The position numbers and the translations under genes are program-made. A model generated the notes under the pieces. The model did no database searches, was not told the origin of the DNA, and saw nothing but the letters and a program-made list of their open reading frames with translations. Positions 1-62,878 of a DNA stretch of 62,878 nucleotides are shown here, in pieces (position 1 is the stretch's first letter; each line of letters opens with the position of its first letter). Source of the stretch: a virus; IMG/VR virus record IMGVR_UViG_3300033064_001021, positions 1 through 62,878 of that record. One strand, written 5' to 3'.

Positions 1-39
1 GGCGTGGCGGGCTGGAATGGGACGCCACATGGCCTCTAG
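1..39 (+). CDS. 3' end of an upstream gene (partial)
   Basis: Frame 1 is open from the first base to a TAG at 37-39 and would encode a short tail ending in HGL. The next gene's Shine-Dalgarno (AGGAG, 38-42) overlaps this stop, as at other tight gene junctions in the window. Only 12 codons are visible, so neither function nor reality can be judged further; this could be chance. Confidence 0.35.
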   Translation, partial: GVAGWNGTPHGL

Positions 40-49
40 GAGTACCAAC

Positions 50-364
50 ATGAATCTTCGATCCAAGCTGATCCGTCTGGCCCACGAGAACCCCGAGATG
101 CGACCCCATCTCCTTCCGATCCTCAAGAGGGAGAAGAAGGCAGCCAACACGTTCGGTCTCCTTCGGGAAGCCACCAAGTATGTGCTTGATGTCATCAAGA
201 AGGAACGTAACCCGGACATGATGGGTGAGGACTTCGAGTGGGAGATCGCTCGGGCCGTGGAGAGCATCGCCGATGCTGCTCTCGTCTACGATGGTGAGGT
301 CGAGGAGGGTCTGTGGCGGAAAATCAGGCAGATCGCCAGAGAAATTGACGATATTGCTGGGTAG
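50..364 (+). CDS. Small helical protein with N-terminal LAHENPEMRP tag
   Basis: A protein of 104 residues. I chose the ATG at 50 because AGGAG (38-42) sits 7 bases before it; a start at 17 has no such site. Residues 2-24 carry the motif LRSKLIRLAHENPEMRPHLL, which recurs at the start of the gene at 43694 and at the ends of those at 3568 and 47332. The rest is predicted helical and charged, with no family I recognise. It lies 3 bases upstream of the C39-peptidase gene, so the two are probably cotranscribed. I infer a virion or virion-associated protein from the shared tag. The overall plan (tag, then a helical body of about 80-110 residues) resembles the 134-residue protein at 43694 and they may be diverged paralogues. 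Confidence 0.75.
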   Translation: MNLRSKLIRLAHENPEMRPHLLPILKREKKAANTFGLLREATKYVLDVIKKERNPDMMGEDFEWEIARAVESIADAALVYDGEVEEGLWRKIRQIAREIDDIAG

Positions 365-367
365 GAC

Positions 368-2266
368 ATGACCAACAAAACCGCCAGGGCCGCTGTTCCC
401 GAGATGCGTCAGGAAACGCAGTTCACATGCGTGGCTGCCTCCATCTCCGCCTGCTTGCAGGCCCTCGACAAGCCCTTCACCGAGCGGGATGTGAACCGTG
501 TGCTCGGTGCGGAGCCTCTCCGAGGTGCTCGATGGGAAGAGGCCCTGGCGACCATCCAGTATTTCGGCTGCCGGGGCCACCTGGTGATTCCGGCGACCCT
601 GGCGATGGTCCGCGAGTGGACCGATGACGGGAAGCCGGTGATCATCGCCTGGAACCCGGAAGGACGCCCCTGGTCCCATGCCTCGGTCATCTTCGACGTG
701 ACGGACGACATCGTGAAGGTGATGGACCCCAACATCCCTGACCCGAGCATCTCGGTCCGAGAGATTTCCCACGCGGAATTCTACAAGACGTGGAATGAGC
801 CGATGGGGGACTCGATGGTAGTCCGCCGTCCGGCCCTGATGGTCGAGGTCGAGGTGGGTGGCGATGGCCGCCAGGTCCGTGCTTCGGCCAAGACCTCTGC
901 CGGATACCACGACCCCGAGCTGGGGGATGTGTACCCCAACGAGATTGACCACGGCTACGAGCGTCCCATCGCGGGTGGTTCCGACGTGATGCAGAAGCTC
1001 CAGAAGGAGTTTTTGATCGAGCAGGGAGAGGCCCCGCTGCCCGAGAGTGCCAAGCGTGTGGCCTCCAGCCTGATCCAACCTCTCAGCCTCCAACCCGATT
1101 ACGGGAGTGATGCCATGTCCAAGGGATTGAACATCGACGAGTTCGCCGCCAACCTGACCCTCGCCTCCGACCGCCCCGACTGGGAGGGTCTCTCCACCGA
1201 GGACTTCGCTGCTCGGCTCGCTGGGTGTGAGGATTGCGGTGGTCATGCTTCGGAGGACGAGGATTCCGAGCCCGCCGGGATCGTGGCCCGCTTCAAGGAC
1301 CACGCCCAGTGGGCCAAGTGGTTCGAGAACCAGCCCAAGGAGTTCCAGGACAAGTGGATGGCGGAGAACGCCAAGTACAAGGACAAGTTCAAGAAGAAGG
1401 CCGAGTCCGGACTCCCTGGGGACTCGAACCCGGAAGAGGAACTGGCTCCCGACGCCGAGATGATGGCTCGCTTCCCCGAGGGGGAGCCTGCGGACCCGAC
1501 CAAGAACATGTCCGAAGAGGACAAGAAGAAGTGGCTGGCCGAGAAGGAGAAGCACAAGGACGAGTTCAAAGCGGCGTCCTCCCGTGAGCGGACCACCTGG
1601 GACAAGGAAGCGGGCAAGGACAAGGGTCCGGGTGTTCCGGATGGCACCGGTCCGAGGAAAGATGACCCCGAGTGTCCCAAGAACAAGGCGGACAAGGAAG
1701 CGGCCCGTGCCCCCTCCGGCCTCTACGGGTTCACCAAGGCCATCCAGGGTGACTGCGAGGCGTCGATCCGCAAGCTGGAGCGTCGTGCCGCCAGCCTCGC
1801 CCGGAACGCCTGGCAGAAGGACGAAGAGACCGCCCGGTTCCTGACCCTCCATGCGAAGCGGGCCAAGAGCGTCCCGGCTCGCCTCCTGGTCGCTGCCATG
1901 AAGCAGCTCGGCCCCAAGGTCGCCTCTTCCCTGGAAGCGGACAAGACCGCCCGCGATTACAGCCACGGACTCTACGGCTTCAGGACCAAGACGGCTCGCC
2001 TCGGACTGACCGCCTGCTCTGCTCTGCGGGAGCACGCTGGGCACATCTCCTACGACCTGCACAGCCGTCGGGCTTCCCTGTACGAGCCCATCACCGGCTT
2101 CTTCACCCAGCACAAGAAGGCGACCCGCTGCAACTACAGCCGGATGCTGCTGGCGGGTTACCCCGACATGGCGAAGGCTGCCTCCGAGGAGCCGGATGAC
2201 GGCCACGCCAAGGAAGCGACCACGCCTCCCTCGTCGGTCAAGGGCTGGTTGGAGTGGGAGGAGTAG
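368..2266 (+). CDS. Virion-type protein with N-terminal C39-like cysteine peptidase domain
   Basis: 632 residues. The first ~150 look like a papain-fold C39-type peptidase: Cys21 in QFTCVAAS, His104 in WSHASVIFDV and Asp120 in VMDPN are spaced as a catalytic triad. C39 domains normally cleave leader peptides, so this could process phage proteins, though it may be structural. The middle (~310-420) is Lys/Glu rich with two copies of a degenerate unit of the form W..N..E...KW.AE..K.KD.FK. The C-terminal third has two GLYGF segments followed by a helical, Lys/Arg-rich domain. It starts 3 bases after the tagged gene upstream and ends tail-to-tail with the sigma-like gene. The peptidase call rests on motif order and local context, not a database match. 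Confidence 0.7.
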   Translation: MTNKTARAAVPEMRQETQFTCVAASISACLQALDKPFTERDVNRVLGAEPLRGARWEEALATIQYFGCRGHLVIPATLAMVREWTDDGKPVIIAWNPEGRPWSHASVIFDVTDDIVKVMDPNIPDPSISVREISHAEFYKTWNEPMGDSMVVRRPALMVEVEVGGDGRQVRASAKTSAGYHDPELGDVYPNEIDHGYERPIAGGSDVMQKLQKEFLIEQGEAPLPESAKRVASSLIQPLSLQPDYGSDAMSKGLNIDEFAANLTLASDRPDWEGLSTEDFAARLAGCEDCGGHASEDEDSEPAGIVARFKDHAQWAKWFENQPKEFQDKWMAENAKYKDKFKKKAESGLPGDSNPEEELAPDAEMMARFPEGEPADPTKNMSEEDKKKWLAEKEKHKDEFKAASSRERTTWDKEAGKDKGPGVPDGTGPRKDDPECPKNKADKEAARAPSGLYGFTKAIQGDCEASIRKLERRAASLARNAWQKDEETARFLTLHAKRAKSVPARLLVAAMKQLGPKVASSLEADKTARDYSHGLYGFRTKTARLGLTACSALREHAGHISYDLHSRRASLYEPITGFFTQHKKATRCNYSRMLLAGYPDMAKAASEEPDDGHAKEATTPPSSVKGWLEWEE

Positions 2267-2281
2267 GGGGCTCTCCCCTAC
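2263..2281. terminator. Hairpin at convergent gene ends
   Basis: GTAGGGG (2263-2269) and CCCCTAC (2275-2281) form a 7-bp stem with a 5-base loop. It contains the stop codons of both convergent genes (TAG 2264-2266, and the minus-strand TAG at 2278-2280). There is no U-tract, so termination is inferred from position and symmetry only. Confidence 0.4.
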
Positions 2282-3345
2282 AGGGCGATCCTGCCCCGTT
2301 CCCGCTCATCCTTGAGCACCCGCCGGACCTTCCCGATCATCGACGCCGCTCGGTTTTTCGAGACCCCGAATTCCTTGGCCACGTCACGGGCTGTCGCCCC
2401 GTCTTCCTTGAGGAGGAACTGGGTCAGGCTCGTGTCCCGTTCCCAGGCCCGAGGACGACGACGCTGGAGGACTTCCTCGACCTGAGCCATGACGCTGGCG
2501 GCATCGAGGTTCGCATCGGGTCCGATGGCTACTTCGTCCTCGTAGTCGATGATCAAGCCCTCACCGTCGAACTGGACGGTGCTCGTTCCCTGGAGGTGGT
2601 GGCTCTCCTGCACCGTCGGGGCGGAGTCTTCCATCTCCCGTCGGTTCTGCTCGGTCAAGGCTCCCCAGGCACCTCGACAGTGAGCGTCCTGTCCGGCATC
2701 TCGGATCTCGGTGATGGCGGAGTTCACGGCCCAGGCCGCACACTCACCAGGGGTCGGCACCTTGCCCTTCTTGACGATGCGCTTGCGGAAGGTGTCCCGG
2801 CGAATCCACTTCATCATCACCTCCTGGACGTGATCCTCCACGATGCCCATCTGGCGGCTCTTGGTCATCTTCGAGGCCACCGCCAACACGGAGCGGTCGT
2901 ACAGGGCCTTGTGCCGACCAATCCAGTAGGACGTGAGGTTCTGGACGCCGCACAGACGACGGGCCAATCGGACCCCCGCCTCGGTCAAGGCCCAGAAGCC
3001 CCGCTTGGGGGACATCGTGAGCGGACCCTTGACGGTCAGGTGTTTGGTGATGGTGATCTGGAGAGTGTGGATCTGGCTCTGCGGGTTCTTCAACTGGTGG
3101 AAGGCCGTCTTGACCCGCTGGCGGACGCTGCCCTTCCCCTTGCGACTCTTGGGGACACGCCGGAGGTCGAAGCCCCGGTCCTGCATCAAGATGTCCTCGA
3201 TCATGCGGTTCGAGATGCCGACACCGGCCTGCATGTCGTTCGGGCCGTAGCTCTGGAGCTGTTCACAGCTCAACCAGCCGAGGATCATGACTAGAGGTTG
3301 ACGGAACTGAAATGCCGTAGGAAGGGCAAGGGAGGGGTTTCCCAT
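2278..3345 (-). CDS. Putative phage RNA polymerase sigma-like factor
   Basis: 355 residues. The start at 3345 is chosen over 3372 because AAGGAG lies 8 bases upstream. A central block (VEDHVQEVMMKWIRRDTF, then AAWAVNSAITEIRDAG) resembles sigma-70/ECF region 2, and the last ~45 residues hold a helix-turn-helix like region 4 (TARDVAKEFGVSKNRAASM). The N-terminal ~150 residues are basic and unassigned. It is the only gene on this strand here and diverges from another sigma-like gene at 3568. A role in directing host RNA polymerase to phage promoters is inferred; an HTH regulator is the alternative. Confidence 0.55.
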   Translation of the reverse strand: MGNPSLALPTAFQFRQPLVMILGWLSCEQLQSYGPNDMQAGVGISNRMIEDILMQDRGFDLRRVPKSRKGKGSVRQRVKTAFHQLKNPQSQIHTLQITITKHLTVKGPLTMSPKRGFWALTEAGVRLARRLCGVQNLTSYWIGRHKALYDRSVLAVASKMTKSRQMGIVEDHVQEVMMKWIRRDTFRKRIVKKGKVPTPGECAAWAVNSAITEIRDAGQDAHCRGAWGALTEQNRREMEDSAPTVQESHHLQGTSTVQFDGEGLIIDYEDEVAIGPDANLDAASVMAQVEEVLQRRRPRAWERDTSLTQFLLKEDGATARDVAKEFGVSKNRAASMIGKVRRVLKDERERGRIAL

Positions 3346-3449
3346 CGGACACTCTCCTTGGGCGCAAGGCACCCTGAGTTCGGTCTACCGTGGGTTCGGA
3401 CAGGGGCTCTTACCGGCCATGTCACCCAACAGTGAAATCCACCGTATCA

Positions 3450-3498
3450 CCCCCCGTAGGGGGGATCAACCCCTAAACCCCCCGGACTTACGGGGGGT
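3450..3498. repeat. Two C6/G6 hairpins in a divergent intergenic region
   Basis: CCCCCC (3450-3455), GTA, then GGGGGG (3459-3464) makes a tight hairpin. A second pairs ACCCCCC (3477-3483) with GGGGGGT (3492-3498) across an 8-base loop. They lie between the minus-strand gene starting at 3345 and the plus-strand gene at 3568. Transcription insulation or G-rich structure is possible; function is unknown. Confidence 0.5.
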
Positions 3499-3522
3499 CG
3501 TAGGTTTCTCGGGGTCCAGCGG

Positions 3523-3550
3523 TATTTACCCTATGAACTACCCTCGGTAG
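3523..3550 (+). promoter_or_regulatory. Candidate phage promoter (CCCTAT class)
   Basis: TATTTACCCTAT (3523-3534), 11 bases, then GGTAG (3546-3550), just upstream of the gene at 3568. The same arrangement, GATTTCCCTAT plus 11-12 bases plus GGTAG, is found at 44120 and 54013, also at gene-block starts. Confidence 0.45.
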
Positions 3551-3567
3551 AGGCTGTGGAGAGTGAT

Positions 3568-4536
3568 ATGACCCTCGACCGTTTGACCCGTCGGATCGCC
3601 TTCCGTCACCTGACCGCCATGGCCCAGATGGAGGAGATCGCTCGCCTTCAGATGTTGGAAGGTGCGTCAGACATGAAGCCTGGGGCGTTCATCCGGAACC
3701 CGAGAGGGGCCTGGGCTGAGATCCAATCTGACCCTCGTTTCGCCAAGTTGGATTCCTCCTGGTTCAAGGCGACTCCCAAGATTATCTCGGCCATCGAGAA
3801 CGTGGCGGAGAACATGGCGGGCAGGCAAGACGGTCAGGAAATCGTGCAGGACTTCATGCTCGGCCAGACCAAGAAGGGCGAGCAGGGGAGCAAGAGCTAC
3901 TACGGTGTGGGGAAGTACCTCTCCAAGGGCATCCTCGGTGGGAGAGAGACCCCCTTCAAGGCCAACAAGATGGCCCTCCGTGGCGTCAAGAACCTGGCCC
4001 TCAACACGATCCGTGGACAGAAGGACACCGTTCGGGACGAGCCTGGCGAAGAGGGCAAGGAGCACTCGGTCGAGAACGCCTTGAACGATGTGATGCAGGG
4101 GCTCGCCGAGAACGGCATCCCAGCGGGCCACCCGGCAGGGAAGAAGCTGCTGAAGATCATCGACGGCATCATCCAGAAGAAGATGAAGGGCAAGCAGAAA
4201 CAGATGGCCGAGTCGTGGCTCGACCTTCTCCGTAAGGGGACGTTCCCCAACCCGTCCGAGGTCATCGAGCACGCGGGGTTGGACCCACAGGACCGGAGCA
4301 ACTTCAACGCCTTGAACATCGCCCTGAGAGGGACCAAGCCAGGGGACAACAAGATCTTCGAGATGTTGCGGAAGATGCTGGAGAGCCCTTCAGGCAACAA
4401 GCTCCTGTGGGAGCTGTCGAGTGCCCGTGGGATGTCGGCCAGCAAGAAGGCCCTGCGGGGCCAGGTGATCCGCCTGGCTCACGAGAACCCGGACATGCGG
4501 CCTGCTCTGTTGGAGATCCTGAGCAAGAAATACTGA
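3568..4536 (+). CDS. Tagged virion-type protein, possibly sigma-like fold
   Basis: 322 residues. The ATG at 3568 follows GGAGAG (3558-3563); the in-frame GTG at 3556 is inside that site. The N terminus has TRRIAFRHL, a copy of the R(I/V)AxR-aromatic motif found in several virion-type proteins. The last 27 residues carry LRGQVIRLAHENPDMRPALL, the second recurring tag. Between them, the segment around residue 95 (EIVQDFMLG) and the later helices (KQMAESWLDLLRKGTFPNPSEV) faintly recall sigma regions 2 and 4, as if a transcription factor were packaged. That resemblance is weak and my inference. The two tags are directly visible. Confidence 0.6.
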   Translation: MTLDRLTRRIAFRHLTAMAQMEEIARLQMLEGASDMKPGAFIRNPRGAWAEIQSDPRFAKLDSSWFKATPKIISAIENVAENMAGRQDGQEIVQDFMLGQTKKGEQGSKSYYGVGKYLSKGILGGRETPFKANKMALRGVKNLALNTIRGQKDTVRDEPGEEGKEHSVENALNDVMQGLAENGIPAGHPAGKKLLKIIDGIIQKKMKGKQKQMAESWLDLLRKGTFPNPSEVIEHAGLDPQDRSNFNALNIALRGTKPGDNKIFEMLRKMLESPSGNKLLWELSSARGMSASKKALRGQVIRLAHENPDMRPALLEILSKKY

Positions 4537-4572
4537 TTCGATTTGATGGACATCCCGATGAAAGGAGTCGCC

Positions 4573-5217
4573 ATGCGACGAACCATCACCAGCCTTCTTG
4601 TCCTGTTCATGCTCCTCGTAGTCCCCGCCACCGTGGGCGGCTGCAAGAAGCACATCGTCGTAGACCCCAACGCCTCCACGACAGGGGACTACCTGCCTCT
4701 GATCATCATGGCCCTGCGTGGTGCGGAGTCGGGGGCCTCCATCATGTACATGGAGGGTGCCCACAACCAGGAGAAGGTGCCCTGCGTGGTCGGTGGTGTC
4801 CTGAAGCCCGTGTTCGGCTCCTCGGCCCAGGTCGTCGAGCAGAAGGGCCTGATGTACCCCGACGTGGACATCGACATCTCGCTCTGCCTGGCTCTCCCTG
4901 AGATGGACTTCGCCACGATGGAAGACGCCAAGCAGGACGTACTGCCCATCATCGCTGCGATGATCAAGAACACCCTGGACCTCGTGGCCTACTACGTGGA
5001 CAAGCTCAAGGCCGAGGATTGCGTGGGTGCAACCATCGCTGCGACGGGTATCGACTACCTCAACGGAACCGTGGACCCCATCATCAACGAGATCATGACC
5101 CCGACGGGTCACGTCGTCATCACCGGCATCCCCATCGACCTCAGTGGGTGCGATGAGACCAACACGACGATGATCGGATTGATGGTGAAGGACTGGATCG
5201 CCTACGTCGGTCGGTAG
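4573..5217 (+). CDS. Phage lipoprotein
   Basis: 214 residues from the ATG at 4573, which follows AAAGGAG (4561-4567); the upstream ATG at 4543 lacks a comparable site. The N terminus is a classical lipoprotein signal: MRRT, a hydrophobic stretch to about residue 20, then the lipobox VGGC with the acylated cysteine at position 24. The mature part has several Asp-rich loops and Cys residues and matches nothing I know. A lipoprotein implies delivery to the cell envelope, for example in superinfection exclusion or lysis. It ends convergently with the minus-strand membrane gene, 3 bases apart. An outer spanin is possible but the protein is long for that. Confidence 0.6.
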   Translation: MRRTITSLLVLFMLLVVPATVGGCKKHIVVDPNASTTGDYLPLIIMALRGAESGASIMYMEGAHNQEKVPCVVGGVLKPVFGSSAQVVEQKGLMYPDVDIDISLCLALPEMDFATMEDAKQDVLPIIAAMIKNTLDLVAYYVDKLKAEDCVGATIAATGIDYLNGTVDPIINEIMTPTGHVVITGIPIDLSGCDETNTTMIGLMVKDWIAYVGR

Positions 5218-5220
5218 GCC

Positions 5221-6111
5221 CTAGAGGCTCTGCCGGGCGGCATTCGCATTCGCCTGAGCTTGCTCCCGCTCTCGTTCCTCTTCTCGCCGTTCAAGAGCTT
5301 CCTGCTCCTCATGCTCTTTCCGATCCCGATCCATCCTCTCCAGCAGCTCCTTCTGTTCCCGCTCCTGCTGTAGACGTTTCTCTTCCCGCTGTTCCATCCG
5401 TTGGACGATGACGAGTTCCTCGTCGGTCAGGTCGATGCCTTTCTCCAGCTTCAAGGCGACCTTGATCTCGTCCAGGGCGTCGGACATGTCCTCGACATCT
5501 TGGATCTGCTCTTGAATCTGGACCTGCTGGGCTTGCTGCTGGACCTGGATCTGCTGGAGGTCCTCTTGCATGTCCTCGGTGGGCTGCTTGACGCCGTTGA
5601 TCCGGGGGCCTTCCTCCGAGTCATCGTTCTGAGCTACCAGGACGATCACGGCGTCGTCCTCGTCGTCATCCTTGTCGTCATCCTCTTCCTCGACCCGTTT
5701 CCAGCCTTCGTCGAAGTCGATGGGGGCTCCGGTCTTCATGCCACCGCTGCCTCCAGTGCCGACAGTCTCGGTGAGGGCGATGCGGGGGAGAGCCTCTGGG
5801 GCATCGTCGTCGTCCTTCGAGACCCTCATGAGGGTCTCCCTGTCGGGCCAGGAGTCCTCCTCCTCGAAGCGGATCGTTACCGCCTCGGCTTCCTCTTCGC
5901 CCCAGTCTTCCTCGAAGTCCCGGTAAGCGGTGAGATCGGACAGCTCCTCGGACATCTCGATGGCTTCGGCGTCGGCCTCAACCTCGATGGCAGCCCAGTC
6001 GTCGGCGGCTCGGGGAGCCCCCATGCCGAACATGAAAGGTAGGACCAGGAAGCCTCCGATGCTGACGAAGAAGGCGAGGCCGCTAACGACGAAGAAGGTC
6101 TTCGATTTCAT
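5221..6111 (-). CDS. Single-pass membrane protein with acidic linker and coiled coil
   Basis: 296 residues from the ATG at 6111, preceded by AAGGAG; the longer ORF to 6144 has no such site. One transmembrane segment lies at residues ~5-28. It is followed by a very acidic linker (including runs of Asp) and then a long Gln/Glu/Arg coiled coil ending in an EREREQ-type tail. It overlaps the upstream membrane gene by 29 bases, so they form a two-gene unit. An envelope-spanning or lysis-timing role (spanin- or holin-like) is a guess from topology. No catalytic motif is visible. Confidence 0.6.
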   Translation of the reverse strand: MKSKTFFVVSGLAFFVSIGGFLVLPFMFGMGAPRAADDWAAIEVEADAEAIEMSEELSDLTAYRDFEEDWGEEEAEAVTIRFEEEDSWPDRETLMRVSKDDDDAPEALPRIALTETVGTGGSGGMKTGAPIDFDEGWKRVEEEDDDKDDDEDDAVIVLVAQNDDSEEGPRINGVKQPTEDMQEDLQQIQVQQQAQQVQIQEQIQDVEDMSDALDEIKVALKLEKGIDLTDEELVIVQRMEQREEKRLQQEREQKELLERMDRDRKEHEEQEALERREEEREREQAQANANAARQSL

Positions 6112-6499
6112 TGATGGTCTCCTTCGCGTCCCCGATGTTGTCATTCAGAACCGCCAGATCCTGGCTGTTCTGCTGAACCTTGTCATTGATCGACTGGGTA
6201 CGCGCATCGATCTTGTCAATGTCTTCTACGAGGTCTTCGAGGTCATCCTGTTGGATGGCACGAGTGACCTCGACTTTCACCATCCAGAGAGTGAGCGGGA
6301 TGATGCCGATCACCAGGATGTCCTTGATGAGAGACCACTTCAGGATGCTGGGGGAAGGGGCAGGAGCGGGCGTCGGTGTTGTCGGTTCTGGGGGCATATC
6401 AGTCGCTCCTTCTTCCAGTTCGTCGGTTTCTGGCTCGTCCAGCCTGGGAGTCTCGCCCGAGTCCTCGTCGTCGATGGTCTCTTGGTACTTCCAGGGCAT
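6083..6499 (-). CDS. Membrane-anchored coiled-coil protein (i-spanin-like topology)
   Basis: 138 residues if started at 6499. The order is an acidic and Pro-rich N terminus, one transmembrane helix (around LVIGIIPLTLWMV, residues ~60-78) and a 55-residue coiled coil. This topology resembles inner-membrane spanins, although sequence alone does not prove it. The start is uncertain: an internal ATG at 6397 has a better Shine-Dalgarno (AAGGAG, 8 bases away) and would give 104 residues. The codon usage of the extension is phage-like, so I list the longer form. It is the first gene of the minus-strand pair. Confidence 0.55.
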   Translation of the reverse strand: MPWKYQETIDDEDSGETPRLDEPETDELEEGATDMPPEPTTPTPAPAPSPSILKWSLIKDILVIGIIPLTLWMVKVEVTRAIQQDDLEDLVEDIDKIDARTQSINDKVQQNSQDLAVLNDNIGDAKETINEIEDLLRR

Positions 6500-6568
6500 A
6501 CACGAACCAGCTCATTCCTTCCCCCTCAAGACGCACAGCGGCCCGAGATACTCCCTCACTGAAGGGCG

Positions 6569-6583
6569 ACCTATAGAACCAGT
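6569..6583 (-). promoter_or_regulatory. Candidate minus-strand promoter element
   Basis: On the minus strand this reads CTGGTTCTATAGGTC, closely matching GGTTTCCCTATAGGTC upstream of the minus-strand gene at 25916. It lies about 70 bases before the membrane gene that starts at 6499. Confidence 0.35.
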
Positions 6584-6729
6584 AGTGGGATTCCCCCCGG
6601 CGGAACAGAGCTGACCACCACCAAACATCGTAATCGACCCCCTACACCCCCCAGGATACCACCGCAACTTCGACCCCTACAGAAAATCCAAAAACCCACA
6701 AACCCGATAGAGATCACTTCGATCTTGAC

Positions 6730-7114
6730 ACCCTTCGGCGACCCCCCTTAGCATCGGAGGTCGCCCCCTGGGAATTCCCAGGAGGTGGAGGGTGTCTCCA
6801 TTGCCCTTCCGTCCAGTTCAGACAGGTTCCGGTGGACTTGGTTCCGTCGGTTGAAAGCCCTGGGACGGCGGGGACCATCAGCTCCTTGATGGACGGAGGA
6901 CAAGCCCGCAAGGGCTGGGAGATAGGCTAGGCGCTACCCCCCTCGTCGCTCTCTGAAGGTAAGGGCTCGCGGTGTACCTGAACTCGGTCAGGGTTCAGGG
7001 TCCGTTGGGAGGTCCGTAGTACCCCTCACAGAAGGAGGGAGAACGGGACTCACCCTCAGACGATTCGCAGCTCCCAGGAGGCTCCTCAAGAAGGAGAGGG
7101 AGTTACGAAGTAAC
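6730..7114 (+). ncRNA. Candidate structured RNA in a gene-free region
   Basis: No credible gene lies in 6500-7375. On the plus strand it holds many clean stems: GGCGACC/GGTCGCC (6737-6743, 6759-6765), a 16-base palindrome (6767-6782), a long-range TCCGTCCA/TGGACGGA pair (6808-6815, 6890-6897) enclosing CCGTC/GACGG, AGCCC-GCAA-GGGCT with a GNRA loop (6903-6916), CCTGAAC/GTTCAGG (6977-6983, 6993-6999), CTCCT/AGGAG (7082-7096) and GTTAC/GTAAC (7102-7114). The GNRA loop favours the plus strand. A T-run follows at 7141. I cannot match it to a named RNA class. Confidence 0.5.
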
Positions 7115-7170
7115 GACCGCGTGAATAATCGTGAGATTGCTTTTTCTTCTGGTAGGAAAACCTGAATTTT

Positions 7171-7197
7171 ACAAGAAAAACCCGCTGGGCTAGCGGG
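7171..7197 (-). terminator. Intrinsic terminator reading on the minus strand
   Basis: CCCGCT (7181-7186), loop, AGCGGG (7192-7197); on the minus strand the stem is followed by UUUUUCUUGU. It would stop leftward transcripts entering from the plus-strand block at 7376, or end a short antisense RNA made from 7200-7370. Confidence 0.6.
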
Positions 7198-7290
7198 ATA
7201 GCTGCGTCTACTGCCCTAATCCCTCCTGAAAGTTTCAATCCAGAGTCCTGAAAACGACCAAAGTTTTGAAAGTTACGGGTTGGGCATTCT

Positions 7291-7303
7291 GTACAGGTTG
7301 TAC
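7291..7303. promoter_or_regulatory. Operator-like palindrome
   Basis: GTACAGGTTGTAC is a perfect 5-bp inverted repeat with a 3-base spacer. It lies about 25-45 bases upstream of the CATAGGAT element at 7335 and the gene at 7376, in the AT-richer part of the intergenic region. It suits a dimeric repressor; the binding protein is unknown. Confidence 0.35.
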
Positions 7304-7324
7304 GTTTTGTGAAACCTGGTTCGG

Positions 7325-7352
7325 TGATTGGTTCATAGGATGGACCAGGTAG
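7325..7352 (+). promoter_or_regulatory. Candidate promoter of the clamp-loader block
   Basis: TGATTGGTTCAT, 11 bases, GGTAG: the same spacing as the CCCTAT-class elements at 3523 and 54013, with a weaker core (CATAGGAT). It precedes the first gene of the rightward block. Confidence 0.35.
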
Positions 7353-7375
7353 AGTGAAGTGCTTGGAGGTGAACG

Positions 7376-7621
7376 ATGCTCCCGACGACCCTGGTGGCGA
7401 CATTCGACGATGGCAAGGGGAACATGACGGAGGAGACCTTGCCGATCTCCCATGCTCCGGAAGACCTGGAGGAGGGCAAGGAGTTCGACCTGATGACCGG
7501 ACCCGCCCATTGGAAGGGTCCGTTGAAGATCACCAGCAAGCGATACCAGCTCCAGGACAAGCACGGCTGGGTGCAGATCTTGACGGTGGAAAAGGTCGAA
7601 GCCCCCGAGGAAGAGGAATAG
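7376..7621 (+). CDS. Small protein of unknown function
   Basis: 81 residues. The ATG at 7376 follows GGAGGTG with good spacing, which decides against the overlapping frame beginning at 7354. The protein is acidic, likely beta-rich in the middle (GPLKITSKRYQLQDKHGWVQIL) and ends in an EAPEEEE tail. No family is recognised. As first gene of the block carrying the delta' and delta subunits it may be an early-expressed accessory protein. Confidence 0.7.
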   Translation: MLPTTLVATFDDGKGNMTEETLPISHAPEDLEEGKEFDLMTGPAHWKGPLKITSKRYQLQDKHGWVQILTVEKVEAPEEEE

Positions 7622-7625
7622 GCTG

Positions 7626-8294
7626 GTGGCTGGAGAAGCACCCTTCACGCTAGGAGATTTCGATCCTCGAAGCGGACGCCTGAACGGTGGATCGGGGCAG
7701 AAGCTCCAACCAGGGATCTCGGGAGCTGGCGAGCATGTGACCCGAGGAGGGCAGACGGTCCAACGACCCTCCACGGTCCAACCCCAGGACTTGGTTTCTC
7801 GGTCAGATGACCCTCTCTACGCCCTGGCTGTCGGCATCCTCCATCGGATGGTGAACCGGGCTATCATCAACTTCCCCACGTCTACGGTTGCAGGCCCTTC
7901 CCACTGGGTCGTGATCGAGTTGTCCCAGGGTGGCCCCGTGTCTCCAGGCTACTGGGCCTACTTCCCGTTCAAGGTGCGGTACGACTACTGGCAGGGTGCT
8001 GCGGTGCCAGTGATCAAGGACCCTGCGAACCAACCCTCTGCCCCCATCATCGCCTCGATGCTGAATCGCAAGGCGTACCCCGAGCTGGTGGACTACTACT
8101 CGGCGAAGCTGTTGGAACGGTTCCGAGCCCATGGTTGGTTGCCCTCTGCCGAGCTGCAGGCCGAGTTGGATGCCAACGTCGGTGTGGTGCCGGAGGATGA
8201 TCCCTTCGGAGAGCGGGAAGACCCGGATGCGGAACCTACTGGAGCCGGGCTGCCGAGGTACAAGAGGATCGGGGTTGCCCCGGTGGTAGAGTAG
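7626..8294 (+). CDS. Hypothetical protein
   Basis: 222 residues from a GTG at 7626, four bases after the preceding stop. The Shine-Dalgarno is weak (AGAGGAA in the end of the previous gene). The first 60 residues are Gly/Gln rich and probably disordered. Residues 60-170 look like a compact folded domain with many aromatic residues (GYWAYFPFKVRYDYW), and the C terminus is acidic. I do not recognise it. Position upstream of the clamp loader suggests a DNA-replication accessory role, but nothing in the sequence shows one. Confidence 0.65.
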   Translation: MAGEAPFTLGDFDPRSGRLNGGSGQKLQPGISGAGEHVTRGGQTVQRPSTVQPQDLVSRSDDPLYALAVGILHRMVNRAIINFPTSTVAGPSHWVVIELSQGGPVSPGYWAYFPFKVRYDYWQGAAVPVIKDPANQPSAPIIASMLNRKAYPELVDYYSAKLLERFRAHGWLPSAELQAELDANVGVVPEDDPFGEREDPDAEPTGAGLPRYKRIGVAPVVE

Positions 8295-8298
8295 GCTC

Positions 8299-8532
8299 AT
8301 GGCGAACAAGCCCCGCGTCCTACCGACACCACCGGTCCCAGATCCCCAGGCAGAGCTGGACAAACTCTGGAAGGAGAAACCTCCCATCTGGTTCGCATGT
8401 CGAGCTGCTCCTGGATGCACCGGCCAGCAGTCCCAGATACGGTTTCGTCGTCAGGTCGGCCAGGGCATCATCCAGACCCGGTACATCTGCTGCACTTGTG
8501 GAAAGCCTTTTCACGTCACGACCTTCGGCTGA
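8299..8532 (+). CDS. Small zinc-ribbon protein
   Basis: 77 residues. A Cys cluster (CRAAPGC, then CCTCGKPF near the C terminus) has the spacing of a zinc ribbon, with a Pro-rich N terminus. Such mini-proteins are common in phage early regions and often bind nucleic acid or the host polymerase; which applies here is unknown. The ATG comes four bases after the preceding stop. Confidence 0.65.
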   Translation: MANKPRVLPTPPVPDPQAELDKLWKEKPPIWFACRAAPGCTGQQSQIRFRRQVGQGIIQTRYICCTCGKPFHVTTFG

Positions 8533-8563
8533 TTCGGAGTAGAGCAAGGAGAGGGAGGCGCTC

Positions 8564-9163
8564 TTGTCGGCGTTGCTCTACCACGGACCCGGTTCCCAAG
8601 AGACTGCCCTTCGAGAAGCGGAGGTGCCCGGTCGTTCTCTGATGGCCCCACCCTTCGGCTCCGAAGGGCTCAAGATCGACGAGGTACGGGAGATCGTTTC
8701 CGTCATTGCCGCTCCGCCCGTTGGGGTGGATGTCGGGACCGTCGTGTTGGGTCCGATGGATGATGCTCGACCGGACGCCCAGGATGTCCTGCTGAAGCAT
8801 CTCGAAGAAGGGGACACTTCCCTGGTGCTGCCCATCCTCTGGGCACGGGATCTGGGCATGGTGATGCCTACCATCCGGTCCCGGTGTTTCGACCACTGGT
8901 GCTATGCGGAAAGCGAGCCCGAGCTGCTGGGCCAAGGCCACGAGCTGCTTACCTCCTTGATGGAGAAGGACCGGGCGAGGATCATCCACATCGTGTCCAC
9001 CTCGAAGGGCGACGAAGTTAAGCTGCTGGAGGCCCTCTCCCACGCTCTCCGGTCCTCCCCAGACAAGAGCCGTCAGGTGTGGCCTCGTGTCCGGGGTCTC
9101 TACCGTCACACCCACCCGACGATGATGGAAGTCCTGTCCGGCCTGCTGGGGGTGACACGGTGA
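8564..9163 (+). CDS. holB: DNA polymerase III delta'-like clamp-loader subunit
   Basis: 199 residues from TTG 8564, preceded by a GGGAGG-type site. The region VVLGPMDDARPDAQDVLLKH, LEEGDTSLVLPILWA and MPTIRSRC corresponds to delta' and clamp-loader AAA+ subunits, in which NALLKTLEEP, loss of an active site and the SRC motif are typical. There is no Walker A, as expected for a non-hydrolysing subunit, and no zinc module. It is shorter than bacterial HolB (~330 residues). Its stop overlaps the GTG of the next gene, the delta-like subunit, so the two are translationally coupled. Confidence 0.7.
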   Translation: MSALLYHGPGSQETALREAEVPGRSLMAPPFGSEGLKIDEVREIVSVIAAPPVGVDVGTVVLGPMDDARPDAQDVLLKHLEEGDTSLVLPILWARDLGMVMPTIRSRCFDHWCYAESEPELLGQGHELLTSLMEKDRARIIHIVSTSKGDEVKLLEALSHALRSSPDKSRQVWPRVRGLYRHTHPTMMEVLSGLLGVTR

Positions 9164-10149
9164 CGGCGAAGAAGCAGATGGCGGTGATCCTGGTCTCGGG
9201 GAACGAGACCTTCCTCCGGACCCGCTGCGTGAACACCATCCGGCGATCTGCTGTGAGGCAGGGGGCGGTGATTCGTTATGCCGACGGGGCTGAACCCGAG
9301 ACTGTCTACTCCGTCCTGTCGGGTCCGTTGTCCTTCACGTCGGATGTCCCCCGCACGTTGCTGGTGGTCAAGAGCACGGGGAAGGTTCCGGTGGATGCGT
9401 TGGTGGACCACCACAAGGACCACGACGTGGATGTGACGGTGCTGGTGCATCATCTGGGCAAGAGCAAGGCCAAGAGTGCGTTCGGCAAGCTGGCCAAGGC
9501 CCTTCCCAAGGACGCCCACCAGACCTTCGCCAAGCCCTCCCCGTTCAAGGAGGAGGAGCTGGCCATCGAGTTCTGCGTGCAAGAGGCCCGGTTGGGGTAC
9601 GCCAAGCGGTTGGACCCGAAATTCGCCAGGGCATTGGTTGTCCGCGTAGGGACCGAGCTGGGGTTCCTCTCCTTTGAGGTTCAGAAGGCGGCGATGCTGG
9701 CTGGGCTCCGAGGGTACGACGAGATCAAGCCTGAGCACCTGGGTCAGACGATGGCCCGGATTTCCGAAGCCTCGGTCTGGCCGTTCCTCGATGCGTTGGG
9801 GAAGAAGTCGGTCAAGCCCATGATGCAAGCTCTGGCTCGGGTCCAGGAGACCTCCTCTGGGGATGCCACGATGAAGGTGGTGGGCATCATCCGGAGCACG
9901 GTGCTCCAGTGGCTCCAGGTCGCCAACATGCACGCACAGCACGTTCCCCCCAACCAGGCTGCCTCTCAGCTTGGGATCAACCCCTGGAAGTACACGAACA
10001 TTCTCCTACCTGCTGCGATGCGGTGGGGAGAAAATGATTTGATGAATTTGGTCGATGTTCTGGCGTCAGCGGAATCCTCCGTCAGGAGGGGATCTATCGC
10101 CCCATGGGAATTTTTCGAGTCCCGTCTTTTGGGTCTCCTCGCCCGGTAG
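9160..10149 (+). CDS. holA: DNA polymerase III delta-like clamp-loader subunit
   Basis: 329 residues from GTG 9160, which overlaps the previous stop (GTGA). It has the HolA plan: an N-terminal AAA+-like domain without Walker motifs, then a helical collar with features such as LDPKFARALVVRVGTELGFLS and SEASVWPFLDALGKKS. Delta opens the sliding clamp during loading. With delta', DnaX (38469) and the beta clamp (29235) the phage encodes a complete loader. Assignment is by overall pattern and neighbours, since HolA proteins are poorly conserved. Confidence 0.7.
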   Translation: MTAKKQMAVILVSGNETFLRTRCVNTIRRSAVRQGAVIRYADGAEPETVYSVLSGPLSFTSDVPRTLLVVKSTGKVPVDALVDHHKDHDVDVTVLVHHLGKSKAKSAFGKLAKALPKDAHQTFAKPSPFKEEELAIEFCVQEARLGYAKRLDPKFARALVVRVGTELGFLSFEVQKAAMLAGLRGYDEIKPEHLGQTMARISEASVWPFLDALGKKSVKPMMQALARVQETSSGDATMKVVGIIRSTVLQWLQVANMHAQHVPPNQAASQLGINPWKYTNILLPAAMRWGENDLMNLVDVLASAESSVRRGSIAPWEFFESRLLGLLAR

Positions 10150-10222
10150 AGTCCCTTCCGTGATGGGACTTCTCAATAATCCGTTTATGACTCCCCTCTT
10201 ATGGTGCTTTGGCACCAGAGGG
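10150..10222 (+). promoter_or_regulatory. Two hairpins between the delta-like gene and ribonucleotide reductase
   Basis: AGTCCC/GGGACT (10150-10155, 10165-10170) forms a 6-bp stem just after the stop. A second, longer hairpin pairs CCCTC...TGGTGC with GCACCAGAGGG (10194-10222, TTTG loop). The first could be a weak terminator; the second lies in the leader of the reductase gene. I see no cobalamin-riboswitch B12 box. Confidence 0.4.
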
Positions 10223-10280
10223 CCAATGAGCGGCCCAAATTGAGCTGGGAAACTATGACCAAAGTTGAGGGGCATACCAC

Positions 10281-13200
10281 ATGATTTTTCCGTCCGTTCA
10301 GCCGGATGACCGAAAAGTTCGTGTTTTTTCACTGAATCAGAGCTTTCTGGAGCAATTCGAGGGCAAACAGCCCGCGTGGGGCTTCGGCGGTCTTGGGTAC
10401 TTCACCTACAAGCGCACCTACGCGAGGGTGAAAGAAAACGGCTCAACGGAAGAATGGTGGGAGACCTGTCAGCGGGTCGTCCAGGGGGTCTACAACATCC
10501 AGAAGATCCATTGTCGCACCCTGCGGCTTCCCTGGAACGAGCCCAAGGCCCAGCGTTCGGCCCAGGACATGTTCCAGCGTATGTGGGACTTCAAGTTCCT
10601 GCCTCCTGGTCGTGGCCTCTGGGTGATGGGCACCGACGTGGTGTTCGACAAGGGTGCTGCCGCCCTTAATAATTGCTTCGCTTCCGAGACAGAGTTCATC
10701 ACGTCCGAGGGTGTCAAGACTCTAGGGGCGTGTGTGGGAACCACCCAGACGATTCTCTCCCGTAAGGGTGCCTGGATCGACGCCCCGATCCGGTCCTTTG
10801 GAGAGCAGAAGCTCTGGCGTGTTGTCCTCTCGCGTCAGGGGGTGGAGAAGGAACTGTTCTGCACGGAAGATCATCGGTGGTTCGCCCGCGACAGGCGGCA
10901 GGCCCATCGGAACGGGGGGCACGCCGAGTTCAAGACCTCCGAACTACGGCCCGAGGTTCACCGGCTCCAGTACGTGTTCGGCCAGGGGATTAAGAGCATC
11001 GAGCCGTCCCCGTTCGGCATCGCTCACGGTGTGGTCTTCGGGGATGGAACTCGCGTTCCTGGTGAACGCAACGACAATCGGATTGTCCTCTGCGGGGAGA
11101 AGAACGCCCATCTGGCCGAGTTCTTCCGGGGATGCCCCATCTCGCTCGGAGAGGATTCCCTGATCGTCACAGGTATCCCCAATGCGTTCAAGGAGGCCCC
11201 GAGCATCCACGAAACCAAGAGCTACCTCCTGGGGTGGCTCATGGGGTACTTCGCAGCGGACGGGAAGATGAACGGGACGCCCGTTCTTTCCAGCACGTCC
11301 AAGAAGGATCTGGAGGCGGCACGGGATGTGTGCGTGGCACTCGGGATTGGCACGTTTGGCATCCGGCCCGAGGATCGGATCTCCAACCTGACAGGTGAGC
11401 CCAGCACCCTCTACAACATGGCCTTGATGCGGGATACCCTCACCACCGATTTCTTCCTCATGCCCCATCACCGAGAGAACTACGAGAGTCTCGGCGGGGA
11501 AAAGGTCACGAAGCGGTACTGGACCGTCATGGCCGTCGAGGAAACGGATCGGACGGAGGAGGTCTTCTGTGCAACGGTCGAGGGGGAGCGGGCGTTCGCC
11601 TTGGAGGGGAACATCCTGACAGGCAACTGCGGCTTCACCAGCACCGAGGGTATCGACATCGACTTCGCCGATCCCTTCTGCTTCCTGATGGACATGTCGA
11701 TGCTGGGTGTCGGCGTGGGGGGAGATACCCGAGGAGCGGGCAAGGTCAAGATCCAGGTGCCCCGCTTCACCAACGACATGTTCGTGGTAGAGGACAGCCG
11801 TGAGGGCTGGGTGGACCTGGTGCGGACCATCCTCAACAGCTTCATCGGCAAGGGTTACTACCCCACGACCATCGACTTCTCCCAGGTACGGGTCTACGGC
11901 TCCGCCATCAAGGGGTTCGGTGGGAAGGCCAGCGGTCCTGGTCCCCTCAAGGATCTGGTGAAGAACCTGACCCGCCTGCTGATGCCCACGGGTGTCGGGG
12001 TGACTTTCAACCTGGAGGACCATCCGGACCATCCCGAGCGAGAGGGTGAGGAAGACCTCTTCTACACGACTCCGGACAACGAGCCGGAAGGAGAGGGCTA
12101 CCGCCTCACCTCGACCATCATCGTGGACATCTTCAACTACGTCGGGAAGGCCGTCGTGGCTGGAGGGGTCCGTCGGAGTGCCGAGATCATGTTCGGCGAC
12201 CCGGCGGACAAGGAGTTCATGGCCCTCAAGCAGGACCAGAAGGCCCTGGAGGACCGTCGGTGGGCCTCGAACAACTCCATCTTCGGTGAGGTGGGGATGG
12301 ACTACGCCGAGGTCGCTCGGGCCATCGCCGTGAACGGTGAACCGGGGATTGCCTGGTTGGAGAACAGCCGGTCCTACTCCCGCATGGGCCGGGCTCCGGA
12401 CCACAAGGATGACCGGGCCATGGGCTGCAACCCGTGTGTCGAGCAGACCTTGGAGGACCAGGAGCTTTGCTGCCTGGTCGAGACCTTCCCGGCCAACGCC
12501 GAGGACTTCGAGGACTATCGGAAGACGCTGAAGATGGCGTACCTCTACGCCAAGACCGTCACCCTGGTGCCGACCCACAACACCCGGACCAACGCCGTGC
12601 TGATGCGGAACCGGCGGATCGGCTGCTCCATGAGCGGCATCATCCAGGCGATGAAGAAGCTGGGTCGCCGCCAGTTCCTCAAGTGGTGTGGCGAGGGCTA
12701 CGGTTACATCCGGGACCTGGACAAGATCTACGCTGACTGGCTCTGCGTCCCCCGCTCCATCAAGATGACCTCGGTGAAGCCGTCCGGCACGGTCTCCCTG
12801 CTGGTGGGTGCCACGCCCGGCATCCACTACCCGCACTCCGAGCACTACATCCGGAACATCCGGGTGGATGGGACGAGCCCGCTGGTGACCCGTGCGAGGG
12901 AAGCTGGCTACCCGGTCGAGGTGGACACCTACGCGGAGGACACCTGGGTGGTCTCGTTCCCGGTGAAGGAGGAGCACTTCGTCAAGGGGAAGGCCGAGGC
13001 GTCGATGTGGGAGCAGTTCGCCAATGCGGCGGACATCCAGCGGCACTGGGCGGACAACCAGGTGTCCTGCACCGTGACCTTCAAGCCCGAGGAGATCCCC
13101 GACATCCAGCCGTGCCTGGAGGTGTTCGAGACCCAGCTCAAGGCCATCTCGATGCTGCCGCTCTGGGGCCACGGCTACAAGCAGGCCCCGTACATCACCA

Positions 13201-13328
13201 TCGACGAGGCCGAGTACGGTCGTCTGATGGCGAACATCAAGCCCTTGGACCTCTCCGACGCCGTTCACGAGGTCACGGACAAGCTCTGCTCCAACGACAC
13301 CTGTGAGCTGGTCCTCCCCACGAAGTAA
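10281..13328 (+). CDS. nrdJ: Adenosylcobalamin-dependent ribonucleotide reductase with an intein
   Basis: 1,015 residues. Without the 318-residue intein the product is ~697 residues, right for monomeric class II ribonucleoside-triphosphate reductase. Key residues are visible: the cysteine after ALNN (residue 450 of the precursor, the Cys119 equivalent of the Lactobacillus enzyme), CNPCVEQ with the thiyl-radical cysteine, and the C-terminal redox pair CSNDTC. It makes dNTPs from NTPs with B12 and needs no oxygen-dependent partner subunit. Start ATG 10281 follows GAGGGG. It supplies precursors for the phage replication machinery nearby. Confidence 0.93.
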   Translation: MIFPSVQPDDRKVRVFSLNQSFLEQFEGKQPAWGFGGLGYFTYKRTYARVKENGSTEEWWETCQRVVQGVYNIQKIHCRTLRLPWNEPKAQRSAQDMFQRMWDFKFLPPGRGLWVMGTDVVFDKGAAALNNCFASETEFITSEGVKTLGACVGTTQTILSRKGAWIDAPIRSFGEQKLWRVVLSRQGVEKELFCTEDHRWFARDRRQAHRNGGHAEFKTSELRPEVHRLQYVFGQGIKSIEPSPFGIAHGVVFGDGTRVPGERNDNRIVLCGEKNAHLAEFFRGCPISLGEDSLIVTGIPNAFKEAPSIHETKSYLLGWLMGYFAADGKMNGTPVLSSTSKKDLEAARDVCVALGIGTFGIRPEDRISNLTGEPSTLYNMALMRDTLTTDFFLMPHHRENYESLGGEKVTKRYWTVMAVEETDRTEEVFCATVEGERAFALEGNILTGNCGFTSTEGIDIDFADPFCFLMDMSMLGVGVGGDTRGAGKVKIQVPRFTNDMFVVEDSREGWVDLVRTILNSFIGKGYYPTTIDFSQVRVYGSAIKGFGGKASGPGPLKDLVKNLTRLLMPTGVGVTFNLEDHPDHPEREGEEDLFYTTPDNEPEGEGYRLTSTIIVDIFNYVGKAVVAGGVRRSAEIMFGDPADKEFMALKQDQKALEDRRWASNNSIFGEVGMDYAEVARAIAVNGEPGIAWLENSRSYSRMGRAPDHKDDRAMGCNPCVEQTLEDQELCCLVETFPANAEDFEDYRKTLKMAYLYAKTVTLVPTHNTRTNAVLMRNRRIGCSMSGIIQAMKKLGRRQFLKWCGEGYGYIRDLDKIYADWLCVPRSIKMTSVKPSGTVSLLVGATPGIHYPHSEHYIRNIRVDGTSPLVTRAREAGYPVEVDTYAEDTWVVSFPVKEEHFVKGKAEASMWEQFANAADIQRHWADNQVSCTVTFKPEEIPDIQPCLEVFETQLKAISMLPLWGHGYKQAPYITIDEAEYGRLMANIKPLDLSDAVHEVTDKLCSNDTCELVLPTK
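10674..11627 (+). other. Intein with LAGLIDADG homing endonuclease domain inside nrdJ
   Basis: 318 residues (precursor 132-449). It begins with Cys (CFASETEF), has a block B TEDH, two LAGLIDADG-type segments (HGVVFGDGTR and LLGWLMGYFAADG) and ends in GNILTGN followed by Cys, all canonical splicing blocks. Splicing would join ALNN to CGFTST. The +1 nucleophile is the catalytic cysteine of the reductase, so the enzyme is inactive until splicing occurs. Confidence 0.92.
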
Positions 13329-13334
13329 CTCGGC

Positions 13335-13361
13335 GATTTCACCTCCCGATCCGAGTAATAG
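13335..13361 (+). promoter_or_regulatory. Candidate promoter element
   Basis: GATTTCACCTC, then GAGTAATAGACC, in the 55-base gap before the gene at 13384. It matches the GATTTCCCTAT/TATAGGAC class only partially. Confidence 0.25.
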
Positions 13362-13383
13362 ACCTGTGGAGAAGTGTACGACC

Positions 13384-14067
13384 ATGACGGCCAGCAACGA
13401 GTTTGATGCCCTTCTGCTGGAAGGCATTTTCTCGGTGGAGGGGCCGTTGCCTACCCGAGAAAACTTCGACCAGCTCCGGGTAAAGGACATCGTTGTTGTG
13501 GATGATGCCGGGGTCACGACCAACGTGGTGGAGGCCCTCCAGCCCTTCGTGGGCCGGGACGTTCAGCTCTCAGTCCATCACTGGCCACCGGAGCCTCTCC
13601 AGATCGACAGGTGGGGTGGTGGGTGTTGCTTCTGGCAGCCCTACGGCTGGTGTCCCCAGGCTCACCACCACGAGGGTGAGGGCCACCTGGTGGAGATGTC
13701 GGGTCGGGGCAAGCTGCTCTGGGACGACGACTGGGATGACCCAAACGAGGAGTGCTTCTGCCTCGGTGGCCTTGTGATCCCCCTCACCCTGCTGGTGGGG
13801 CATCGCTCTCGTATCGTGCTGGCGACCGTGGTGGACCTGGAGGAGATGAAGGCCCGCATGGGAGAGCACTGGACCAATCCGGAAGACCTGGATGGGACAG
13901 CGGAGATGCACGCCCTCGACATGCAACTGGAGGGGTTGCAGGGCATCTTGGACAAGCTCAAGGACTTCCAGAAGGTCGCGGGATTGGACCCGATGATGAC
14001 CACGGCAGATGGGGGTAGTAGTAGCGACGACGACGACGAAGATGAAGACGAGGACGGCAAGGAATGA
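13384..14067 (+). CDS. Cys/His/Trp-rich hypothetical protein
   Basis: 227 residues from ATG 13384, preceded by GGAGAAG. The centre is rich in Cys, Trp and His (GGGCCFWQPYGWCPQAHHHEG) and could bind metal. A C-terminal helix leads into a highly acidic tail of Ser and Asp. It overlaps the helicase start by 4 bases (ATGA), so it is probably expressed with it. The acidic tail resembles those of DNA-mimic or SSB-interacting proteins, but that is only suggestive. Confidence 0.65.
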   Translation: MTASNEFDALLLEGIFSVEGPLPTRENFDQLRVKDIVVVDDAGVTTNVVEALQPFVGRDVQLSVHHWPPEPLQIDRWGGGCCFWQPYGWCPQAHHHEGEGHLVEMSGRGKLLWDDDWDDPNEECFCLGGLVIPLTLLVGHRSRIVLATVVDLEEMKARMGEHWTNPEDLDGTAEMHALDMQLEGLQGILDKLKDFQKVAGLDPMMTTADGGSSSDDDDEDEDEDGKE

Positions 14068-16463
14068 CCTTCTTCTCAGGCCGAGTGCATACGGTCATCT
14101 ACGAGGATGCCCCCCAGGTGTTCTACATCCTCCGGATGACTCTCGATGCTCCCCCGGACGGGGACAACCCGTTCGGGTTCGACAATCTCCAGTTCGACAA
14201 GCCCGTGTCGTGCCGGGGGCACGTCCCCGGTCTGTCCGTCAAGATCGGCACCTGGTTCGGCTTCGAGGGTGAGTGGACGACGCACCCCAAGTACGGGCGG
14301 CAGATCAAGATCAAGAAGGCCCCGGTCATCAAGGGCGAGTGGACCTCCGAGATCGCTGTCAAGATGCTGACCGGCCACGGTGTGGGACAGCTCCTCGCTA
14401 CCCGGCTCCACCAGGAGTTTGGGGACGACCTGATCGAGGCCCTGAAGAACCCGAAGAATCTGATGAAGGTGCCGGGTGTGACTCGCTTCTCGGCGGATCA
14501 CGTCGTGTCCCGGTGGACCGTCATCGTGGCTCACCACAAGGTGCTGGACTTCCTCAGTGACTTGAAGCTCCCTGAGCACAAAATCAGCCAGATCTGGTCC
14601 GAGTTCGGGGACGAGACCGAGAAGACCCTCTCGACCAATCCGTGGGCCTTGGTCCGTATCCCTGGTCTCTCCTTCCCCAAGCTCGACGAGATCGCTCGCC
14701 GGGTAGGGCTCCCGATGGATGACCCTCATCGGGTCCAGGGAGCGGTGCTCTATGCCAGCAAGAACCAGCGGGACATGGGGCACCTGTACCAGGTCTCGGG
14801 AGCGTTCGTGGCCGGGGTACAGAACTACATCCCTGACGTGGAGAAGAAGCTCGTCGCCGAGGCTCTCAAGACCTTGAACAGCGAGGGCAAGCTGACCATC
14901 GACCGGACGACGAAGCCTGGGCTCACGGCCATCTACGATCCGTGGTCCTACGTCGCCGAGAGCGAGAGTGCCGCTGGGTTGGCCGCTCGGGTCCAGGAAG
15001 CAGCCTTCCACACGGGGGATGACCTCCGAGATTACATCGAGAAGCTCTCCACCGTCGGGACCAAGACGACAGCCCTGGTGAAGCGACGGATCAAGAAGCT
15101 GGACCCCGAGAAAGAGAAGGGCTGGGACAAGCTCCTCCGGGCCGTGGCGAAGAAGGCCATCGAGGAGTGGGGAGACCTCACGAACCTCCAGCTCGCCAAG
15201 GACCAGTTCAAGGGGGTCTTGAACGCCCTGACGAACCCTGTGAGCATCATCACCGGTCTGCCTGGGACGGGGAAGACCACCTCGTTGAAGGTGCTGGTGC
15301 GGGTGCTCCAGATGACCGGCGTGGAGTTCCTGCTGGCAGCTCCTACCGGCATTGCCGCCAAGCGCCTGGAAGGGGTGACGGGGGCCAAAGCCTCGACCCT
15401 GCACCGGGCCTTCGCCGCCAAGGGCATCTCGGATGAGAGCCGGGAAGCCACCTACGCCGGAGTCGTGGGGAAGTCCAAGAAGCAGGGCGGGTCAGATCGC
15501 TCCCAGGAGGAGTGGGGCTACAGTGCCTCGAACCCTCACCCAGCACGGTTCGTCGTCGTGGACGAGGCTTCGATGGTGGACCAGGCTCTCCTCTACCGCC
15601 TGCTCCAATGCACTTCCTCGGACTGCCGCCTGGTGTTCGTGGGGGATGCCGCCCAGCTCCCGAGTGTTGGGGCTGGGAATGTCCTGCGAGACCTGGTGAA
15701 TTCTGACCTGTTCCCCACCGTGACCCTGACGGAGATCTTCCGCCAGGACGACACGAGCGACATCATCTACGCCGCCCACGAGATCCATGCTGGGCGGACG
15801 CCCAAGGCTGAGAAGGGGTCTGACTTCACCTTGCTGGAGCTGAACGACGAGGAACTGGTGCTGGAGGCTATCCTGAAGCTGGCCCAGCGGCTCTATGCCA
15901 AGCGGAGTAACTTCCAGATCATCTCTCCCAGGCACGCCGGGACCGTGGGTGTGACGAACCTGAACACGCGGTTGAGGGAGCTGCTCAACCCCAAGATGCC
16001 AGGGGTCACGGAGCATCGCCTGGGTGGAGGTGTCGTTCGGGAAGGCGACCGAGTGATGGTGGTGAAGAACCACTACAAGCTGGGGGTCTTCAACGGGGAC
16101 GTGGGGAAGGTCGAGCGGATCGACCGCAAGGCATCGCACATCGAGGTCAAGATCCACGGACCGACCCCGATGCTGGTCCGCGTCCCCTTCAAGGAGGCAC
16201 CCAAACTGATCCGGATGGCCTACGCCTGCACGGTCCACAAGGCCCAGGGCCAGGAGTACGACCACATCGTGATGCCCCTGGTGCCCTCGTTTGCCCACCA
16301 GCTTCAGCGGAACCTGCTCTACACCGGGATTACCCGAGCCAGGATGAAAGTCATCCTGCTGGGGAGTAGTGTTTCGCTGGCCAAGGCCGTCGCCAATAGC
16401 AGGGAGGACTCCCGCCACACCTTGTTTGTGGAACGGCTCCAGCGAGAATTTGAGGACAACTAA
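14064..16463 (+). CDS. recD2: RecD2-like superfamily 1B DNA helicase
   Basis: 799 residues. The order is an N-terminal OB-like region, helix-hairpin-helix repeats (around MKVPGVTRFS and VRIPGLSFPK), and an SF1 motor with Walker A GLPGTGKTT (~residue 398), Walker B VVVDEASMVD, motif III GDAAQLPSVG, motif V YACTVHKAQG and motif VI LLYTGITRAR. This is the RecD2 arrangement (5'-3' helicase without RecBC). It probably acts in phage recombination or replication-fork processing with RecA, RuvC and SbcCD nearby. Confidence 0.9.
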   Translation: MTFFSGRVHTVIYEDAPQVFYILRMTLDAPPDGDNPFGFDNLQFDKPVSCRGHVPGLSVKIGTWFGFEGEWTTHPKYGRQIKIKKAPVIKGEWTSEIAVKMLTGHGVGQLLATRLHQEFGDDLIEALKNPKNLMKVPGVTRFSADHVVSRWTVIVAHHKVLDFLSDLKLPEHKISQIWSEFGDETEKTLSTNPWALVRIPGLSFPKLDEIARRVGLPMDDPHRVQGAVLYASKNQRDMGHLYQVSGAFVAGVQNYIPDVEKKLVAEALKTLNSEGKLTIDRTTKPGLTAIYDPWSYVAESESAAGLAARVQEAAFHTGDDLRDYIEKLSTVGTKTTALVKRRIKKLDPEKEKGWDKLLRAVAKKAIEEWGDLTNLQLAKDQFKGVLNALTNPVSIITGLPGTGKTTSLKVLVRVLQMTGVEFLLAAPTGIAAKRLEGVTGAKASTLHRAFAAKGISDESREATYAGVVGKSKKQGGSDRSQEEWGYSASNPHPARFVVVDEASMVDQALLYRLLQCTSSDCRLVFVGDAAQLPSVGAGNVLRDLVNSDLFPTVTLTEIFRQDDTSDIIYAAHEIHAGRTPKAEKGSDFTLLELNDEELVLEAILKLAQRLYAKRSNFQIISPRHAGTVGVTNLNTRLRELLNPKMPGVTEHRLGGGVVREGDRVMVVKNHYKLGVFNGDVGKVERIDRKASHIEVKIHGPTPMLVRVPFKEAPKLIRMAYACTVHKAQGQEYDHIVMPLVPSFAHQLQRNLLYTGITRARMKVILLGSSVSLAKAVANSREDSRHTLFVERLQREFEDN

Positions 16464-16502
16464 CGGTCCCAGACGGGTATAGCACCTAACGAGGTGTATC
16501 CG

Positions 16503-16823
16503 ATGCCCGACCCCTCAGAGGTTGTTACCCAGATCCAGCGTTCGATGGGGGTCACTCGGATCGTCGCCCGGCGGACGATCAAGAGCCCGACAGAGAACAC
16601 GACCGAAGAGATTGAAATTGCGTTCGATGGGGACGACGTTCACCCCAGAGGGGTGAACATCGCTGCCCATCTCGTGGGACTTCGGGTCGAGCTGTTGGCC
16701 CTCCGGCACGCTCTAGCCAACGGCAGCATCCCTCAGACCTACTTCCACGACCAGGAAGCCTCTCTCAAGGCTCAATACGCCCACCTGATCGATCAGGAGT
16801 TCACCGATGCCGAGAGTCCCTAA
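16503..16823 (+). CDS. Hypothetical protein
   Basis: 106 residues. ATG 16503 follows GAGGTG (16491-16496) by 6 bases; the GTG at 16494 lies within that site. The first half is beta-like and basic, the second a helical hairpin. No family recognised. A TATAGCAC element at 16478 lies upstream and matches other candidate promoter cores. Its 3' end overlaps the next gene by 17 bases. Confidence 0.65.
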   Translation: MPDPSEVVTQIQRSMGVTRIVARRTIKSPTENTTEEIEIAFDGDDVHPRGVNIAAHLVGLRVELLALRHALANGSIPQTYFHDQEASLKAQYAHLIDQEFTDAESP

Positions 16824-18066
16824 GCCTGTTACCCAGGACACCGTGGACATCATCTATGGGAGCCTGGGCAAGCTCGAAGTCCAGCTCGATGCCGACCCTC
16901 TGGCATTCGGACCCAAGCGGCTGAACGGCAAGATCGCCCTGTGCCGGAAGATGCTCTCCGAAACCGAGGGAATTTTCCTCCAGGTGTCCCAAGACCTGGG
17001 CTGGTATCGGTCGGAGCATCGGAAGCTGGAGGCTGCCTACAGCCTCACCGAGGCCGACATGATGGCCAACGATCCGATGACGCGGGCTGGGCACAGCATC
17101 GCCGACCGGAAGGCCCTGGTGAAGGACCAGCTCTCCACTGAATGCCAGAAGATCGACGACCTGGACCAGCAGGCCAAGATGTTTGAAGCCGTCATGGTCG
17201 TGGTCAAGGCCAAGCGGGCGGACCTCAAGGATGTTCAGGGTCGTCTACGGGACCAGATCAAGCTCTGCCAGGAGGAGATCGGTCTGGGCTCCCACTGGGG
17301 CTCCAAGCCCGGTGAGCCCTCCGGTTTCGAGCTGGAGCCTGGTCAGGGACGAGCGGCTGCTTCCGACGGGGAGGAGATCGACGACATCGTGGGTGGCATC
17401 GAGGGGGAAATCCATTTGTCCCGTGAGAAGGGGGAATGGCAGGACCCGCCCGAGTTCGACCCTGATGAAGGCTCTGGGAAGGACGAGGAGGGGGGCGAGG
17501 AAGACGAGGGCAACGACGACGAGGAAGAAGAGGAGAGCCAGGACGAGGATTCGGAAGAGTCCGAGGAGTCCGAGGCGTCGGAGCCTGTCGTCGAAGAAGT
17601 TGTCGAGCCCGAGGTCACTCCGGAACCCGAGCCGGAACCCGAACTGACGAGCTGCCCGAAGGTCGGCTACTGCTCCGAGTGTGGAGAGCCCCAGTACAAG
17701 ACATCGAGTGGCCTCGTCTGCGAGAACGGTCACGGAGGAGCCCCCACCCTCGATGAGCCTCCTGCACCTGAGCCCGAGCCGGAACCCGAGGTCTCTCCGG
17801 AGCCTGACCCTGAGCCCGAGGAAGGCACCGTCGAATCTGCCCCGTCGGAGGACGCCGAGGATGAGGATGAGGAAGAGGAGGAGCAGGAAGAGACCCCTCT
17901 GGAGGTGCCGGAGATCGACGACATCCTGCAGCCTACGGCCACGGAAGAGGACGTGGATTCGTTCCTCGACGGCTTCAATCCAGAGGACTCCGAGGCCAAG
18001 CCCGACCCCAAGAAGAAGGCCCTTGAGCCGGACGAGATCATCGACATCGACGATCTGTTGTCCTGA
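16807..18066 (+). CDS. Coiled-coil protein with acidic low-complexity region and zinc ribbon
   Basis: 419 residues. Residues 1-160 are helical and look like a structured coiled-coil domain. From ~190 the protein becomes Glu/Asp/Pro rich. A four-cysteine zinc ribbon (CPKVGYCSECG, later CENGHG) is embedded near residue 280, and more acidic PEPEPEP repeats follow. The end (EIIDIDDLLS) resembles a short acidic interaction tail. Context (helicase upstream, putative SSB downstream) suggests a recombination or replication mediator. That is inference; I recognise no named family. Confidence 0.6.
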   Translation: MPRVPKPVTQDTVDIIYGSLGKLEVQLDADPLAFGPKRLNGKIALCRKMLSETEGIFLQVSQDLGWYRSEHRKLEAAYSLTEADMMANDPMTRAGHSIADRKALVKDQLSTECQKIDDLDQQAKMFEAVMVVVKAKRADLKDVQGRLRDQIKLCQEEIGLGSHWGSKPGEPSGFELEPGQGRAAASDGEEIDDIVGGIEGEIHLSREKGEWQDPPEFDPDEGSGKDEEGGEEDEGNDDEEEEESQDEDSEESEESEASEPVVEEVVEPEVTPEPEPEPELTSCPKVGYCSECGEPQYKTSSGLVCENGHGGAPTLDEPPAPEPEPEPEVSPEPDPEPEEGTVESAPSEDAEDEDEEEEEQEETPLEVPEIDDILQPTATEEDVDSFLDGFNPEDSEAKPDPKKKALEPDEIIDIDDLLS

Positions 18067-18100
18067 GCAAAAAAGGGGGGTAGTTTGGGCCTCGATCTGA

Positions 18101-18110
18101 GTATAGGACA
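18101..18110 (+). promoter_or_regulatory. Candidate -10-like element before the SSB gene
   Basis: GTATAGGACA in the 107-base gap (18067-18173) before the gene at 18174; similar cores occur at 16478 (TATAGCAC), 25942 minus and 44128. The rest of the gap shows only an A6/G6 run. Confidence 0.3.
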
Positions 18111-18173
18111 GTGAGGCAAAACGTCATGGACGGAAAGATCCCCTGACCCAGCCTTAGAAACAAGGAGAGAGAT

Positions 18174-18893
18174 ATGAGTGGCAACGACGGATTCATGGAG
18201 TTCGGCTTCGGGCAGACCACGGGGCTCCCCCAGCGGAACAGGCGATTCAAGGGCAAGGACAACGAGACCTATCGGATGTCCTTCGCCTGGTGGCCCGGTC
18301 TGGAGACCAGCACTCTGGACATGGACGCCGAGACCCCGACGTTCGTGGGTTGCACCAGGAACTACATCCCTGGTGTGGGCTACATCATGAACAAGGGACC
18401 GGAGTACACGAAGATCGCGGGCGGTCCGCCCAAGACTTCCATCTCCACGATCATCGTGGTCTGGCCCACGGACTCCAAGGGCCAGCTCGACAAGGCGGCG
18501 TTCCAGGAGGGTCGCTTCGAGGTCATGCCTTGGGTCTTCGACCAGGGCAAGTACGAGCACATGGAGACCATCCATGGCAACTTCCACCTCGGGAAGCACG
18601 ACCTGGTGGCGAAGTGTACGGACAGCCAGTACCAGAAGATGCAGTTCTCCCCGGCTCCCGAGAACGTCCTCCGCAAGCTGCGGGACTCCGGCGACAAGGG
18701 CAAGGACCGCTTCGATGCTCTGATGGGCCAGATCCAGAACATCGCCGCCAACATCCGGAATGACCTGGCCAGGGACATGTCCCTCGACCAGATTCGGGAG
18801 AAGATGGGGAACGGTGGCGGAGTTGCCGCCCCCGTCGCCTCGGCCACCACCGAAGAGGTGGACGAGATGCTCGACAACATCCTCGACGGCTGA
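18174..18893 (+). CDS. Putative single-stranded DNA-binding protein
   Basis: 239 residues. The body has an OB-like pattern with conserved aromatic and basic residues (RMSFAWWPG, FVGCTRNYIPGVGYI, IHGNFHLGKHDLVAKC). It ends in a short acidic tail, EEVDEMLDNILDG, like the protein-interaction tails of SSBs. It sits between a recombination helicase and RuvC/RecA and is followed by a strong hairpin, consistent with high separate expression. The SSB call is inferred from the tail and context rather than from a recognised family signature. Confidence 0.5.
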   Translation: MSGNDGFMEFGFGQTTGLPQRNRRFKGKDNETYRMSFAWWPGLETSTLDMDAETPTFVGCTRNYIPGVGYIMNKGPEYTKIAGGPPKTSISTIIVVWPTDSKGQLDKAAFQEGRFEVMPWVFDQGKYEHMETIHGNFHLGKHDLVAKCTDSQYQKMQFSPAPENVLRKLRDSGDKGKDRFDALMGQIQNIAANIRNDLARDMSLDQIREKMGNGGGVAAPVASATTEEVDEMLDNILDG

Positions 18894-18907
18894 CCCGTCG
18901 ATCCCCG

Positions 18908-18948
18908 CCCACTGGGCCGCTACCTGACCCCCCGAGCGGCCCGGTGGG
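18908..18948 (+). terminator. Long hairpin after the putative SSB gene
   Basis: CCCACTGGGCCGCT (18908-18921) pairs with AGCGGCCCGGTGGG (18935-18948), a 14-bp stem with one G.U pair and a 13-base loop. It is followed by TTCCTCC and then TTTC. Strong but with an imperfect U-tract, it is a terminator or a processing/attenuation structure before ruvC. Confidence 0.55.
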
Positions 18949-18978
18949 TTCCTCCTCCCCTTTCAGGAGGGACGGGTC

Positions 18979-19632
18979 ATGCGAATTCTTGGATTCGATC
19001 CGTCTCTCACCAATTTCGGTTGGGCACTCTACGACACCGAAGCTACAGGTGCCGCCCGGTGTACCGCCCGAGGTCGATTCCAGACCCCCGCTAAGATGCT
19101 GTTCATCACCCGCTACATGTTCATGCGGGAGGCCGTTCGGGATCTGATCCAGGAGCACAAGCCCGACCGTTTCGGGCTCGAATCCCCCATCTTCAACGAC
19201 CTGTGGAGTGAGGGGATGTACGGCCTGTTCCTCTACACCTGTGAGGCGCTCTACCTGGAGAAGGTGGACATGGTGTTGTTCGCCCCACCCCAGGTGAAGG
19301 CCCACGCCCGGTTGTTCCTCAAGCGGCCCACGAAGCCCATGTGGAAAATGAACAAACCGGACATGGTGGAGGCGGCTCGGGATCACACGGGGGGTAAGGG
19401 AAGATGGAACCACAACGAGGCTGACGCCTACTGGGTCGCCGTGGTCGCAGGACGCTTCTGGCAGTTCTACGACGGCACGCTGGCCGAGCACGAGCTGACG
19501 CCCATCGAACGAAAGCAGTTCAACGACGTACACACCTACGTGCGGGGCAAGAAGGAAGGCAAGACGGAGCATCGGGGCATCGTGTTCCGAGAGGATGATC
19601 GCTTCTTCTTGTGGTCCGCCGTGAAGGATTAG
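18979..19632 (+). CDS. ruvC: RuvC-like Holliday junction resolvase
   Basis: 217 residues. The RNase H-fold acidic residues are in place: Asp7 in ILGFDPS, Glu68 in GLESP and Asp149 in HNEADAYW. RuvC cuts four-way junctions; in phages this resolves branched replicating DNA before packaging. The ATG follows AGGAGGG with 7-base spacing. It is slightly longer than cellular RuvC (~170) through a C-terminal extension. The next gene, recA-like, starts 3 bases after its stop. Confidence 0.85.
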   Translation: MRILGFDPSLTNFGWALYDTEATGAARCTARGRFQTPAKMLFITRYMFMREAVRDLIQEHKPDRFGLESPIFNDLWSEGMYGLFLYTCEALYLEKVDMVLFAPPQVKAHARLFLKRPTKPMWKMNKPDMVEAARDHTGGKGRWNHNEADAYWVAVVAGRFWQFYDGTLAEHELTPIERKQFNDVHTYVRGKKEGKTEHRGIVFREDDRFFLWSAVKD

Positions 19633-19635
19633 ACG

Positions 19636-20973
19636 ATGGCAACGAAGAAGGATGGGGCGAAGGCGAAGGCGAAGACGACGACCAAGAAGAAGACGGCCAA
19701 GAAAAAGACGAAGAAGACGAAGGCAGCTCGGGGGTTTGGCCAAGGTCTGGCCATGGTCAACAAGGCTCTGAAGGGCAAGTCGGATGCGGTGGTGGAGATC
19801 GACTCCAACGCTCGCACGAAGTCGATGCCCCATCTCCCCACCAGCTCGGCCATCATCGACTACCTGATCGGTGGACGGCCCAACGCCTTCGGTGTCCCTC
19901 CGTGCCCTGGTCTGCCCCGAGGCAAGATCGTCAACCTGTACGGCCATGAAGGCTGTGGGAAGACCACCCTGGCCCTCCAGATGTGTGCCGAGGTCTGCCG
20001 GAACGGTGGCCGAGCCGTCTACGTGGACTGGGAGAACGAGGTCGCTCTCGACTACGCTGCTGCCCTGGGTGTCCCCATCGAGGATAAGGACCACTTCCTG
20101 TTGCTCCAGCCGGATACGCTGGAAGAGGGCATGAAGTACATCCTGGTGTTCGTCGCCGACGGTGTGGAGCTGCTGGTCATCGACTCCGTGGGAGCTGCTG
20201 TCCCCCAGGCCATCTTCGAGCAGAAGATCGAAGACGTGGGGGATCTGGGTCGTCTGGGTCTCATGGCTGCCAAGTGGTCCAGCTTCTTGCCCAAGGTCAA
20301 GCGCATGTGTGCCCGGTCTGGGTCAACCATCCTGGGCATCTCCCAGCTCCGTGCGAAGATCAACACCGGAGGTCACGGTGGGAAGACCACCACCGAGCAG
20401 GGAGGCTTTGCTTGGCGTTTCTACTCCGCCCTGCGGATCTCCCTGGCCCGTGTTGCCCAGGAGAAGGGCAAGGTCTACGACGCCATCACCAACGCCATGA
20501 TCGACCAGACGGTGGGTGCGAAGATCAAGATCACCCTCGACAAGTGCAAGGTCGGTCTGTCCCAGGGCCAGTTCGCCACCTTCTACCTCCAGCACGGCAG
20601 GGGCATCGACGACTTGAGGAGCGTCCTGGAGGTCGCCACCAAGCGGAAGATCGTCGTCAAGGGCGGGGCCTGGTACACCTGGAACCGCAAGGACGGAACC
20701 GAGGTTCGTGGTCAGGGCATCGAGGCGTTCAAGCGGAAGATCCGTGAGATCGATGGAGCCGAGCAAGAGCTGTACGACCTGGTGCTCCCGGTGATGATGA
20801 CCTACGACCCACTCGCTGTCGTCGAGGTCGAGGAGGAGGAGAGTGACCTGGCCGAGGGCCTGAGTGACCTGGACATCGAGGAGGTCATGAACGAGGTCGG
20901 GGAGGCGGGCGAGGAACACGAGCCCACCGAGGAGGAGAAGGAAGCACAAGAAGAAGCCGACAACGCGGGGTAG
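19636..20973 (+). CDS. recA: RecA-like recombinase with lysine-rich N-terminal tail
   Basis: 445 residues. Walker A GHEGCGKTT at 103-111, a Walker B-like ELLVIDSV near 177, and a RecA-type loop region (GGHGGKTTTEQGG) are present. Residues 5-31 are an unusual lysine/threonine tail and the last ~50 residues are very acidic; neither is typical of bacterial RecA (~350 residues). It would catalyse strand exchange in phage recombination and replication restart, with the SSB and SbcC neighbours. The basic tail may increase DNA binding. Confidence 0.85.
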   Translation: MATKKDGAKAKAKTTTKKKTAKKKTKKTKAARGFGQGLAMVNKALKGKSDAVVEIDSNARTKSMPHLPTSSAIIDYLIGGRPNAFGVPPCPGLPRGKIVNLYGHEGCGKTTLALQMCAEVCRNGGRAVYVDWENEVALDYAAALGVPIEDKDHFLLLQPDTLEEGMKYILVFVADGVELLVIDSVGAAVPQAIFEQKIEDVGDLGRLGLMAAKWSSFLPKVKRMCARSGSTILGISQLRAKINTGGHGGKTTTEQGGFAWRFYSALRISLARVAQEKGKVYDAITNAMIDQTVGAKIKITLDKCKVGLSQGQFATFYLQHGRGIDDLRSVLEVATKRKIVVKGGAWYTWNRKDGTEVRGQGIEAFKRKIREIDGAEQELYDLVLPVMMTYDPLAVVEVEEEESDLAEGLSDLDIEEVMNEVGEAGEEHEPTEEEKEAQEEADNAG

Positions 20974-20981
20974 GTAGAAGC

Positions 20982-22178
20982 ATGGCTGTCGAGATCTACA
21001 TCAAGGACTTCCAGTCCATCCGAGAAACGACCATCGTGGTGGACGGCTTCACCGTCATCCACGGGGCCAACAACTCCGGCAAGACCTCCGTGATGCGGGC
21101 GTTCGAGGCGGTCCACACCAACCCCAAAGGCCATGCCTTCGTGCGGCATGGGGCGGACTACAGCGTGGTTCGCATCACGTACCCCGATGGGAACTCCGTC
21201 GAGTGGCAGAAGGGGAAGAAGCACCGGCCCACGTACATCATCAACGGAGGCAAGCCCATCCACCCAGGCCAAGGGGTTCCTCCCGAGGTGCTCCAGATGG
21301 GGGTCGCCCCCATCGAGGCTGCTGGCCGGAAGATCTGGCCCCAGATCGCCAAGCAGTTCGTCGGCCAGGTCTTCCTGATGGACGAGCCAGGCTCCGTCAT
21401 CGCCGATGCCGTGTCGGATGCCGACCGGGTTGGGACGCTCAACGAGGCCCTCCGCCTGTGCCAGAAGGACCAGCGGAAGGCCAGGAGCACGATGAAGGTC
21501 CGCCGGGAGGACAAGACCCGGTACGAGAAAGAGCTGGAGGACTTCGAGGGTCTGACCGACGTGGAGAGTCTCGTCGGGGACATCGAGGAGGAGCACCGGG
21601 ACGTGACCAAGATGCTGCGAGGCATCGAGACCCTCACGGACCTTCAGGACCGACTCGAAGAAGGCCAGGAGGCGGTGGATGCCCTGGCGGGTATCGAGGA
21701 CGTTAAGCCAGTCTCCACCCAACAACTCACAGATGTGGACAACCTGTGGACAGACATCGAGGAGCACTCGAAGCTCCGAGACAGGTGGACTGAGGCCCGA
21801 GACCTGGATGAGCACCTGGCTGGGGTGAATGAGATTCAGGTGCCTGACTTTGCTCCTGTGCAGGCGATAGGGAACGAGCTGTGGGATCACCTGGACCTCC
21901 AAGCTCGACTCGAAGTGGCCCAGAACGGTGTGGCGATGTCCCGAGTGGAGATCGACATGACGCCTGTGGACTCCGCCATCGCAGAAGCCGAGAAGGTGGG
22001 TAAGGTTCTTCAGACGTTCACGGACCTGCAGGCCCGATGGGTCGCAGGCCAAGAAGAGACCCAGAGGATCACGGAGGAGCTGGCTCGGAAGGGGCTGGAG
22101 AAGTCCGAGGTTGGGGTCACGATGGACACGCTGCTCAAGGAGATGCCCGAGTGCCCAGTATGCGGACGGACCGACTAA
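20982..22178 (+). CDS. N-terminal half of a split SbcC/Rad50-like ATPase
   Basis: 398 residues. Walker A GANNSGKTS (28-36) and a Q-loop-like region are followed by a long coiled coil. The protein ends at CPVCGRTD (391-398), exactly the zinc-hook CxxC at which a full-length Rad50 would turn back. No second ATPase half follows in frame. The missing half (signature, Walker B, H-loop) is encoded at 30426. With SbcD at 26003 the three could form an Mre11-Rad50-type nuclease complex for DNA ends. The stop overlaps the next start by 19 bases. Confidence 0.8.
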   Translation: MAVEIYIKDFQSIRETTIVVDGFTVIHGANNSGKTSVMRAFEAVHTNPKGHAFVRHGADYSVVRITYPDGNSVEWQKGKKHRPTYIINGGKPIHPGQGVPPEVLQMGVAPIEAAGRKIWPQIAKQFVGQVFLMDEPGSVIADAVSDADRVGTLNEALRLCQKDQRKARSTMKVRREDKTRYEKELEDFEGLTDVESLVGDIEEEHRDVTKMLRGIETLTDLQDRLEEGQEAVDALAGIEDVKPVSTQQLTDVDNLWTDIEEHSKLRDRWTEARDLDEHLAGVNEIQVPDFAPVQAIGNELWDHLDLQARLEVAQNGVAMSRVEIDMTPVDSAIAEAEKVGKVLQTFTDLQARWVAGQEETQRITEELARKGLEKSEVGVTMDTLLKEMPECPVCGRTD

Positions 22179-22705
22179 CCATCGAGCGGTACTGCGAGGA
22201 GCACGACATCGAGCTGTTGCTCCTTGACGGGCTCGACGAGGCGTTCGTGGGAGTCATCACCCGGTTCGGGATGGATGACCCTGTGGCCATCTACGACCGC
22301 GACAAGATCATCGAGATCCTGGTGCGGGACGGTTCGAGCTGGGAAGAGGCCGAGGAGCATTTCGGCTTCAACATCATCGGGGCTTGGGTGGGGGACCAGA
22401 CACCCTTCTTCTTGAACACGATGCCCGAGCCACCTCCTGAGACTGAGCTGGGGGTGCTGGACCTGGTGAAGGGCACGAAGTATTGCCCCAAGTGCCGGGA
22501 CCACCACCCCATCGACGACTTCAACAAGAACGCCGCCAGGTACGACGGCCACGACTCCTGGTGCCGCAAGAGCTTCAACGCCTACCGCAAGGGCAAGCGT
22601 CGGGAGGGGAAGCCCCCTGAGACCGGCACCCTCCGCCTGGACGATGGAGCGGCCACTCTCGACGAGGGCTCTGTCTTCGAGCTGCTCACGTACAAGGACG
22701 GCTGA
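22160..22705 (+). CDS. Conserved phage-type protein with zinc-binding segment
   Basis: 181 residues from ATG 22160, inside the end of the SbcC N-half. The first ~90 residues (RYCEEHDIELLLLDGLDEA, then FNIIGAWVGDQTPFFL) form a likely alpha/beta domain. A zinc-binding stretch, YCPKCRDHHPIDDFNKN then WCRKSFNAYRKGKR, resembles small HNH-like or treble-clef elements. I cannot assign an activity. Tight overlap places it in the same transcript as the SbcC half. Confidence 0.65.
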   Translation: MRTDRLTIERYCEEHDIELLLLDGLDEAFVGVITRFGMDDPVAIYDRDKIIEILVRDGSSWEEAEEHFGFNIIGAWVGDQTPFFLNTMPEPPPETELGVLDLVKGTKYCPKCRDHHPIDDFNKNAARYDGHDSWCRKSFNAYRKGKRREGKPPETGTLRLDDGAATLDEGSVFELLTYKDG

Positions 22706-22706
22706 C

Positions 22707-22898
22707 ATGGACCAGGAGCTACGAGAGCGGCTCGAAGATGTCCTGAGCACCCATCATCTTCAGCTCAAGATTTCTTACTACGGACTCGTCTGGAAGGCCG
22801 AGATCCCCTGGGAAGATGCCTTCATTTCGGGCCGGGGGGACACGATGGAAGAAGCCATCCTGGAGTGCGTGAACGACTTCGTTCACGTCATGCCCTGA
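22707..22898 (+). CDS. Small hypothetical protein
   Basis: 63 residues. An initial helix is followed by two short strands (LKISYYGLVWKAEI) and a helix starting SGRGDTMEEAILECV. No family recognised. It begins two bases after the previous stop and its TGA overlaps the ATG of the next gene, so the four small genes 22160-23502 form one tightly packed unit. Confidence 0.6.
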   Translation: MDQELRERLEDVLSTHHLQLKISYYGLVWKAEIPWEDAFISGRGDTMEEAILECVNDFVHVMP

Positions 22899-23149
22899 TG
22901 TCTGACATGTCCTTCTGCATTTTTTGTGGAACCAAGTGCCTAGACCCGAGCTGGCTCCCACGGGCGAGTCACCCGCAGTCGAGACATCTCCACATGAAGG
23001 AAGCTCACGGGTTGGACGGGCGCACCTACTGGAAGGCCCGGAAGCTCCTCCGAGAGGCATTGCCCGATTGGTCACACGCTGAGACCCCCGAGGAACGAGA
23101 AATAGCGGAGAACGTGATCCGGCAGGTGCTCGTCGAGTCGAGGGGTTGA
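22898..23149 (+). CDS. Small C2H2-type zinc finger protein
   Basis: 83 residues. The N terminus has CIFCGTKC and later SRHLHMKEAH, so Cys2 plus His2 at finger-like spacing, followed by a helix. Small phage zinc fingers often regulate transcription or bind nucleases; the target is unknown. The ATG at 22898 overlaps the previous TGA. Confidence 0.6.
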   Translation: MSDMSFCIFCGTKCLDPSWLPRASHPQSRHLHMKEAHGLDGRTYWKARKLLREALPDWSHAETPEEREIAENVIRQVLVESRG

Positions 23150-23151
23150 CC

Positions 23152-23502
23152 ATGTGGTGGGTCTACGTCATCCAGTCCGGTGAGGCTCGCTTCTCGCAAC
23201 GCACGGGGAAGAAGCTCGAAGGCTTCCGCTACGTCGGCTCCACGACCAAACCAGCACGCCGTATCCGCCAGCATAACGGTGAGATCAAGGGTGGGGGCAG
23301 GTACACCTCCAAGCACCGGCCCTGGACGCCCAGGGCGCTCTACGGCCCGTACACGGACCGCTCCAGTGCCTTCCGGGCAGAGATGGCTCTGAAGAAGAAG
23401 CGGGGGCGTGCCAGGGAAGCCTGGACGATGCAGGACTCGAAGTGGTGCTGGGGGCCGGGGATAGATCACCCGTGGGTCGAAGATCCTACGTGGACGGAGT
23501 GA
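23152..23502 (+). CDS. GIY-YIG family endonuclease
   Basis: 116 residues. The family core is visible as WVYVIQSG, then FRYVGSTTKPARRIRQHN with the catalytic Arg, and a later Glu in AFRAEMALKK. Stand-alone domains of this size act as structure-specific nucleases (UvrC/SLX1 type) or as free homing endonucleases; I cannot separate the two. The ATG follows GAGGGG. Its 3' end overlaps the minus-strand patatin gene tail-to-tail by 17 bases. Confidence 0.8.
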   Translation: MWWVYVIQSGEARFSQRTGKKLEGFRYVGSTTKPARRIRQHNGEIKGGGRYTSKHRPWTPRALYGPYTDRSSAFRAEMALKKKRGRAREAWTMQDSKWCWGPGIDHPWVEDPTWTE

Positions 23503-24370
23503 GCAGCTCCTTGGCGTCCGAGTAGCCCTGGTCCATCTGCTGCTTCATCAGCTCGCCAGAGAAGTCCAGGGAGTCGCCGAGGGGCTCCAGGGGATAGAGC
23601 ACCGTCACCTTGACGGCCTTCTTGCCTTCCAGCTCGACGCCAGATGCCAGGATCTTGTTGTAGACCTCGCAGACCTTCAGATCTGATTCCAGGACGGTCT
23701 GTTCCATGATGTCGAGATCCCGGAGCCCCACCTGGAGGACGTTCTTCATGTCCTTGCGACTCTTGAAGGGGAGCTGCTTCGGGTTCCTTGTCACCAGGAC
23801 CATGACCTCTTCGGCTCCAGCGTCGATGGCAGCACCCAACGGGGCGATGTCGATGAGCCCACCGTCGGTCATCCAGTGACCGCCGACTTCGACGGGAGGG
23901 AAGGCGAGGGGGAAGCTGGCGGACGCCATCACGGGCTCGATCCCGTATTGGGCAAGGTCGCCGACGGTGTAGGTCCGCAGATCCCCGGTCTCCAGGTCTG
24001 CTGCCGGGAGCCGGAGCATGATGCCGCTCTGGACGATGGCCTCGATGTCCACCACGTCGTTCAGGAGCTTGCGGAGCTGATCGTTGGTCCCGATGCTGGG
24101 GTTCCAGAGGCCGGGAATGCCCAAGGGACACCGGAGCTTCCACACGTCGGAGGTCTTCGTGACCTTCGTTCGCCAGAGGGTGTCGATGTACTCGGTGGCG
24201 TCGGGGAAATTCTCGGGCAGGAACATCGCCACCCCACAGGCGTTGATGCTCCCCACGGACGTGCCGGACACGAACTTGAAGCCCCCGCACTGGGCCTCGG
24301 CCATGTACTTCAGGACTCCGGCTTGCCAGGAGCCTCGGGAACCGCCCCCGCTCAGGACCAGGGCTTTCAC
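23486..24370 (-). CDS. Patatin-like phospholipase
   Basis: 294 residues from a GTG at 24370. It has the oxyanion-hole loop LSGGGSRG, the nucleophile elbow GTSVG and the catalytic Asp in DGG (MTDGGLIDIAP), the patatin Ser-Asp dyad. Patatins hydrolyse membrane lipids. In a phage this could aid lysis or membrane remodelling during infection. The GTG overlaps the TGA of the preceding minus-strand gene (GTGA), so translation is coupled. The reading frame stays open upstream of this GTG by chance, creating an apparent 561-residue ORF, but the intervening 85 codons do not look coding. Confidence 0.85.
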   Translation of the reverse strand: MKALVLSGGGSRGSWQAGVLKYMAEAQCGGFKFVSGTSVGSINACGVAMFLPENFPDATEYIDTLWRTKVTKTSDVWKLRCPLGIPGLWNPSIGTNDQLRKLLNDVVDIEAIVQSGIMLRLPAADLETGDLRTYTVGDLAQYGIEPVMASASFPLAFPPVEVGGHWMTDGGLIDIAPLGAAIDAGAEEVMVLVTRNPKQLPFKSRKDMKNVLQVGLRDLDIMEQTVLESDLKVCEVYNKILASGVELEGKKAVKVTVLYPLEPLGDSLDFSGELMKQQMDQGYSDAKELLTPST

Positions 24371-25171
24371 GCCTCGTCCTCGGTCAGACAGTAGAAGGTG
24401 AAGGTGGCCCTCGTCCCGGAGAACACGCCGTTCTCCAGGGAGACCTTGATCTCGGCTCCCTGCGAGTCCCGCAAATCTCGGTATGCGAGGTACTGGAAGG
24501 GGAGCGTGATGGTCTTCTGCCGGGACGCTCGCACCGAGGTCGGGTCCACGCCGACCATCAGGGCATTCCAGTCCGTGTCGTAGTGGACCCCCATGACGTA
24601 GAAGCCATCGCGGATCTTGGATGTTCGTGACCCCCGTGACTTCCTCCACGACCCTCGTGCCGATCAACGGCTGCACCGGGAACGGCCCTGTGCTTTCGGT
24701 GAAGTAGTTGAACAGATCCTTGTACCGAAGCTCCTTGTAAACGACCTTCGTGGGGGGAGGGTCAGGATTGTAGACAAGGATCTGGAAGATCACGTCGCCG
24801 GTCGGGTCCACGTCGTCTGTGAACTGGATCTCGACGTAGTTGAGCTTCAGCCTCTTTCCGGTGGTCGGGGCGACGGTGAAGGAGAAGCTGCCTGCGTAGT
24901 AGTAGGAGGCCCGAACCTTGTCCGTCGCTCCGAGGGCGGAGTTGAAGGTCACGTCCCCTGTGCCGACGAACTGCCGAATCGCCCCGGTCTCGAAGGAGAT
25001 GGCGACGTTCTTCGTGTAGACGATGCAGACGGACTGGTTGATCGGGACGTAGATCGGTCCGGGCTTACGGAAGGAATCGAGGTCACTTACGGCATCGTGG
25101 ATGTCAGACAGGAAGATTGAAATCCCTGCCTGTCCCGTGTGCGTGACCTTGATCAGGATACCGTGCGACAC
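24367..25171 (-). pseudogene. Virion-like protein interrupted by a frameshift near 24619
   Basis: GTG 25171 follows GGAGGT. The first ~185 residues are a coherent beta-rich protein resembling structural or tail-associated proteins. Near 24617-24622 the coherent sequence moves to another frame: removing one C from ATCCAAG continues as KIRDGFYVMGVHYDTDW and runs to a TGA at 24367. That second part is also clearly coding. The repaired protein would have ~267 residues. This is a true indel, a sequencing error or a programmed +1 shift. The ending overlaps the patatin start. Confidence 0.65.
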
Positions 25172-25190
25172 CCTTTACCTCCGCTGGGAA

Positions 25191-25571
25191 TCAGTCTGCT
25201 TGGGTGTCCTGTTGGTAGGCTTTCTGCGCCCACTCCTCGATGGCATCTTTGAGTGCCTGGAAAAACTCCTCGTCGCTCTGGTCGGCGTTGATGTAGTGCT
25301 TGATCAGCGAGTAGAGGTCGTTCCTCGATGCCCTCGCCAAGTCCAGTAGCCGGTACAGCTTCCTCTGGACTTCCTTGACGGTCATGGTCTCCAGCAACCG
25401 CTCGATCTGGGGCATCAGCTCGTTGTCGAAGCACGCCCGTGTCTGGACCGGTACGACCTGGAACTCCCCCTCCTCCGGCATCTCGGGAGGAGGACCGTCC
25501 TCCACCACCTTGTCCGCCAAGTCGGGGAACTCAGGGAGCAGGAGCGGGAGTAGGTCTTGGCGGAGGTCGGG
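25191..25571 (-). pseudogene. Downstream part of a TGA-interrupted tagged protein
   Basis: This stretch is in the same frame as the gene ending at 25572 and is separated from it only by that TGA. Its first codons read PDLRQDLLPLL, the second half of the recurring LAHENPELRPHLLP tag; the first half, LKHKLVKLLRS, is the end of the upstream gene. The remainder is helical (to residue ~125) and acidic at the end. The earliest possible start is TTG 25520 with no ribosome site, so I think it is expressed only by readthrough or is a broken gene. Confidence 0.6.
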
Positions 25572-25916
25572 TCAAGATCGCAGGAGCTTCACCAGCTTGT
25601 GCTTGAGCTGTGGACCTTGCGATTTTTCTGGGGAACTCCCACCGCCCCCTCTGTCGATGTGGACATCGGCGTTCCCATCCTCACCAGGGTCCATCGTCAC
25701 GGTGATGGAGCGTGACCCTTTCTCGGGGTCCGTGGAAAGCTCCAGCTTCACCTCGATTTCGACTTCATCATCGTCGTCGTCGTCGTCGGCTTGTTTTACG
25801 GCCCTGAAGCCCTCGTTCCCAGCGGGGGCCACCTCGACATCCGAGGCGAATCTACGCCTCAAATGGGAGTGGTCCCGGTCGATCCGAATGAGCTGTTGCC
25901 GAAGGTCATCGGTCAT
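25572..25916 (-). CDS. Small acidic protein, probably the front part of a tagged protein
   Basis: 114 residues; the ATG at 25916 has GGAGG upstream and a TTTCCCTATAGG element beyond it. The middle has an Asp run and a beta-like VEIEVKLEL segment. The C terminus LKHKLVKLLRS aligns position for position with the first half of the tag LRSKLIRLAHE seen in four other proteins, and the stop codon sits where they have Asn. Function is unknown. Confidence 0.6.
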   Translation of the reverse strand: MTDDLRQQLIRIDRDHSHLRRRFASDVEVAPAGNEGFRAVKQADDDDDDDEVEIEVKLELSTDPEKGSRSITVTMDPGEDGNADVHIDRGGGGSSPEKSQGPQLKHKLVKLLRS

Positions 25917-25936
25917 GACAATCCTCCACCTTCACA

Positions 25937-25952
25937 GACCTATAGGGAAACC
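25937..25952 (-). promoter_or_regulatory. Candidate minus-strand promoter
   Basis: Read leftwards: GGTTTCCCTATAGGTC, about 20 bases before the gene starting at 25916. It shares TTTCCCTAT with the elements at 44120 and 54013. Confidence 0.4.
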
Positions 25953-26002
25953 AACGAACCAGATCATGCTTCGAACCGGGTAAAGAAGGAGCAGGAGGCC
26001 CC

Positions 26003-27010
26003 ATGATCACGCTGGTGTGGAGAACAGATGTTCACCTCTCGGACCGAGCCCCTCGGTCACGAACCGATGATTGGCCCTCGACGTTGCTGGGCAAGCTGGA
26101 GCAGATCGGCGAGATCGCCAAGGAGGTAGGGGCTCAGGGCGTCCTCGACGGTGGGGACATGTTCAACATCCGTTCCCCCGGTAGGACCACCCATCGCCTC
26201 GTCCGTCGAACGGTCAGGGTCCATCGGGAGTACCCGTGCCCCACCTGGGCGGACATCGGGAATCACGATGTCGTCTACGGCGAGTACAGTTACCTGGACC
26301 AGCAGCCTCTCGGTGTCCTGTTCGAGACCGGCGTGATCCGTCGGCTCTACGACGAGCACATCGCCCTTTTCGACGATGGGAAAAGGAACGCCACCACCGT
26401 CAAGGTCGTGGGCATCCCCTACCACGGGCAGCAGTACGACCTGGACCGGCTCAAAGCTCTGGACAAGGGCAGCAACACTTACCTGGTGGCCGTGGGGCAT
26501 CTCCTGGCTGCCCCGGCGGGTGGGACGATGTTCGAGGGGGAGGACATCCTCAAGTACGCCGACCTCCTCAAGCTGGCCCCGGACGTGGACGTGTGGTGCT
26601 TCGGCCACTGGCACAAGGACCAGGGCATCCAAGAAATCGCTCCTGGCAAGTTCGTGGTCAACGTCGGCTCTGTCAGTCGTGGGGCTCTCCTGCTGGATGA
26701 TCTGGACCGTGAGCCCGCCTGCGTCGTGATGGGTTTCGACTCCCAGGGCATCAAGTTCGAGCGACGAGCCCTGGACGTGGGGAAGCCGGAAGACGTGTTC
26801 GACATCGAGGGCCGGGTCCGTACCGAGTCTCGGAGCATGGCGATGGATTCCTTCATGGGCTCCCTGGAGGACACCTTCAAGTCCAAGGAGAAGGAGCCCA
26901 TCACCGACACGATTCAGTCGGCGAACCTGAGTGGAGGTGAACTTTCGGATGAAGCCAAGGAGAAGGTACGCGAGCGGGCGATCTTCTATGCCGAGGAGGC
27001 TTCCAAGTAG
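26003..27010 (+). CDS. sbcD: SbcD/Mre11-like nuclease
   Basis: 335 residues. The metallophosphoesterase motifs appear in order: TDVHLSD, DGGDMF, IGNHD, VGHLL and FGHWHKD, giving the two-metal site of Mre11 nucleases. A C-terminal helical segment (residues ~250-335) could contact the Rad50 partner. It would form the nuclease subunit with the split SbcC proteins at 20982 and 30426, processing DNA ends for recombination or degrading host DNA. Start 26003 follows AGGAGG. Divergent from the minus-strand gene at 25916. Confidence 0.88.
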   Translation: MITLVWRTDVHLSDRAPRSRTDDWPSTLLGKLEQIGEIAKEVGAQGVLDGGDMFNIRSPGRTTHRLVRRTVRVHREYPCPTWADIGNHDVVYGEYSYLDQQPLGVLFETGVIRRLYDEHIALFDDGKRNATTVKVVGIPYHGQQYDLDRLKALDKGSNTYLVAVGHLLAAPAGGTMFEGEDILKYADLLKLAPDVDVWCFGHWHKDQGIQEIAPGKFVVNVGSVSRGALLLDDLDREPACVVMGFDSQGIKFERRALDVGKPEDVFDIEGRVRTESRSMAMDSFMGSLEDTFKSKEKEPITDTIQSANLSGGELSDEAKEKVRERAIFYAEEASK

Positions 27011-27056
27011 TCGCGGGGTAGGGTGTAGACTACCGCCCCCAGACGGAGAGTATCGC

Positions 27057-27173
27057 ATGTCCACTCGGGATCGTTTCACGCTGTACTGGACCCACTACGG
27101 CTGCCTACCCGGTTTTTTCCGGATGCGGGGTTTGGGGGTCTTTGGTAGGTGCTTCGTTCGAGGGGTGGCATGA
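27057..27173 (+). pseudogene. Severed original start of the Cas4-like gene
   Basis: ATG 27057 has a good site (GGAGAG) and reads MSTRDRFTLYW before diverging and stopping at 27173. RFTLYW is identical to the start of the intact gene at 27946, but each degenerate codon differs in its third base (CGT TTC ACG CTG TAC against CGA TTT ACT CTC TAT). The endonuclease gene lies between the two copies. This looks like the original N terminus cut off by the insertion. Confidence 0.65.
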
Positions 27174-27948
27174 TGTTGTGCGACCTGTTGGCACAGGGCG
27201 ATGAATCTATCTTGGGGGAGAGCCCCTTTCATCCAGTTGACCTTCTTGTGGACCCACTGGACATTCCCAGAAATGTACCCCTCGGAGGAGTCGATCCTGT
27301 CGAGAGATGCGGTGCTTTCCCCTCGGATAGCAAGGGTGATAGGAAGTCCTGTCAGAGCACATTTTTTCTTCTGGTTCAGGAACAACCGCCAGAGATGCTC
27401 TTTCGTCATTTCGACGGTGAGACCGCGTACCTCCGCATTCTTCACCAGTTTGTAATAAAAAGCCCCCGAGAGCTGCCCGATTCCAGAGAAGGTCGGCAGG
27501 GGGACGCACCCGCAGTTGTGACGATCATTCCTTCCAAGGAGACCAACAAACACCTCCGTCAGGTTGCCGCAATCGCACCGACATCGGGCCATCCTCCGGT
27601 GCCCCCCTTTCGTTTCCCGGAAGAAACTTTCGATTATGAATTTGTCGTAACGATCCCCGACACGGTAACGGATGTCCCCATCATGGGCACAGTACCAACA
27701 TCGGGTGGTTTGTCCCCGACGGATACGGGCGGCAAGGACATCATAGATATGGCCGCAATCACACTGGACCCGGACTCGTGGGTATCGCCTACCAGCAGGG
27801 TTGAAATGGTCGGGGAGAAGCTCAATGACCTCCACATGCCCCGAACGGCTGCCCACAGGAACACCCGGAATTCCTTTCGTCACTTGAAGGGTTTTCCTTT
27901 CATGGTTTATGCTTCCTGTTGTTACCATAGCACGGTGAGGTTCTAGTG
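27090..27948. mobile_element. HNH homing-endonuclease insertion
   Basis: The insert separates a remnant start (27057) from a re-created start (27946) of the same gene and contains a single minus-strand HNH gene. Both edges abut the RFTLYW-coding repeat. Boundaries are approximate. An intron is unlikely because the ORF is antisense to the interrupted gene and the N terminus is rebuilt. Confidence 0.6.
27095..27928 (-). CDS. HNH homing endonuclease with zinc-binding N-terminal region
   Basis: 277 residues from ATG 27928; a GTG at 27883 with AAGGA upstream is an alternative start. The N-terminal half has several CxC/CxxC pairs (VQCDCG, CWYC, CRCDCG) for zinc binding and probably DNA recognition. 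The C-terminal part has the HNH-type core CALTGLPITL then SLDRIDSSEGY and NVQWVHKKVN. It sits antisense inside an otherwise rightward block, is less GC-biased than its neighbours, and ends within the severed start of the Cas4-like gene. Confidence 0.82.
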   Translation of the reverse strand: MVTTGSINHERKTLQVTKGIPGVPVGSRSGHVEVIELLPDHFNPAGRRYPRVRVQCDCGHIYDVLAARIRRGQTTRCWYCAHDGDIRYRVGDRYDKFIIESFFRETKGGHRRMARCRCDCGNLTEVFVGLLGRNDRHNCGCVPLPTFSGIGQLSGAFYYKLVKNAEVRGLTVEMTKEHLWRLFLNQKKKCALTGLPITLAIRGESTASLDRIDSSEGYISGNVQWVHKKVNWMKGALPQDRFIALCQQVAQHHATPRTKHLPKTPKPRIRKKPGRQP

Positions 27949-28920
27949 AAACGATTTACTCTCTATTGGAGTTCCATCGACCGCTACGAGAAGTGTCCGA
28001 AGATGTTCCTCCTGTACCGGGGTTGGGGAACCCTCGATCAGGGCCGAGGCCCCGGCAAGGGCGCTCCGATTCCGGTTAAGCGATCCGAGCACCACAAGCT
28101 CATGGGGATCGTCATCCAGGCGGTCGTCGAGGATCTCTACAACGACGAGCTGTGGAAGCATCCCCAGGGGCTCCAGAAACGCCTTCGGGAGATGACCGAC
28201 AAGGCTTTCGACCTTTGGGTGCCTCGGGTCTTCTTCGATAACTGGTCGCCTCCGATGGAGGAGCTGCTCGAAGTCTGCCACAACGGAGTCCAGAACTTCC
28301 TCAAGACGATGAAGCACAACCGGCTTCTCGGTCCCTACGCCAAGGCGGAGGTGGACCTGGTGGCCTACGTGAACAAGTGGACGCCCATCGGGGGTCGTGT
28401 GGACACGATCATCCGTCGGGAAGACACGGGCATCACCATCATCGACGGCAAGAACTCCCAGTCCAAGGGCAAGTACACGGACCCGGACCAGTTGCGGTGG
28501 TACGCCCTGTGCTTCTACCTGGCCTACAACAAGATGCCGGACAACCTCGGCTTCGTGTACTACCGCTACCCCTACGGCACGCCGTTGTTGGACGATCAGA
28601 AGAATCCCCAGCAGGACGAAGATGGCAACCCCAAGATCGATGAAGGGGTGACGTGGGTTCCGTTCACCAGGGACGACCTGAAGGGGCTCGGCGAGCGGGC
28701 GGTGAAGGCTCTGAAGGGGATGGACAAGGAGAGGTTCGACGCCACGCCAGTGCCCTCGGTCTGTCGGTGGTGCGACTACGAGACCATCTGCCCTGAGCGT
28801 CAGGCGAGCAAGAGGCGTCGGCGGAAGAAGCCCTCTGAGGTCACAGACCTCGTGGACGGTTCGGATGGAGCTGTCACCTTCGGATTTTTCAAGGGTAAGA
28901 ATGGCACCCCAGGCGAGTAA
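27946..28920 (+). CDS. Cas4/RecB-like PD-(D/E)XK nuclease with iron-sulfur cysteines
   Basis: 324 residues. One cysteine near the N terminus (YEKCPKMF) and three near the C terminus (CRWCDYETIC) match the four-Cys cluster of Cas4/AddB-type exonucleases. The nuclease core is GGRVDTIIR then TIIDGKNSQ. No cas genes or CRISPR arrays are present, so it is more likely a phage recombination exonuclease. The GTG start follows GGTGAGG and probably arose with the homing-endonuclease insertion just upstream. Confidence 0.82.
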   Translation: MKRFTLYWSSIDRYEKCPKMFLLYRGWGTLDQGRGPGKGAPIPVKRSEHHKLMGIVIQAVVEDLYNDELWKHPQGLQKRLREMTDKAFDLWVPRVFFDNWSPPMEELLEVCHNGVQNFLKTMKHNRLLGPYAKAEVDLVAYVNKWTPIGGRVDTIIRREDTGITIIDGKNSQSKGKYTDPDQLRWYALCFYLAYNKMPDNLGFVYYRYPYGTPLLDDQKNPQQDEDGNPKIDEGVTWVPFTRDDLKGLGERAVKALKGMDKERFDATPVPSVCRWCDYETICPERQASKRRRRKKPSEVTDLVDGSDGAVTFGFFKGKNGTPGE

Positions 28921-28941
28921 GAGAGGATGGAGGATACCGAC

Positions 28942-29238
28942 ATGGATGATGAGAAGCTCGCTGAAGCCCAACGCCAGTTCGAGGAGGCGTCCAAGAAGAA
29001 GGACCGTGTGAACGGGGACCTTCAGCGTCTTCAGGGAAAGCAGGAGAGTGCCCAAGCCTCCCTGGGAGCCGTCGAGAAGGAGTGTCGAGATCGCGGGGTC
29101 GAGCCCGAGAAGCTCGATGCTGTGATCGACAAGCTCCAGGGGAGATACATCAAGGCCGTCGCCAACGTCGTCGAGAAGACAGACGAGGCGGAGGAAAACC
29201 TCAAGCCCTTCCTGGGCCAGAGTGGAGAGACATCGTGA
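28942..29238 (+). CDS. Small coiled-coil protein
   Basis: 98 residues, almost wholly helical with heptad-like Leu/Val spacing. The ATG at 28942 is preceded by GGAGG 8 bases upstream; an earlier in-frame ATG at 28927 lacks a site. It overlaps the sliding-clamp start (GTGA) and lies upstream of the SbcC C-half, which has almost no coiled coil of its own. A structural partner of the split SbcC is possible but unproven. Confidence 0.65.
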   Translation: MDDEKLAEAQRQFEEASKKKDRVNGDLQRLQGKQESAQASLGAVEKECRDRGVEPEKLDAVIDKLQGRYIKAVANVVEKTDEAEENLKPFLGQSGETS

Positions 29239-30422
29239 AGATCACTGTTGCACAGCGAGACCTGGATATGACCCTGAAGGTCGTGTCCTCCAGTATCGAT
29301 CTTTCGGGCACAGGGTCCGACGGCAAGAGCGTCATCAAGTCGCACTTCCTGTTTCGGGACGTGGGGACGGAAGAGAAGCCCCAGATCGAGATCCTGAGCG
29401 CCCATGCCCGCACCTTCAGCGGGTCTCCTCTCCTGTGCAAGGTCGAGTACCCCGAGGGCGACTGGGATGCCCAGACCAAAATGTTCTCCATCGGCGGGAA
29501 GCGCCTCCAGATGTGGCTCGAAGCTGACCTGGGGGACAAGGCTCTGACGTTCAATTACGACTCCGAGGAGAAGGTCACGACGGCCAAGAGCAAGCGGGGC
29601 ACCCAGAAGTTCCGTGGGCTCGATCCCGAGGATTTCCCCTTCTGGGATTCGGTCCTCGGCGATGCCAAGGTCGAGGTGAAGATCAACGCCGACCATCTTC
29701 ACGGCGTGCTGGACCACCTCAAGAAGTTCGTTTCCTCGGACGACACCAACCATCCTGAGTTCTGTGCCACCGAGCTGATCACAGGCTCCTGGTACGCCGC
29801 CGAGAAGTTCTGTGCCACCCAGGTCAAGATCCCGGCCATGGCCGGGGCGTCGATCCGCATCTTCGGCAAGAACATCAAGGCCATCCAGGACTTCCTGAAC
29901 CTGGCGGACGGCCAGGACGTGGAGATCCTCGGGCACTCCCGGTTCGCCCTCTACCGTCGGACGGACGGGGCCGTGTTCGGTGAGAGCAAGCCCTCCCACA
30001 AGTTCCCCAAGTTCAACGCCGGGGAGGATGACCCCGATGCCCACGTCTGGACCCTCAACAAGGCGGACGTGCGTGCGGCCATCCTCCATGCCCGAGCTGG
30101 AGCGTCTTTCGAGGACGAAAGGGTGTGGTTCCGTCCCCTGGAGGGTAAGGAGATCGAGATCGGAATGGCCCGCGTGGCGGGAGGCAACTCCTTCACCCAG
30201 GTGACGTGCTCCGAGATGACGAGCGGGACGGACGCCAAGGCCATCCCGGACAACGGTTTCCCGCTCTCCTACAAGGAGCTGGAGAAGGTGCTGGACTCCT
30301 ACAGCGAAGATGATGTGCCCTTCGGCATCACGCCCAAGGGTGGTCCCAACGGCATCGTCCGCTTCATGGAGAAGCGGGAGAAGGACCAGTACATCACCTT
30401 GGTCGCCTGGCGAAAGAAGTAG
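29235..30422 (+). CDS. dnaN: DNA polymerase sliding clamp (beta)
   Basis: 395 residues from GTG 29235, overlapping the previous stop. The pattern is that of a bacterial beta clamp with three similar domains: MKITVAQRDLDMTLK at the start, a middle domain around VKINADHLHGVLDHLKKFV, and a third domain ending near YITLVAWRK. Length is close to the ~370 of bacterial clamps. It would tether a polymerase to DNA and be loaded by the phage-encoded DnaX, delta and delta' proteins. Confidence 0.8.
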   Translation: MKITVAQRDLDMTLKVVSSSIDLSGTGSDGKSVIKSHFLFRDVGTEEKPQIEILSAHARTFSGSPLLCKVEYPEGDWDAQTKMFSIGGKRLQMWLEADLGDKALTFNYDSEEKVTTAKSKRGTQKFRGLDPEDFPFWDSVLGDAKVEVKINADHLHGVLDHLKKFVSSDDTNHPEFCATELITGSWYAAEKFCATQVKIPAMAGASIRIFGKNIKAIQDFLNLADGQDVEILGHSRFALYRRTDGAVFGESKPSHKFPKFNAGEDDPDAHVWTLNKADVRAAILHARAGASFEDERVWFRPLEGKEIEIGMARVAGGNSFTQVTCSEMTSGTDAKAIPDNGFPLSYKELEKVLDSYSEDDVPFGITPKGGPNGIVRFMEKREKDQYITLVAWRKK

Positions 30423-30425
30423 CTC

Positions 30426-31067
30426 ATGGTCTCGCTCCCCGCTCTCCCCGACATCGACCCCCTCCGTGGCCGTCTGAACCAGGCCATTGGACTCCGTGAA
30501 GGTGTCCGCAAGAACCTGGAGAAGAACGGCCTGGAGATCCAGACCTTGGAGGAAGAGGAGGAGCTGACCGAGCTGGTGGGAGCCCTGTTCCACACCATGA
30601 TCGACGCCGAGATCGTGGATGGGGTCAAAGGGACCGAGAAGCTGATGACCGAGGGGTTGCAGTCGGTCTTCGACGACCAGGACCTCTCTGTTACGGGCTC
30701 CGTCGAGGTGCAGCGGGGCAAGGTCTCCGTGGACCTGCGGACCCGGAACAACCTGGAGGACGGCAACATCATCGAAGGCTCCGTGAACGATTCCTTCGGT
30801 GGAGCTGTCACCACGGTCGAGTCGGTCCTGATGCGGATCATCGTCGTCATGCGGCGGGAGATGCGATACCTCCTGCTCCTCGACGAGTCTCTCCCGGCGT
30901 TCGATGTGAACTATGTTCACAACATGGCCAAGTTCCTGAAGCTCCTTTGCGAGCGGTTGGGCATGGACATTCTGCTGGTGACGCACAACCCCACCTTGGT
31001 CGAGGCAGGCTCGCGTGCGTACCTGATTAAGAAGAAGGCGGTCGCCCGATTCGTCGAGGCCAAGTAA
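30426..31067 (+). CDS. C-terminal half of the split SbcC/Rad50-like ATPase
   Basis: 213 residues. ABC-ATPase C-lobe features are present: signature SFGGA (123-127), Walker B YLLLLDES (148-155) and H-loop THN (186-188). It has no Walker A and little coiled coil, so it cannot act alone. The N-lobe with Walker A and zinc hook is at 20982, 8.2 kb upstream, with SbcD in between. Together they would form the composite ATP sites of a Rad50 dimer. The signature differs from the usual LSGGE. Confidence 0.78.
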   Translation: MVSLPALPDIDPLRGRLNQAIGLREGVRKNLEKNGLEIQTLEEEEELTELVGALFHTMIDAEIVDGVKGTEKLMTEGLQSVFDDQDLSVTGSVEVQRGKVSVDLRTRNNLEDGNIIEGSVNDSFGGAVTTVESVLMRIIVVMRREMRYLLLLDESLPAFDVNYVHNMAKFLKLLCERLGMDILLVTHNPTLVEAGSRAYLIKKKAVARFVEAK

Positions 31068-31391
31068 GTGCCGTTGCTCGGTCAAGCGTCGGGAGGGCCT
31101 GTACCTCCTCGTTCTGAGGAACCCAAGTGGAAGTCCTTGGAACCCCACGTTGAGGCCATCTCCAAGCTCTCCCTGAAGCGGGGGGATGTCTTGCTAGTTC
31201 GGATGCCTGCTGGCTCGTCAAAACAAAGCCTGATGGAGGCTCGTAGCTTGTTCGAGGACACGTTGGACGAAGCCCATCTCGACAACCCCATAGTGGTCCT
31301 TGCCAAAGGGGTAGAGGTCTCGGTGGTGTCGCCGCCCAAGGAAATCAACGACCTTCCTATCCCTTTACTGGAGAACCGAGATGGAAGCTGA
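31068..31391 (+). CDS. Conserved hypothetical protein
   Basis: 107 residues from GTG 31068, directly after the previous stop. The middle, LKRGDVLLVRMPAGSSKQSL then NPIVVLAKGVEVSVV, alternates strands and a helix like a small alpha/beta domain. I cannot name the family. It overlaps the next gene by 11 bases. Confidence 0.6.
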   Translation: MPLLGQASGGPVPPRSEEPKWKSLEPHVEAISKLSLKRGDVLLVRMPAGSSKQSLMEARSLFEDTLDEAHLDNPIVVLAKGVEVSVVSPPKEINDLPIPLLENRDGS

Positions 31392-31722
31392 ACCCTTGGA
31401 CATCTTGGAGCTTTTGGGGGTGGTGGAGGAGTCCCCGACAGATCCTCTCGCTTTGAAGTTCCGGGACTTTCATCGGAAGAATCCCAAGGTCTACGACCAA
31501 CTCCGGGAGTTGGCCCTCAAGATGCGAAGGACCGGTCGGAAGAAGTATGGGATCAAGAGCTTGTTTGAGGTTCTTCGGTGGCATCGAGCCCTAGCCACGA
31601 CGGATGACGACTTCAAGCTGAACAACAATTACACCGCCTACTACGCCAGGTTGCTCATGGAGAAGGAACCCGAATTACAAGGCTTTTTCGATCTCCGAAA
31701 GAGCCGGGGGGATACCAAGTAG
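31381..31722 (+). CDS. Conserved phage hypothetical protein
   Basis: 113 residues. The segment FRDFHRKNPKVYDQLRELAL and the later KLNNNYTAYYARLLMEKEPEL form a compact helical domain of a type I have seen in many phages without known function. It starts inside the previous gene and ends immediately before the next ATG, so it belongs to the clamp/SbcC transcript. Confidence 0.65.
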   Translation: MEAEPLDILELLGVVEESPTDPLALKFRDFHRKNPKVYDQLRELALKMRRTGRKKYGIKSLFEVLRWHRALATTDDDFKLNNNYTAYYARLLMEKEPELQGFFDLRKSRGDTK

Positions 31723-32130
31723 ATGGCTACACCAATCACGCCGGACATGATGGGTACGTCCCCAGAGCCACCCCCAGAAGACCCTTCCCCCAAGGAGATG
31801 GGATTCAAGGATGCTCCCCGCGAACCTGAGCCTCCCGAGACCGAGGACGACTGGAAACAGGTGGCCTACCGCCTGTGGAGGATCATCGACGACATCGACA
31901 CGATCTCCGACATGGCCAAGGGGAACGACCGGGTGTACCGACAGCTCGTGGAGAAGAAGCAGAGCATGAGAGGGGAAGTGCTCCCCGAGAAGATCGTGGA
32001 CGAGCTGTACGAACGCTTCTACATCGAGCCCAAGTTCGATGGGGGAGATGGCCCCGAGACCGTGGGAGACATGTTCCAGATCATCGAGTGGCCTGACGGA
32101 GAGAACCCCGATCCCAAAAGGAACCCGTAG
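31723..32130 (+). CDS. Hypothetical protein
   Basis: 135 residues: a Pro/Glu-rich disordered N terminus (~45 residues) followed by a helical domain (WRIIDDIDTISDMAKG, VYRQLVEKKQSM). No recognised family. It abuts the AAA+ gene downstream with three bases between, which suggests an adaptor or accessory to that ATPase, though only position supports this. Confidence 0.6.
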   Translation: MATPITPDMMGTSPEPPPEDPSPKEMGFKDAPREPEPPETEDDWKQVAYRLWRIIDDIDTISDMAKGNDRVYRQLVEKKQSMRGEVLPEKIVDELYERFYIEPKFDGGDGPETVGDMFQIIEWPDGENPDPKRNP

Positions 32131-32133
32131 CTG

Positions 32134-33390
32134 ATGTGGTGGGACTACGAGGACATGCCGAAAAAAGGCGGTTCGCCGAACGGGAGGTCCCTTTTCGGTC
32201 TTGCCGAGCAACTGCTGGAGACCCTGCACCAGGTAGACCGAAAATCGAAGCTCTCGATGGCCCTGGGGGTGCTGGCTTCTGTGGGCCATGTCAAGGGATA
32301 CATCACCGCTCAGGACACCCTGGAGAAGCGTCTGAAGAAGATGGGCCTCACCGAGACCCACACGACGATCCGGGACTTCACCTACCTGACCCTCAAGCGG
32401 ATCGCTGACCCGCCCGACAAGCCCTACGCCAACAAGGATGACGACGTGGAGCTTCGCCGGTTCAACCTCGACGGGTGTGAAGTCTACTTCCGAGTGGAGC
32501 AGGGTGGGGTTCGAGTCACCGCCGGGGCCTACGTTCACGACGTGGACGAGTTCAAGACCAAGTTCCGGGACTTCTTCTGGCGGGCCTTCGACGGCAACGA
32601 TGTGGTCCTCAACGTCCGCCGCAAGGGGTACGACTCCTGGGTGGAACCCCACGAACTTCCCAACGAACGAGGCATCGTCATCGGGGACGTGGACCGTGAG
32701 GCGGTCGAAGCCAAGCTCAAGCCCTTCCTCGACCGAGGCCAGGGATGCACCCTGCTGATCTCCGGACCTCCGGGAACGGGCAAGACCACCTTGGCCCGAC
32801 ACATCGCTGGGGGACTGGGACACACGCTCCTGGTGACTCCCGAGGCGATGGAGGAGATCTCCGCTCCCTCCTTTGTCGAGGTGGTGGACCTGCTGGACCC
32901 CGAGGTGCTCCTCCTGGATGACTTCGACCGGGTTTCGAGCTGGTGGGTCAAGCGGTTCCTGGCCGAGATCGGTGTCCTCAACGAGAGGATGCGGAACACC
33001 GCCAGGTTGATGATCGCTACCGTGAACGACCTGGATTCCCTCGACGTGGCGATGAAGCGTCCGGGCCGGTTCGACATGCTGGTGATCATCAAGCGGCCCA
33101 AGGTCCGTGAGATCGAGGGCATCCTCTGTCACTACCTCATCGAGATGGACGTGGAGCACACGAAGAAGGAAGTGAAGAAGGCCGCTCGGAAGGCCAAGGG
33201 CTTGTCCGGGGCCTACATCCGGCTGCTGGCGGAGTGCCTCTCTATCTACGGGATGGAGAATGCCAACCGGGAGGTCCGGGAGGTCCGTGCTCAAGCCAAG
33301 GCGTGCGGAGACCTGGAGGAGCCGGAGAAAAAGAAGAAGGAGGGGGACACTCCGGAAGACGAACCCAAGAAAATATCTTCGGCGATGTAG
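32134..33390 (+). CDS. AAA+ ATPase
   Basis: 418 residues. A unique N-terminal domain (~200 residues) precedes the AAA+ core with Walker A GPPGTGKTT, Walker B VLLLDDFDR, sensor-1 IATVND and arginine-finger segment KRPGRFD. The last residues are Lys/Glu rich. The core resembles FtsH/proteasome-type and other remodelling AAA+ proteins. There is no attached protease or helicase domain, so the substrate is unknown. It may remodel protein complexes in phage replication or assembly. Confidence 0.8.
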   Translation: MWWDYEDMPKKGGSPNGRSLFGLAEQLLETLHQVDRKSKLSMALGVLASVGHVKGYITAQDTLEKRLKKMGLTETHTTIRDFTYLTLKRIADPPDKPYANKDDDVELRRFNLDGCEVYFRVEQGGVRVTAGAYVHDVDEFKTKFRDFFWRAFDGNDVVLNVRRKGYDSWVEPHELPNERGIVIGDVDREAVEAKLKPFLDRGQGCTLLISGPPGTGKTTLARHIAGGLGHTLLVTPEAMEEISAPSFVEVVDLLDPEVLLLDDFDRVSSWWVKRFLAEIGVLNERMRNTARLMIATVNDLDSLDVAMKRPGRFDMLVIIKRPKVREIEGILCHYLIEMDVEHTKKEVKKAARKAKGLSGAYIRLLAECLSIYGMENANREVREVRAQAKACGDLEEPEKKKKEGDTPEDEPKKISSAM

Positions 33391-33398
33391 GAGGAGAG

Positions 33399-34091
33399 AT
33401 GCCTGACCAACCCATCGACTTCCAAGAGAAGCGACGAACCAAGGTCCGCAGGGATGTGGCTGATGCCGTCATGGAGGACATGGGGGTGGACGCCGAGTGG
33501 CTGGCCCACATTGTCGGGGAAAGTGCCCCTGACGACATGCGGGACGCCTTCGCCGAGGCCCTGGACCGCAATGCCATGTACCGGGCTTTCGACGAGCGAC
33601 GGGCTAAGGAGCAGGAGGCGGCGGGTATCCCAGGGGACCGTTGCTGCAACTCCGTCTGTGAGCAGCATCAGTCGGTGGAGCGAGAGGTCGAAATCCCTTC
33701 TGAGACCATCGAGGGGTGCATGGAGATCCGGCCCGAGGGCAAGCGGGACTACTGCAAGCGGGGAGCTGCTTCTTCCCAGGGCTGCCTGTTCCAGATGTTG
33801 GAGCACCCACCCAACTCCTTGAGCTACCCGAGCTGCAAGATCCCGAGCCACGCCGAGGCCATCCGGATGCTTTCCCAAGCTGGATTGTTCGAGGCGGACG
33901 AGTACGGGAATTCCGATGGCACGGACTTCGCCTTCCAGCAGAAGGCTGTTCGCAAGCTCTGGTGGGCCTACGTCCATCTCCTGTTCGAGAGTGGCAAGAT
34001 CCCCCACATCCACCCCAACTGTCCCGAGGACGGCGATCCGGGTGCAGCCAAGGAGCTGTTCTTCAAGGAGTGGATGGTGGAGAAGCCATGA
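33399..34091 (+). CDS. Cysteine-rich hypothetical protein
   Basis: 230 residues from ATG 33399 with AGGAGG just upstream. The N-terminal half is helical. Residues ~85-150 have many cysteines (DRCCNSVCEQHQ, GCMEIRPEGKRDYCKRG, GCLF, SCKI) that could bind zinc or an iron-sulfur cluster. No family recognised. Its last 4 bases overlap the start of the next zinc-ribbon gene. Confidence 0.6.
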   Translation: MPDQPIDFQEKRRTKVRRDVADAVMEDMGVDAEWLAHIVGESAPDDMRDAFAEALDRNAMYRAFDERRAKEQEAAGIPGDRCCNSVCEQHQSVEREVEIPSETIEGCMEIRPEGKRDYCKRGAASSQGCLFQMLEHPPNSLSYPSCKIPSHAEAIRMLSQAGLFEADEYGNSDGTDFAFQQKAVRKLWWAYVHLLFESGKIPHIHPNCPEDGDPGAAKELFFKEWMVEKP

Positions 34092-34372
34092 GTCTCTGGA
34101 CGGCGATCTTGAAGCTGATGCCCGGAAGGTGCCCCGAGTGTGGGACCAGGCTGATCCATCGAAACGGTCTGACCACGACGATGCTGTGGCCCGGTACGGC
34201 AGAGGCGTGGGTTTGTCCGAGCTTGTGCTGGGGGAAATGCAAGACCTTCCTGGGTCACGGCTGGCAGGTAGAGGTCACGGACAACCGTGAGTTCCTGATG
34301 GACATTGCTAACCGGCTGTCACTCCCCGTGACTGTCACTGAGATCAAGGACAAGGATGCCAATCCAGCTTGA
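34088..34372 (+). CDS. Small zinc-ribbon protein
   Basis: 94 residues. The N-terminal CPECG pair and a later VCPSLCWGKC cluster form a likely four-cysteine ribbon, followed by a short alpha/beta tail. The ATGA overlap couples it to the upstream gene. The downstream gene begins 17 bases before its stop. Confidence 0.6.
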   Translation: MSLWTAILKLMPGRCPECGTRLIHRNGLTTTMLWPGTAEAWVCPSLCWGKCKTFLGHGWQVEVTDNREFLMDIANRLSLPVTVTEIKDKDANPA

Positions 34373-34652
34373 TCAGGACCGCTGGCTCTCCTTCGACGAC
34401 CCCCGGTTCTTCCGCACAGGGTATCGCTACCGGGGGACGGGCTTCACCCTGTTCCTGTTCACGGACCAGGCGGTAGGCGACATGATGCTGGTGGTTCGTG
34501 ACCGTTGGGGAACCGAGGTTCACCACCACGTCATGAGCCTGGTCGAGGAGGAAGCCAGGGACTCCGCCTGGTGGGACGAAGGCAAGAGGATTGCCGAGGA
34601 CATCGTGAACATCGTGGCTCGGACCAACTCCTTGGACATCCCTGGGGGTTGA
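34356..34652 (+). CDS. Hypothetical protein
   Basis: 98 residues, probably beta-rich at first (RYRGTGFTLFLFTDQ) then helical. No recognised family. It is the last gene of this packed unit; a possible promoter core (TGTAAGGCAC, near 34666) follows before the metzincin-like gene. Confidence 0.55.
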   Translation: MPIQLDQDRWLSFDDPRFFRTGYRYRGTGFTLFLFTDQAVGDMMLVVRDRWGTEVHHHVMSLVEEEARDSAWWDEGKRIAEDIVNIVARTNSLDIPGG

Positions 34653-34695
34653 TGCGGTAGTGTAAGGCACAACCCCCCAAGATATGGAGGATGAC

Positions 34696-35352
34696 ATGTC
34701 CTTGACGTTGCTCGACAAGGTTCGGATGCGGGAGATGCTGGAAGGGGAGACCCACCACGATCTCCGCGAGCTTCCGATGAGGGATCTGGTGAAGCGTATG
34801 CCGATCCAGTGGGGAGCCAGGGACAACCTGTTCCCGCTGAAGGTCGCCTTCTGGCCCGACACGAGCCACAAGGTGATGGCGGCCTACTACTTCGGGATGC
34901 ACAAGATCGAGAAGGCGGTCAAGGCCCCCTTCCCGTTGTTCGAGACCGTGGACATCAATTCCGGCCAGGTCCAGATCGCCTGTGGCGAGGTGCTGTTCGA
35001 GGACACCTCGGACCTCGACTCCATGTTCACCATGCCGGTTCCGGGCTTCCTGTTCGGCGGTGGTGAGACCGCGATGCCCGCCGCCGAGGAGCAGGAGATG
35101 GGCTCCTGCAATCTCTGGTGGAGCAAGGACACCGGGGAGATCGGCGGCAGCAGCCTCCTGATCGACTCGGGTGAAGGCTTCTATAGCCTCGGTCCCGTGG
35201 CTCTCCACGAGCTGCTGCACGCCTGTGGCTTCGGTCACGACCGGTTCACGCCGGGGTCCGTGATGTACCGGAACTTCGGCGACGTGCGGGAGATGGGCCG
35301 CCCCCTGGCGAGGGCTTTCCGTCAGATGTACGGCATCCCCGACCCCAAGTAG
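34696..35352 (+). CDS. Metzincin-like zinc metalloprotease
   Basis: 218 residues from ATG 34696 behind GGAGG. It contains HELLHACGFGHD, the extended metzincin zinc-binding motif HExxHxxGxxHD, and a later SVMY that could be the Met-turn. There is no secretion signal, so it acts in the cytoplasm or in virions. In phages a protease could mature structural proteins or attack host proteins; the target is unknown. Catalytic class is clear from the motif. Confidence 0.82.
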   Translation: MSLTLLDKVRMREMLEGETHHDLRELPMRDLVKRMPIQWGARDNLFPLKVAFWPDTSHKVMAAYYFGMHKIEKAVKAPFPLFETVDINSGQVQIACGEVLFEDTSDLDSMFTMPVPGFLFGGGETAMPAAEEQEMGSCNLWWSKDTGEIGGSSLLIDSGEGFYSLGPVALHELLHACGFGHDRFTPGSVMYRNFGDVREMGRPLARAFRQMYGIPDPK

Positions 35353-35365
35353 GAGTAGTAGAGGC

Positions 35366-35614
35366 ATGACCCTGACCTACTTCACCGCTGCTGCTGGTTC
35401 TGGGGCAGTTCAGATCACCATGGAGGGGGCTGCCCAGGCAGCCACGATGGGGATTCGGACCTTGTTCGTGTCTTTCGAGATGGCGAATGCCACCAGGATG
35501 CCCTGGGACGACGCTCGGGACCTTTGGCTGAAACGCCGAGCAGGCCGGGTGGGCTACTGGGGCTTCTTGGAGGGCATGAAGCAAAGGTCGAGGAGGAGGT
35601 GTTGGCGGCAATGA
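35366..35614 (+). CDS. Small protein resembling a degenerate P-loop (DnaB/RadA-like) fragment
   Basis: 82 residues. The start, YFTAAAGSGAVQIT then AATMGIRTLFVSFEM, follows the layout of DnaB/RadA cores (Walker A, helix, FSLEM strand) but lacks the Walker A lysine. It cannot be a working ATPase and may be a relic or a decoy that binds a replisome partner. The C terminus is basic. Its stop overlaps the next ATG. Confidence 0.45.
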   Translation: MTLTYFTAAAGSGAVQITMEGAAQAATMGIRTLFVSFEMANATRMPWDDARDLWLKRRAGRVGYWGFLEGMKQRSRRRCWRQ

Positions 35615-36066
35615 ACGGACCCGAGCCCAAGCCCAACATCATCTCCGACAAGTCCCACATCATGCTGGGGAACACGAAGTTCGACATCCTCTCCGACTCG
35701 TCCAACGTCGTGATGGGGAACAGCAAGGTCATTTTCTCCAAGCTGTTTCGTTTCCAGTGTGGGTGTGGCGAGGAGCTGGGGTACTTGGACGCCGAGTTCG
35801 ATTTTGACAAGCTCGACCCGAAGTTCCATGTGATGGCCGTTCAGATGATCCAGCAGTCGGGGATGAACCTGGTTCTCCCCCGAGGAGAGAGGCACACGTC
35901 ATGTCTGAGAGTGGTCTCTCCGAGTTCCGCATCGAGGAGCTGTTCCTGCACGCCCAAGAAGTCGAAGGACGACAACTTGCCTGTGGTGAAGACGGTTGTG
36001 CAGCGGATCATGGCGACCTTGGAGAAGCTCTTGCGGAGCTTCTTCGGTTCCGGAGGTCACGGGTGA
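35611..36066 (+). CDS. Hypothetical protein with CxC motif
   Basis: 151 residues. The first ~95 look well folded (LGNTKFDILSDSSNVVMG, FQCGCGEELGYL). From about 35895 to 35950 the frame reads as poor coding sequence, then becomes plausible again to a stop overlapping the GTG at 36063. In the same interval another frame starting at ATG 35901 looks coding, so a frameshift or genuine overlap exists here. Function unknown. Confidence 0.5.
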   Translation: MNGPEPKPNIISDKSHIMLGNTKFDILSDSSNVVMGNSKVIFSKLFRFQCGCGEELGYLDAEFDFDKLDPKFHVMAVQMIQQSGMNLVLPRGERHTSCLRVVSPSSASRSCSCTPKKSKDDNLPVVKTVVQRIMATLEKLLRSFFGSGGHG

Positions 36067-36689
36067 AGAATGAAGGAGCCATCCGGCAGAAGATCAAGCA
36101 GATCACCACCAGGCATCTGCACAAGATCCTGGACCGCAACCTGCGGGAGCGTCCCGAGAACTGCCAGTTCAACGAGACCCGAAAAGGTGAAGGCACCTTG
36201 GGGGTGCAGGTCTGCGGCTACAGGGACACCCCTTACGGCCAGCTCTGTGACCGTCGCTTTGGCGGGGTCGAGGTCGCCAAGACCTGTGGCTACTTCTCTT
36301 CTCACCTCTCCAAGCAGGAGATGAAGGACCGTTTCCAGCATTGGCTCACCACGGCTAGCATGGGGGAGATCGCCGCCAAGTTCCCCGACATCGCCGCCTT
36401 GATGTGGATGTTGGATGACCCCAACGGCCAGCGGAACATCGAGCTGGAGATCCCCGAGGAAGAGTCCGTGGACCGTCCTGCTGTGGCCTCGGCTACGACT
36501 GAGGACATGATGGTGTCCTCTGAGGTCGAGCTGGAGCAAGCCCAGCAGACCGTTGTCGAGCAGGCTACCCAGATCGATCAGCTCAACCGGACCTTGGGAC
36601 AGAAGGACCGCATCATCGAACAGCTCAAGAACAGCGACGGGAACGAAGGTCGTTTCCTGTTCAGGGGGGACCCGAAGAAGCATGGATAG
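36063..36689 (+). CDS. Hypothetical protein with C-terminal coiled coil
   Basis: 208 residues from GTG 36063, behind GGAGGT and coupled to the previous stop. The frame is open upstream to ATG 35901, which would add 54 residues but overlap the previous gene by 166 bases. A helical N terminus is followed by a Cys-containing domain (VCGYRDTPYGQLCDRRFGG, KTCGYF) and a coiled coil at the end. No family recognised. Confidence 0.6.
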   Translation: MKNEGAIRQKIKQITTRHLHKILDRNLRERPENCQFNETRKGEGTLGVQVCGYRDTPYGQLCDRRFGGVEVAKTCGYFSSHLSKQEMKDRFQHWLTTASMGEIAAKFPDIAALMWMLDDPNGQRNIELEIPEEESVDRPAVASATTEDMMVSSEVELEQAQQTVVEQATQIDQLNRTLGQKDRIIEQLKNSDGNEGRFLFRGDPKKHG

Positions 36690-37230
36690 CCTCCTCCAAC
36701 CGATGCCCGCCCAGTGGAAGGGCCGCAAGGGCGTCCCGTTGATGATGGAATTCAAGGTGGACCCCCAGCTCGCCCCGTTTCTGGTTTCCAGCTCCTCTTC
36801 TGTGATGTGGGTCTCCTCGGTTTCATCGGAGGGGAACATCCGGGCTGCCGTCCGTCGAGGCGTCAAGGAAGTGGGGTTCCTGTTCCAAGAGATGGTCGAG
36901 GCCATCACCTCGATGGGTCGGGAGGCCAAGTGGGGCAACGTCCACGAATTCTCGACCGACGGAGTTAAGCTGGCGATCCAGCACGTCCAGTCCTACGACC
37001 TCACCAAGGTCGAGATCCTGATCCACCGGAACAGCCTCAAGGAGCTGTTCGGCAAGGAGATGGAATTCGAGGGTGTCCCCGTCCAGCCGGTGAACTGGCT
37101 GAAGGAAGGGACCGCCATCGTACTGCCCCGAGACCGCTCTTACGTGGGGGTCGTGTCCCGATTTGGAGGCACCAGCGTCTTGGGTGTCGTACACAACGCC
37201 AGCAGAGGAGTAGGGATTGCAACTCGATGA
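36682..37230 (+). CDS. Hypothetical protein
   Basis: 182 residues, overlapping the previous gene by 8 bases and the primase gene by 4 (ATGA). The sequence suggests an alpha/beta fold with a central helix (EMVEAITSMGREAKWG). No family recognised. Strict coupling to the TOPRIM gene suggests a replication role. Confidence 0.6.
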   Translation: MDSLLQPMPAQWKGRKGVPLMMEFKVDPQLAPFLVSSSSSVMWVSSVSSEGNIRAAVRRGVKEVGFLFQEMVEAITSMGREAKWGNVHEFSTDGVKLAIQHVQSYDLTKVEILIHRNSLKELFGKEMEFEGVPVQPVNWLKEGTAIVLPRDRSYVGVVSRFGGTSVLGVVHNASRGVGIATR

Positions 37231-37898
37231 CCTGGTTGCAAGAAGCGATGGAGGCCCTGATCCTCACCGAGGAAGCGGAAGCCTACTTGTTGGGGCGTGG
37301 AGCTGTGCGGGAGTCCTTCACCGAGCTGGGTGAGGGCACCTGGATCACTTCTCCTGCTCCCCACCCAGACCCCCACTTCCACAAGCAGTACGGTCCCCAC
37401 GGCGAGCGCCTGGAGGGCTGGCTCACCTGTCCTATCCGGACTCCCCGAGGCGAGTACATCGGTTTCGAGGCCCGTCCTGTAGACCAGAAGATCATCACCC
37501 GCTACCTGGACTTCCCCAGGGCGTACTGGGTTCCCATCTGGATTGCCCATCAGGATGCCGCAGCGAAGCTCTGGGCCGGGGGTTCAGCTTGGGTCGTTGA
37601 GGGAAGGTTCGACCTTTATGCGATGGAGCACGTCGTCCCCGAGGCGGATACGGTGGTGTGCTCTGTCCGAGGTGTGATGACCCAGAAGCACGTCGAGTAT
37701 TTCCGACGGCTTGGGTGTCATGTGAACCTCGTCTACGACCGGGACGAGCAGGGTAGGATCGGTACTGAGAATTCCCTTGGGTGGATGCGTTCCTCCGGGG
37801 TGTCGTGTCAGGAATTCCCCTACGTCGGCGGCAAGGACCCCGGCGCAATCTGGGACAAGCAGGGCCTCGAAGGGCTGAAAGAAGCCTTCCTGGTCTGA
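37227..37898 (+). CDS. DnaG-like primase TOPRIM protein
   Basis: 223 residues. The N terminus LTEEAEAYLLGRGA and CPIRTPRGEYIGFEARP resemble the region before the DnaG catalytic core. The TOPRIM acidic residues are present as VVEGRFDLYAMEH (Glu) and VYDRDEQGR (Asp-x-Asp). There is no CHC2 zinc finger and no helicase domain, so it is a minimal primase core or needs partners. It could prime replication using the phage clamp system nearby. Confidence 0.72.
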   Translation: MTWLQEAMEALILTEEAEAYLLGRGAVRESFTELGEGTWITSPAPHPDPHFHKQYGPHGERLEGWLTCPIRTPRGEYIGFEARPVDQKIITRYLDFPRAYWVPIWIAHQDAAAKLWAGGSAWVVEGRFDLYAMEHVVPEADTVVCSVRGVMTQKHVEYFRRLGCHVNLVYDRDEQGRIGTENSLGWMRSSGVSCQEFPYVGGKDPGAIWDKQGLEGLKEAFLV

Positions 37899-37910
37899 AG
37901 GAGAGATTCG

Positions 37911-38441
37911 ATGTCGGGTGAAATGTGGAAAGCCAAGCCAGAGATCATGGACATGATGAAGCAGCTCGTCGCCAAGCACCAGCCGGACCTGGCGCTGGTG
38001 GTGGACGAGATTGCCATCGTCTTCCAGGAGAAGGCGGGCAAGAAGGCGGGGACGGTCATGCTCGGCAGCGTGCAGACCGCGAACCCCCTCCTCAACGTCC
38101 TGTCGGGTGAGGACTACAAGTTCATCATCAAGCTCCCGGCGGACGAGTGGCAGGACTTGACCGACAAGCAGCGGGAAGCTCTCCTCTTCCACTTCCTCTG
38201 CGGCTGCCGGGTCATCGAGGACGCCGAGAGCGGCGACATCAAGTGCTCCGTCGGTCCCCCGGACGTGGACTACTACTACGACGAGCTGGACCTCTACGGC
38301 GACTGGAGGCCCCGTGAGGAGGACGATGACGGTCCTTCGCTGATGGACCTTCTCCAGGGGACCGTGGCTCCCTCCCAGAGGGCTCCTGGGGCTGCTGCCT
38401 CGACCGAAGAGAAGAAGCAGGACGGAGACACCGCCGAGTAG
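37911..38441 (+). CDS. Putative phage metallopeptidase-domain protein
   Basis: 176 residues. It matches the layout of the phage 'putative metallopeptidase' family as I remember it: KHQPDLALVVDEIAIVFQEK, then DYKFIIKLPADEWQDLTDKQREALLFH and a Cys-containing FLCGCRV. The family name is a prediction; a zinc site is not obvious here. The C-terminal 40 residues are acidic and disordered. It lies between the primase and DnaX. Confidence 0.55.
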   Translation: MSGEMWKAKPEIMDMMKQLVAKHQPDLALVVDEIAIVFQEKAGKKAGTVMLGSVQTANPLLNVLSGEDYKFIIKLPADEWQDLTDKQREALLFHFLCGCRVIEDAESGDIKCSVGPPDVDYYYDELDLYGDWRPREEDDDGPSLMDLLQGTVAPSQRAPGAAASTEEKKQDGDTAE

Positions 38442-38468
38442 AGTAGTAGATCGAAAGAGGGGCGTGCC

Positions 38469-39926
38469 GTGAGCTTCGATACCAAGTACAGACCTCTGAG
38501 CTACGGCGATGTCCTCGGTCAGCAGGCCACTATCGATCTGCTCAAGGAGTACGTCCGGTCCGGCAAGGGCTTCCACCAGAGCTACCTGTTCGCTGGAGCC
38601 CACGGATCAGGCAAGACCACCTTGGGTCGCCTCTTGGCCCGAGCCCTTCTCTGCGAGTCCCCCAAGGACGGCGAACCTTGTGACGAGTGCTCCTCGTGCA
38701 AGGCGTTGCTGGAGTACGGAACCAGCGATAGCTTCACCGAGCTGGACGCTGCGAACAACTCCGGCAAGGGGGACATGAAGAAGATCATCGAGGAGCTGTC
38801 CTACTCGACCTTCACCGGGAACCGCCGCCTATACTTGTTCGATGAGGCCCACCGCCTCTCCACCCAGGCTTACGACGCCCTGCTCAAGCACCTGGAGGAC
38901 ACCGACCCGGCGACGGGTGAGACCCACCTGGTGTGCATCTTTTGTACGACAGAGCCCGAGCGTGTGAAGGACACCATCAAGTCCCGGTGTGCCTCCACCT
39001 TCGTCATCGAGATGCAGACGCCCGAGACCATCGCCGGACGCTTGGAGCACATCTGCAAGGAGGAGGAGCTGGAGTTCGATCCCGAGGTGCTTCCCTTGCT
39101 GGGAGAGCTGAAGGAGTGCCACGTTCGAGATGCCATCAAGGCCCTGGAAGGGGTCTCGATGATGGGGGAGATCAACCAGGAGAACGTCGAGAGGTATCTC
39201 CACCTTGACCTTCACCGCTTGTACCTCGATGTGCTGACCAAGCTCGGGGATGACCTCCAAGGTTCCCTCGAAGATGTCCGGGAGCTGCTCAAGCGGGTCT
39301 CTCCGACGACCATCTACGAGCGTCTGGCCCATCTCTGCGTGCTGGCCTACAAGGTGAAGTTGGGGATTGCCACGCCGCCTTCCTACTGGGATTCCGAATC
39401 CGTCACGGAGCTGGGGAACCGCTACGACAAGATGTTGCTCAAGTTCGCCGAGACCTTTGCCCAGAAGCCGGGTCGTCCGGTGCCTTCTGTCCTGGAGTGT
39501 GACCTGATCCATCTGCATTTCATGGCAAACGGTGTCGCCCTTGTGACAACCCCCTCCGATGCTGCAACAGCATTTGTCCCACCACCTGCTCCGGTACCTC
39601 AAAAAACCCAAGAAGAGGACTCCTCCCCTGAAAAAACGGAGGATACCCCCTCGCAAGTTGCAGAACTTTCTAAAAAAACCGTGCCCTTGCCTAAAAAAGA
39701 GGTGGACGAAAACCCGAGTAATGTTGCTATATTGACCCAGGACGACGAAGTTACGGCCAATGGGGTCTACGTCGTTGGTAGAGCCAAGTCACGGGGGGGC
39801 GATCAAACCGCCGCCACGGGCTCTACTTCTGGGCCATCTCAGCTAGACGGTCCTACCTTTTGCCATCTTCTTGCCCTTCGTGTTTCTGAGCTATCCGAGG
39901 GGCGGAAGCGTGGATCGTCGGGATGA
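38469..39926 (+). CDS. dnaX: DnaX-like clamp-loader ATPase (tau/gamma)
   Basis: 485 residues from GTG 38469. It has Walker A AGAHGSGKTT, the four-cysteine zinc module CDECSSC, the DEAH box FDEAHRLS and an SRC-type motif (KSRCASTF) of DnaX. Domain III ends around residue 360; the rest is a charged, disordered tail. That tail (39590-39710) has four A6-A7 runs in a GC-rich genome, one of which (A7 at 39672-39678) could cause slippage. With delta, delta' and beta it completes a phage clamp loader. Confidence 0.88.
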   Translation: MSFDTKYRPLSYGDVLGQQATIDLLKEYVRSGKGFHQSYLFAGAHGSGKTTLGRLLARALLCESPKDGEPCDECSSCKALLEYGTSDSFTELDAANNSGKGDMKKIIEELSYSTFTGNRRLYLFDEAHRLSTQAYDALLKHLEDTDPATGETHLVCIFCTTEPERVKDTIKSRCASTFVIEMQTPETIAGRLEHICKEEELEFDPEVLPLLGELKECHVRDAIKALEGVSMMGEINQENVERYLHLDLHRLYLDVLTKLGDDLQGSLEDVRELLKRVSPTTIYERLAHLCVLAYKVKLGIATPPSYWDSESVTELGNRYDKMLLKFAETFAQKPGRPVPSVLECDLIHLHFMANGVALVTTPSDAATAFVPPPAPVPQKTQEEDSSPEKTEDTPSQVAELSKKTVPLPKKEVDENPSNVAILTQDDEVTANGVYVVGRAKSRGGDQTAATGSTSGPSQLDGPTFCHLLALRVSELSEGRKRGSSG

Positions 39927-40458
39927 CCCAACCTGGGCGGCTCTCGAACTGAGTCGTGTAGGAGAATTGAAGATCGAAGACGGCTCGTTAGAGGATCTCC
40001 TCCAACGTGACCTCGATCTCCCTCCTAACTTCCCCATCTTCATTCCTGCCGCAAGCTACCCCCGAGATGGAAAGCTCGTCACGATCTTCTTGGTCGAGGG
40101 CTACTGCTTTGTAGGGACTGGGCTTCCCGAGGTGATGTACTTCGCCTTGGAGGAAAAACCCTACGTCAACAAGGTCATATCCTTTGTTGGACCCCACGGC
40201 ATCCGGGCCTTGAGTGCCATCCCCAACCAGCAGATCCAAGACATGAAAAATCAGCTTCACGAGCTGACCTCCGAGGACATTCAAGAAGGGTCAAGGGTCA
40301 AGATCACTGAGGGCATCTATCGCTCCCTGGAAGGGGATGTGGTGCATGTGAAGGGGGAGGAGGTCGCGGTGAAAATCGTCCTTCGTTCGATCCACGTCAT
40401 CACGACGTTGCCTCGTGTGTTCGTTGAAATCCTGAATCCGCAACAGGTAGGTGCATGA
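39910..40458 (+). CDS. NusG-like transcription factor with KOW domain
   Basis: 182 residues from GTG 39910, behind GAGGGGCGG, overlapping the end of dnaX by 17 bases. Residues ~40-100 resemble an NGN domain (FIPAASYPRDGKLVTIFLVE then GTGLPEVMYFALE). The C-terminal segment GSRVKITEGIYRSLEGDVV and the strands after it form a KOW motif. NusG proteins bind RNA polymerase and control elongation and termination; a phage copy may act as antiterminator. The HTH sigma-like gene follows immediately. Confidence 0.7.
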   Translation: MDRRDDPTWAALELSRVGELKIEDGSLEDLLQRDLDLPPNFPIFIPAASYPRDGKLVTIFLVEGYCFVGTGLPEVMYFALEEKPYVNKVISFVGPHGIRALSAIPNQQIQDMKNQLHELTSEDIQEGSRVKITEGIYRSLEGDVVHVKGEEVAVKIVLRSIHVITTLPRVFVEILNPQQVGA

Positions 40459-41066
40459 TGGCAAGTTGGACCGGACACCAAATGGTAGACCCCACCGAGA
40501 TCGAAACACGGTTCAGCAACGAGGACAGCCTCTCGGCGATGGACTCCATCTTCACCGAGCCCTCCGAAGAGTCCCAGGAGATGATCGTCAAGGTGAAGGA
40601 GATCATGGAGGCGTTCTTACCGCCCCGAGAAGCCGACTTCATCGACCTCTACTTCTTTCGACGGCTCCGGCAAACTGACATCGCCGCCATCTTCCGAGTC
40701 TCCCAGCCCACCGTTTGCTACCGCCTCCAACGAGCCACCGCTCGCATCCAGTTCATCCTCGGCCTCCCCGACATCGGGACCGTGCAGCTTCGAGAGCGCA
40801 TCCAGGAGTTTCTTCGGGACCCCCTCGACGTGGACATCATGGTGCTCATGTACGAAACGACGTGCCAGAGCGAAGTGGCGAAGCGCCTCGGGGTCAGTCA
40901 GGGTCTCGTCCGGCACCGCTTCATCCGAAGCATCAAGCAGATGCACAAGGACGAGGACATGGAGGAGTATGCCGAGCTGTTTTCCACCATCGCCGAGAAT
41001 TTGAACATCCTCCGCGAGGTCCAACGGAACCCCCCTCCAGAGCAAGTGCTTCGCATCGTCACCTGA
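40455..41066 (+). CDS. Sigma-like protein with two helix-turn-helix regions
   Basis: 203 residues. One region-4-like HTH lies at LPPREADFIDLYFFRRL then TDIAAIFRVSQPTVCYRL. A second is at QSEVAKRLGVSQGLVRHRF, about 80 residues later. No region 2 is visible, so it may be a partial sigma factor, an anti-sigma partner or a transcription activator. The start overlaps the NusG-like stop. With the gene at 2278 it forms the phage's likely transcription-programme set. Confidence 0.6.
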   Translation: MMASWTGHQMVDPTEIETRFSNEDSLSAMDSIFTEPSEESQEMIVKVKEIMEAFLPPREADFIDLYFFRRLRQTDIAAIFRVSQPTVCYRLQRATARIQFILGLPDIGTVQLRERIQEFLRDPLDVDIMVLMYETTCQSEVAKRLGVSQGLVRHRFIRSIKQMHKDEDMEEYAELFSTIAENLNILREVQRNPPPEQVLRIVT

Positions 41067-41128
41067 TCCTCTCCCGGTATTCTTCTTATCCGACCCCCTT
41101 TGTGAAGCCCTCGTTGAGAGGAGTAGGT

Positions 41129-41434
41129 GTGTCTGGGTCCGAACGACGAGTTGTGATAGCCCGATCAGTAGCCCGACGGTGGGTGGAGAAGAAGGCTGCC
41201 CCTGAGTACCGTTTCACGGTGCTGGGGGACACCCCCAAGGTCCGGACCCTCACGGGTCTCCTACGTTCGTTCCGTGATCGCAAGATCGCCATGGACAGCG
41301 TGGACCCTCTCCCCGACCTGGGCATCTGCGAGAAATTCGAGTCCGTGGAACTGTGGTCCTCGAACCGTCAGGCGATGCTTACGCTGAAAGCCTGGTGCGA
41401 GAAGCGGGGCATGGAAACCACAGGACTTTGGTAG
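41129..41434 (+). CDS. Hypothetical protein with RSVARRW motif
   Basis: 101 residues from GTG 41129 behind GAGAGGAG. Near the N terminus ARSVARRWVEKKAA is a copy of the R(I/V)AxR-aromatic motif that recurs in virion-type proteins. The rest is a small alpha/beta domain (YRFTVLGDTPKVRTLTGLL). A structural or packaged role is inferred from the motif and the tail genes that follow. Confidence 0.6.
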   Translation: MSGSERRVVIARSVARRWVEKKAAPEYRFTVLGDTPKVRTLTGLLRSFRDRKIAMDSVDPLPDLGICEKFESVELWSSNRQAMLTLKAWCEKRGMETTGLW

Positions 41435-41443
41435 GAGGCGACG

Positions 41444-41872
41444 GTGGCTCTGAGCCGGATTCAGTCGAGCTTCTCGTACTCGTCCTCCAGCGGGGGACAG
41501 TCGTACTACTTCACCGTCTTGGTGGACGAATCGGGGCTGATCACCGTGGGGAACATCCAGAGTTCCTCCGGGGCGGTCTGCGACTCGACTACAGGTGTGC
41601 CTCAGACGGTCCTCGATGACATCCAGACGGCCATCGGCCAGGTGGAGACACTCATGAGCCTGACTTCTGCCGCCAACGGGACGGTGACCTTCGTGGCCCA
41701 GACCTACGTGGACATCGTGTTCGTCGAGGCCATGTCCACGACGAGCTACCGGGTGACGTACTCCAAGGAGGACTTCATCCAGGTCCGGACCATCAACAAG
41801 ACCCTCACCGGATTCCGCATCGAGGTAGGGAGCACCTACTCCGGCGACATCGGGTGGGACGTGTTCGTGTAG
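41444..41872 (+). CDS. Tail-fibre-like beta-sandwich protein
   Basis: 142 residues. It is Ser/Thr rich, and the C-terminal half (TLTGFRIEVGSTYSGDIGWDVFV) resembles H-type lectin or tail-tip domains with a closing GWD strand. Likely a receptor-binding or adapter component. It is followed at once by the tailspike-like gene. Confidence 0.65.
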   Translation: MALSRIQSSFSYSSSSGGQSYYFTVLVDESGLITVGNIQSSSGAVCDSTTGVPQTVLDDIQTAIGQVETLMSLTSAANGTVTFVAQTYVDIVFVEAMSTTSYRVTYSKEDFIQVRTINKTLTGFRIEVGSTYSGDIGWDVFV

Positions 41873-41881
41873 GAGTGACCG

Positions 41882-43117
41882 ATGGCCCAAGATCCCTTGC
41901 AGATTGATGCCATCCGGGTCGAACCGAGTCTGGCCGGGACACGTACCCTCACGGCGGACCCGACCACCGGGGGACTCCTGTTCACGGACCCTGTGGCCTC
42001 CACGGGCATCCTGCTCAAGGCCCTGGCGGGCTTGAACCTCGACAACTTCCTGGTCGTGGGCCAGGGGGACTTCGCCCAGTACAGTGCCATCCAGGACGCC
42101 ATCGACGCTATTCCCCTGACTGCCAGCGACTCGGACCCGTGGGCCATCTTCGTTGGCCCCGGTGTTTGGATCGAAGACCTGGTGCTGGAACGCAACGGCG
42201 TCATCATCATCGGCTTCGGGGCTATCCTCCAGGAGGACGTGGCCCTCGATACGTTGACCATCCAGGCCGGGGGTGGGACCGTTCCCGAGTTCTGCATCCT
42301 TCAAGATCTGATCGTCACCAATACCCGTAACGGCGGGGCCTGTGTCCGGGTCATCGGAGCGGCAGCTTCGACGGTAGGACAGGTGGGGATCTCCCTGGAG
42401 AACTGTGGCCTCATCGCCAGTGGCGTCGGTGGATACCCGATCAGGGCCAACTCCGTGAACATCATCAACGTCAACGGTGGGGACTGGGGCGAAAGCTCCC
42501 AGACCTCCTTGACGCTGATCGAGGAAGTCGCCGCCTTCAAGGTGAACGGCGTTCAGGAGATCACGGGCCTGCAGCTCGACTACGACACCACGGGGGCCTT
42601 GCCTATCGTCGGGGGCTCCGAGTACGAGATCGTCGGGTCCAACTCCATCGCCAAGACCTCGACCCTCACTCCGCCGGTCTCCTCGACCTTGAGCGGGGCC
42701 GGTTCGTTGACCATCGCCAACTGCCCGAGCGTGGCGGAGACACGGGTGTTTGGGGACCGGACGTTCCTGGGCTTAGGGAATCAATTCGGGAACTTGCAGA
42801 TCCAGGGGACCACGGCGGCCCGGCTGGTGGGCTCGACCCGAGGGACGGTCTTGGGGACGGGGACCTTGGACGAGCCGATTCTCCAGGGAGTGGTCGCCTT
42901 TATTGCTAATAGTTCCCGGACCATCACGTTCGCTGTGCCTCAGTCGGATGCTACCTACAAGGTGCAGCCCGAGCTGCCATCGGCTCCCGTTGGGGCGGCA
43001 TGGCCCACCATCGTGAGCAAGACGGGGGCTGGGTTCATCATCGAATTTAGAGATGCTGCGGCGGTGCCCGTAATTCAGAGCATGACCGTCGGCTGGACGG
43101 CTACCAGGGAGATGTGA
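41882..43117 (+). CDS. Tailspike-like protein with right-handed beta-helix
   Basis: 411 residues. Residues ~60-240 have the repetitive Val/Ile/Leu ladder of a parallel beta-helix, opened by AQYSAIQDAIDAIP, as in pectate-lyase-type tailspikes. The C-terminal ~90 residues (ITFAVPQSDATYKVQPELP then VGWTAT) look like a beta-sandwich or trimerisation domain. It would bind or degrade host surface polysaccharide. No catalytic residues can be assigned. Confidence 0.7.
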   Translation: MAQDPLQIDAIRVEPSLAGTRTLTADPTTGGLLFTDPVASTGILLKALAGLNLDNFLVVGQGDFAQYSAIQDAIDAIPLTASDSDPWAIFVGPGVWIEDLVLERNGVIIIGFGAILQEDVALDTLTIQAGGGTVPEFCILQDLIVTNTRNGGACVRVIGAAASTVGQVGISLENCGLIASGVGGYPIRANSVNIINVNGGDWGESSQTSLTLIEEVAAFKVNGVQEITGLQLDYDTTGALPIVGGSEYEIVGSNSIAKTSTLTPPVSSTLSGAGSLTIANCPSVAETRVFGDRTFLGLGNQFGNLQIQGTTAARLVGSTRGTVLGTGTLDEPILQGVVAFIANSSRTITFAVPQSDATYKVQPELPSAPVGAAWPTIVSKTGAGFIIEFRDAAAVPVIQSMTVGWTATREM

Positions 43118-43680
43118 TGTCGGATTTCTGGAACGAGTTTCTCTCCTCACCGATGACGGCGAGTCCGTCAGAGGAGTTCATGACTCCCGAGACTCGCTTG
43201 GGCCGTGCCGCTACGAGCCCCATGCGTGACCTGACGACCTACGGGAAGCTGGAGACCGACTTCGGCCCTGGCGTGAAGGCCGGGACTCGGGTGGCGTTCG
43301 CTGACGAGATGGAGGCGATCCTTTCCTACCCGAACCCGCCGGAGCCAGGGACCGAGGGCACTGTCGTCGTGGTCCGGGCAGCGGGTGGGGATTCGACTTT
43401 CTCGGATGGTCGAGCCCATGTGAAGTGGGACACCGGGGACTTCGGAGCGATCCGTTTCGAGCACCTGGTCTTCCCCAAGAGCGGCAACAAGAAGGCGAGT
43501 GCGGCTTTCGCCATGCGGTTCGGCAACTTCGGGGACTTGTCCCTGCTTTTCGGGGCGACGGAAGGCCCGGATGAGCTGGTCCACAAGGCCACGAAGGATC
43601 TCTGGTCGTTCAAGAAGGACGGCGAGGATTATGTGATCGAGCGCCTGTTCAACGAAGGTGGCGGACCCCTGAAGGTCTGA
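43117..43680 (+). CDS. Virion-type protein with KDLWSFKKDG domain
   Basis: 187 residues from ATG 43117 with AGGGAG upstream. A short disordered N terminus precedes a KOW-like beta domain (residues ~50-110, VKAGTRVAFADE). The end (VHKATKDLWSFKKDG then EDYVIERLF) is of a type I associate with uncharacterised phage structural proteins. It opens the head/packaging block together with the tagged gene at 43694. Confidence 0.6.
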   Translation: MSDFWNEFLSSPMTASPSEEFMTPETRLGRAATSPMRDLTTYGKLETDFGPGVKAGTRVAFADEMEAILSYPNPPEPGTEGTVVVVRAAGGDSTFSDGRAHVKWDTGDFGAIRFEHLVFPKSGNKKASAAFAMRFGNFGDLSLLFGATEGPDELVHKATKDLWSFKKDGEDYVIERLFNEGGGPLKV

Positions 43681-43693
43681 GGAGGATAGGACG

Positions 43694-44098
43694 ATGACAC
43701 TGAGAAACGACCTGATCAAACTCGCTCACGAGAATCCCGAGCTACGTGCCCAGCTTCTCCCCCTCGTTGGGAAGACGGCTGGGAGCAACGGCTGGGATAC
43801 CCTTCGGCAGATCGCCGACTACAAGGAGCTGGTGCTGGTTCACCGGAGCCTGGCCGGGGCGGACGATCAATCCGCCGGGCTGCTGCGGGATGTGATGGAC
43901 AAGCTCGCCGATGAGCTGGAAATCAGTCGAGGCGCTCAGGAGGCACTGAATCGCCTTCAGTGGATCGCCAAGAACGGCAAGAGGGCTGATTCTGACCTCT
44001 TGCGGAACAACATCTTCAAGGCGGCCAACTCGCTGGGCATCAAACTCCCGAGCGGCATGTTCGCTTCCCAGGGGAAGCCGAGAAGCTCAAAGGGCTGA
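43694..44098 (+). CDS. Small helical protein with N-terminal LAHENPELRA tag
   Basis: 134 residues; the ATG follows a GAGGA site. Residues 3-23 carry LRNDLIKLAHENPELRAQLL, the recurring tag, followed by an all-helical body. Probably virion-associated, like the similarly organised protein at 50. A predicted promoter element (GATTTCCCTAT) lies 22 bases after its stop. Confidence 0.7.
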   Translation: MTLRNDLIKLAHENPELRAQLLPLVGKTAGSNGWDTLRQIADYKELVLVHRSLAGADDQSAGLLRDVMDKLADELEISRGAQEALNRLQWIAKNGKRADSDLLRNNIFKAANSLGIKLPSGMFASQGKPRSSKG

Positions 44099-44119
44099 CA
44101 ACCCCCATGGCGTGACGCT

Positions 44120-44147
44120 GATTTCCCTATAAGAACGGGAAGGGTAG
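44120..44147 (+). promoter_or_regulatory. Candidate promoter (CCCTAT class)
   Basis: GATTTCCCTAT (44120-44130) followed 12 bases later by GGTAG (44143-44147), before the gene at 44169. The core TATAAGAAC matches the TATAGGAC family seen elsewhere. Confidence 0.45.
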
Positions 44148-44168
44148 GACGAGCGAGAGGAACAAACG

Positions 44169-44840
44169 ATGGTGGACCCCAGGCGAATTGCCCAACGGCA
44201 CATGGTCCGAACAGCGGGTGAAGTCCGCTTCATCAAGGACCGTGGGAACGACCAGGGACAGTGGGCCTGGGGGGATGCACCTCCCTCCGAGCGAGAGTTG
44301 TCCGCTGAGTTCCAGTTCAAGGGTGGACAGCTCAAGCCCGTGGTTCAGGCCCTTCGTTCCACGCTGATGGCCCTCGGTCATGCCCAGTCGGCCTACAACC
44401 AGTTCACGAAGCTCAAGAGCGCCCAGGTGTCCCCGGACGGTCGCTTGGGGGGTCGTGGGTACATCCAGAAGATCACAGATATGCGGCGGCAGTACATGAA
44501 CTGCTCCGAAGCACTGTCCTCCCTCTCCGACACCCTCTACGACGAGATCAACGCCCCCCACTGGAACCCAGCCGAAGAAGACCTCGGTTCCCGTGAGCGG
44601 GAGGAGGTCCGGAACATCGTGGAGGACGCCGAGGAGATCCGCAGCGACCCGAAGATGTGGGCCGAAGAGGAAGAGGCGGAGCTGGACGAAGAGAACGAAG
44701 AGGCGGACGAGAACGCCGACGACAATGAGATCGAGAACAGCGTGCAAGCGAGCCTGAACAAGACGGCAGCCTTGCTACAGGGTGCTGCCTTGGTCCACCG
44801 AGTTGCCTCTCGGTACGAGACCGAGCGGAGGGCAGAATGA
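44169..44840 (+). CDS. Virion-type protein with RIAQRH and RVASRY terminal motifs
   Basis: 223 residues. The N terminus has RRIAQRHMVRTA and the C terminus VHRVASRYE, so both ends carry the R(I/V)AxR-aromatic motif. A helical core (residues 50-150) and an acidic run (AEEEEAELDEENEE) lie between. No enzyme motif. It overlaps the next gene by 4 bases (ATGA). Confidence 0.65.
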   Translation: MVDPRRIAQRHMVRTAGEVRFIKDRGNDQGQWAWGDAPPSERELSAEFQFKGGQLKPVVQALRSTLMALGHAQSAYNQFTKLKSAQVSPDGRLGGRGYIQKITDMRRQYMNCSEALSSLSDTLYDEINAPHWNPAEEDLGSREREEVRNIVEDAEEIRSDPKMWAEEEEAELDEENEEADENADDNEIENSVQASLNKTAALLQGAALVHRVASRYETERRAE

Positions 44841-47332
44841 GCAAGCGTGACCGCAAGGATGCCGAGTCCCAGCTCCCACAAGGGGAGTTCATCCTCTCGA
44901 CGGGCTCCAACTACGGGATGGACGGCTTCGACTTCGACACGCCCTACGACGAGGGCAAGAACAACGGGCAGGACAGCTCCTACAGGCTGCCTGGTTCCGC
45001 TTCCAGTGGCATGTCGAGTCTGCCTGGGGACATGATGGCCTCTGACCATTCGTTCCCGGACATCCCGGCCAGTGCCCTCGAAGAGGAAGGCGTTGGGGAC
45101 ATCACCGAGATGATGAAGGAAGGGAGCCTGGTCGGACTGGGCTGGCTCCATGGCGAGCAAGATCCCTCCCGGCTGCCCCACGAAACCCACAACACCATGA
45201 TCCCCGAGCTGGAAGAAGCCTGGGGAACCCTGCGTCGAACGGACGGCCTCGGCCTGGTCCCGAACATCGACCCCGAGATCGCCGACTACGAGCACGTCGC
45301 TCGGGAGACCCCCAAGAAGGCCACCCGTGAGGAGCTGGCCCGTGTGGTCCAGAGGGCCATGCGTCGGTCCGCCTACGGGGAGCCCCTCCGGGACATCCTC
45401 AAGCAGGCTGCCGAGGATCTCGGTCCGGCCAACGTCAACCGCGTGCTCAAGGCCATGCAACAGGTCAAGGCAGAGCACGGACTCGCTGGCAAGGTGTTCA
45501 TCCGGGCGTCCGCCTTCCCTGGCCTCTCCAACGGCAAGTGGAAGCAGGAGATCCGGAAGAAGTGTACCCAGGCCATCTACGTCATCGACAAGCAGGGCTC
45601 CGGTGTCGGCGATGTGATCAAGAAGGAGGTCGTCCAGTCGATCCCCTGGAACGTGGCTCTCGGTCACTACACGACCCTTCTCCAGGCCGCCGGACACAAG
45701 GTGGCGGCGAAGGGACACCCCAGGGACATCCTGAAGGCGGCGTTCCTTTCCGAGCCCACCCCCGTCAAGACCCACATCGACCGGGACAAGCCGATCCAGG
45801 TGATGCCATCCGACCAGGTGACCAAGGCCCAGGCGTGGGAGGACTTCAAGGCAGCCTCCAAGCCGGTCCGTGAGGTCGTCAACCTGATGGAGCGGCAGGC
45901 CGAGGAGTACCGCCAGAAGGTGCAGCTCCAGATCGCCAAGTGGGCCAAGAAGGGCTTGATCCGGACAGCAGAAGCCAAGCGCCTGGTCCAGAGCCCTGCC
46001 TCGCCCCACATGATCCTCCGGGCGGCGGCTTCCATCATCTTCAGCTTCGACGAGGGAGCCTACAGCGGTGGTGAGGGCTTGTCGGTGGTCAAGCAGTACG
46101 AGCTGTGGCCCGATGCCAAGACCGCCTTCAGTGAACTGGCTGCGTCCGAGCAGCAGGCCGTCGAGGATCAGAAGATCGCCGAGCTGGCTGCGAGGACGAC
46201 CTTCGAGGCGGTGAACAAGCTCGTCCAGGGTGGCCTCCTGACCAACGGGGAAGGGAGCAAGCTGCTGGCGAAGAAGCTCACCACCGCCGACTGCATGAAG
46301 TACGCCTTCGCCATCATCTCCAAGCGGTCTCAGCTCAAGGGAGCTGTGGCGGCGACCCCGAAGGCCAGGGAGTACATCGGTGCAGGGAACCGGGGGTTGA
46401 ACCGCCCCGTTGCTTCCGACCAGCAAGCGGCCCAGGCGTTGGCGAATCACCAAGACCCGACTGCCAGGGCGATGGGTGTCCTCTCCGAGCGAGATGCCAT
46501 GCTCCTCAACGGCCAGCTCCGCAAGGTCATGGCCGTGGGTCTGATCACCGAGGGTGAGGCATCCCGGCTGAAGAAGCTGGGGAAGGGGCTCAACGAGACC
46601 CTGAAGCTCGTGGGAGCCATCATCGCCAAGAGGGCTGCCCTCAAGGGCGAGGTCGTCGTCAAGACCCCGGAGAAGGCCGACTACCGTGGTGCGGGTGAGC
46701 GGGCCATCCCCAAGCCCAAGGAGGCCAGTGACGAGGCCCGACGGCAGCTCAAGGCGTCGAAGCCCAAGGTCTCGGCCAACGAGCTGGAGATCCGTCAGAT
46801 GGTCCGCTGGGCCTCCCAGGAGATGAATGGCGGTGTGGCGGGTAGTGAGCTGGACGCTCTGCTCCAGGCTCGCTTCTCCACGAAGCTGCGAGATGCGGCC
46901 AAGGATCGCATCGCCGCCCTGCGGGAGAAGCACGAGGGTTTGGCCGGATTCCTGTACGTGGACGCTTCCTCCTACGCCTCCCCCGAAGGGACCAAGGGCT
47001 GTGAGGAAGGTGGCCTGCGACACCGGGCCAACGGTCTGAAGTACGTGCTGGCGATGAAGCGGTGCTCGGGTTGCACCCTTCGGAACGCGGACGAGATCTG
47101 CCAGAAGTACAACAAGGAGCTGGTGCAGGCTGCCCCCGTCGAGGACCGCAAGGCGTACCAGGAGAAGTCGATTCGCCTGGCCGACGCCCCGGACCATGAG
47201 GTGACGGCTTCGCTGTTCGACCCCAACGAGTTCAACCTCAACAACAGCGAGCTGGAGGGGATGAACGTCGAGGACGCCCCCGAGTACGTTGATGTGGGGG
47301 ACATCTTCTTCGGAGGCATCGAGCTGGGCTGA
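44837..47332 (+). CDS. Large virion-type protein with internal repeat and cysteine cluster
   Basis: 831 residues. The N-terminal ~90 are disordered; a folded region follows. An internal repeat is visible: NKLVQGGLLTNGEGSKLL...AFAIISKRSQLKG is echoed by RKVMAVGLITEGEASRLK...VGAIIAKRAALKG. Near the C terminus a cysteine cluster (GCEEGG, RCSGC, ICQKY) may bind metal. Its last stretch is acidic. Position between structural genes and size suggest a major internal or structural protein. ATG overlap couples both its neighbours. Confidence 0.65.
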   Translation: MSKRDRKDAESQLPQGEFILSTGSNYGMDGFDFDTPYDEGKNNGQDSSYRLPGSASSGMSSLPGDMMASDHSFPDIPASALEEEGVGDITEMMKEGSLVGLGWLHGEQDPSRLPHETHNTMIPELEEAWGTLRRTDGLGLVPNIDPEIADYEHVARETPKKATREELARVVQRAMRRSAYGEPLRDILKQAAEDLGPANVNRVLKAMQQVKAEHGLAGKVFIRASAFPGLSNGKWKQEIRKKCTQAIYVIDKQGSGVGDVIKKEVVQSIPWNVALGHYTTLLQAAGHKVAAKGHPRDILKAAFLSEPTPVKTHIDRDKPIQVMPSDQVTKAQAWEDFKAASKPVREVVNLMERQAEEYRQKVQLQIAKWAKKGLIRTAEAKRLVQSPASPHMILRAAASIIFSFDEGAYSGGEGLSVVKQYELWPDAKTAFSELAASEQQAVEDQKIAELAARTTFEAVNKLVQGGLLTNGEGSKLLAKKLTTADCMKYAFAIISKRSQLKGAVAATPKAREYIGAGNRGLNRPVASDQQAAQALANHQDPTARAMGVLSERDAMLLNGQLRKVMAVGLITEGEASRLKKLGKGLNETLKLVGAIIAKRAALKGEVVVKTPEKADYRGAGERAIPKPKEASDEARRQLKASKPKVSANELEIRQMVRWASQEMNGGVAGSELDALLQARFSTKLRDAAKDRIAALREKHEGLAGFLYVDASSYASPEGTKGCEEGGLRHRANGLKYVLAMKRCSGCTLRNADEICQKYNKELVQAAPVEDRKAYQEKSIRLADAPDHEVTASLFDPNEFNLNNSELEGMNVEDAPEYVDVGDIFFGGIELG

Positions 47333-48285
47333 TGAAGATTGACACCGATGGCATGTTCGTCTGGGCGGGCGAGGGGCCGGTCGAAGGCGTGGGGCCTGAC
47401 GCCCACTACTTCAACCTCCCCGAGAGTGTCGAGGTACGGGAGTTCGCTCGGAGCGAAGCTCTCTCCAACATGCCCGAGGTCGCTGGGGATGCCGTCAAGG
47501 AGATGTCCGAGGCGGACGAGACCCCGGCCCAGGCGGAAGCTCAGGCGGAAGCGGGACCCCCGACCCCCGATGAGATCCAAGAGGAGCCCGGTGGGGAACA
47601 GGTCTCGACCCTCAACAGGTTCCTGGTAGACCAGGCGGAGGAGAACGTGACGAAGGAAAACGTGGAGAAGCTCGGATACGCCGACGGTGACATCGAAGAC
47701 GTGCAGGACGCCAAGGGCATCATGCTCAACCTTCTGGCGATGTTGCGGGCTCTCCATTGGACGCACCAATCGATCCACTGGGCGACCCACGGGAACGCCT
47801 ACTACGGGGACCACCTCCTGTTCCAGCGGCTCTACGAAGAGGGTCTCCCGGACGAGATCGACACCCTGGGTGAGAAGTGCGTAGCCTACTTCGGCTACTT
47901 CAGCGTGGACCCCATCTCCAACATGAACCGCACCCTGGAGTGGATCAAGGAGTGGTGGGACTGGCCGGAGGACAACCAGGACGAGTTCGCCATCATGATG
48001 ACGGGGCTGAAGGCGGAGCGGGATCTCCAGCAGCAGCTCACGCTGGCCTACAAGTTCATCAAGGAAGACAACCAGATGACCCTCGGGTTGGATGACTTCC
48101 TGATGGCGATGGCGAATGCCCACGAGACCAACATCTACCTGCTCCAGCAGCGGCTCAACGGTCTGGCCAAGGTCGAATTCCAATTGACAGCCTCGGAGCG
48201 GAAGCTCCGGACGGCGGCCATCAAGCTGGCCAGGGAGAGCAAGGCCCTGCGGCCCCACCTCCTGCCGTTGCTCAAGGGGAAGTAG
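47332..48285 (+). CDS. Dps/ferritin-like protein with C-terminal LARESKALRPHLLP tag
   Basis: 317 residues. An acidic disordered N terminus (~110) precedes a four-helix domain whose first helix, LRALHWTHQSIHWATHG, matches the Dps ferroxidase start. HLLFQRLYEEGLPDEIDTLGEKC follows, as in the Dps metal site. The end carries KLRTAAIKLARESKALRPHLL, a divergent copy of the tag in the genes at 50, 3568 and 43694. Dps proteins bind DNA and oxidise iron. A tagged copy in the head block suggests protection or organisation of packaged DNA, which is my inference. Confidence 0.72.
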   Translation: MKIDTDGMFVWAGEGPVEGVGPDAHYFNLPESVEVREFARSEALSNMPEVAGDAVKEMSEADETPAQAEAQAEAGPPTPDEIQEEPGGEQVSTLNRFLVDQAEENVTKENVEKLGYADGDIEDVQDAKGIMLNLLAMLRALHWTHQSIHWATHGNAYYGDHLLFQRLYEEGLPDEIDTLGEKCVAYFGYFSVDPISNMNRTLEWIKEWWDWPEDNQDEFAIMMTGLKAERDLQQQLTLAYKFIKEDNQMTLGLDDFLMAMANAHETNIYLLQQRLNGLAKVEFQLTASERKLRTAAIKLARESKALRPHLLPLLKGK

Positions 48286-48294
48286 GGGAGAGAC

Positions 48295-49146
48295 ATGAAG
48301 CCCATCGACAACCGCCGTACCCGAGGACTTCCCCCCTTCCGCATCCTGGTGGGCGGATTGACCCAAGGTTCGGACCCGAGCCGTGGCACAGCAGGGAACC
48401 CTGTCCGGAGCCGGGTGGCCTTCGACCAGCAGATCTTCTCCACCAACGAGGGGCTGAACTACCTGGGTCATTCCGAAGGGGACATCCTGGCCGCCACGAG
48501 TGACCTGACGGTGGCCGACGACGATTTCACCACCGGGCTCACGGTGCTCCATCTGGGAGAGTACGAGCTGCTCTCCGGCGTCGATTTCGGTTCAGGGAGT
48601 GGGCCACCTGTGGCGGGTGAGGACATCACCAACACGGCCCCCAACGGTATCCTGACCTTGTTCGACACCGCAGGCCCTAACGTCATCAACGTCCCGGCTA
48701 CCCTCCCTATCGTTCCGGGCACCGTCACGATCCACTGGATTTCGGGGGCAGCCCTCTACAGCCAGACGGACGATGGCCTGGGCGGGTTCACGGGGGATGG
48801 GACTCCGGGTGCTTCGGCCATCGACTACAACACCGGGGCGATCACGCTGGACACGGCGGCTCTCCCACCGGATGGGGCGACGACCATCACCATCGACTAC
48901 ACGCCGGTTGCCGTCCCTGGGAATGTTGCCACGGAGGTTGCTGCTGCCATCTCGAACCTCAAGGGCTTCACAGCCCTGGCGGTCGGGCCGGTGGTGACGG
49001 TGACGGGTCCGACAGGCCCCGACGGCGGTACGGTTCCCTTCTACGCCGTCTACGGGGGGAGCGTAACGAACTTCACGTTCGTCCCGGCGGACGGCTACTT
49101 GACGGTCGGAGCCCCGGTCATCGGACCCATCGACCAGTTGCCGTAG
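48295..49146 (+). CDS. Beta-rich virion structural protein
   Basis: 283 residues, rich in Gly, Thr and Val with many short strands (GTVTIHWISGAALYS, TTITIDYTPVAVPG). It has no enzymatic motif and resembles phage head-decoration or tail-associated beta proteins. A hairpin-containing gap follows, then the terminase genes. Confidence 0.6.
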   Translation: MKPIDNRRTRGLPPFRILVGGLTQGSDPSRGTAGNPVRSRVAFDQQIFSTNEGLNYLGHSEGDILAATSDLTVADDDFTTGLTVLHLGEYELLSGVDFGSGSGPPVAGEDITNTAPNGILTLFDTAGPNVINVPATLPIVPGTVTIHWISGAALYSQTDDGLGGFTGDGTPGASAIDYNTGAITLDTAALPPDGATTITIDYTPVAVPGNVATEVAAAISNLKGFTALAVGPVVTVTGPTGPDGGTVPFYAVYGGSVTNFTFVPADGYLTVGAPVIGPIDQLP

Positions 49147-49153
49147 TCGAAAA

Positions 49154-49182
49154 GGCCGGAGACCGGCCTGAACCTCCGGCCT
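49154..49182 (+). terminator. Alternative hairpins before the terminase genes
   Basis: GGCCGG/CCGGCC (49154-49159, 49163-49168) and a competing GGCCGGAG/CTCCGGCC (49154-49161, 49175-49182) overlap. There is no U-tract, so this may be an attenuator or processing site rather than a terminator. Confidence 0.4.
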
Positions 49183-49213
49183 CACGCGGTACGATCAGGC
49201 AGGAGGTTTGGTT

Positions 49214-49879
49214 TTGACCACGCAGAGCCCAAGCAGGAAGAAGCTCCTCGCTTCCCTCGACCAGGATGTGACCAAGATCCAGGTCGAGACCGCCAATGGT
49301 GCGACCCGCTGGCGTACCCCCAAGGATCTGAAGGCCAGCGACAAGATCCAGATGAAGGCGGACGGCACCCTGTCCGTGATGAAGGGAACCCCAGGCCGCC
49401 GCAAGACGGTAGAGCTTCCACCGACTTCCACCGAGGCCGAGGCGAAGCAGGCCAAGAAGGAATCGGTGATGGCTTCGGACGCCGTGCTGAAGCAGGCGAG
49501 GAAGGACCCCGAATCTGAGAAGCTGATCGACCACATCATCGAGGCCATCGCCGAGGAGTCCGCTTCCCTGAAGTTTGAGCGAACCGAGGCGGAGCGGGAG
49601 GGGAAGCCCTCCGCCCAGCTATCCACCCGCCGGGTGAGGGCTCTGAAGACGGCTGCCGAGACCCTGATCGCCAAGAAGGAGAAGCTCACTTCCAAGGAGA
49701 TCGACCTGGAGAGCCCCCAGTTCCATCGTCTGTTCAAGTTCGTCGTCGAGACCTTCCAGACAGCCATGGACGATGCGGGGATGGCACAGGAGCAATCCGA
49801 AACGGTTTTTGCCAAGTTCACGAAGCTGATGCAGGGTGACTGGGAGAACGAAGCCAGGAACAGGATGAAGCGCCCCTAA
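49214..49879 (+). CDS. terS: Putative terminase small subunit
   Basis: 221 residues. I prefer TTG 49214, 7 bases after AGGAGG; a TTG at 49208 is too close to it. The protein is helical with charged residues and no enzyme motif. Its position immediately upstream of terL, with stop and start overlapping by one base, is the only support for a small-subunit role (DNA recognition for packaging). Confidence 0.5.
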   Translation: MTTQSPSRKKLLASLDQDVTKIQVETANGATRWRTPKDLKASDKIQMKADGTLSVMKGTPGRRKTVELPPTSTEAEAKQAKKESVMASDAVLKQARKDPESEKLIDHIIEAIAEESASLKFERTEAEREGKPSAQLSTRRVRALKTAAETLIAKKEKLTSKEIDLESPQFHRLFKFVVETFQTAMDDAGMAQEQSETVFAKFTKLMQGDWENEARNRMKRP

Positions 49880-51789
49880 TGAGTGGTCTTGCAGACATCG
49901 CCCGAGAAGTCGGGTTGTCGAACAACAAGAGCCGTACCCCAGCGGACATCGTGACGTTCGTGGAGGCCGACTGGGGCCTCAAGATGCGGCTCTACCCCGT
50001 GCAGCGGGTGATCCTGAAGGCCCACTACGGTATCCCCCTCGACGAGAAGAAGAAGAACGTCGAGATCACGGACTGGCGGCGACAGAACCTCAAGATCTAC
50101 ACCGAGGCCGACTACCTCCGGATGCTGTTCGATGAGGGCCGCTCCAACATCCGAGAGGTCATCCCAGGACAGCAGCGAAGAAAGATGGTCCTCCCCATTG
50201 GCCGCCGGTCAGGAAAGACCGCCCTGGCAGCCATCATCTCGGGGTACGAGACCTACGTGCTGATCCTGAAGGGCAACCCCCAGAGCTACTACGGGCTGCC
50301 TGCGACCAAGGACATCCAGATCATGGCGGTCGCCACCGACAAGGACCAGGCGGGCCTCCTGTACTCTGACGTGTCAGGATTTTTTAGGGAATGCAACTTC
50401 TTTGCTCCCTATACGGCGAACAACACCCTGACCTATGCCCGGTTCCAGACCCCCTACGACATCAACCGCTTCGGGAGTTACGCCGAGGACAACTCGGCCA
50501 AGGCCAGCCTCCGAGTCTCCTTCCGGTCCTGCGTAGCGAAGGGGCTTCGTGGTCCTGGCTACATCGTCATCATCCTCGATGAGCTGGCTCACTTCGTGGA
50601 TGGCGGACAGTCGAGTGCCGAGGCGGTCTACCAGGCCGTGTCCCCCGCCGTGGCCACGTTCACGCCGAAAGACCCGACGGACCCCCGTGTTCCGATGGAC
50701 CCGAGAGACCCCACCATCGACAAGAACAACGTGGAGACTGATGGCCGCATCATCGCCATCTCCTCCCCGTTGGGACGCCAGGGGTTGTTCTACAAGCTGT
50801 TCGAGATGGGGTTCCGAGGTGGCAGGGCCGCAGCGGACATGCTCTGCATCCAGGCCCCCACCTGGGAAGTGAACCCCACCATCCCTGCTGGGTACTTCGA
50901 GGGCGAGTACGCCAAGGACCCGGTGGCCTTCTTCACGGAGTTCGGGGCCGAGTTCACGGACCGGACCCGAGGTTGGATCGAGGACGAGCGAGACCTGGTG
51001 GCTTGCATCGACACCACCCGCCGTCCCCGTCAGTCGGCCCGAGCCCGGCAGCCCCACTTCATGGGCGTGGACGTAGGGCTCGTTATCGACCCCTCTGCGG
51101 TGGCTATCGGCCACCTGGAGCCTGGGAACGATGGCATCACGCGAGTCGTCCTCGACCACATCGACCAGATCCAGGCTGGGGAAGGGAAGTACGCGGATAA
51201 GGAGCGGCTGGAGTTCGATGATGTGGTCCAGTGGGTCTACGACCTGAGCCGACGGTTCTACATCTCCGAGGGGATGTTCGACCAGTGGGCTGGTATCCCC
51301 TTCGAGCAGGCGCTCATGAAGAGGGGGATGAAGCAGGTCAAGGCCGACCACATGACCAAGAACAAGCTGTCGGAGATCTTCAAGACCTTCAAGGACATGA
51401 TGTACGACGGTCGGCTCATCCTCTTCGACGACCCCATCCTCGACGGGGAGAAGCACTGTACATACATTCAGCAGCTCCTTGAGCTACAGGCGGAGACCCA
51501 CTCGAAGTACATCGTGACGGTGGAGGCCCCCAACATCGCTGGGAAGCACGACGACTTGGCGGACGCCCTGGTGAGGATGGTCTGGATCGCCTGCAAGAAT
51601 CTGGGGAAGGCCAGCCACTTCGCCAAGGGGAACCAGGGGGGCGGAACGGGGTCGTGGCGGCAGGTCCAGGCGGAGGCCCGGATGCGGCACAAGCAGTTGA
51701 ACCGCACTGGGAGCCACCCCTCTCGCCAGATCCCCAAGAAGAATTCGAGGAACCCAAGAGGGCTCGCAGCCATCAGGAAGCTCCGGTAA
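49879..51789 (+). CDS. terL: Terminase large subunit
   Basis: 636 residues. ATPase: Walker A GRRSGKT (~109-115) and Walker B VIILDELAHF (~230). Nuclease: Asp residues in GVDVG (~396), MFDQWAG and KHDDLADAL (~556), the RNase H-like set. It cuts and translocates DNA into the prohead. An unusual insertion between the ATPase and nuclease parts (residues ~260-290) contains PTDPRVP and DPRDPTID, Asp/Pro-rich. Followed directly by small genes and the portal. Confidence 0.93.
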   Translation: MSGLADIAREVGLSNNKSRTPADIVTFVEADWGLKMRLYPVQRVILKAHYGIPLDEKKKNVEITDWRRQNLKIYTEADYLRMLFDEGRSNIREVIPGQQRRKMVLPIGRRSGKTALAAIISGYETYVLILKGNPQSYYGLPATKDIQIMAVATDKDQAGLLYSDVSGFFRECNFFAPYTANNTLTYARFQTPYDINRFGSYAEDNSAKASLRVSFRSCVAKGLRGPGYIVIILDELAHFVDGGQSSAEAVYQAVSPAVATFTPKDPTDPRVPMDPRDPTIDKNNVETDGRIIAISSPLGRQGLFYKLFEMGFRGGRAAADMLCIQAPTWEVNPTIPAGYFEGEYAKDPVAFFTEFGAEFTDRTRGWIEDERDLVACIDTTRRPRQSARARQPHFMGVDVGLVIDPSAVAIGHLEPGNDGITRVVLDHIDQIQAGEGKYADKERLEFDDVVQWVYDLSRRFYISEGMFDQWAGIPFEQALMKRGMKQVKADHMTKNKLSEIFKTFKDMMYDGRLILFDDPILDGEKHCTYIQQLLELQAETHSKYIVTVEAPNIAGKHDDLADALVRMVWIACKNLGKASHFAKGNQGGGTGSWRQVQAEARMRHKQLNRTGSHPSRQIPKKNSRNPRGLAAIRKLR

Positions 51790-52058
51790 TGCCACTATCG
51801 CCCTACACTCCTGTGAGGTCCGATCATCGGATGATCCGCAAGGTCATCGGGACGATGTACGGCACGAAGATGGTGACGAAGCCCTCCGAGTACGACCAGG
51901 TATCTCGGGTGTTCGTGAAGGCTGGAGGGTCGTGGGAGAGTCTGTTCAGGGGGTCTCCGGATGACCTGCAGCTCCTTCACAAGGTCATCAAGATCGCGGT
52001 GAAGAAGGGCTACTTGACGAAGAAGGAACCGTGGCTCGTAGGCGAGCCGGTAGAGTAG
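51789..52058 (+). CDS. Small hypothetical protein in the packaging block
   Basis: 89 residues from ATG 51789, overlapping terL by one base. Basic, helical at the end (LLHKVIKIAVKKGYL). No family recognised; a head-assembly factor is likely only from position. Confidence 0.6.
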   Translation: MPLSPYTPVRSDHRMIRKVIGTMYGTKMVTKPSEYDQVSRVFVKAGGSWESLFRGSPDDLQLLHKVIKIAVKKGYLTKKEPWLVGEPVE

Positions 52059-52062
52059 AGGG

Positions 52063-52326
52063 ATGTCACGCTATAGCCGGAAGAAGAGGTACGTCCTCGG
52101 GTCGGAAGACCAGGCCGTATTCGATCACCTGGAACGGGCTCGGCGAGAGCTGCAATCCGCCGAGTCGAGGTGCCTCCAGGTGTTGGAGAACCGTGAAGCA
52201 TCGGTCATGCGTGCTCAACAGACCCTCCGAGATCTTCGCGGTACGATGTCTATCCTGGATCGGGTTCGTACCCTGTCCTCCCCCTACGGGCCAAGCCCAG
52301 GAGTAACGGATGGCGAAGAGGAATAA
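52063..52326 (+). CDS. Small helical protein
   Basis: 87 residues, a basic start followed by one long helix with heptad-like pattern (FDHLERARRELQSAESRCLQ) and an acidic end. It overlaps the portal gene by 17 bases. Function unknown. Confidence 0.6.
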   Translation: MSRYSRKKRYVLGSEDQAVFDHLERARRELQSAESRCLQVLENREASVMRAQQTLRDLRGTMSILDRVRTLSSPYGPSPGVTDGEEE

Positions 52327-54007
52327 GCCCGAGGATACCCGTGTGGTCCGCAAGGTGCCCCCGCGTCAGAAGGTGACGGTGGGGAAGCCTCAGAAGATCA
52401 TCACGGGCTCAATGAAGCTCGGCTACCCGACCGTGGGTGGCACGGTCTGGGGAGCGGGTCAGAACGTCTACTCCCCCGAGTTGAGCACCGACTTCCTCGA
52501 ACTGCCTCAGAGCATCGACGAGCAGCGAAACTACTACCGCTTCTTCTACGATAATGACCCCTTCGTGGGCCAGGCTATCGACCTCCTGGTGGAGCTGCCT
52601 CTCTCCAAGGTCCGTTTCGGGATGCCCGAGACCATGTACCCGGAGAACCGCCCCCTTGCCGAGGCGGCGTACCAGTGGGTCGAGCGGTGGGGCGACCGGA
52701 TGCAGCTCCTCCGGCGGCTCATGGCTATCGTCTTCGACTACCACCTGATCGGTGAGGTCTGGATCTTCCTGGAGGACAACTCTCCGGAGGAGCCTGCTGA
52801 TGTCCGCTACGAGAAGCGGAAGGTCGTCACTGACGAGGGAGAGGCCATCGAGGAGTGGATCGAGAGGGCCGACGCCAACGAGCGGGCGGTCAACTGGGTC
52901 AACAGGAACTACAAGGGCTGGACCGCCCTGAGAGTGCTCCCTCCTGAGCAGGTCCACATGGAGTCCTTCTCGTTCACGGATGCCAAGATCATCGAGCTGA
53001 TCGTGGACGCCAAGACCAAGGACATCATCCAGAAGGCGGCGAACGGCGAACAGGATGCCATCCGTATCGTCGAGACCATGCCCGAGGAGATCCTCAAGTA
53101 CGTCCAAAAGGGCGAGAACCTCCCGCTGAACCAAGACCCCGAGGCGGGCAGCTTCGTCCACTACATGCCCCGGACCAAGAGCGACTACGAGCCCCGAGGG
53201 CACTCGATTCTTCAGCGGTGTATTCGCATCCTCGTCCACCGGGACAAGCTCCGTCAGGCGAACGCCTCCATCGCCTCCCGCCACATGACCCCCATCCGGT
53301 TGGTCTGGGCAGAGGACATGGACATTGCCGACACCGAGGAGCTGCGTGAACAGGTGGACATGGCCCTGGTCGATCCCGACTACTCCATCGTCACCAACTT
53401 CGAGGTCCACTGGGAGGAGATGGGCAGCGACCAGCGGCTCCTCGACCTCTCCGGCGAGTACGACATCACCGACCGCCAGCTCTATGCGGGCCTGAGCATG
53501 ACCGAGAGCCTCCTGTCCGGTGAGGGTTCCTACAGTGGGGACCGCATCAACCTGGAGGTGATCAACACCAGGTTCATGCTCCTTCGAGAGCTTCTCCAGG
53601 ACTTCATCGACAACAACGTAGTGGCCCCGATGATGAAGCGTCTGGGCTTCGTCGAGATCGACAAGAAGACCGGCGAAGTCCTCCCCATCGTGCCACCTCT
53701 GAGCTTCACCAGGCTCTCGCTGCGGGACAACAGCGAGGTCTTCGACGCCATGTTCCAGATGTACCAGAAGGGCAGTCTGGACGTGGACGTGATCCTGGAG
53801 CTGCTGAACATCGACCCGGTGAAGACCCGGAAGAAGCTCCAGAGAGACCTCTGGACCCTCAATGACCCGCAGTACAACGAGCTGACCCGAGGCGTGTACA
53901 GCGAAGCTGGACGTGCCCTGGTAGAGAACTCCGACGTGATCGACATCATCGCCAAGAAGCTGGGTCTCAAGTACGCGAAGAAGGATGAGGGTGGTGACCG
54001 CTTCTAG
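52310..54007 (+). CDS. Portal protein
   Basis: 565 residues. The body has the portal pattern: early FYDNDPFVGQAIDLLVELP, a beta-rich wing and a long helical stem (LEVINTRFMLLRELLQDFIDNN). Size, composition and position downstream of terL support the call. Portals form the dodecameric DNA entry ring. The last ~40 residues are basic. A candidate promoter follows before the next gene. Confidence 0.88.
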   Translation: MAKRNKPEDTRVVRKVPPRQKVTVGKPQKIITGSMKLGYPTVGGTVWGAGQNVYSPELSTDFLELPQSIDEQRNYYRFFYDNDPFVGQAIDLLVELPLSKVRFGMPETMYPENRPLAEAAYQWVERWGDRMQLLRRLMAIVFDYHLIGEVWIFLEDNSPEEPADVRYEKRKVVTDEGEAIEEWIERADANERAVNWVNRNYKGWTALRVLPPEQVHMESFSFTDAKIIELIVDAKTKDIIQKAANGEQDAIRIVETMPEEILKYVQKGENLPLNQDPEAGSFVHYMPRTKSDYEPRGHSILQRCIRILVHRDKLRQANASIASRHMTPIRLVWAEDMDIADTEELREQVDMALVDPDYSIVTNFEVHWEEMGSDQRLLDLSGEYDITDRQLYAGLSMTESLLSGEGSYSGDRINLEVINTRFMLLRELLQDFIDNNVVAPMMKRLGFVEIDKKTGEVLPIVPPLSFTRLSLRDNSEVFDAMFQMYQKGSLDVDVILELLNIDPVKTRKKLQRDLWTLNDPQYNELTRGVYSEAGRALVENSDVIDIIAKKLGLKYAKKDEGGDRF

Positions 54008-54012
54008 TCGGT

Positions 54013-54039
54013 GATTTCCCTATCACAACCCCTCGGTAG
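54013..54039 (+). promoter_or_regulatory. Candidate promoter (CCCTAT class)
   Basis: GATTTCCCTAT (54013-54023), 11 bases, GGTAG (54035-54039), in a 36-base gap directly before the ATG at 54044. Same spacing as at 3523. Confidence 0.45.
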
Positions 54040-54043
54040 GTAG

Positions 54044-55852
54044 ATGATCACAGCTCTAACCCATCGAGTCGCCACCCGCTCTGTCCAAGGGGAGGCTCAC
54101 CGAAGGTCCATCGCCCTGATGAAGTTCCTATCAGGGTTGGCGAACCGCCTTCGTGTAGGAAAGCACGTCTACGTCGTAGGCGGAGCTGTCCGCAACTTCG
54201 TCATCGAGCAGCCCATCAAGGACATCGACGTGATGATCGATGCCCTCGGGGCCGGTCATGATTCCGAGTGGTTCGCCAAGCAGGTAGCGAAGGCCATTCC
54301 CACCAAGACGAGCCTCACCACCAACCAATACGGCGTGGCGATCTTGACCGTGGCGGGGGACTGGGAGCTGGACGAGGAACTGATGAAGGGCGAGGTGATC
54401 GAGATCGCCAATGCCCGTAAGGAGAGCTACGGCGGGGAGGCTGGGAAAGGCTACAAGCCCAGCGATGTCGAGTTCGCCACGGTGGAGGAGGACATCCTCC
54501 GTCGGGAATTCACCTTCAACACGTTGCTCTGGAGGCTCTCTGACCTGGCTTCTGGACCCGAGAAGGCTGAGATCATCGACCTGACCGGGTGCGGGATGAA
54601 GGACTTGGAGGAGGGATTCCTCCGGTGTCCCTCGGACCCGGACAAGACCTTCACGGACGACCCGACCCGGATGCTCCGGGCCATCAAGTTCGTCGCCAAG
54701 TACGGCTTCAAGATCCCACCTGACGTGGCTGCTTCTATCAAGAAGAACGCGAAGAAGATGAAGCAGGCCCCTTGGGAGGCCATCGGCACCCTCTTCGTCG
54801 AGAACGTGCTCAAGGAGGCCACAGCTTCCGAGGCCCTGAAGCTGATGAAGAAGCTCGGGCTCCTCGATGTGGTGGCCGACATGGTGCAGGAGAACAAGCG
54901 GTTCTCTTCGTACCTGGTGCATCACCTGAAGAAGAACCCCAAGGTAGGTCTCCTGTTCGAGATGATGGACCTGGGCCTCCCCGTCGGGGCTGCCATCGGG
55001 TTCCTCGACCGCAAGCAGCAGGACCGCCTTCGGGAGATCACCGCTCCGTGGCCGGACGACAAGGCCGCCGAGTTCCTGGCGTTCCTGAAGAAGCCCATCA
55101 TCGACAACGAGGCCATCATTGAGCGGTTCGACCTGCAAGGCCGTGAGCGGGGCAGCATACGTCCTGTGACCCAAGAGGTACTGCTGGAGACCCCCGAGCT
55201 GGCCTGGAACAAGCGCAAGCTCCAGCAGGCCGTGGAGAAAGCCATGACACGACAGAAGCGTGGGAGTGCGGAAGATGGTTTCAAGACAGGCGACCGTACT
55301 GGCGTTGGCCTGTTCATCCCTCTTCCCCCTGGTCTGGCACAGCAGTTTCCGGCTCTGGGGGATGACGACAAATCTCCACCTCACGTTACGTTCCTGTACA
55401 TCGGGGAAGTCCCCGAGGAGCGGGAGGAGGATTTCCTCCAGGTCATCCAGGACTCCCTGAACAGCAACCACGCTCCTGTCCAGGGTCCGATCCGGGGCGA
55501 GTTCCAGGCCCTCGACTACTTCGAGCACCCCACGGAGGAGGGCGTGGACCGTGTAGCCATCGCCCCTGTCCGGTTCAACGAGGGGATGGAGGAGTTGCGG
55601 TGGTATCTCCGTGACCAGCTCATCTCCAACGGCTTCGACGTGGATGATAGTTTCCCGCTGGTCTACAACCCCCACACGACTCTGGCCTACATGCGGGGTC
55701 AGGATGCCCAGTACACCGACGAGGTGCCCACCGGCTCCTGGGACTTCGACAGTATCGAGGTGTGGGGACTCCCCGAGGTCTACGAGGCCAACATTGGGCG
55801 GACCATTGCCTACCGAGTCGCTTCCCGATGGATGGAGAACCAGACATCGTGA
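54044..55852 (+). CDS. tRNA nucleotidyltransferase/poly(A) polymerase-like protein fused to a 2H phosphoesterase
   Basis: 602 residues. The N-terminal class II nucleotidyltransferase is clear: VYVVGGAVRNF, DIDVMID (Asp60, Asp62), RREFTFNTLLWRL and DDPTRMLRAIKFVAKYGF, the head and neck of CCA-adding enzymes. The C-terminal part (from ~425) is a 2H phosphoesterase with PPHVTFLYIG (His447, Thr449) and NPHTTLAYM (His544, Thr546), as in LigT/RNA-ligase-like and anti-CBASS Acb1 enzymes. Both protein ends carry THRVATRS and YRVASRW motifs. Plausible role: repair of cleaved tRNAs, or cleavage of cyclic nucleotides. The last 4 bases overlap the giant ORF. Confidence 0.82.
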   Translation: MITALTHRVATRSVQGEAHRRSIALMKFLSGLANRLRVGKHVYVVGGAVRNFVIEQPIKDIDVMIDALGAGHDSEWFAKQVAKAIPTKTSLTTNQYGVAILTVAGDWELDEELMKGEVIEIANARKESYGGEAGKGYKPSDVEFATVEEDILRREFTFNTLLWRLSDLASGPEKAEIIDLTGCGMKDLEEGFLRCPSDPDKTFTDDPTRMLRAIKFVAKYGFKIPPDVAASIKKNAKKMKQAPWEAIGTLFVENVLKEATASEALKLMKKLGLLDVVADMVQENKRFSSYLVHHLKKNPKVGLLFEMMDLGLPVGAAIGFLDRKQQDRLREITAPWPDDKAAEFLAFLKKPIIDNEAIIERFDLQGRERGSIRPVTQEVLLETPELAWNKRKLQQAVEKAMTRQKRGSAEDGFKTGDRTGVGLFIPLPPGLAQQFPALGDDDKSPPHVTFLYIGEVPEEREEDFLQVIQDSLNSNHAPVQGPIRGEFQALDYFEHPTEEGVDRVAIAPVRFNEGMEELRWYLRDQLISNGFDVDDSFPLVYNPHTTLAYMRGQDAQYTDEVPTGSWDFDSIEVWGLPEVYEANIGRTIAYRVASRWMENQTS

Positions 55853-58800
55853 GTCGGATCATCCCCATCGCGGTCAGGGTCGCTCAACGCCACCAGGCCA
55901 AGAACTTCAAACTTAATGTTGGAGATCCGATCTTGTACGGTAAGTACAAGAATAAAAAGGGACTTATCAAGGGGTTCAAGACCGGTCCGAAGGGTGATCC
56001 CATCGTGATCGTCGAGCAGGTTCCCAACGACTCGGGGCGGAAGCAGGACAAGGAGCTGAAGCTGTTCAAGATCCGCTACGACAAGGAGCGGGCCAGGTCG
56101 ATGAAGAAGAAGGCTGCCATCTTCGAGGCTCCTCCTGGCTTGATCAAGGCGTTCCTCGCCTGGGCTATCCCCAAGTACGCTTCCAATGCCCTGGTCCATG
56201 TGGAACGGCGATACCAGAGCATGGTGAACCGGGCTGCTCTGATCGAGGCCGCCCTCGCCGAGATCGAGAAGCTCAAGAGGACGTGGAAGCGTCAGGTCGA
56301 GGCCCTGGATGTGGGCGAGAAGGTCTTGTGGACGGTCCCGTGGCTCCTCAATGACGGCACCGTGGGCACCTATGCGGTTGGAATCCTGCGTGGGGAGGAA
56401 GGCTACTTCTTCGACCACTCCCCCAAGCGGGTCATGTTCCGCAGGCGGGGATACCCCTCCCCGCTGGAGAATCTCGACTACCAGATGCTCCGCATTTTGG
56501 AGCGGTCCGAAACACAGTTGGGCATCCGGCTGCGAGAAGTCCAGCGAAGTGAAGGCACCGACGATGCCACGTTGGTGGAGACAGGACGCCTGCTCAAGGA
56601 ACTGAAGAAGTACACGAGCAAGGCCAAAGCGTACCGGACTTCCGCCTCGGTCAAGATCCCCATCACGGCGGCGAGCCTCCAAGGGTGGAAGTACCTCTCG
56701 GCGATGCCTTCCAAGCCGGAGATCGAGGATCTCCTGAAGGCGGAGGGGTGGGACAAGTTCAAGGGTGTCTTCTACTTCAACCCACACTCGACTCGGGGTG
56801 GTGTTTGGAATGTGGGGAAGAAGGAACTCCAGATCGATGTGCCGGTGCTGGAGGGCCATCTCGTCCCCGAGACACTGGGTGAGTTCCAAGAGGGTCTCCA
56901 GAAGATTGCGGGTGCAACCCGACATGAGTTCCAGCATGTCGGCCAATCGCTGTTTCAGACCCTTACGGGGGCCGAGGAACTTCGGGGTCTACCACCAGGT
57001 GAGATGCGAGACCCGACGAAGACGCCTCTGGGTCTGCCGAAGAAGGACTTGGCCTTCAGCTTCCGTGACCCCCATGCCGTACAGGACGTGGAGTTCTACA
57101 CGGACCTGGCGGACGAGATCGATGCCTTCGTCAAGGCGGCCCGTCGTATCCCCGAGGACCAACTACGGGATTTCTTCGGCGTCTGGACAGAGACTCGCAG
57201 AGGAAACCTGTCGGATTTCGGGGTTCGCTACCGGGAATACTTCAGCACCCTCAAGATCTACAACAAGGCCAAGTGGAAGAAGGCTATCGCCGAGTTCCTC
57301 AAGGGCATCAACGCCCGAGGCATCTACATCCCCAAGACCGGCAAGCGGGCGTTCGACGGCTACGCCTACCACACGGGTCAGACCGTGATGGTCGGACCTT
57401 CTGATGGGAAGTTCGAGCCCGCCACCGTGGTGGGGAACCCGGCGGATCGGCAGTCCCGTGACGAGCATGTGATGGTGGCCTTCGAGGATGGCTCCGTGGA
57501 GGAGCTGGACCCGGATAACCTCCAGGCGGAGGACGAGTGGGTGCGGAACCATTCAGAGAACGAGTTCGGCAAGATCGCGGTTCGAGTGGCCGCCCGATAC
57601 GACTGGGACAACTCCTCTATCGGCGACTGGGAGTACCTCGTTCAGGGGGAGAAGGACGAGGGCCTCGCCAAGGTTCAGGAGTGGGGACTCGATGGAGCCC
57701 AGTACAAGGTGAAGGAGTGCGGGGACGGCCCCCAGGTTGTCCTGGTGGGAGGGGAGATCTCTGACCTCGACTGGATGGTGAGCCAGCACAACGAGGATCT
57801 GTTCTACCGGCATCCCAAGGATTCGGAGGGGGAGTGGCGGCCTCTCTACCAGCACTACAAATCGGCTCTGGCCCACCGCATCGCGGCCAAGTACCAGAAG
57901 AAGAAGAAGATCAAGACCCAGGATGGGGACGAAGCGACGGTCTACGAGTACAGCGACCGCCAGGTGTCCCATCGCAACCGGGAGAAGGCCAAGAAGGTCG
58001 AGAAGCTCCGCCAGGGCATGGACAAGCTCGAATCCCAGGTCCGCAAGGATCTGACGGCCAAGGACGAGAAGACCAGGCTGACCGCTCTGGGTGTGGCCTT
58101 GATCAACCGGACCTTCGAGCGGGTGGGGAACCCCGAGTCTGCGAAGGAAGGGCACTTTGGGGTCACGGTATGGCAGGCCAAGCACGTCAAGTTCGAGGGT
58201 GGAAACGCCGTCATGCGGTACGTGGGCAAGAGCGGCGTCAAGCACAAGAAGATCCTCAAGGACAAGACCGTGGTCAAGGCCCTGAAGGCGGCGATGAAGG
58301 GCAAGAAGGGGACGGATGCCGTCTTCTCCCTGGGAGACCAGGAGGAGAAGTCGGTCATCGCTGCCTCGGACGTGAACGACTACCTCAAGCAGTTCTCGAT
58401 CACCGCCAAGGACATCCGTGGGCTGCGGGCGAACCAGGAGATGCAGGACCGGCTGAAGGCCATCCGTAAGGAGGGGCCGAAGATGCCGGACGACAAGAAG
58501 GAGCGGGAGAAGCTCCTCAAGGACGAGTTTGACCGGGCGCTGGAGGGGGCTGCCGAAGCAGTTGGGCATGAGGCAGCTACCCTCCGCACCCAGTACCTCG
58601 TCCCCGGCCTGGAGGACGACTACCTCAAGGACGGCAAGGTGCAGGAGACCCTGAACAAGAAGGGCTCCCTGGACCGCATCGCCATCATCCACATCGACAA
58701 CGCCACGGACGGCGATGGTTCCCTACGAGGTCTCCCTGGCTTGATCTCCAGCCTGACCCTCTACGAGCAGGCCATCATCCAGGACATGCTGATCCACGAC

Positions 58801-61293
58801 GCCGAACTCAAGAAGGAGATGTCGGGGGATTGGACGATCCGAGGGCACAAGGTCGAGCCCGACGCCGTGACCGAGCTGATGGGTGCGGGCTACCTGGAGG
58901 ATACGGCGGGCGTCGTATCCCTGTCTTCTATGTTCCAGACCAAGATGCGGCTCTACACGGCGTCCTCGCAAGGAGACATCTTCGAGGGCCTCCAAGTCGC
59001 CTTCGAGGCTCTGATGCAGCCCATCAAAGATGTGGTAGAGGGTCGAACACCACCGCTGGAGATCGTCAACGCCACCGGCACTGTCCCCAAGCGGGCCAAG
59101 ACGGCGGCCTATGACATCCAGGGTCACTGTCCCCTCTGTCAGTGCATCCTCCATGACGGCCCTCGCTACCACAACCACTGTGACGACTGCGGGTACGACG
59201 TGGCGTTCCAGAAGGGTGAGGAGAGGTTCCCTGGCAAGGACTGGACGCCGATCCCGGAAGAGGACCCTCGCTACGTCAAGTACCTGGCAGAGCAAGCGGC
59301 ACAGCTCGCGTACATCAACCGCATGTTCCAGGGACCAGGCAAGGTGGCGACTCGTACTCCGGCGGAGAAGGAAGACGACGACATCGAAGACCTCCGCAAG
59401 AAGAACCCCAAGCTCAAGCCTCCCCGGTACGACCTGCGGAAGCGTCGGGTGGACGTGGAAGATGACGACCTCGACCAGGGAGCTGAAGCAGACCGTGACC
59501 TCACCAAGAACTACAAGCGGATCGCCCAACGATGGCTTGCTGGGGATGGGGATGTCTCCAACCAGCGGATCGCCTTCCGGTTCCTCCTGAGCGAGAACCC
59601 GAAGGCCCCTACCTCGGCGAAGGACTTGATCGTAGTCCGGAACAAGGAGACCGGTAAGCCCGTCCGGGTGACGCCGGAGAACTTCCAGGACAACAGCAAC
59701 CTGTACGAGGAGATCAAGGAGGGCGAACCCGAGGAGGGTGAACCCGAGGACTCTCCAGAGGGAGCGGCACCGGAGGGTGAGAAGAAGGAGAAGCCTTCCC
59801 CCGAGGACGAAGAGGCGGCAGCCGAGAAGAAGAAGGATGAGGAGAAGGACGAGGAGAAGGCCAAGAAGAAGGAGATCTCCGAGGCCAAGGAGCAAGTCAC
59901 CGAGCTGATGGACATCGGCATCTCCGAGGCTCCCAAGGTCTTCAAGAACGTGAACAAGGCCCTGAAGACTCTCGACCCCAAGGACACGGAGAAGCTGGCT
60001 TTGTTCACCAGGGATGCTTCCAGAGATGCCATCGGGGATATGGCTGGGGAGGCTAACTTCAGCGATGAGGTGGTTCAAGAGGCCCAGGACTCCCTGACCA
60101 AGCCCTTCGATGCTAAAGCCCTGGAGGTCAAGGACCCCGAGGTTCGTGCGAAGGCCATCCAGGACTTGGCCAAGCGCCTGGTCCAGGTTCAGATCGCCCA
60201 GAAGGTGATCTTGAACCCCAAGTGGGGCGGTGGTTCGAAGATCACCAACCAGAAGGAGACCAAGAGTTCCCTCCGTGAACGTGCGAACGCCTCCTTCGAC
60301 CAGTACAGCAAGCTGGACGACAGCGGGCTCAACGACGTGGCGGAGCGACTCGACAGGGACATCGAGAAGGTAGCTGCGGACCCGAAACGGAAGAACGAGC
60401 ACGAGCAGCTCAAGGCGGTCAAGCGGGGGCTGAACCTGGCTCGGATCACGAAGGGTCAGGAAATCGAGGGCCGCTATGGTGAGCCCGCTCCCAAGGAGCT
60501 GACGGCCCTGGCGGGATACCTCCATGAGAAGAAGGACGCGGACCCCAAGACCCTACTCCCGGTGATGGATGACTGGGGAGACCCGGACAACACCCGAGTC
60601 ATCGAGGAAGCCCTGAGAGAGCTTCCCTCGAAGGATCTCCGGGACATGGCCGGTGGGGATGACGGTGTGTACGCCGAGACCCTGGCGGTAGTGGATAGCC
60701 CCAACATCGACCCAGAAGTGCGAGAAATGCTGCTGTCGGAGGCCCGGCGTGGCATCTCCCGGCAGATGGGGGCTGAAGGTCAAGCGTTGGCCGAGATGGA
60801 AGCTGCCAAGGTCGGAGAGAAGTGGGAGGGGATGTCCCCAGAGGAACGGGGACAGACAATCCTGGAGAGCAAGCGGAAGCTGGGGCAAATCAAATCGACC
60901 TACGCTCGTAAGGTGGCCAGGGCTGCCCGGAAGAACGATGAGGCGAAGGTCCGGAAGCTCCAGGCCGAGGCAGCCGAAGCCGAGGTAGGAGCGATGGCGG
61001 AGATGGCTTTCGAGAGGATGGGAGAAGTCCCCGAGTCTCTTCGCAAGCTCCTTTCGCAACTTGTTTCCGAAGGAGTCATGACGACGGACCGAATGACCGA
61101 AATTCTCCAGGCTGCCAAGGGCAAATCTTCAAAAAAGGCGTCCTACGGGGGGCCTTTAAGCAAAAAAAATCAATCATCTGTCTATAAAACACACGAATCA
61201 GGTGGAGGGCTGTACTGCGCTTCGCCAACGTGTGGTGATAGCAAACCGGGAGCCGTAAGTGGGTTCCCTGATCTCAACAGGAGGCATGAACCC
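55849..61293 (+). CDS. Giant polyprotein-like virion protein (zincin motif, topoisomerase IB)
   Basis: About 1,815 residues from GTG 55849 to the point where the next gene begins; the frame has no stop of its own and runs on to 62463. Modules: N-terminal KOW-like region; zincin TRHEFQH (His359-His363); RVAARY (579) and RIAAKY (677); a type IB topoisomerase (~700-935) with Arg758, Lys854, Arg857, His907 and Tyr916 (nine residues apart, as in vaccinia enzyme); a zinc cluster CPLCQCILH...CDDCG; RIAQRW (1224) and RIAFRF (1240); acidic linkers and helical tail. Packaged topoisomerase/protease is likely. Confidence 0.8.
57877..58632 (+). other. Type IB topoisomerase domain inside the giant protein
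   Basis: The domain follows the RIAAKY motif. Catalytic residues are positioned as in poxvirus/bacterial TopIB: RVGN (Arg758), GKSG (Lys region), KDIRGLR (Lys854/Arg857), VGHEAATLRTQYL with His907 and Tyr916. It would relax supercoils through a 3'-phosphotyrosine. Such a domain in a likely virion protein suggests release of torsion in DNA during packaging or ejection. Confidence 0.78.
61131..61137 (+). promoter_or_regulatory. Candidate -1 frameshift site (A AAA AAG)
   Basis: TCA AAA AAG in the zero frame contains the dnaX-type heptamer A AAA AAG, with AAAGGC/GCCTTT hairpin arms at 61134-61157 and a weak Shine-Dalgarno (AAGGG) ~10 bases before. A -1 shift would end at TAA 61185-61187; no shift continues into the next gene. 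Confidence 0.4.
61183..61190 (+). promoter_or_regulatory. Candidate -10-like element before the gene at 61294
   Basis: TATAAAAC-type core (in TCTATAAAAC) within an AT-rich stretch that interrupts the high-GC ORF. It resembles the TATAGGAC/TATAAGAAC elements found at other gene starts. Confidence 0.35.
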
Positions 61294-62463
61294 ATGAGCA
61301 AGCTGACCAAGCGTGGCGCACTACAGGTCACGGATACCCTGGACCGTATGGCCACCCTGTTCCAGCAGGACTTCGAGATTCTCGGCGTAGACCGAGAGGC
61401 CGCAACGGACTTCTACAAGCGATGCGAGATGCTGGGAGACCACATCGAGCGTCATGCGGGCATCGACCCGTTGAAGAAGGCCACGATGCACTTCCCGCCG
61501 GACGACATCGGCAGGGAGGAAGCCGGTCCTCTGGTGGACGAGCCCGACGAGCCCTTCATGAAGGGCGAGTTCGACCAGCAGGAGTTCCGTGAGCTGTCCG
61601 ACCGCCAGGAGGCCGGGGACCTCGGGATGACTCCTGTGGAAGACCCCCGTGCCCCGCAGCCCGGACGCCAGCTCGCCGCCGAGATGGACGCGGTGCTCGC
61701 GGACATCGAGAAGGTCGCTGCCGTCGGCATCATGTCCGACAAGGAGGCCGAGGACTACGTTCGTCAGCTCACCGACCTGGAGCGCCAGGTTGCCGAGCAG
61801 GCCGCCGAGATCGAGGCCATCGCTGGCGAGCTGATGAAGAAGAAGGACGACCTGAAGAAGGAACAGGTGACCATGGCCAAGGAGTTCGGGAAGAAGCTCC
61901 CCGAGAGCCTCAAGGGCCAGGGCAAGGCCATCTTCGACCTCCGCAACGTCCTGATCTCCTACACCAAGGTCGCCTCGGTCAAGGGACCGAAGATGGCTAT
62001 CTTCGAGAACGAGTCGCTGGTCCGCATCGGTGAGCAGTTCTCCGAGGAGGTCCGGGAGGCCGTCGCCGACATCTTCGAGGCCGTCAAGAAGGAGAACAGC
62101 AAGCCCATCGCCGCCGCCCTGAAGTCCCTCAAGTACGAGGTGAAGAACGCCAATCTGAAGATGGCGTCGGACAAGGAAGCAGGCATCATGGACCTGCTCA
62201 CCACCGTCACCAGCTTCTTCTCCCGCCTCTACAAGGGCATGGTCTCCCTGTTCGGTCTCGCCTCCAAGACCATCAGCCGTCGCCGCGACAAGGTGCTGAA
62301 GTCCTGGGGCTCCTTCCAGAAGGAGTTCGACAAGGCCGAGCGCGAGATGGCGAAGGCCGCTGCCGACGAGAACCAGGACGAGGAGGCCGACGAGGACGAC
62401 GACAAGGAAGGCTGCGACAAGAAGGCGACCTTCGACCACGGGTTCAACCTGACGGCGGAGTAG
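61294..62463 (+). CDS. Highly expressed virion or scaffold-type helical protein
   Basis: 389 residues. AGGAGG (61279-61284) precedes the ATG, and codon use is strongly biased to G/C in the third position, as for an abundant protein. It shares the frame of the giant protein upstream, so a fusion is formally possible. Helix-rich; two segments resemble each other loosely (KVAAVGIMSDKEAEDYV and MASDKEAGIMDLL). The C terminus is acidic. I think of a scaffold or internal head protein, but no signature confirms this. Confidence 0.7.
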   Translation: MSKLTKRGALQVTDTLDRMATLFQQDFEILGVDREAATDFYKRCEMLGDHIERHAGIDPLKKATMHFPPDDIGREEAGPLVDEPDEPFMKGEFDQQEFRELSDRQEAGDLGMTPVEDPRAPQPGRQLAAEMDAVLADIEKVAAVGIMSDKEAEDYVRQLTDLERQVAEQAAEIEAIAGELMKKKDDLKKEQVTMAKEFGKKLPESLKGQGKAIFDLRNVLISYTKVASVKGPKMAIFENESLVRIGEQFSEEVREAVADIFEAVKKENSKPIAAALKSLKYEVKNANLKMASDKEAGIMDLLTTVTSFFSRLYKGMVSLFGLASKTISRRRDKVLKSWGSFQKEFDKAEREMAKAAADENQDEEADEDDDKEGCDKKATFDHGFNLTAE

Positions 62464-62469
62464 TTCAAC

Positions 62470-62878
62470 GTGCCGAACAAGAAGGCCGATACGAACGTCA
62501 ACTGGCAGCAGCGAGCTTCTGAGTTCGCTGTGGGGGATTCCGTCGTGCCCTACGGGTTCGGGGCGGAGTTCGCTGGGACAGTTCTCGCGGTGTGGCCTGC
62601 TATCGGCATGGTGGATGTGGAATACGCCTACGGCAACAAGCGATACCCCGTGGAGTACCTCCAACGGATTCGCCAGGATGCGATCATCAACGAGCCGGTC
62701 GAAACCAGCTCGATTCCTGGAGGCCCCGGCGGTTACGAGGTGTCCGGCGGTCCGTATCCGTCGGCCAACGTCCCCGACAAGCCGATCCCCGTCACGCCAG
62801 TCGTCGAACGAGTCGCACGGGCCTATACCAAGCAGGCGATCTACTGGGCTCAGAGAGACCGCAAGTACAGGGCTACCA
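62470..62878 (+). CDS. Virion-type protein, right end missing
   Basis: Partial: 136 residues from GTG 62470 with GGAG upstream, running off the window. It begins with a KOW-like beta segment (FAVGDSVVPYGFGAEFAG) and, near the visible end, contains VVERVARAYTKQAIYW, another copy of the R(I/V)AxR-aromatic type motif, then RDRKYRAT. It belongs to the structural block. Confidence 0.6.
   Translation, partial: MPNKKADTNVNWQQRASEFAVGDSVVPYGFGAEFAGTVLAVWPAIGMVDVEYAYGNKRYPVEYLQRIRQDAIINEPVETSSIPGGPGGYEVSGGPYPSANVPDKPIPVTPVVERVARAYTKQAIYWAQRDRKYRAT

Follow-up and report, generated by a model that had tools for sequence, protein, structure and literature searches.

A gene lying directly behind the portal gene in a fragment of a giant phage encodes a two-domain fusion of a class II tRNA-nucleotidyltransferase/poly(A)-polymerase module (NTase; approximately residues 40-405) and a 2H phosphoesterase (approximately residues 420-584). 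With confidence evenly balanced for and against, we propose that the protein is RNA 3'-end repair cargo that acts on tRNA, is encoded in the head-gene cluster, is probably delivered in the virion and belongs to a swappable set of enzymes. Recurrence of the NTase/2H pairing in relatives suggests a kit, perhaps carried in the virus particle, to repair host tRNAs that bacterial defences have damaged.

Gene and domain organization

The window analyzed here is the whole 62,878-nucleotide stretch of IMG/VR virus record IMGVR_UViG_3300033064_001021, a virus fragment whose end falls inside the cluster formed by the portal gene and the slot behind it. The fusion gene is an open reading frame (54044-55852; ATG start, stop within these coordinates, 602 aa) that begins 36 bases past the stop of the portal gene (52310-54007), the product of which is a homologue of the Bacillus phage G portal protein (phrog_16240, E 4.4e-25). 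The next ORF of the slot (55849-62463) likely starts at a GTG that overlaps the fusion-gene stop (GTGA). It encodes the catalytic domain of a eukaryotic-type topoisomerase IB (Pfam Topoisom_I, E 1.6e-22) and carries several internal copies of the tag described below. All of these genes, and all features of the fusion protein given here, are on the plus strand.

Pfam placed a Pol-beta NTase head domain (PolyA_pol) at residues 42-194 of the fusion protein (54167-54625; E 3.8e-16, 60 bits versus a cut-off of 23) and a 2_5_RNA_ligase2 match at residues 442-573 (E 2.8e-6, 27.9 bits versus a cut-off of 27); a match to the RNA-binding neck (PolyA_pol_RNAbd, residues 221-277, E 0.0018) fell under the cut-off. 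The N-terminal part also matched a PHROG tRNA nucleotidyltransferase profile (E 3e-33). The neck and body of the NTase module (54626-55267, residues 195-408) are conserved across the phage family, and the 2H domain as a whole, from Pfam and the domain model, spans residues 420-584 (55301-55795). An AlphaFold2 model of the whole protein from a 42-row alignment had two domains (pLDDT 91.5, pTM 0.70). Relatives with solved structures comprise poly(A) polymerase and CCA-, CC- and A-adding enzymes.

Active-site motifs of both enzymes are intact. NTase motif A (GGAVRN...KDID, 54179-54229) provides G46, G47, D60 and D62, all invariant in relatives. Motif B (RREFTFN, 54500-54520) occupies residues 153-159, and the nucleotide-recognition motif DDPTR (54656-54670, residues 205-209) is the equivalent of EDxxR in class II enzymes, with D206, P207 and R209 invariant. 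Across an alignment of 14 NTases, the invariant positions were G46, G47, R50, K59, D60, D62, R125, R153, R154, T157, N159, D206, P207, R209 and R212. Both HxT motifs of the 2H domain, H447-V448-T449 (55382-55390) and H544-T545-T546 (55673-55681), were invariant in the 16 aligned 2H domains of relatives. Pfam, PHROG and these motifs thus confirm the original prediction of an NTase-2H fusion, and no loss of catalytic His/Thr or Asp residues was seen in the 16 2H domains and 14 NTases. Invariance in relatives indicates that the motifs are not chance matches.

Specificity signatures of the nucleotidyltransferase

All class II superfamily motifs (GG...DxD, RR[DE]FTxN and xDxxR) are present and invariant in the phage family, and PDB matches of the NTase part were to CCA-adding enzymes (6qy6, E 5.5e-13; T. 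maritima 5hc9, solved with tRNA, E 6e-13). The module had first been read as a CCA enzyme. The neck of CCA-adding enzymes contains ERxxxExxxhh and that of A-adding enzymes sRxxxExxxhh, and poly(A) polymerases are marked by a specific motif ahead of the flexible loop (PMC10673834). In a joint alignment, cellular controls displayed ER...E, (s/a)R...E or the poly(A) polymerase motif, as expected. ERxxxExxxhh was not found in the window protein in this alignment, the neck helix at that site reading PWEAIGTLFVENVL (54770-54811, residues 243-256). Necks of the phage family are divergent: almost all phage relatives have lost the R and E, and a single one, L009/L149, shows SRxxxE as in A-adding enzymes. 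The motif specific to poly(A) polymerases (GRRFxLxH in control L195) was absent from the window protein and all phage relatives in the alignment. The flexible loop, which lies between motifs A and B, is absent in CC-adding enzymes. At the matching position the phage proteins have a conserved stretch, ANARxESYGG...GYKP, that may correspond to this loop; residues 131-140 of the window protein dip to pLDDT 79.

NCBIfam CCA and PcnB profiles gave the window NTase similar scores, hundreds of bits under the equivalog cut-offs: 96.6 bits for the best equivalog, tRNA_CCA_actino (cut-off 438.8), and 96.9 bits for pcnB (cut-off 305.65). Because ERxxxExxxhh is lost in nearly the whole phage family and all NCBIfam equivalog cut-offs were missed, the label CCA enzyme is too specific. 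Judged by its motifs, the window NTase is a member of the class II tRNA nucleotidyltransferase/poly(A) polymerase superfamily, and family membership makes tRNA its likely substrate. An NTase tree separated the 63 sequences of the phage clade from four cellular ones (SH-aLRT 99). One contig (G012, the record of L047) has two complete NTase modules in tandem in a single 948-aa open frame (contig bases 258243-260594), which might divide C- and A-addition between them.

The portal-to-protease slot and its shared tag

Single-sequence scans with the whole window protein or its 2H domain found no relative; relatives were found via alignments built from portal-linked loci. Eighty IMG/VR loci have portals of about 60% identity, many of them in contigs of 200-620 kb. 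The nearest named phages by portal are Tunturiibacter phage Tunturi_5 (34%) and Bacillus phage G (25%). Virus Rctr197k ORF 172, considered as a portal, proved unrelated (19%), and the true Rctr197k portal homologue lies elsewhere. In the clade, a slot of 3.5 to approximately 10 kb or more extends from the portal gene to the head maturation protease gene (PHROG 18299) and holds variable, often very long ORFs. Bacillus phage G likewise has the homologous protease after the portal, ahead of the annotated major head protein, and the slot is therefore assigned to the head-gene cluster.

Slot proteins of the clade also carry Topo IB, ART-PolyVal, GNAT, PAP2 and DUF5661 domains in varying order. The Topo IB domain, at 57862-58671 in the window, occurs in most slots of the clade, usually downstream of other recognised modules; examples of other domains are the PAP2 phosphatase of L064 (12403-17667) and the ART-PolyVal of L003 (12000-15038). 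The window protein resembles phage-type polyvalent proteins in being a multidomain protein encoded among portal and head genes, at a portal-to-protease position in relatives.

A short tag, in full form approximately (S/A)xRVA(A/S)R(Y/W/F)L, recurs between modules and at the ends of slot proteins. The pattern [RK][VIL][AT]x[RK][WYF] had 128 copies in 137 slot ORFs versus 6.3 expected from shuffles (20-fold), with 0 copies in 87 portals and 0 in 31 proteases. Domain cores make up 33% of residues, yet 118 of the 128 copies lie outside them. NTases whose genes lie outside the slot, elsewhere in the genome, also carry the tag at one end, N-terminal in L095, L107 and L163 and C-terminal in L134 and L104. 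Positions in the window are 55814-55831, 57583, 57877, 59518, 59566 and 44799. Virion-type motifs had been proposed at both ends of the fusion protein. The motif class is real, and the C-terminal copy, RVASRW (55814-55831, residues 591-596; RVASRWM with residue 597), fits the tag; the N-terminal RVATRS (54065-54082, residues 8-13; HRVATRS with residue 7) is without the aromatic residue and matches weakly. Capsid targeting sequences of T4 and propeptides of giant phages are precedents for packaging and processing (PMC5694885), and by analogy the tag may be a packaging or processing (cleavage) signal. Virion delivery would fit both the head-cluster position and the shared tag. If the tag does direct packaging, one could tell from sequence which proteins a large clade of uncultured phages injects.

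Recurrent pairing of NTase, 2H and HAD modules

Of 58 non-redundant portal loci, 18 had an NTase and 17 a 2H domain according to profiles built from the window. The two shared a slot in 9 loci versus 5.3 expected, a modest excess (Fisher p 0.03, uncorrected for kinship). With further loci added by scans with the NTase and 2H alignments, a 2H module was present in the same or a neighbouring ORF for 22 of 63 non-redundant NTases, so that a search for the domain pair in other phages, called for at the outset, showed it to recur in both orders. The order is NTase-2H in the window, L064, L109, L076, L043, L019 and L144, and 2H-NTase in L071, L088, L091, L094, L099, L101, L105, L106 and others. Where the two modules share an ORF, most linkers measure 4-57 aa and the others 137-955 aa. 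On the tree of 63 NTases, the state of having a 2H neighbour required at least 9 changes; the pairing has therefore been gained or lost repeatedly, and a single gain was rejected.

A third module joins the same proteins. HAD_SAK_1, described as "HAD domain family 1 in Swiss Army Knife RNA repair proteins", matched with E values down to 1e-23 and the motif DFDGTLF. It takes the same slot in L006 and L007, accompanies 2H in L032, L058, L062 and L179 and NTase in L098 and L189, and lies between NTase and 2H in a single 919-aa ORF in L043/L131. Presence of this phosphatase strengthens the RNA-end repair theme of the original prediction. Pfam detected no HAD_SAK domain in the window protein.

We infer enzyme activities, tRNA substrate, nucleotide specificity, order of steps, packaging or delivery, and repair purpose in the following scheme. 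The fusion protein would be packaged and injected, or made alongside head proteins. Where metal-independent RNases have cut tRNA or other RNA, the 2H domain of the protein would open the resulting 2',3'-cyclic phosphates; in relatives, the HAD "Swiss-army-knife" phosphatase would supply the middle step, removal of the phosphate, and the NTase would then add the missing 3' nucleotides (C/A) without a template. Several points count against this repair scheme: LigT-type 2H enzymes leave a 2'-phosphate and the window protein has no phosphatase, the CCA-diagnostic ERxxxExxxhh is absent, the excess of shared slots is modest, and neither an RNA ligase association nor more than a trend with tRNA number was seen.

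One polypeptide is not proof of one pathway, because slot proteins also carry unrelated Topo IB, ART, GNAT and PAP2 domains. The protein could instead be a polyvalent protein in which NTase and 2H are co-delivered to different targets and fused for packaging only, an explanation we consider unlikely but worth weighing. It would suit the changing order in which slot proteins mix Topo IB, ART-PolyVal, GNAT, PAP2 and DUF5661, and a tag that sits between modules, outside their cores, suggests packaging or release of modules singly. However, each of NTase, 2H and HAD_SAK is found paired with each of the others, one ORF holds the full trio, and all are RNA 3'-end enzymes.

Fold of the 2H domain

The 2H domain shows the marks of its superfamily: two HxT motifs, a Pfam match over cut-off and a fold like those of Deinococcus radiodurans RNA CPDase (drCPDase) and LigT. 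Modeled alone with AlphaFold2 (pLDDT 93.5, pTM 0.86), it gave drCPDase (5h7e) as the best PDB match (E 2.5e-7), followed by E. coli LigT, viral 2-5A phosphodiesterases (4ye2, VP3), AKAP18 and Usb1, with T. thermophilus 1iuh also among the matches. The ThpR/LigT equivalog for RNA 2',3'-cyclic phosphodiesterases, TIGR02258, was not reached (19.7 bits, cut-off 65.7). Acb1 (7t27) was the 46th structural match (E 6.7e-3), and Pfam Acb1 had no match in the window protein and a sub-threshold match in L082 only. On the model, the 2H part is nearer RNA CPDases of the LigT/ThpR type than Acb1. A tandem arrangement was seen in L125, where two 2H domains in one ORF (3682-5094) are followed by an NTase ORF.

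These comparisons bear on whether the 2H domain destroys defence signals, such as the cyclic oligonucleotides of CBASS or type III CRISPR or 2'-5' oligoadenylate-like molecules, with the NTase as a separate effector. Iyer et al. 2017 proposed signal degradation as one option for polyvalent 2H domains (PMC5512222), viral 2-5A phosphodiesterases stand just behind the RNA CPDases among our matches, and Acb1 is a distant match. We nevertheless find this role rather improbable: the closest structures are RNA CPDases, Pfam Acb1 is unmatched, and the recurrent partners are RNA-end enzymes. The Acb1-like counter-defence entertained initially is accordingly less likely than RNA end processing.

tRNA genes and RNA ligases

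Many relatives have 30-70 tRNA genes, and 102 of 152 sampled tRNA genes of the clade (loci L268-L297) are without an encoded CCA, some ending in a partial C or CC. The missing CCA also counts in favour of the repair scheme. Given phages with as many as 70 tRNA genes, and CCA missing from two thirds of the 152, a rival to repair is that the NTase would mature the phage's own tRNAs by supplying their ends, and the 2H domain would be incidental or trim ends. Several observations make this a doubtful prospect. tRNA-free contigs of 257-297 kb (G016, G026) have an NTase, whereas a 485 kb contig with 33 tRNAs is without one, and the relation of NTase presence to tRNA number is a trend only, short of significance (p 0.11). 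A cargo slot among head genes would also be odd for a maturation enzyme, and hosts own a CCA enzyme. The window has no tRNA genes.

RNA ligases were considered as partners and rejected, as their presence across 28 larger contigs was not associated with that of 2H or NTase; the window has none. Without a ligase association, the modules fit end restoration better than re-joining of strands.

An attack on the host, in which the NTase would put wrong nucleotides on host tRNA or the 2H domain would cut host RNA in the manner of Usb1 and so halt translation on injection, is barely credible: the NTase differs from both the CCA- and the A-adding signature, making another product possible, toxin-antitoxin NTases that extend tRNA (MenT) exist (PMC10435456) and Iyer et al. 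considered a Usb1-like RNase for phage 2H (PMC5512222), but the phage needs translation, clade phages often have many tRNAs, and HAD_SAK partners point to repair.

Comparison with known systems

E. coli Cca joins an NTase to an HD domain with 2',3'-cyclic phosphodiesterase activity (Yakunin 2004, as cited in PMC10673834), and the likeness drawn earlier between the fusion protein and such CCA enzymes is upheld. Both have a class II NTase head and neck and a tRNA-end phosphoesterase on one chain, making the same job plausible. Unlike in Cca, the phosphoesterase of the window protein is 2H (HxT twice) rather than HD, the neck is without ERxxxExxxhh, the gene lies in a phage head cluster, and the phosphatase of relatives is a separate HAD module.

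Already known are portal-adjacent 2H polyvalent proteins (PMC5512222) and, from jumbo phages, enzymes of the CCA type and SAK-HAD (PMC7824862). The window protein shares with the former a multidomain, portal-adjacent arrangement, a 2H domain and presumed virion delivery. That survey reported Pol-beta NTases in conjugative elements only, and of minimal type only, and gave 2H an RNase or oligonucleotide-signal role (PMC5512222); in contrast, the window protein couples its 2H domain to a complete NTase of the tRNA type, and in relatives 2H is coupled to HAD_SAK as well. For jumbo phages, it was proposed that 2H clears 2',3'-cyclic ends, SAK-HAD removes the remaining phosphate and CCA-type NTases restore 3' nucleotides (PMC7824862). 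The repair set described there (CCA-adding enzyme, 2H, SAK-HAD and RNA ligases) includes the same three end-processing enzyme types as the clade. In that set, SAK-HAD tends to stand alone and the enzymes are interpreted as companions of RNA ligases, whereas those of the clade lie in one chain or next to one another within the head slot, and no ligase link was found. LigT/ThpR RNA 2',3'-cyclic phosphodiesterases (5h7e, 5ldm, 1iuh) have the closest fold and both HxT motifs, but identity to the window 2H domain is approximately 20% or less, and the domain scores far under the TIGR02258 cut-off. Acb1 anti-CBASS nuclease shares the 2H fold and differs in its low structural rank and the missing Pfam match. 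In the literature covered, with subscription journals largely outside it, we found no report of an NTase-2H(-HAD) fusion in a head-cluster slot, of the distinct NTase neck or of the tag.

The role of 2H in phage polyvalent proteins is an open question, with RNase, signal degrader and RNA-end processor as candidates (PMC5512222). That 2H is repeatedly found joined to an NTase of the tRNA type and to a repair phosphatase provides evidence from context for RNA-end processing and allows a test with one protein. Cas12a3 cuts the CCA tails off tRNA, and according to the authors a virus would have to rely on "yet unknown" means to resist it (PMC12851939). If it restores tRNA 3' ends, the NTase would be a candidate counter to tRNA-tail-cleaving immunity, for which the discoverers knew of no viral resistance mechanism (PMC12851939). 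A bolder version of the repair proposal, that huge phages inject a ready-made, tagged tRNA 3'-end kit (2H, HAD and NTase) that restores tails cut by host immunity such as Cas12a3, strikes us as possible though improbable.

Inteins and split genes

In NTases of the clade, an intein of approximately 457 aa (C...VVHN|T; Pfam Intein_splicing and LAGLIDADG_3) sits exactly after the final N of RREFTFN in motif B in L022 (ORF 11958-20378), L076/L077 (11771-20188) and L083/L084 (15762-18074), and NTase matches are split at the same place in L150 and L164. In L080 (4795-7692) the NTase reads RREFTFNCMAGDTLIPTGCG; the intein start remains and approximately 20 extein residues are gone, as would be expected of either a decayed intein or an assembly artefact.

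Elsewhere, an inserted ORF splits the NTase between head and body (L019, 18166-19161; L073, 12505-13267; also L140 and L144). In L019 and L073 this ORF is free-standing and endonuclease-like, ending in ECHGDYWHANP or ETHGDYWHGNP. Group I introns were rejected as an explanation of these two gaps, which had no Rfam match and hold the endonuclease-like ORF. The head/body splits resemble genes-in-pieces made by homing endonucleases. In L082 (about 13859-13937) the same place is interrupted by approximately 80 bases only. Portal matches are also split, by approximately 430-530 aa, in L088/L090, L106/L165, L109, L140 and L168, probably by an intein in the portal protein.
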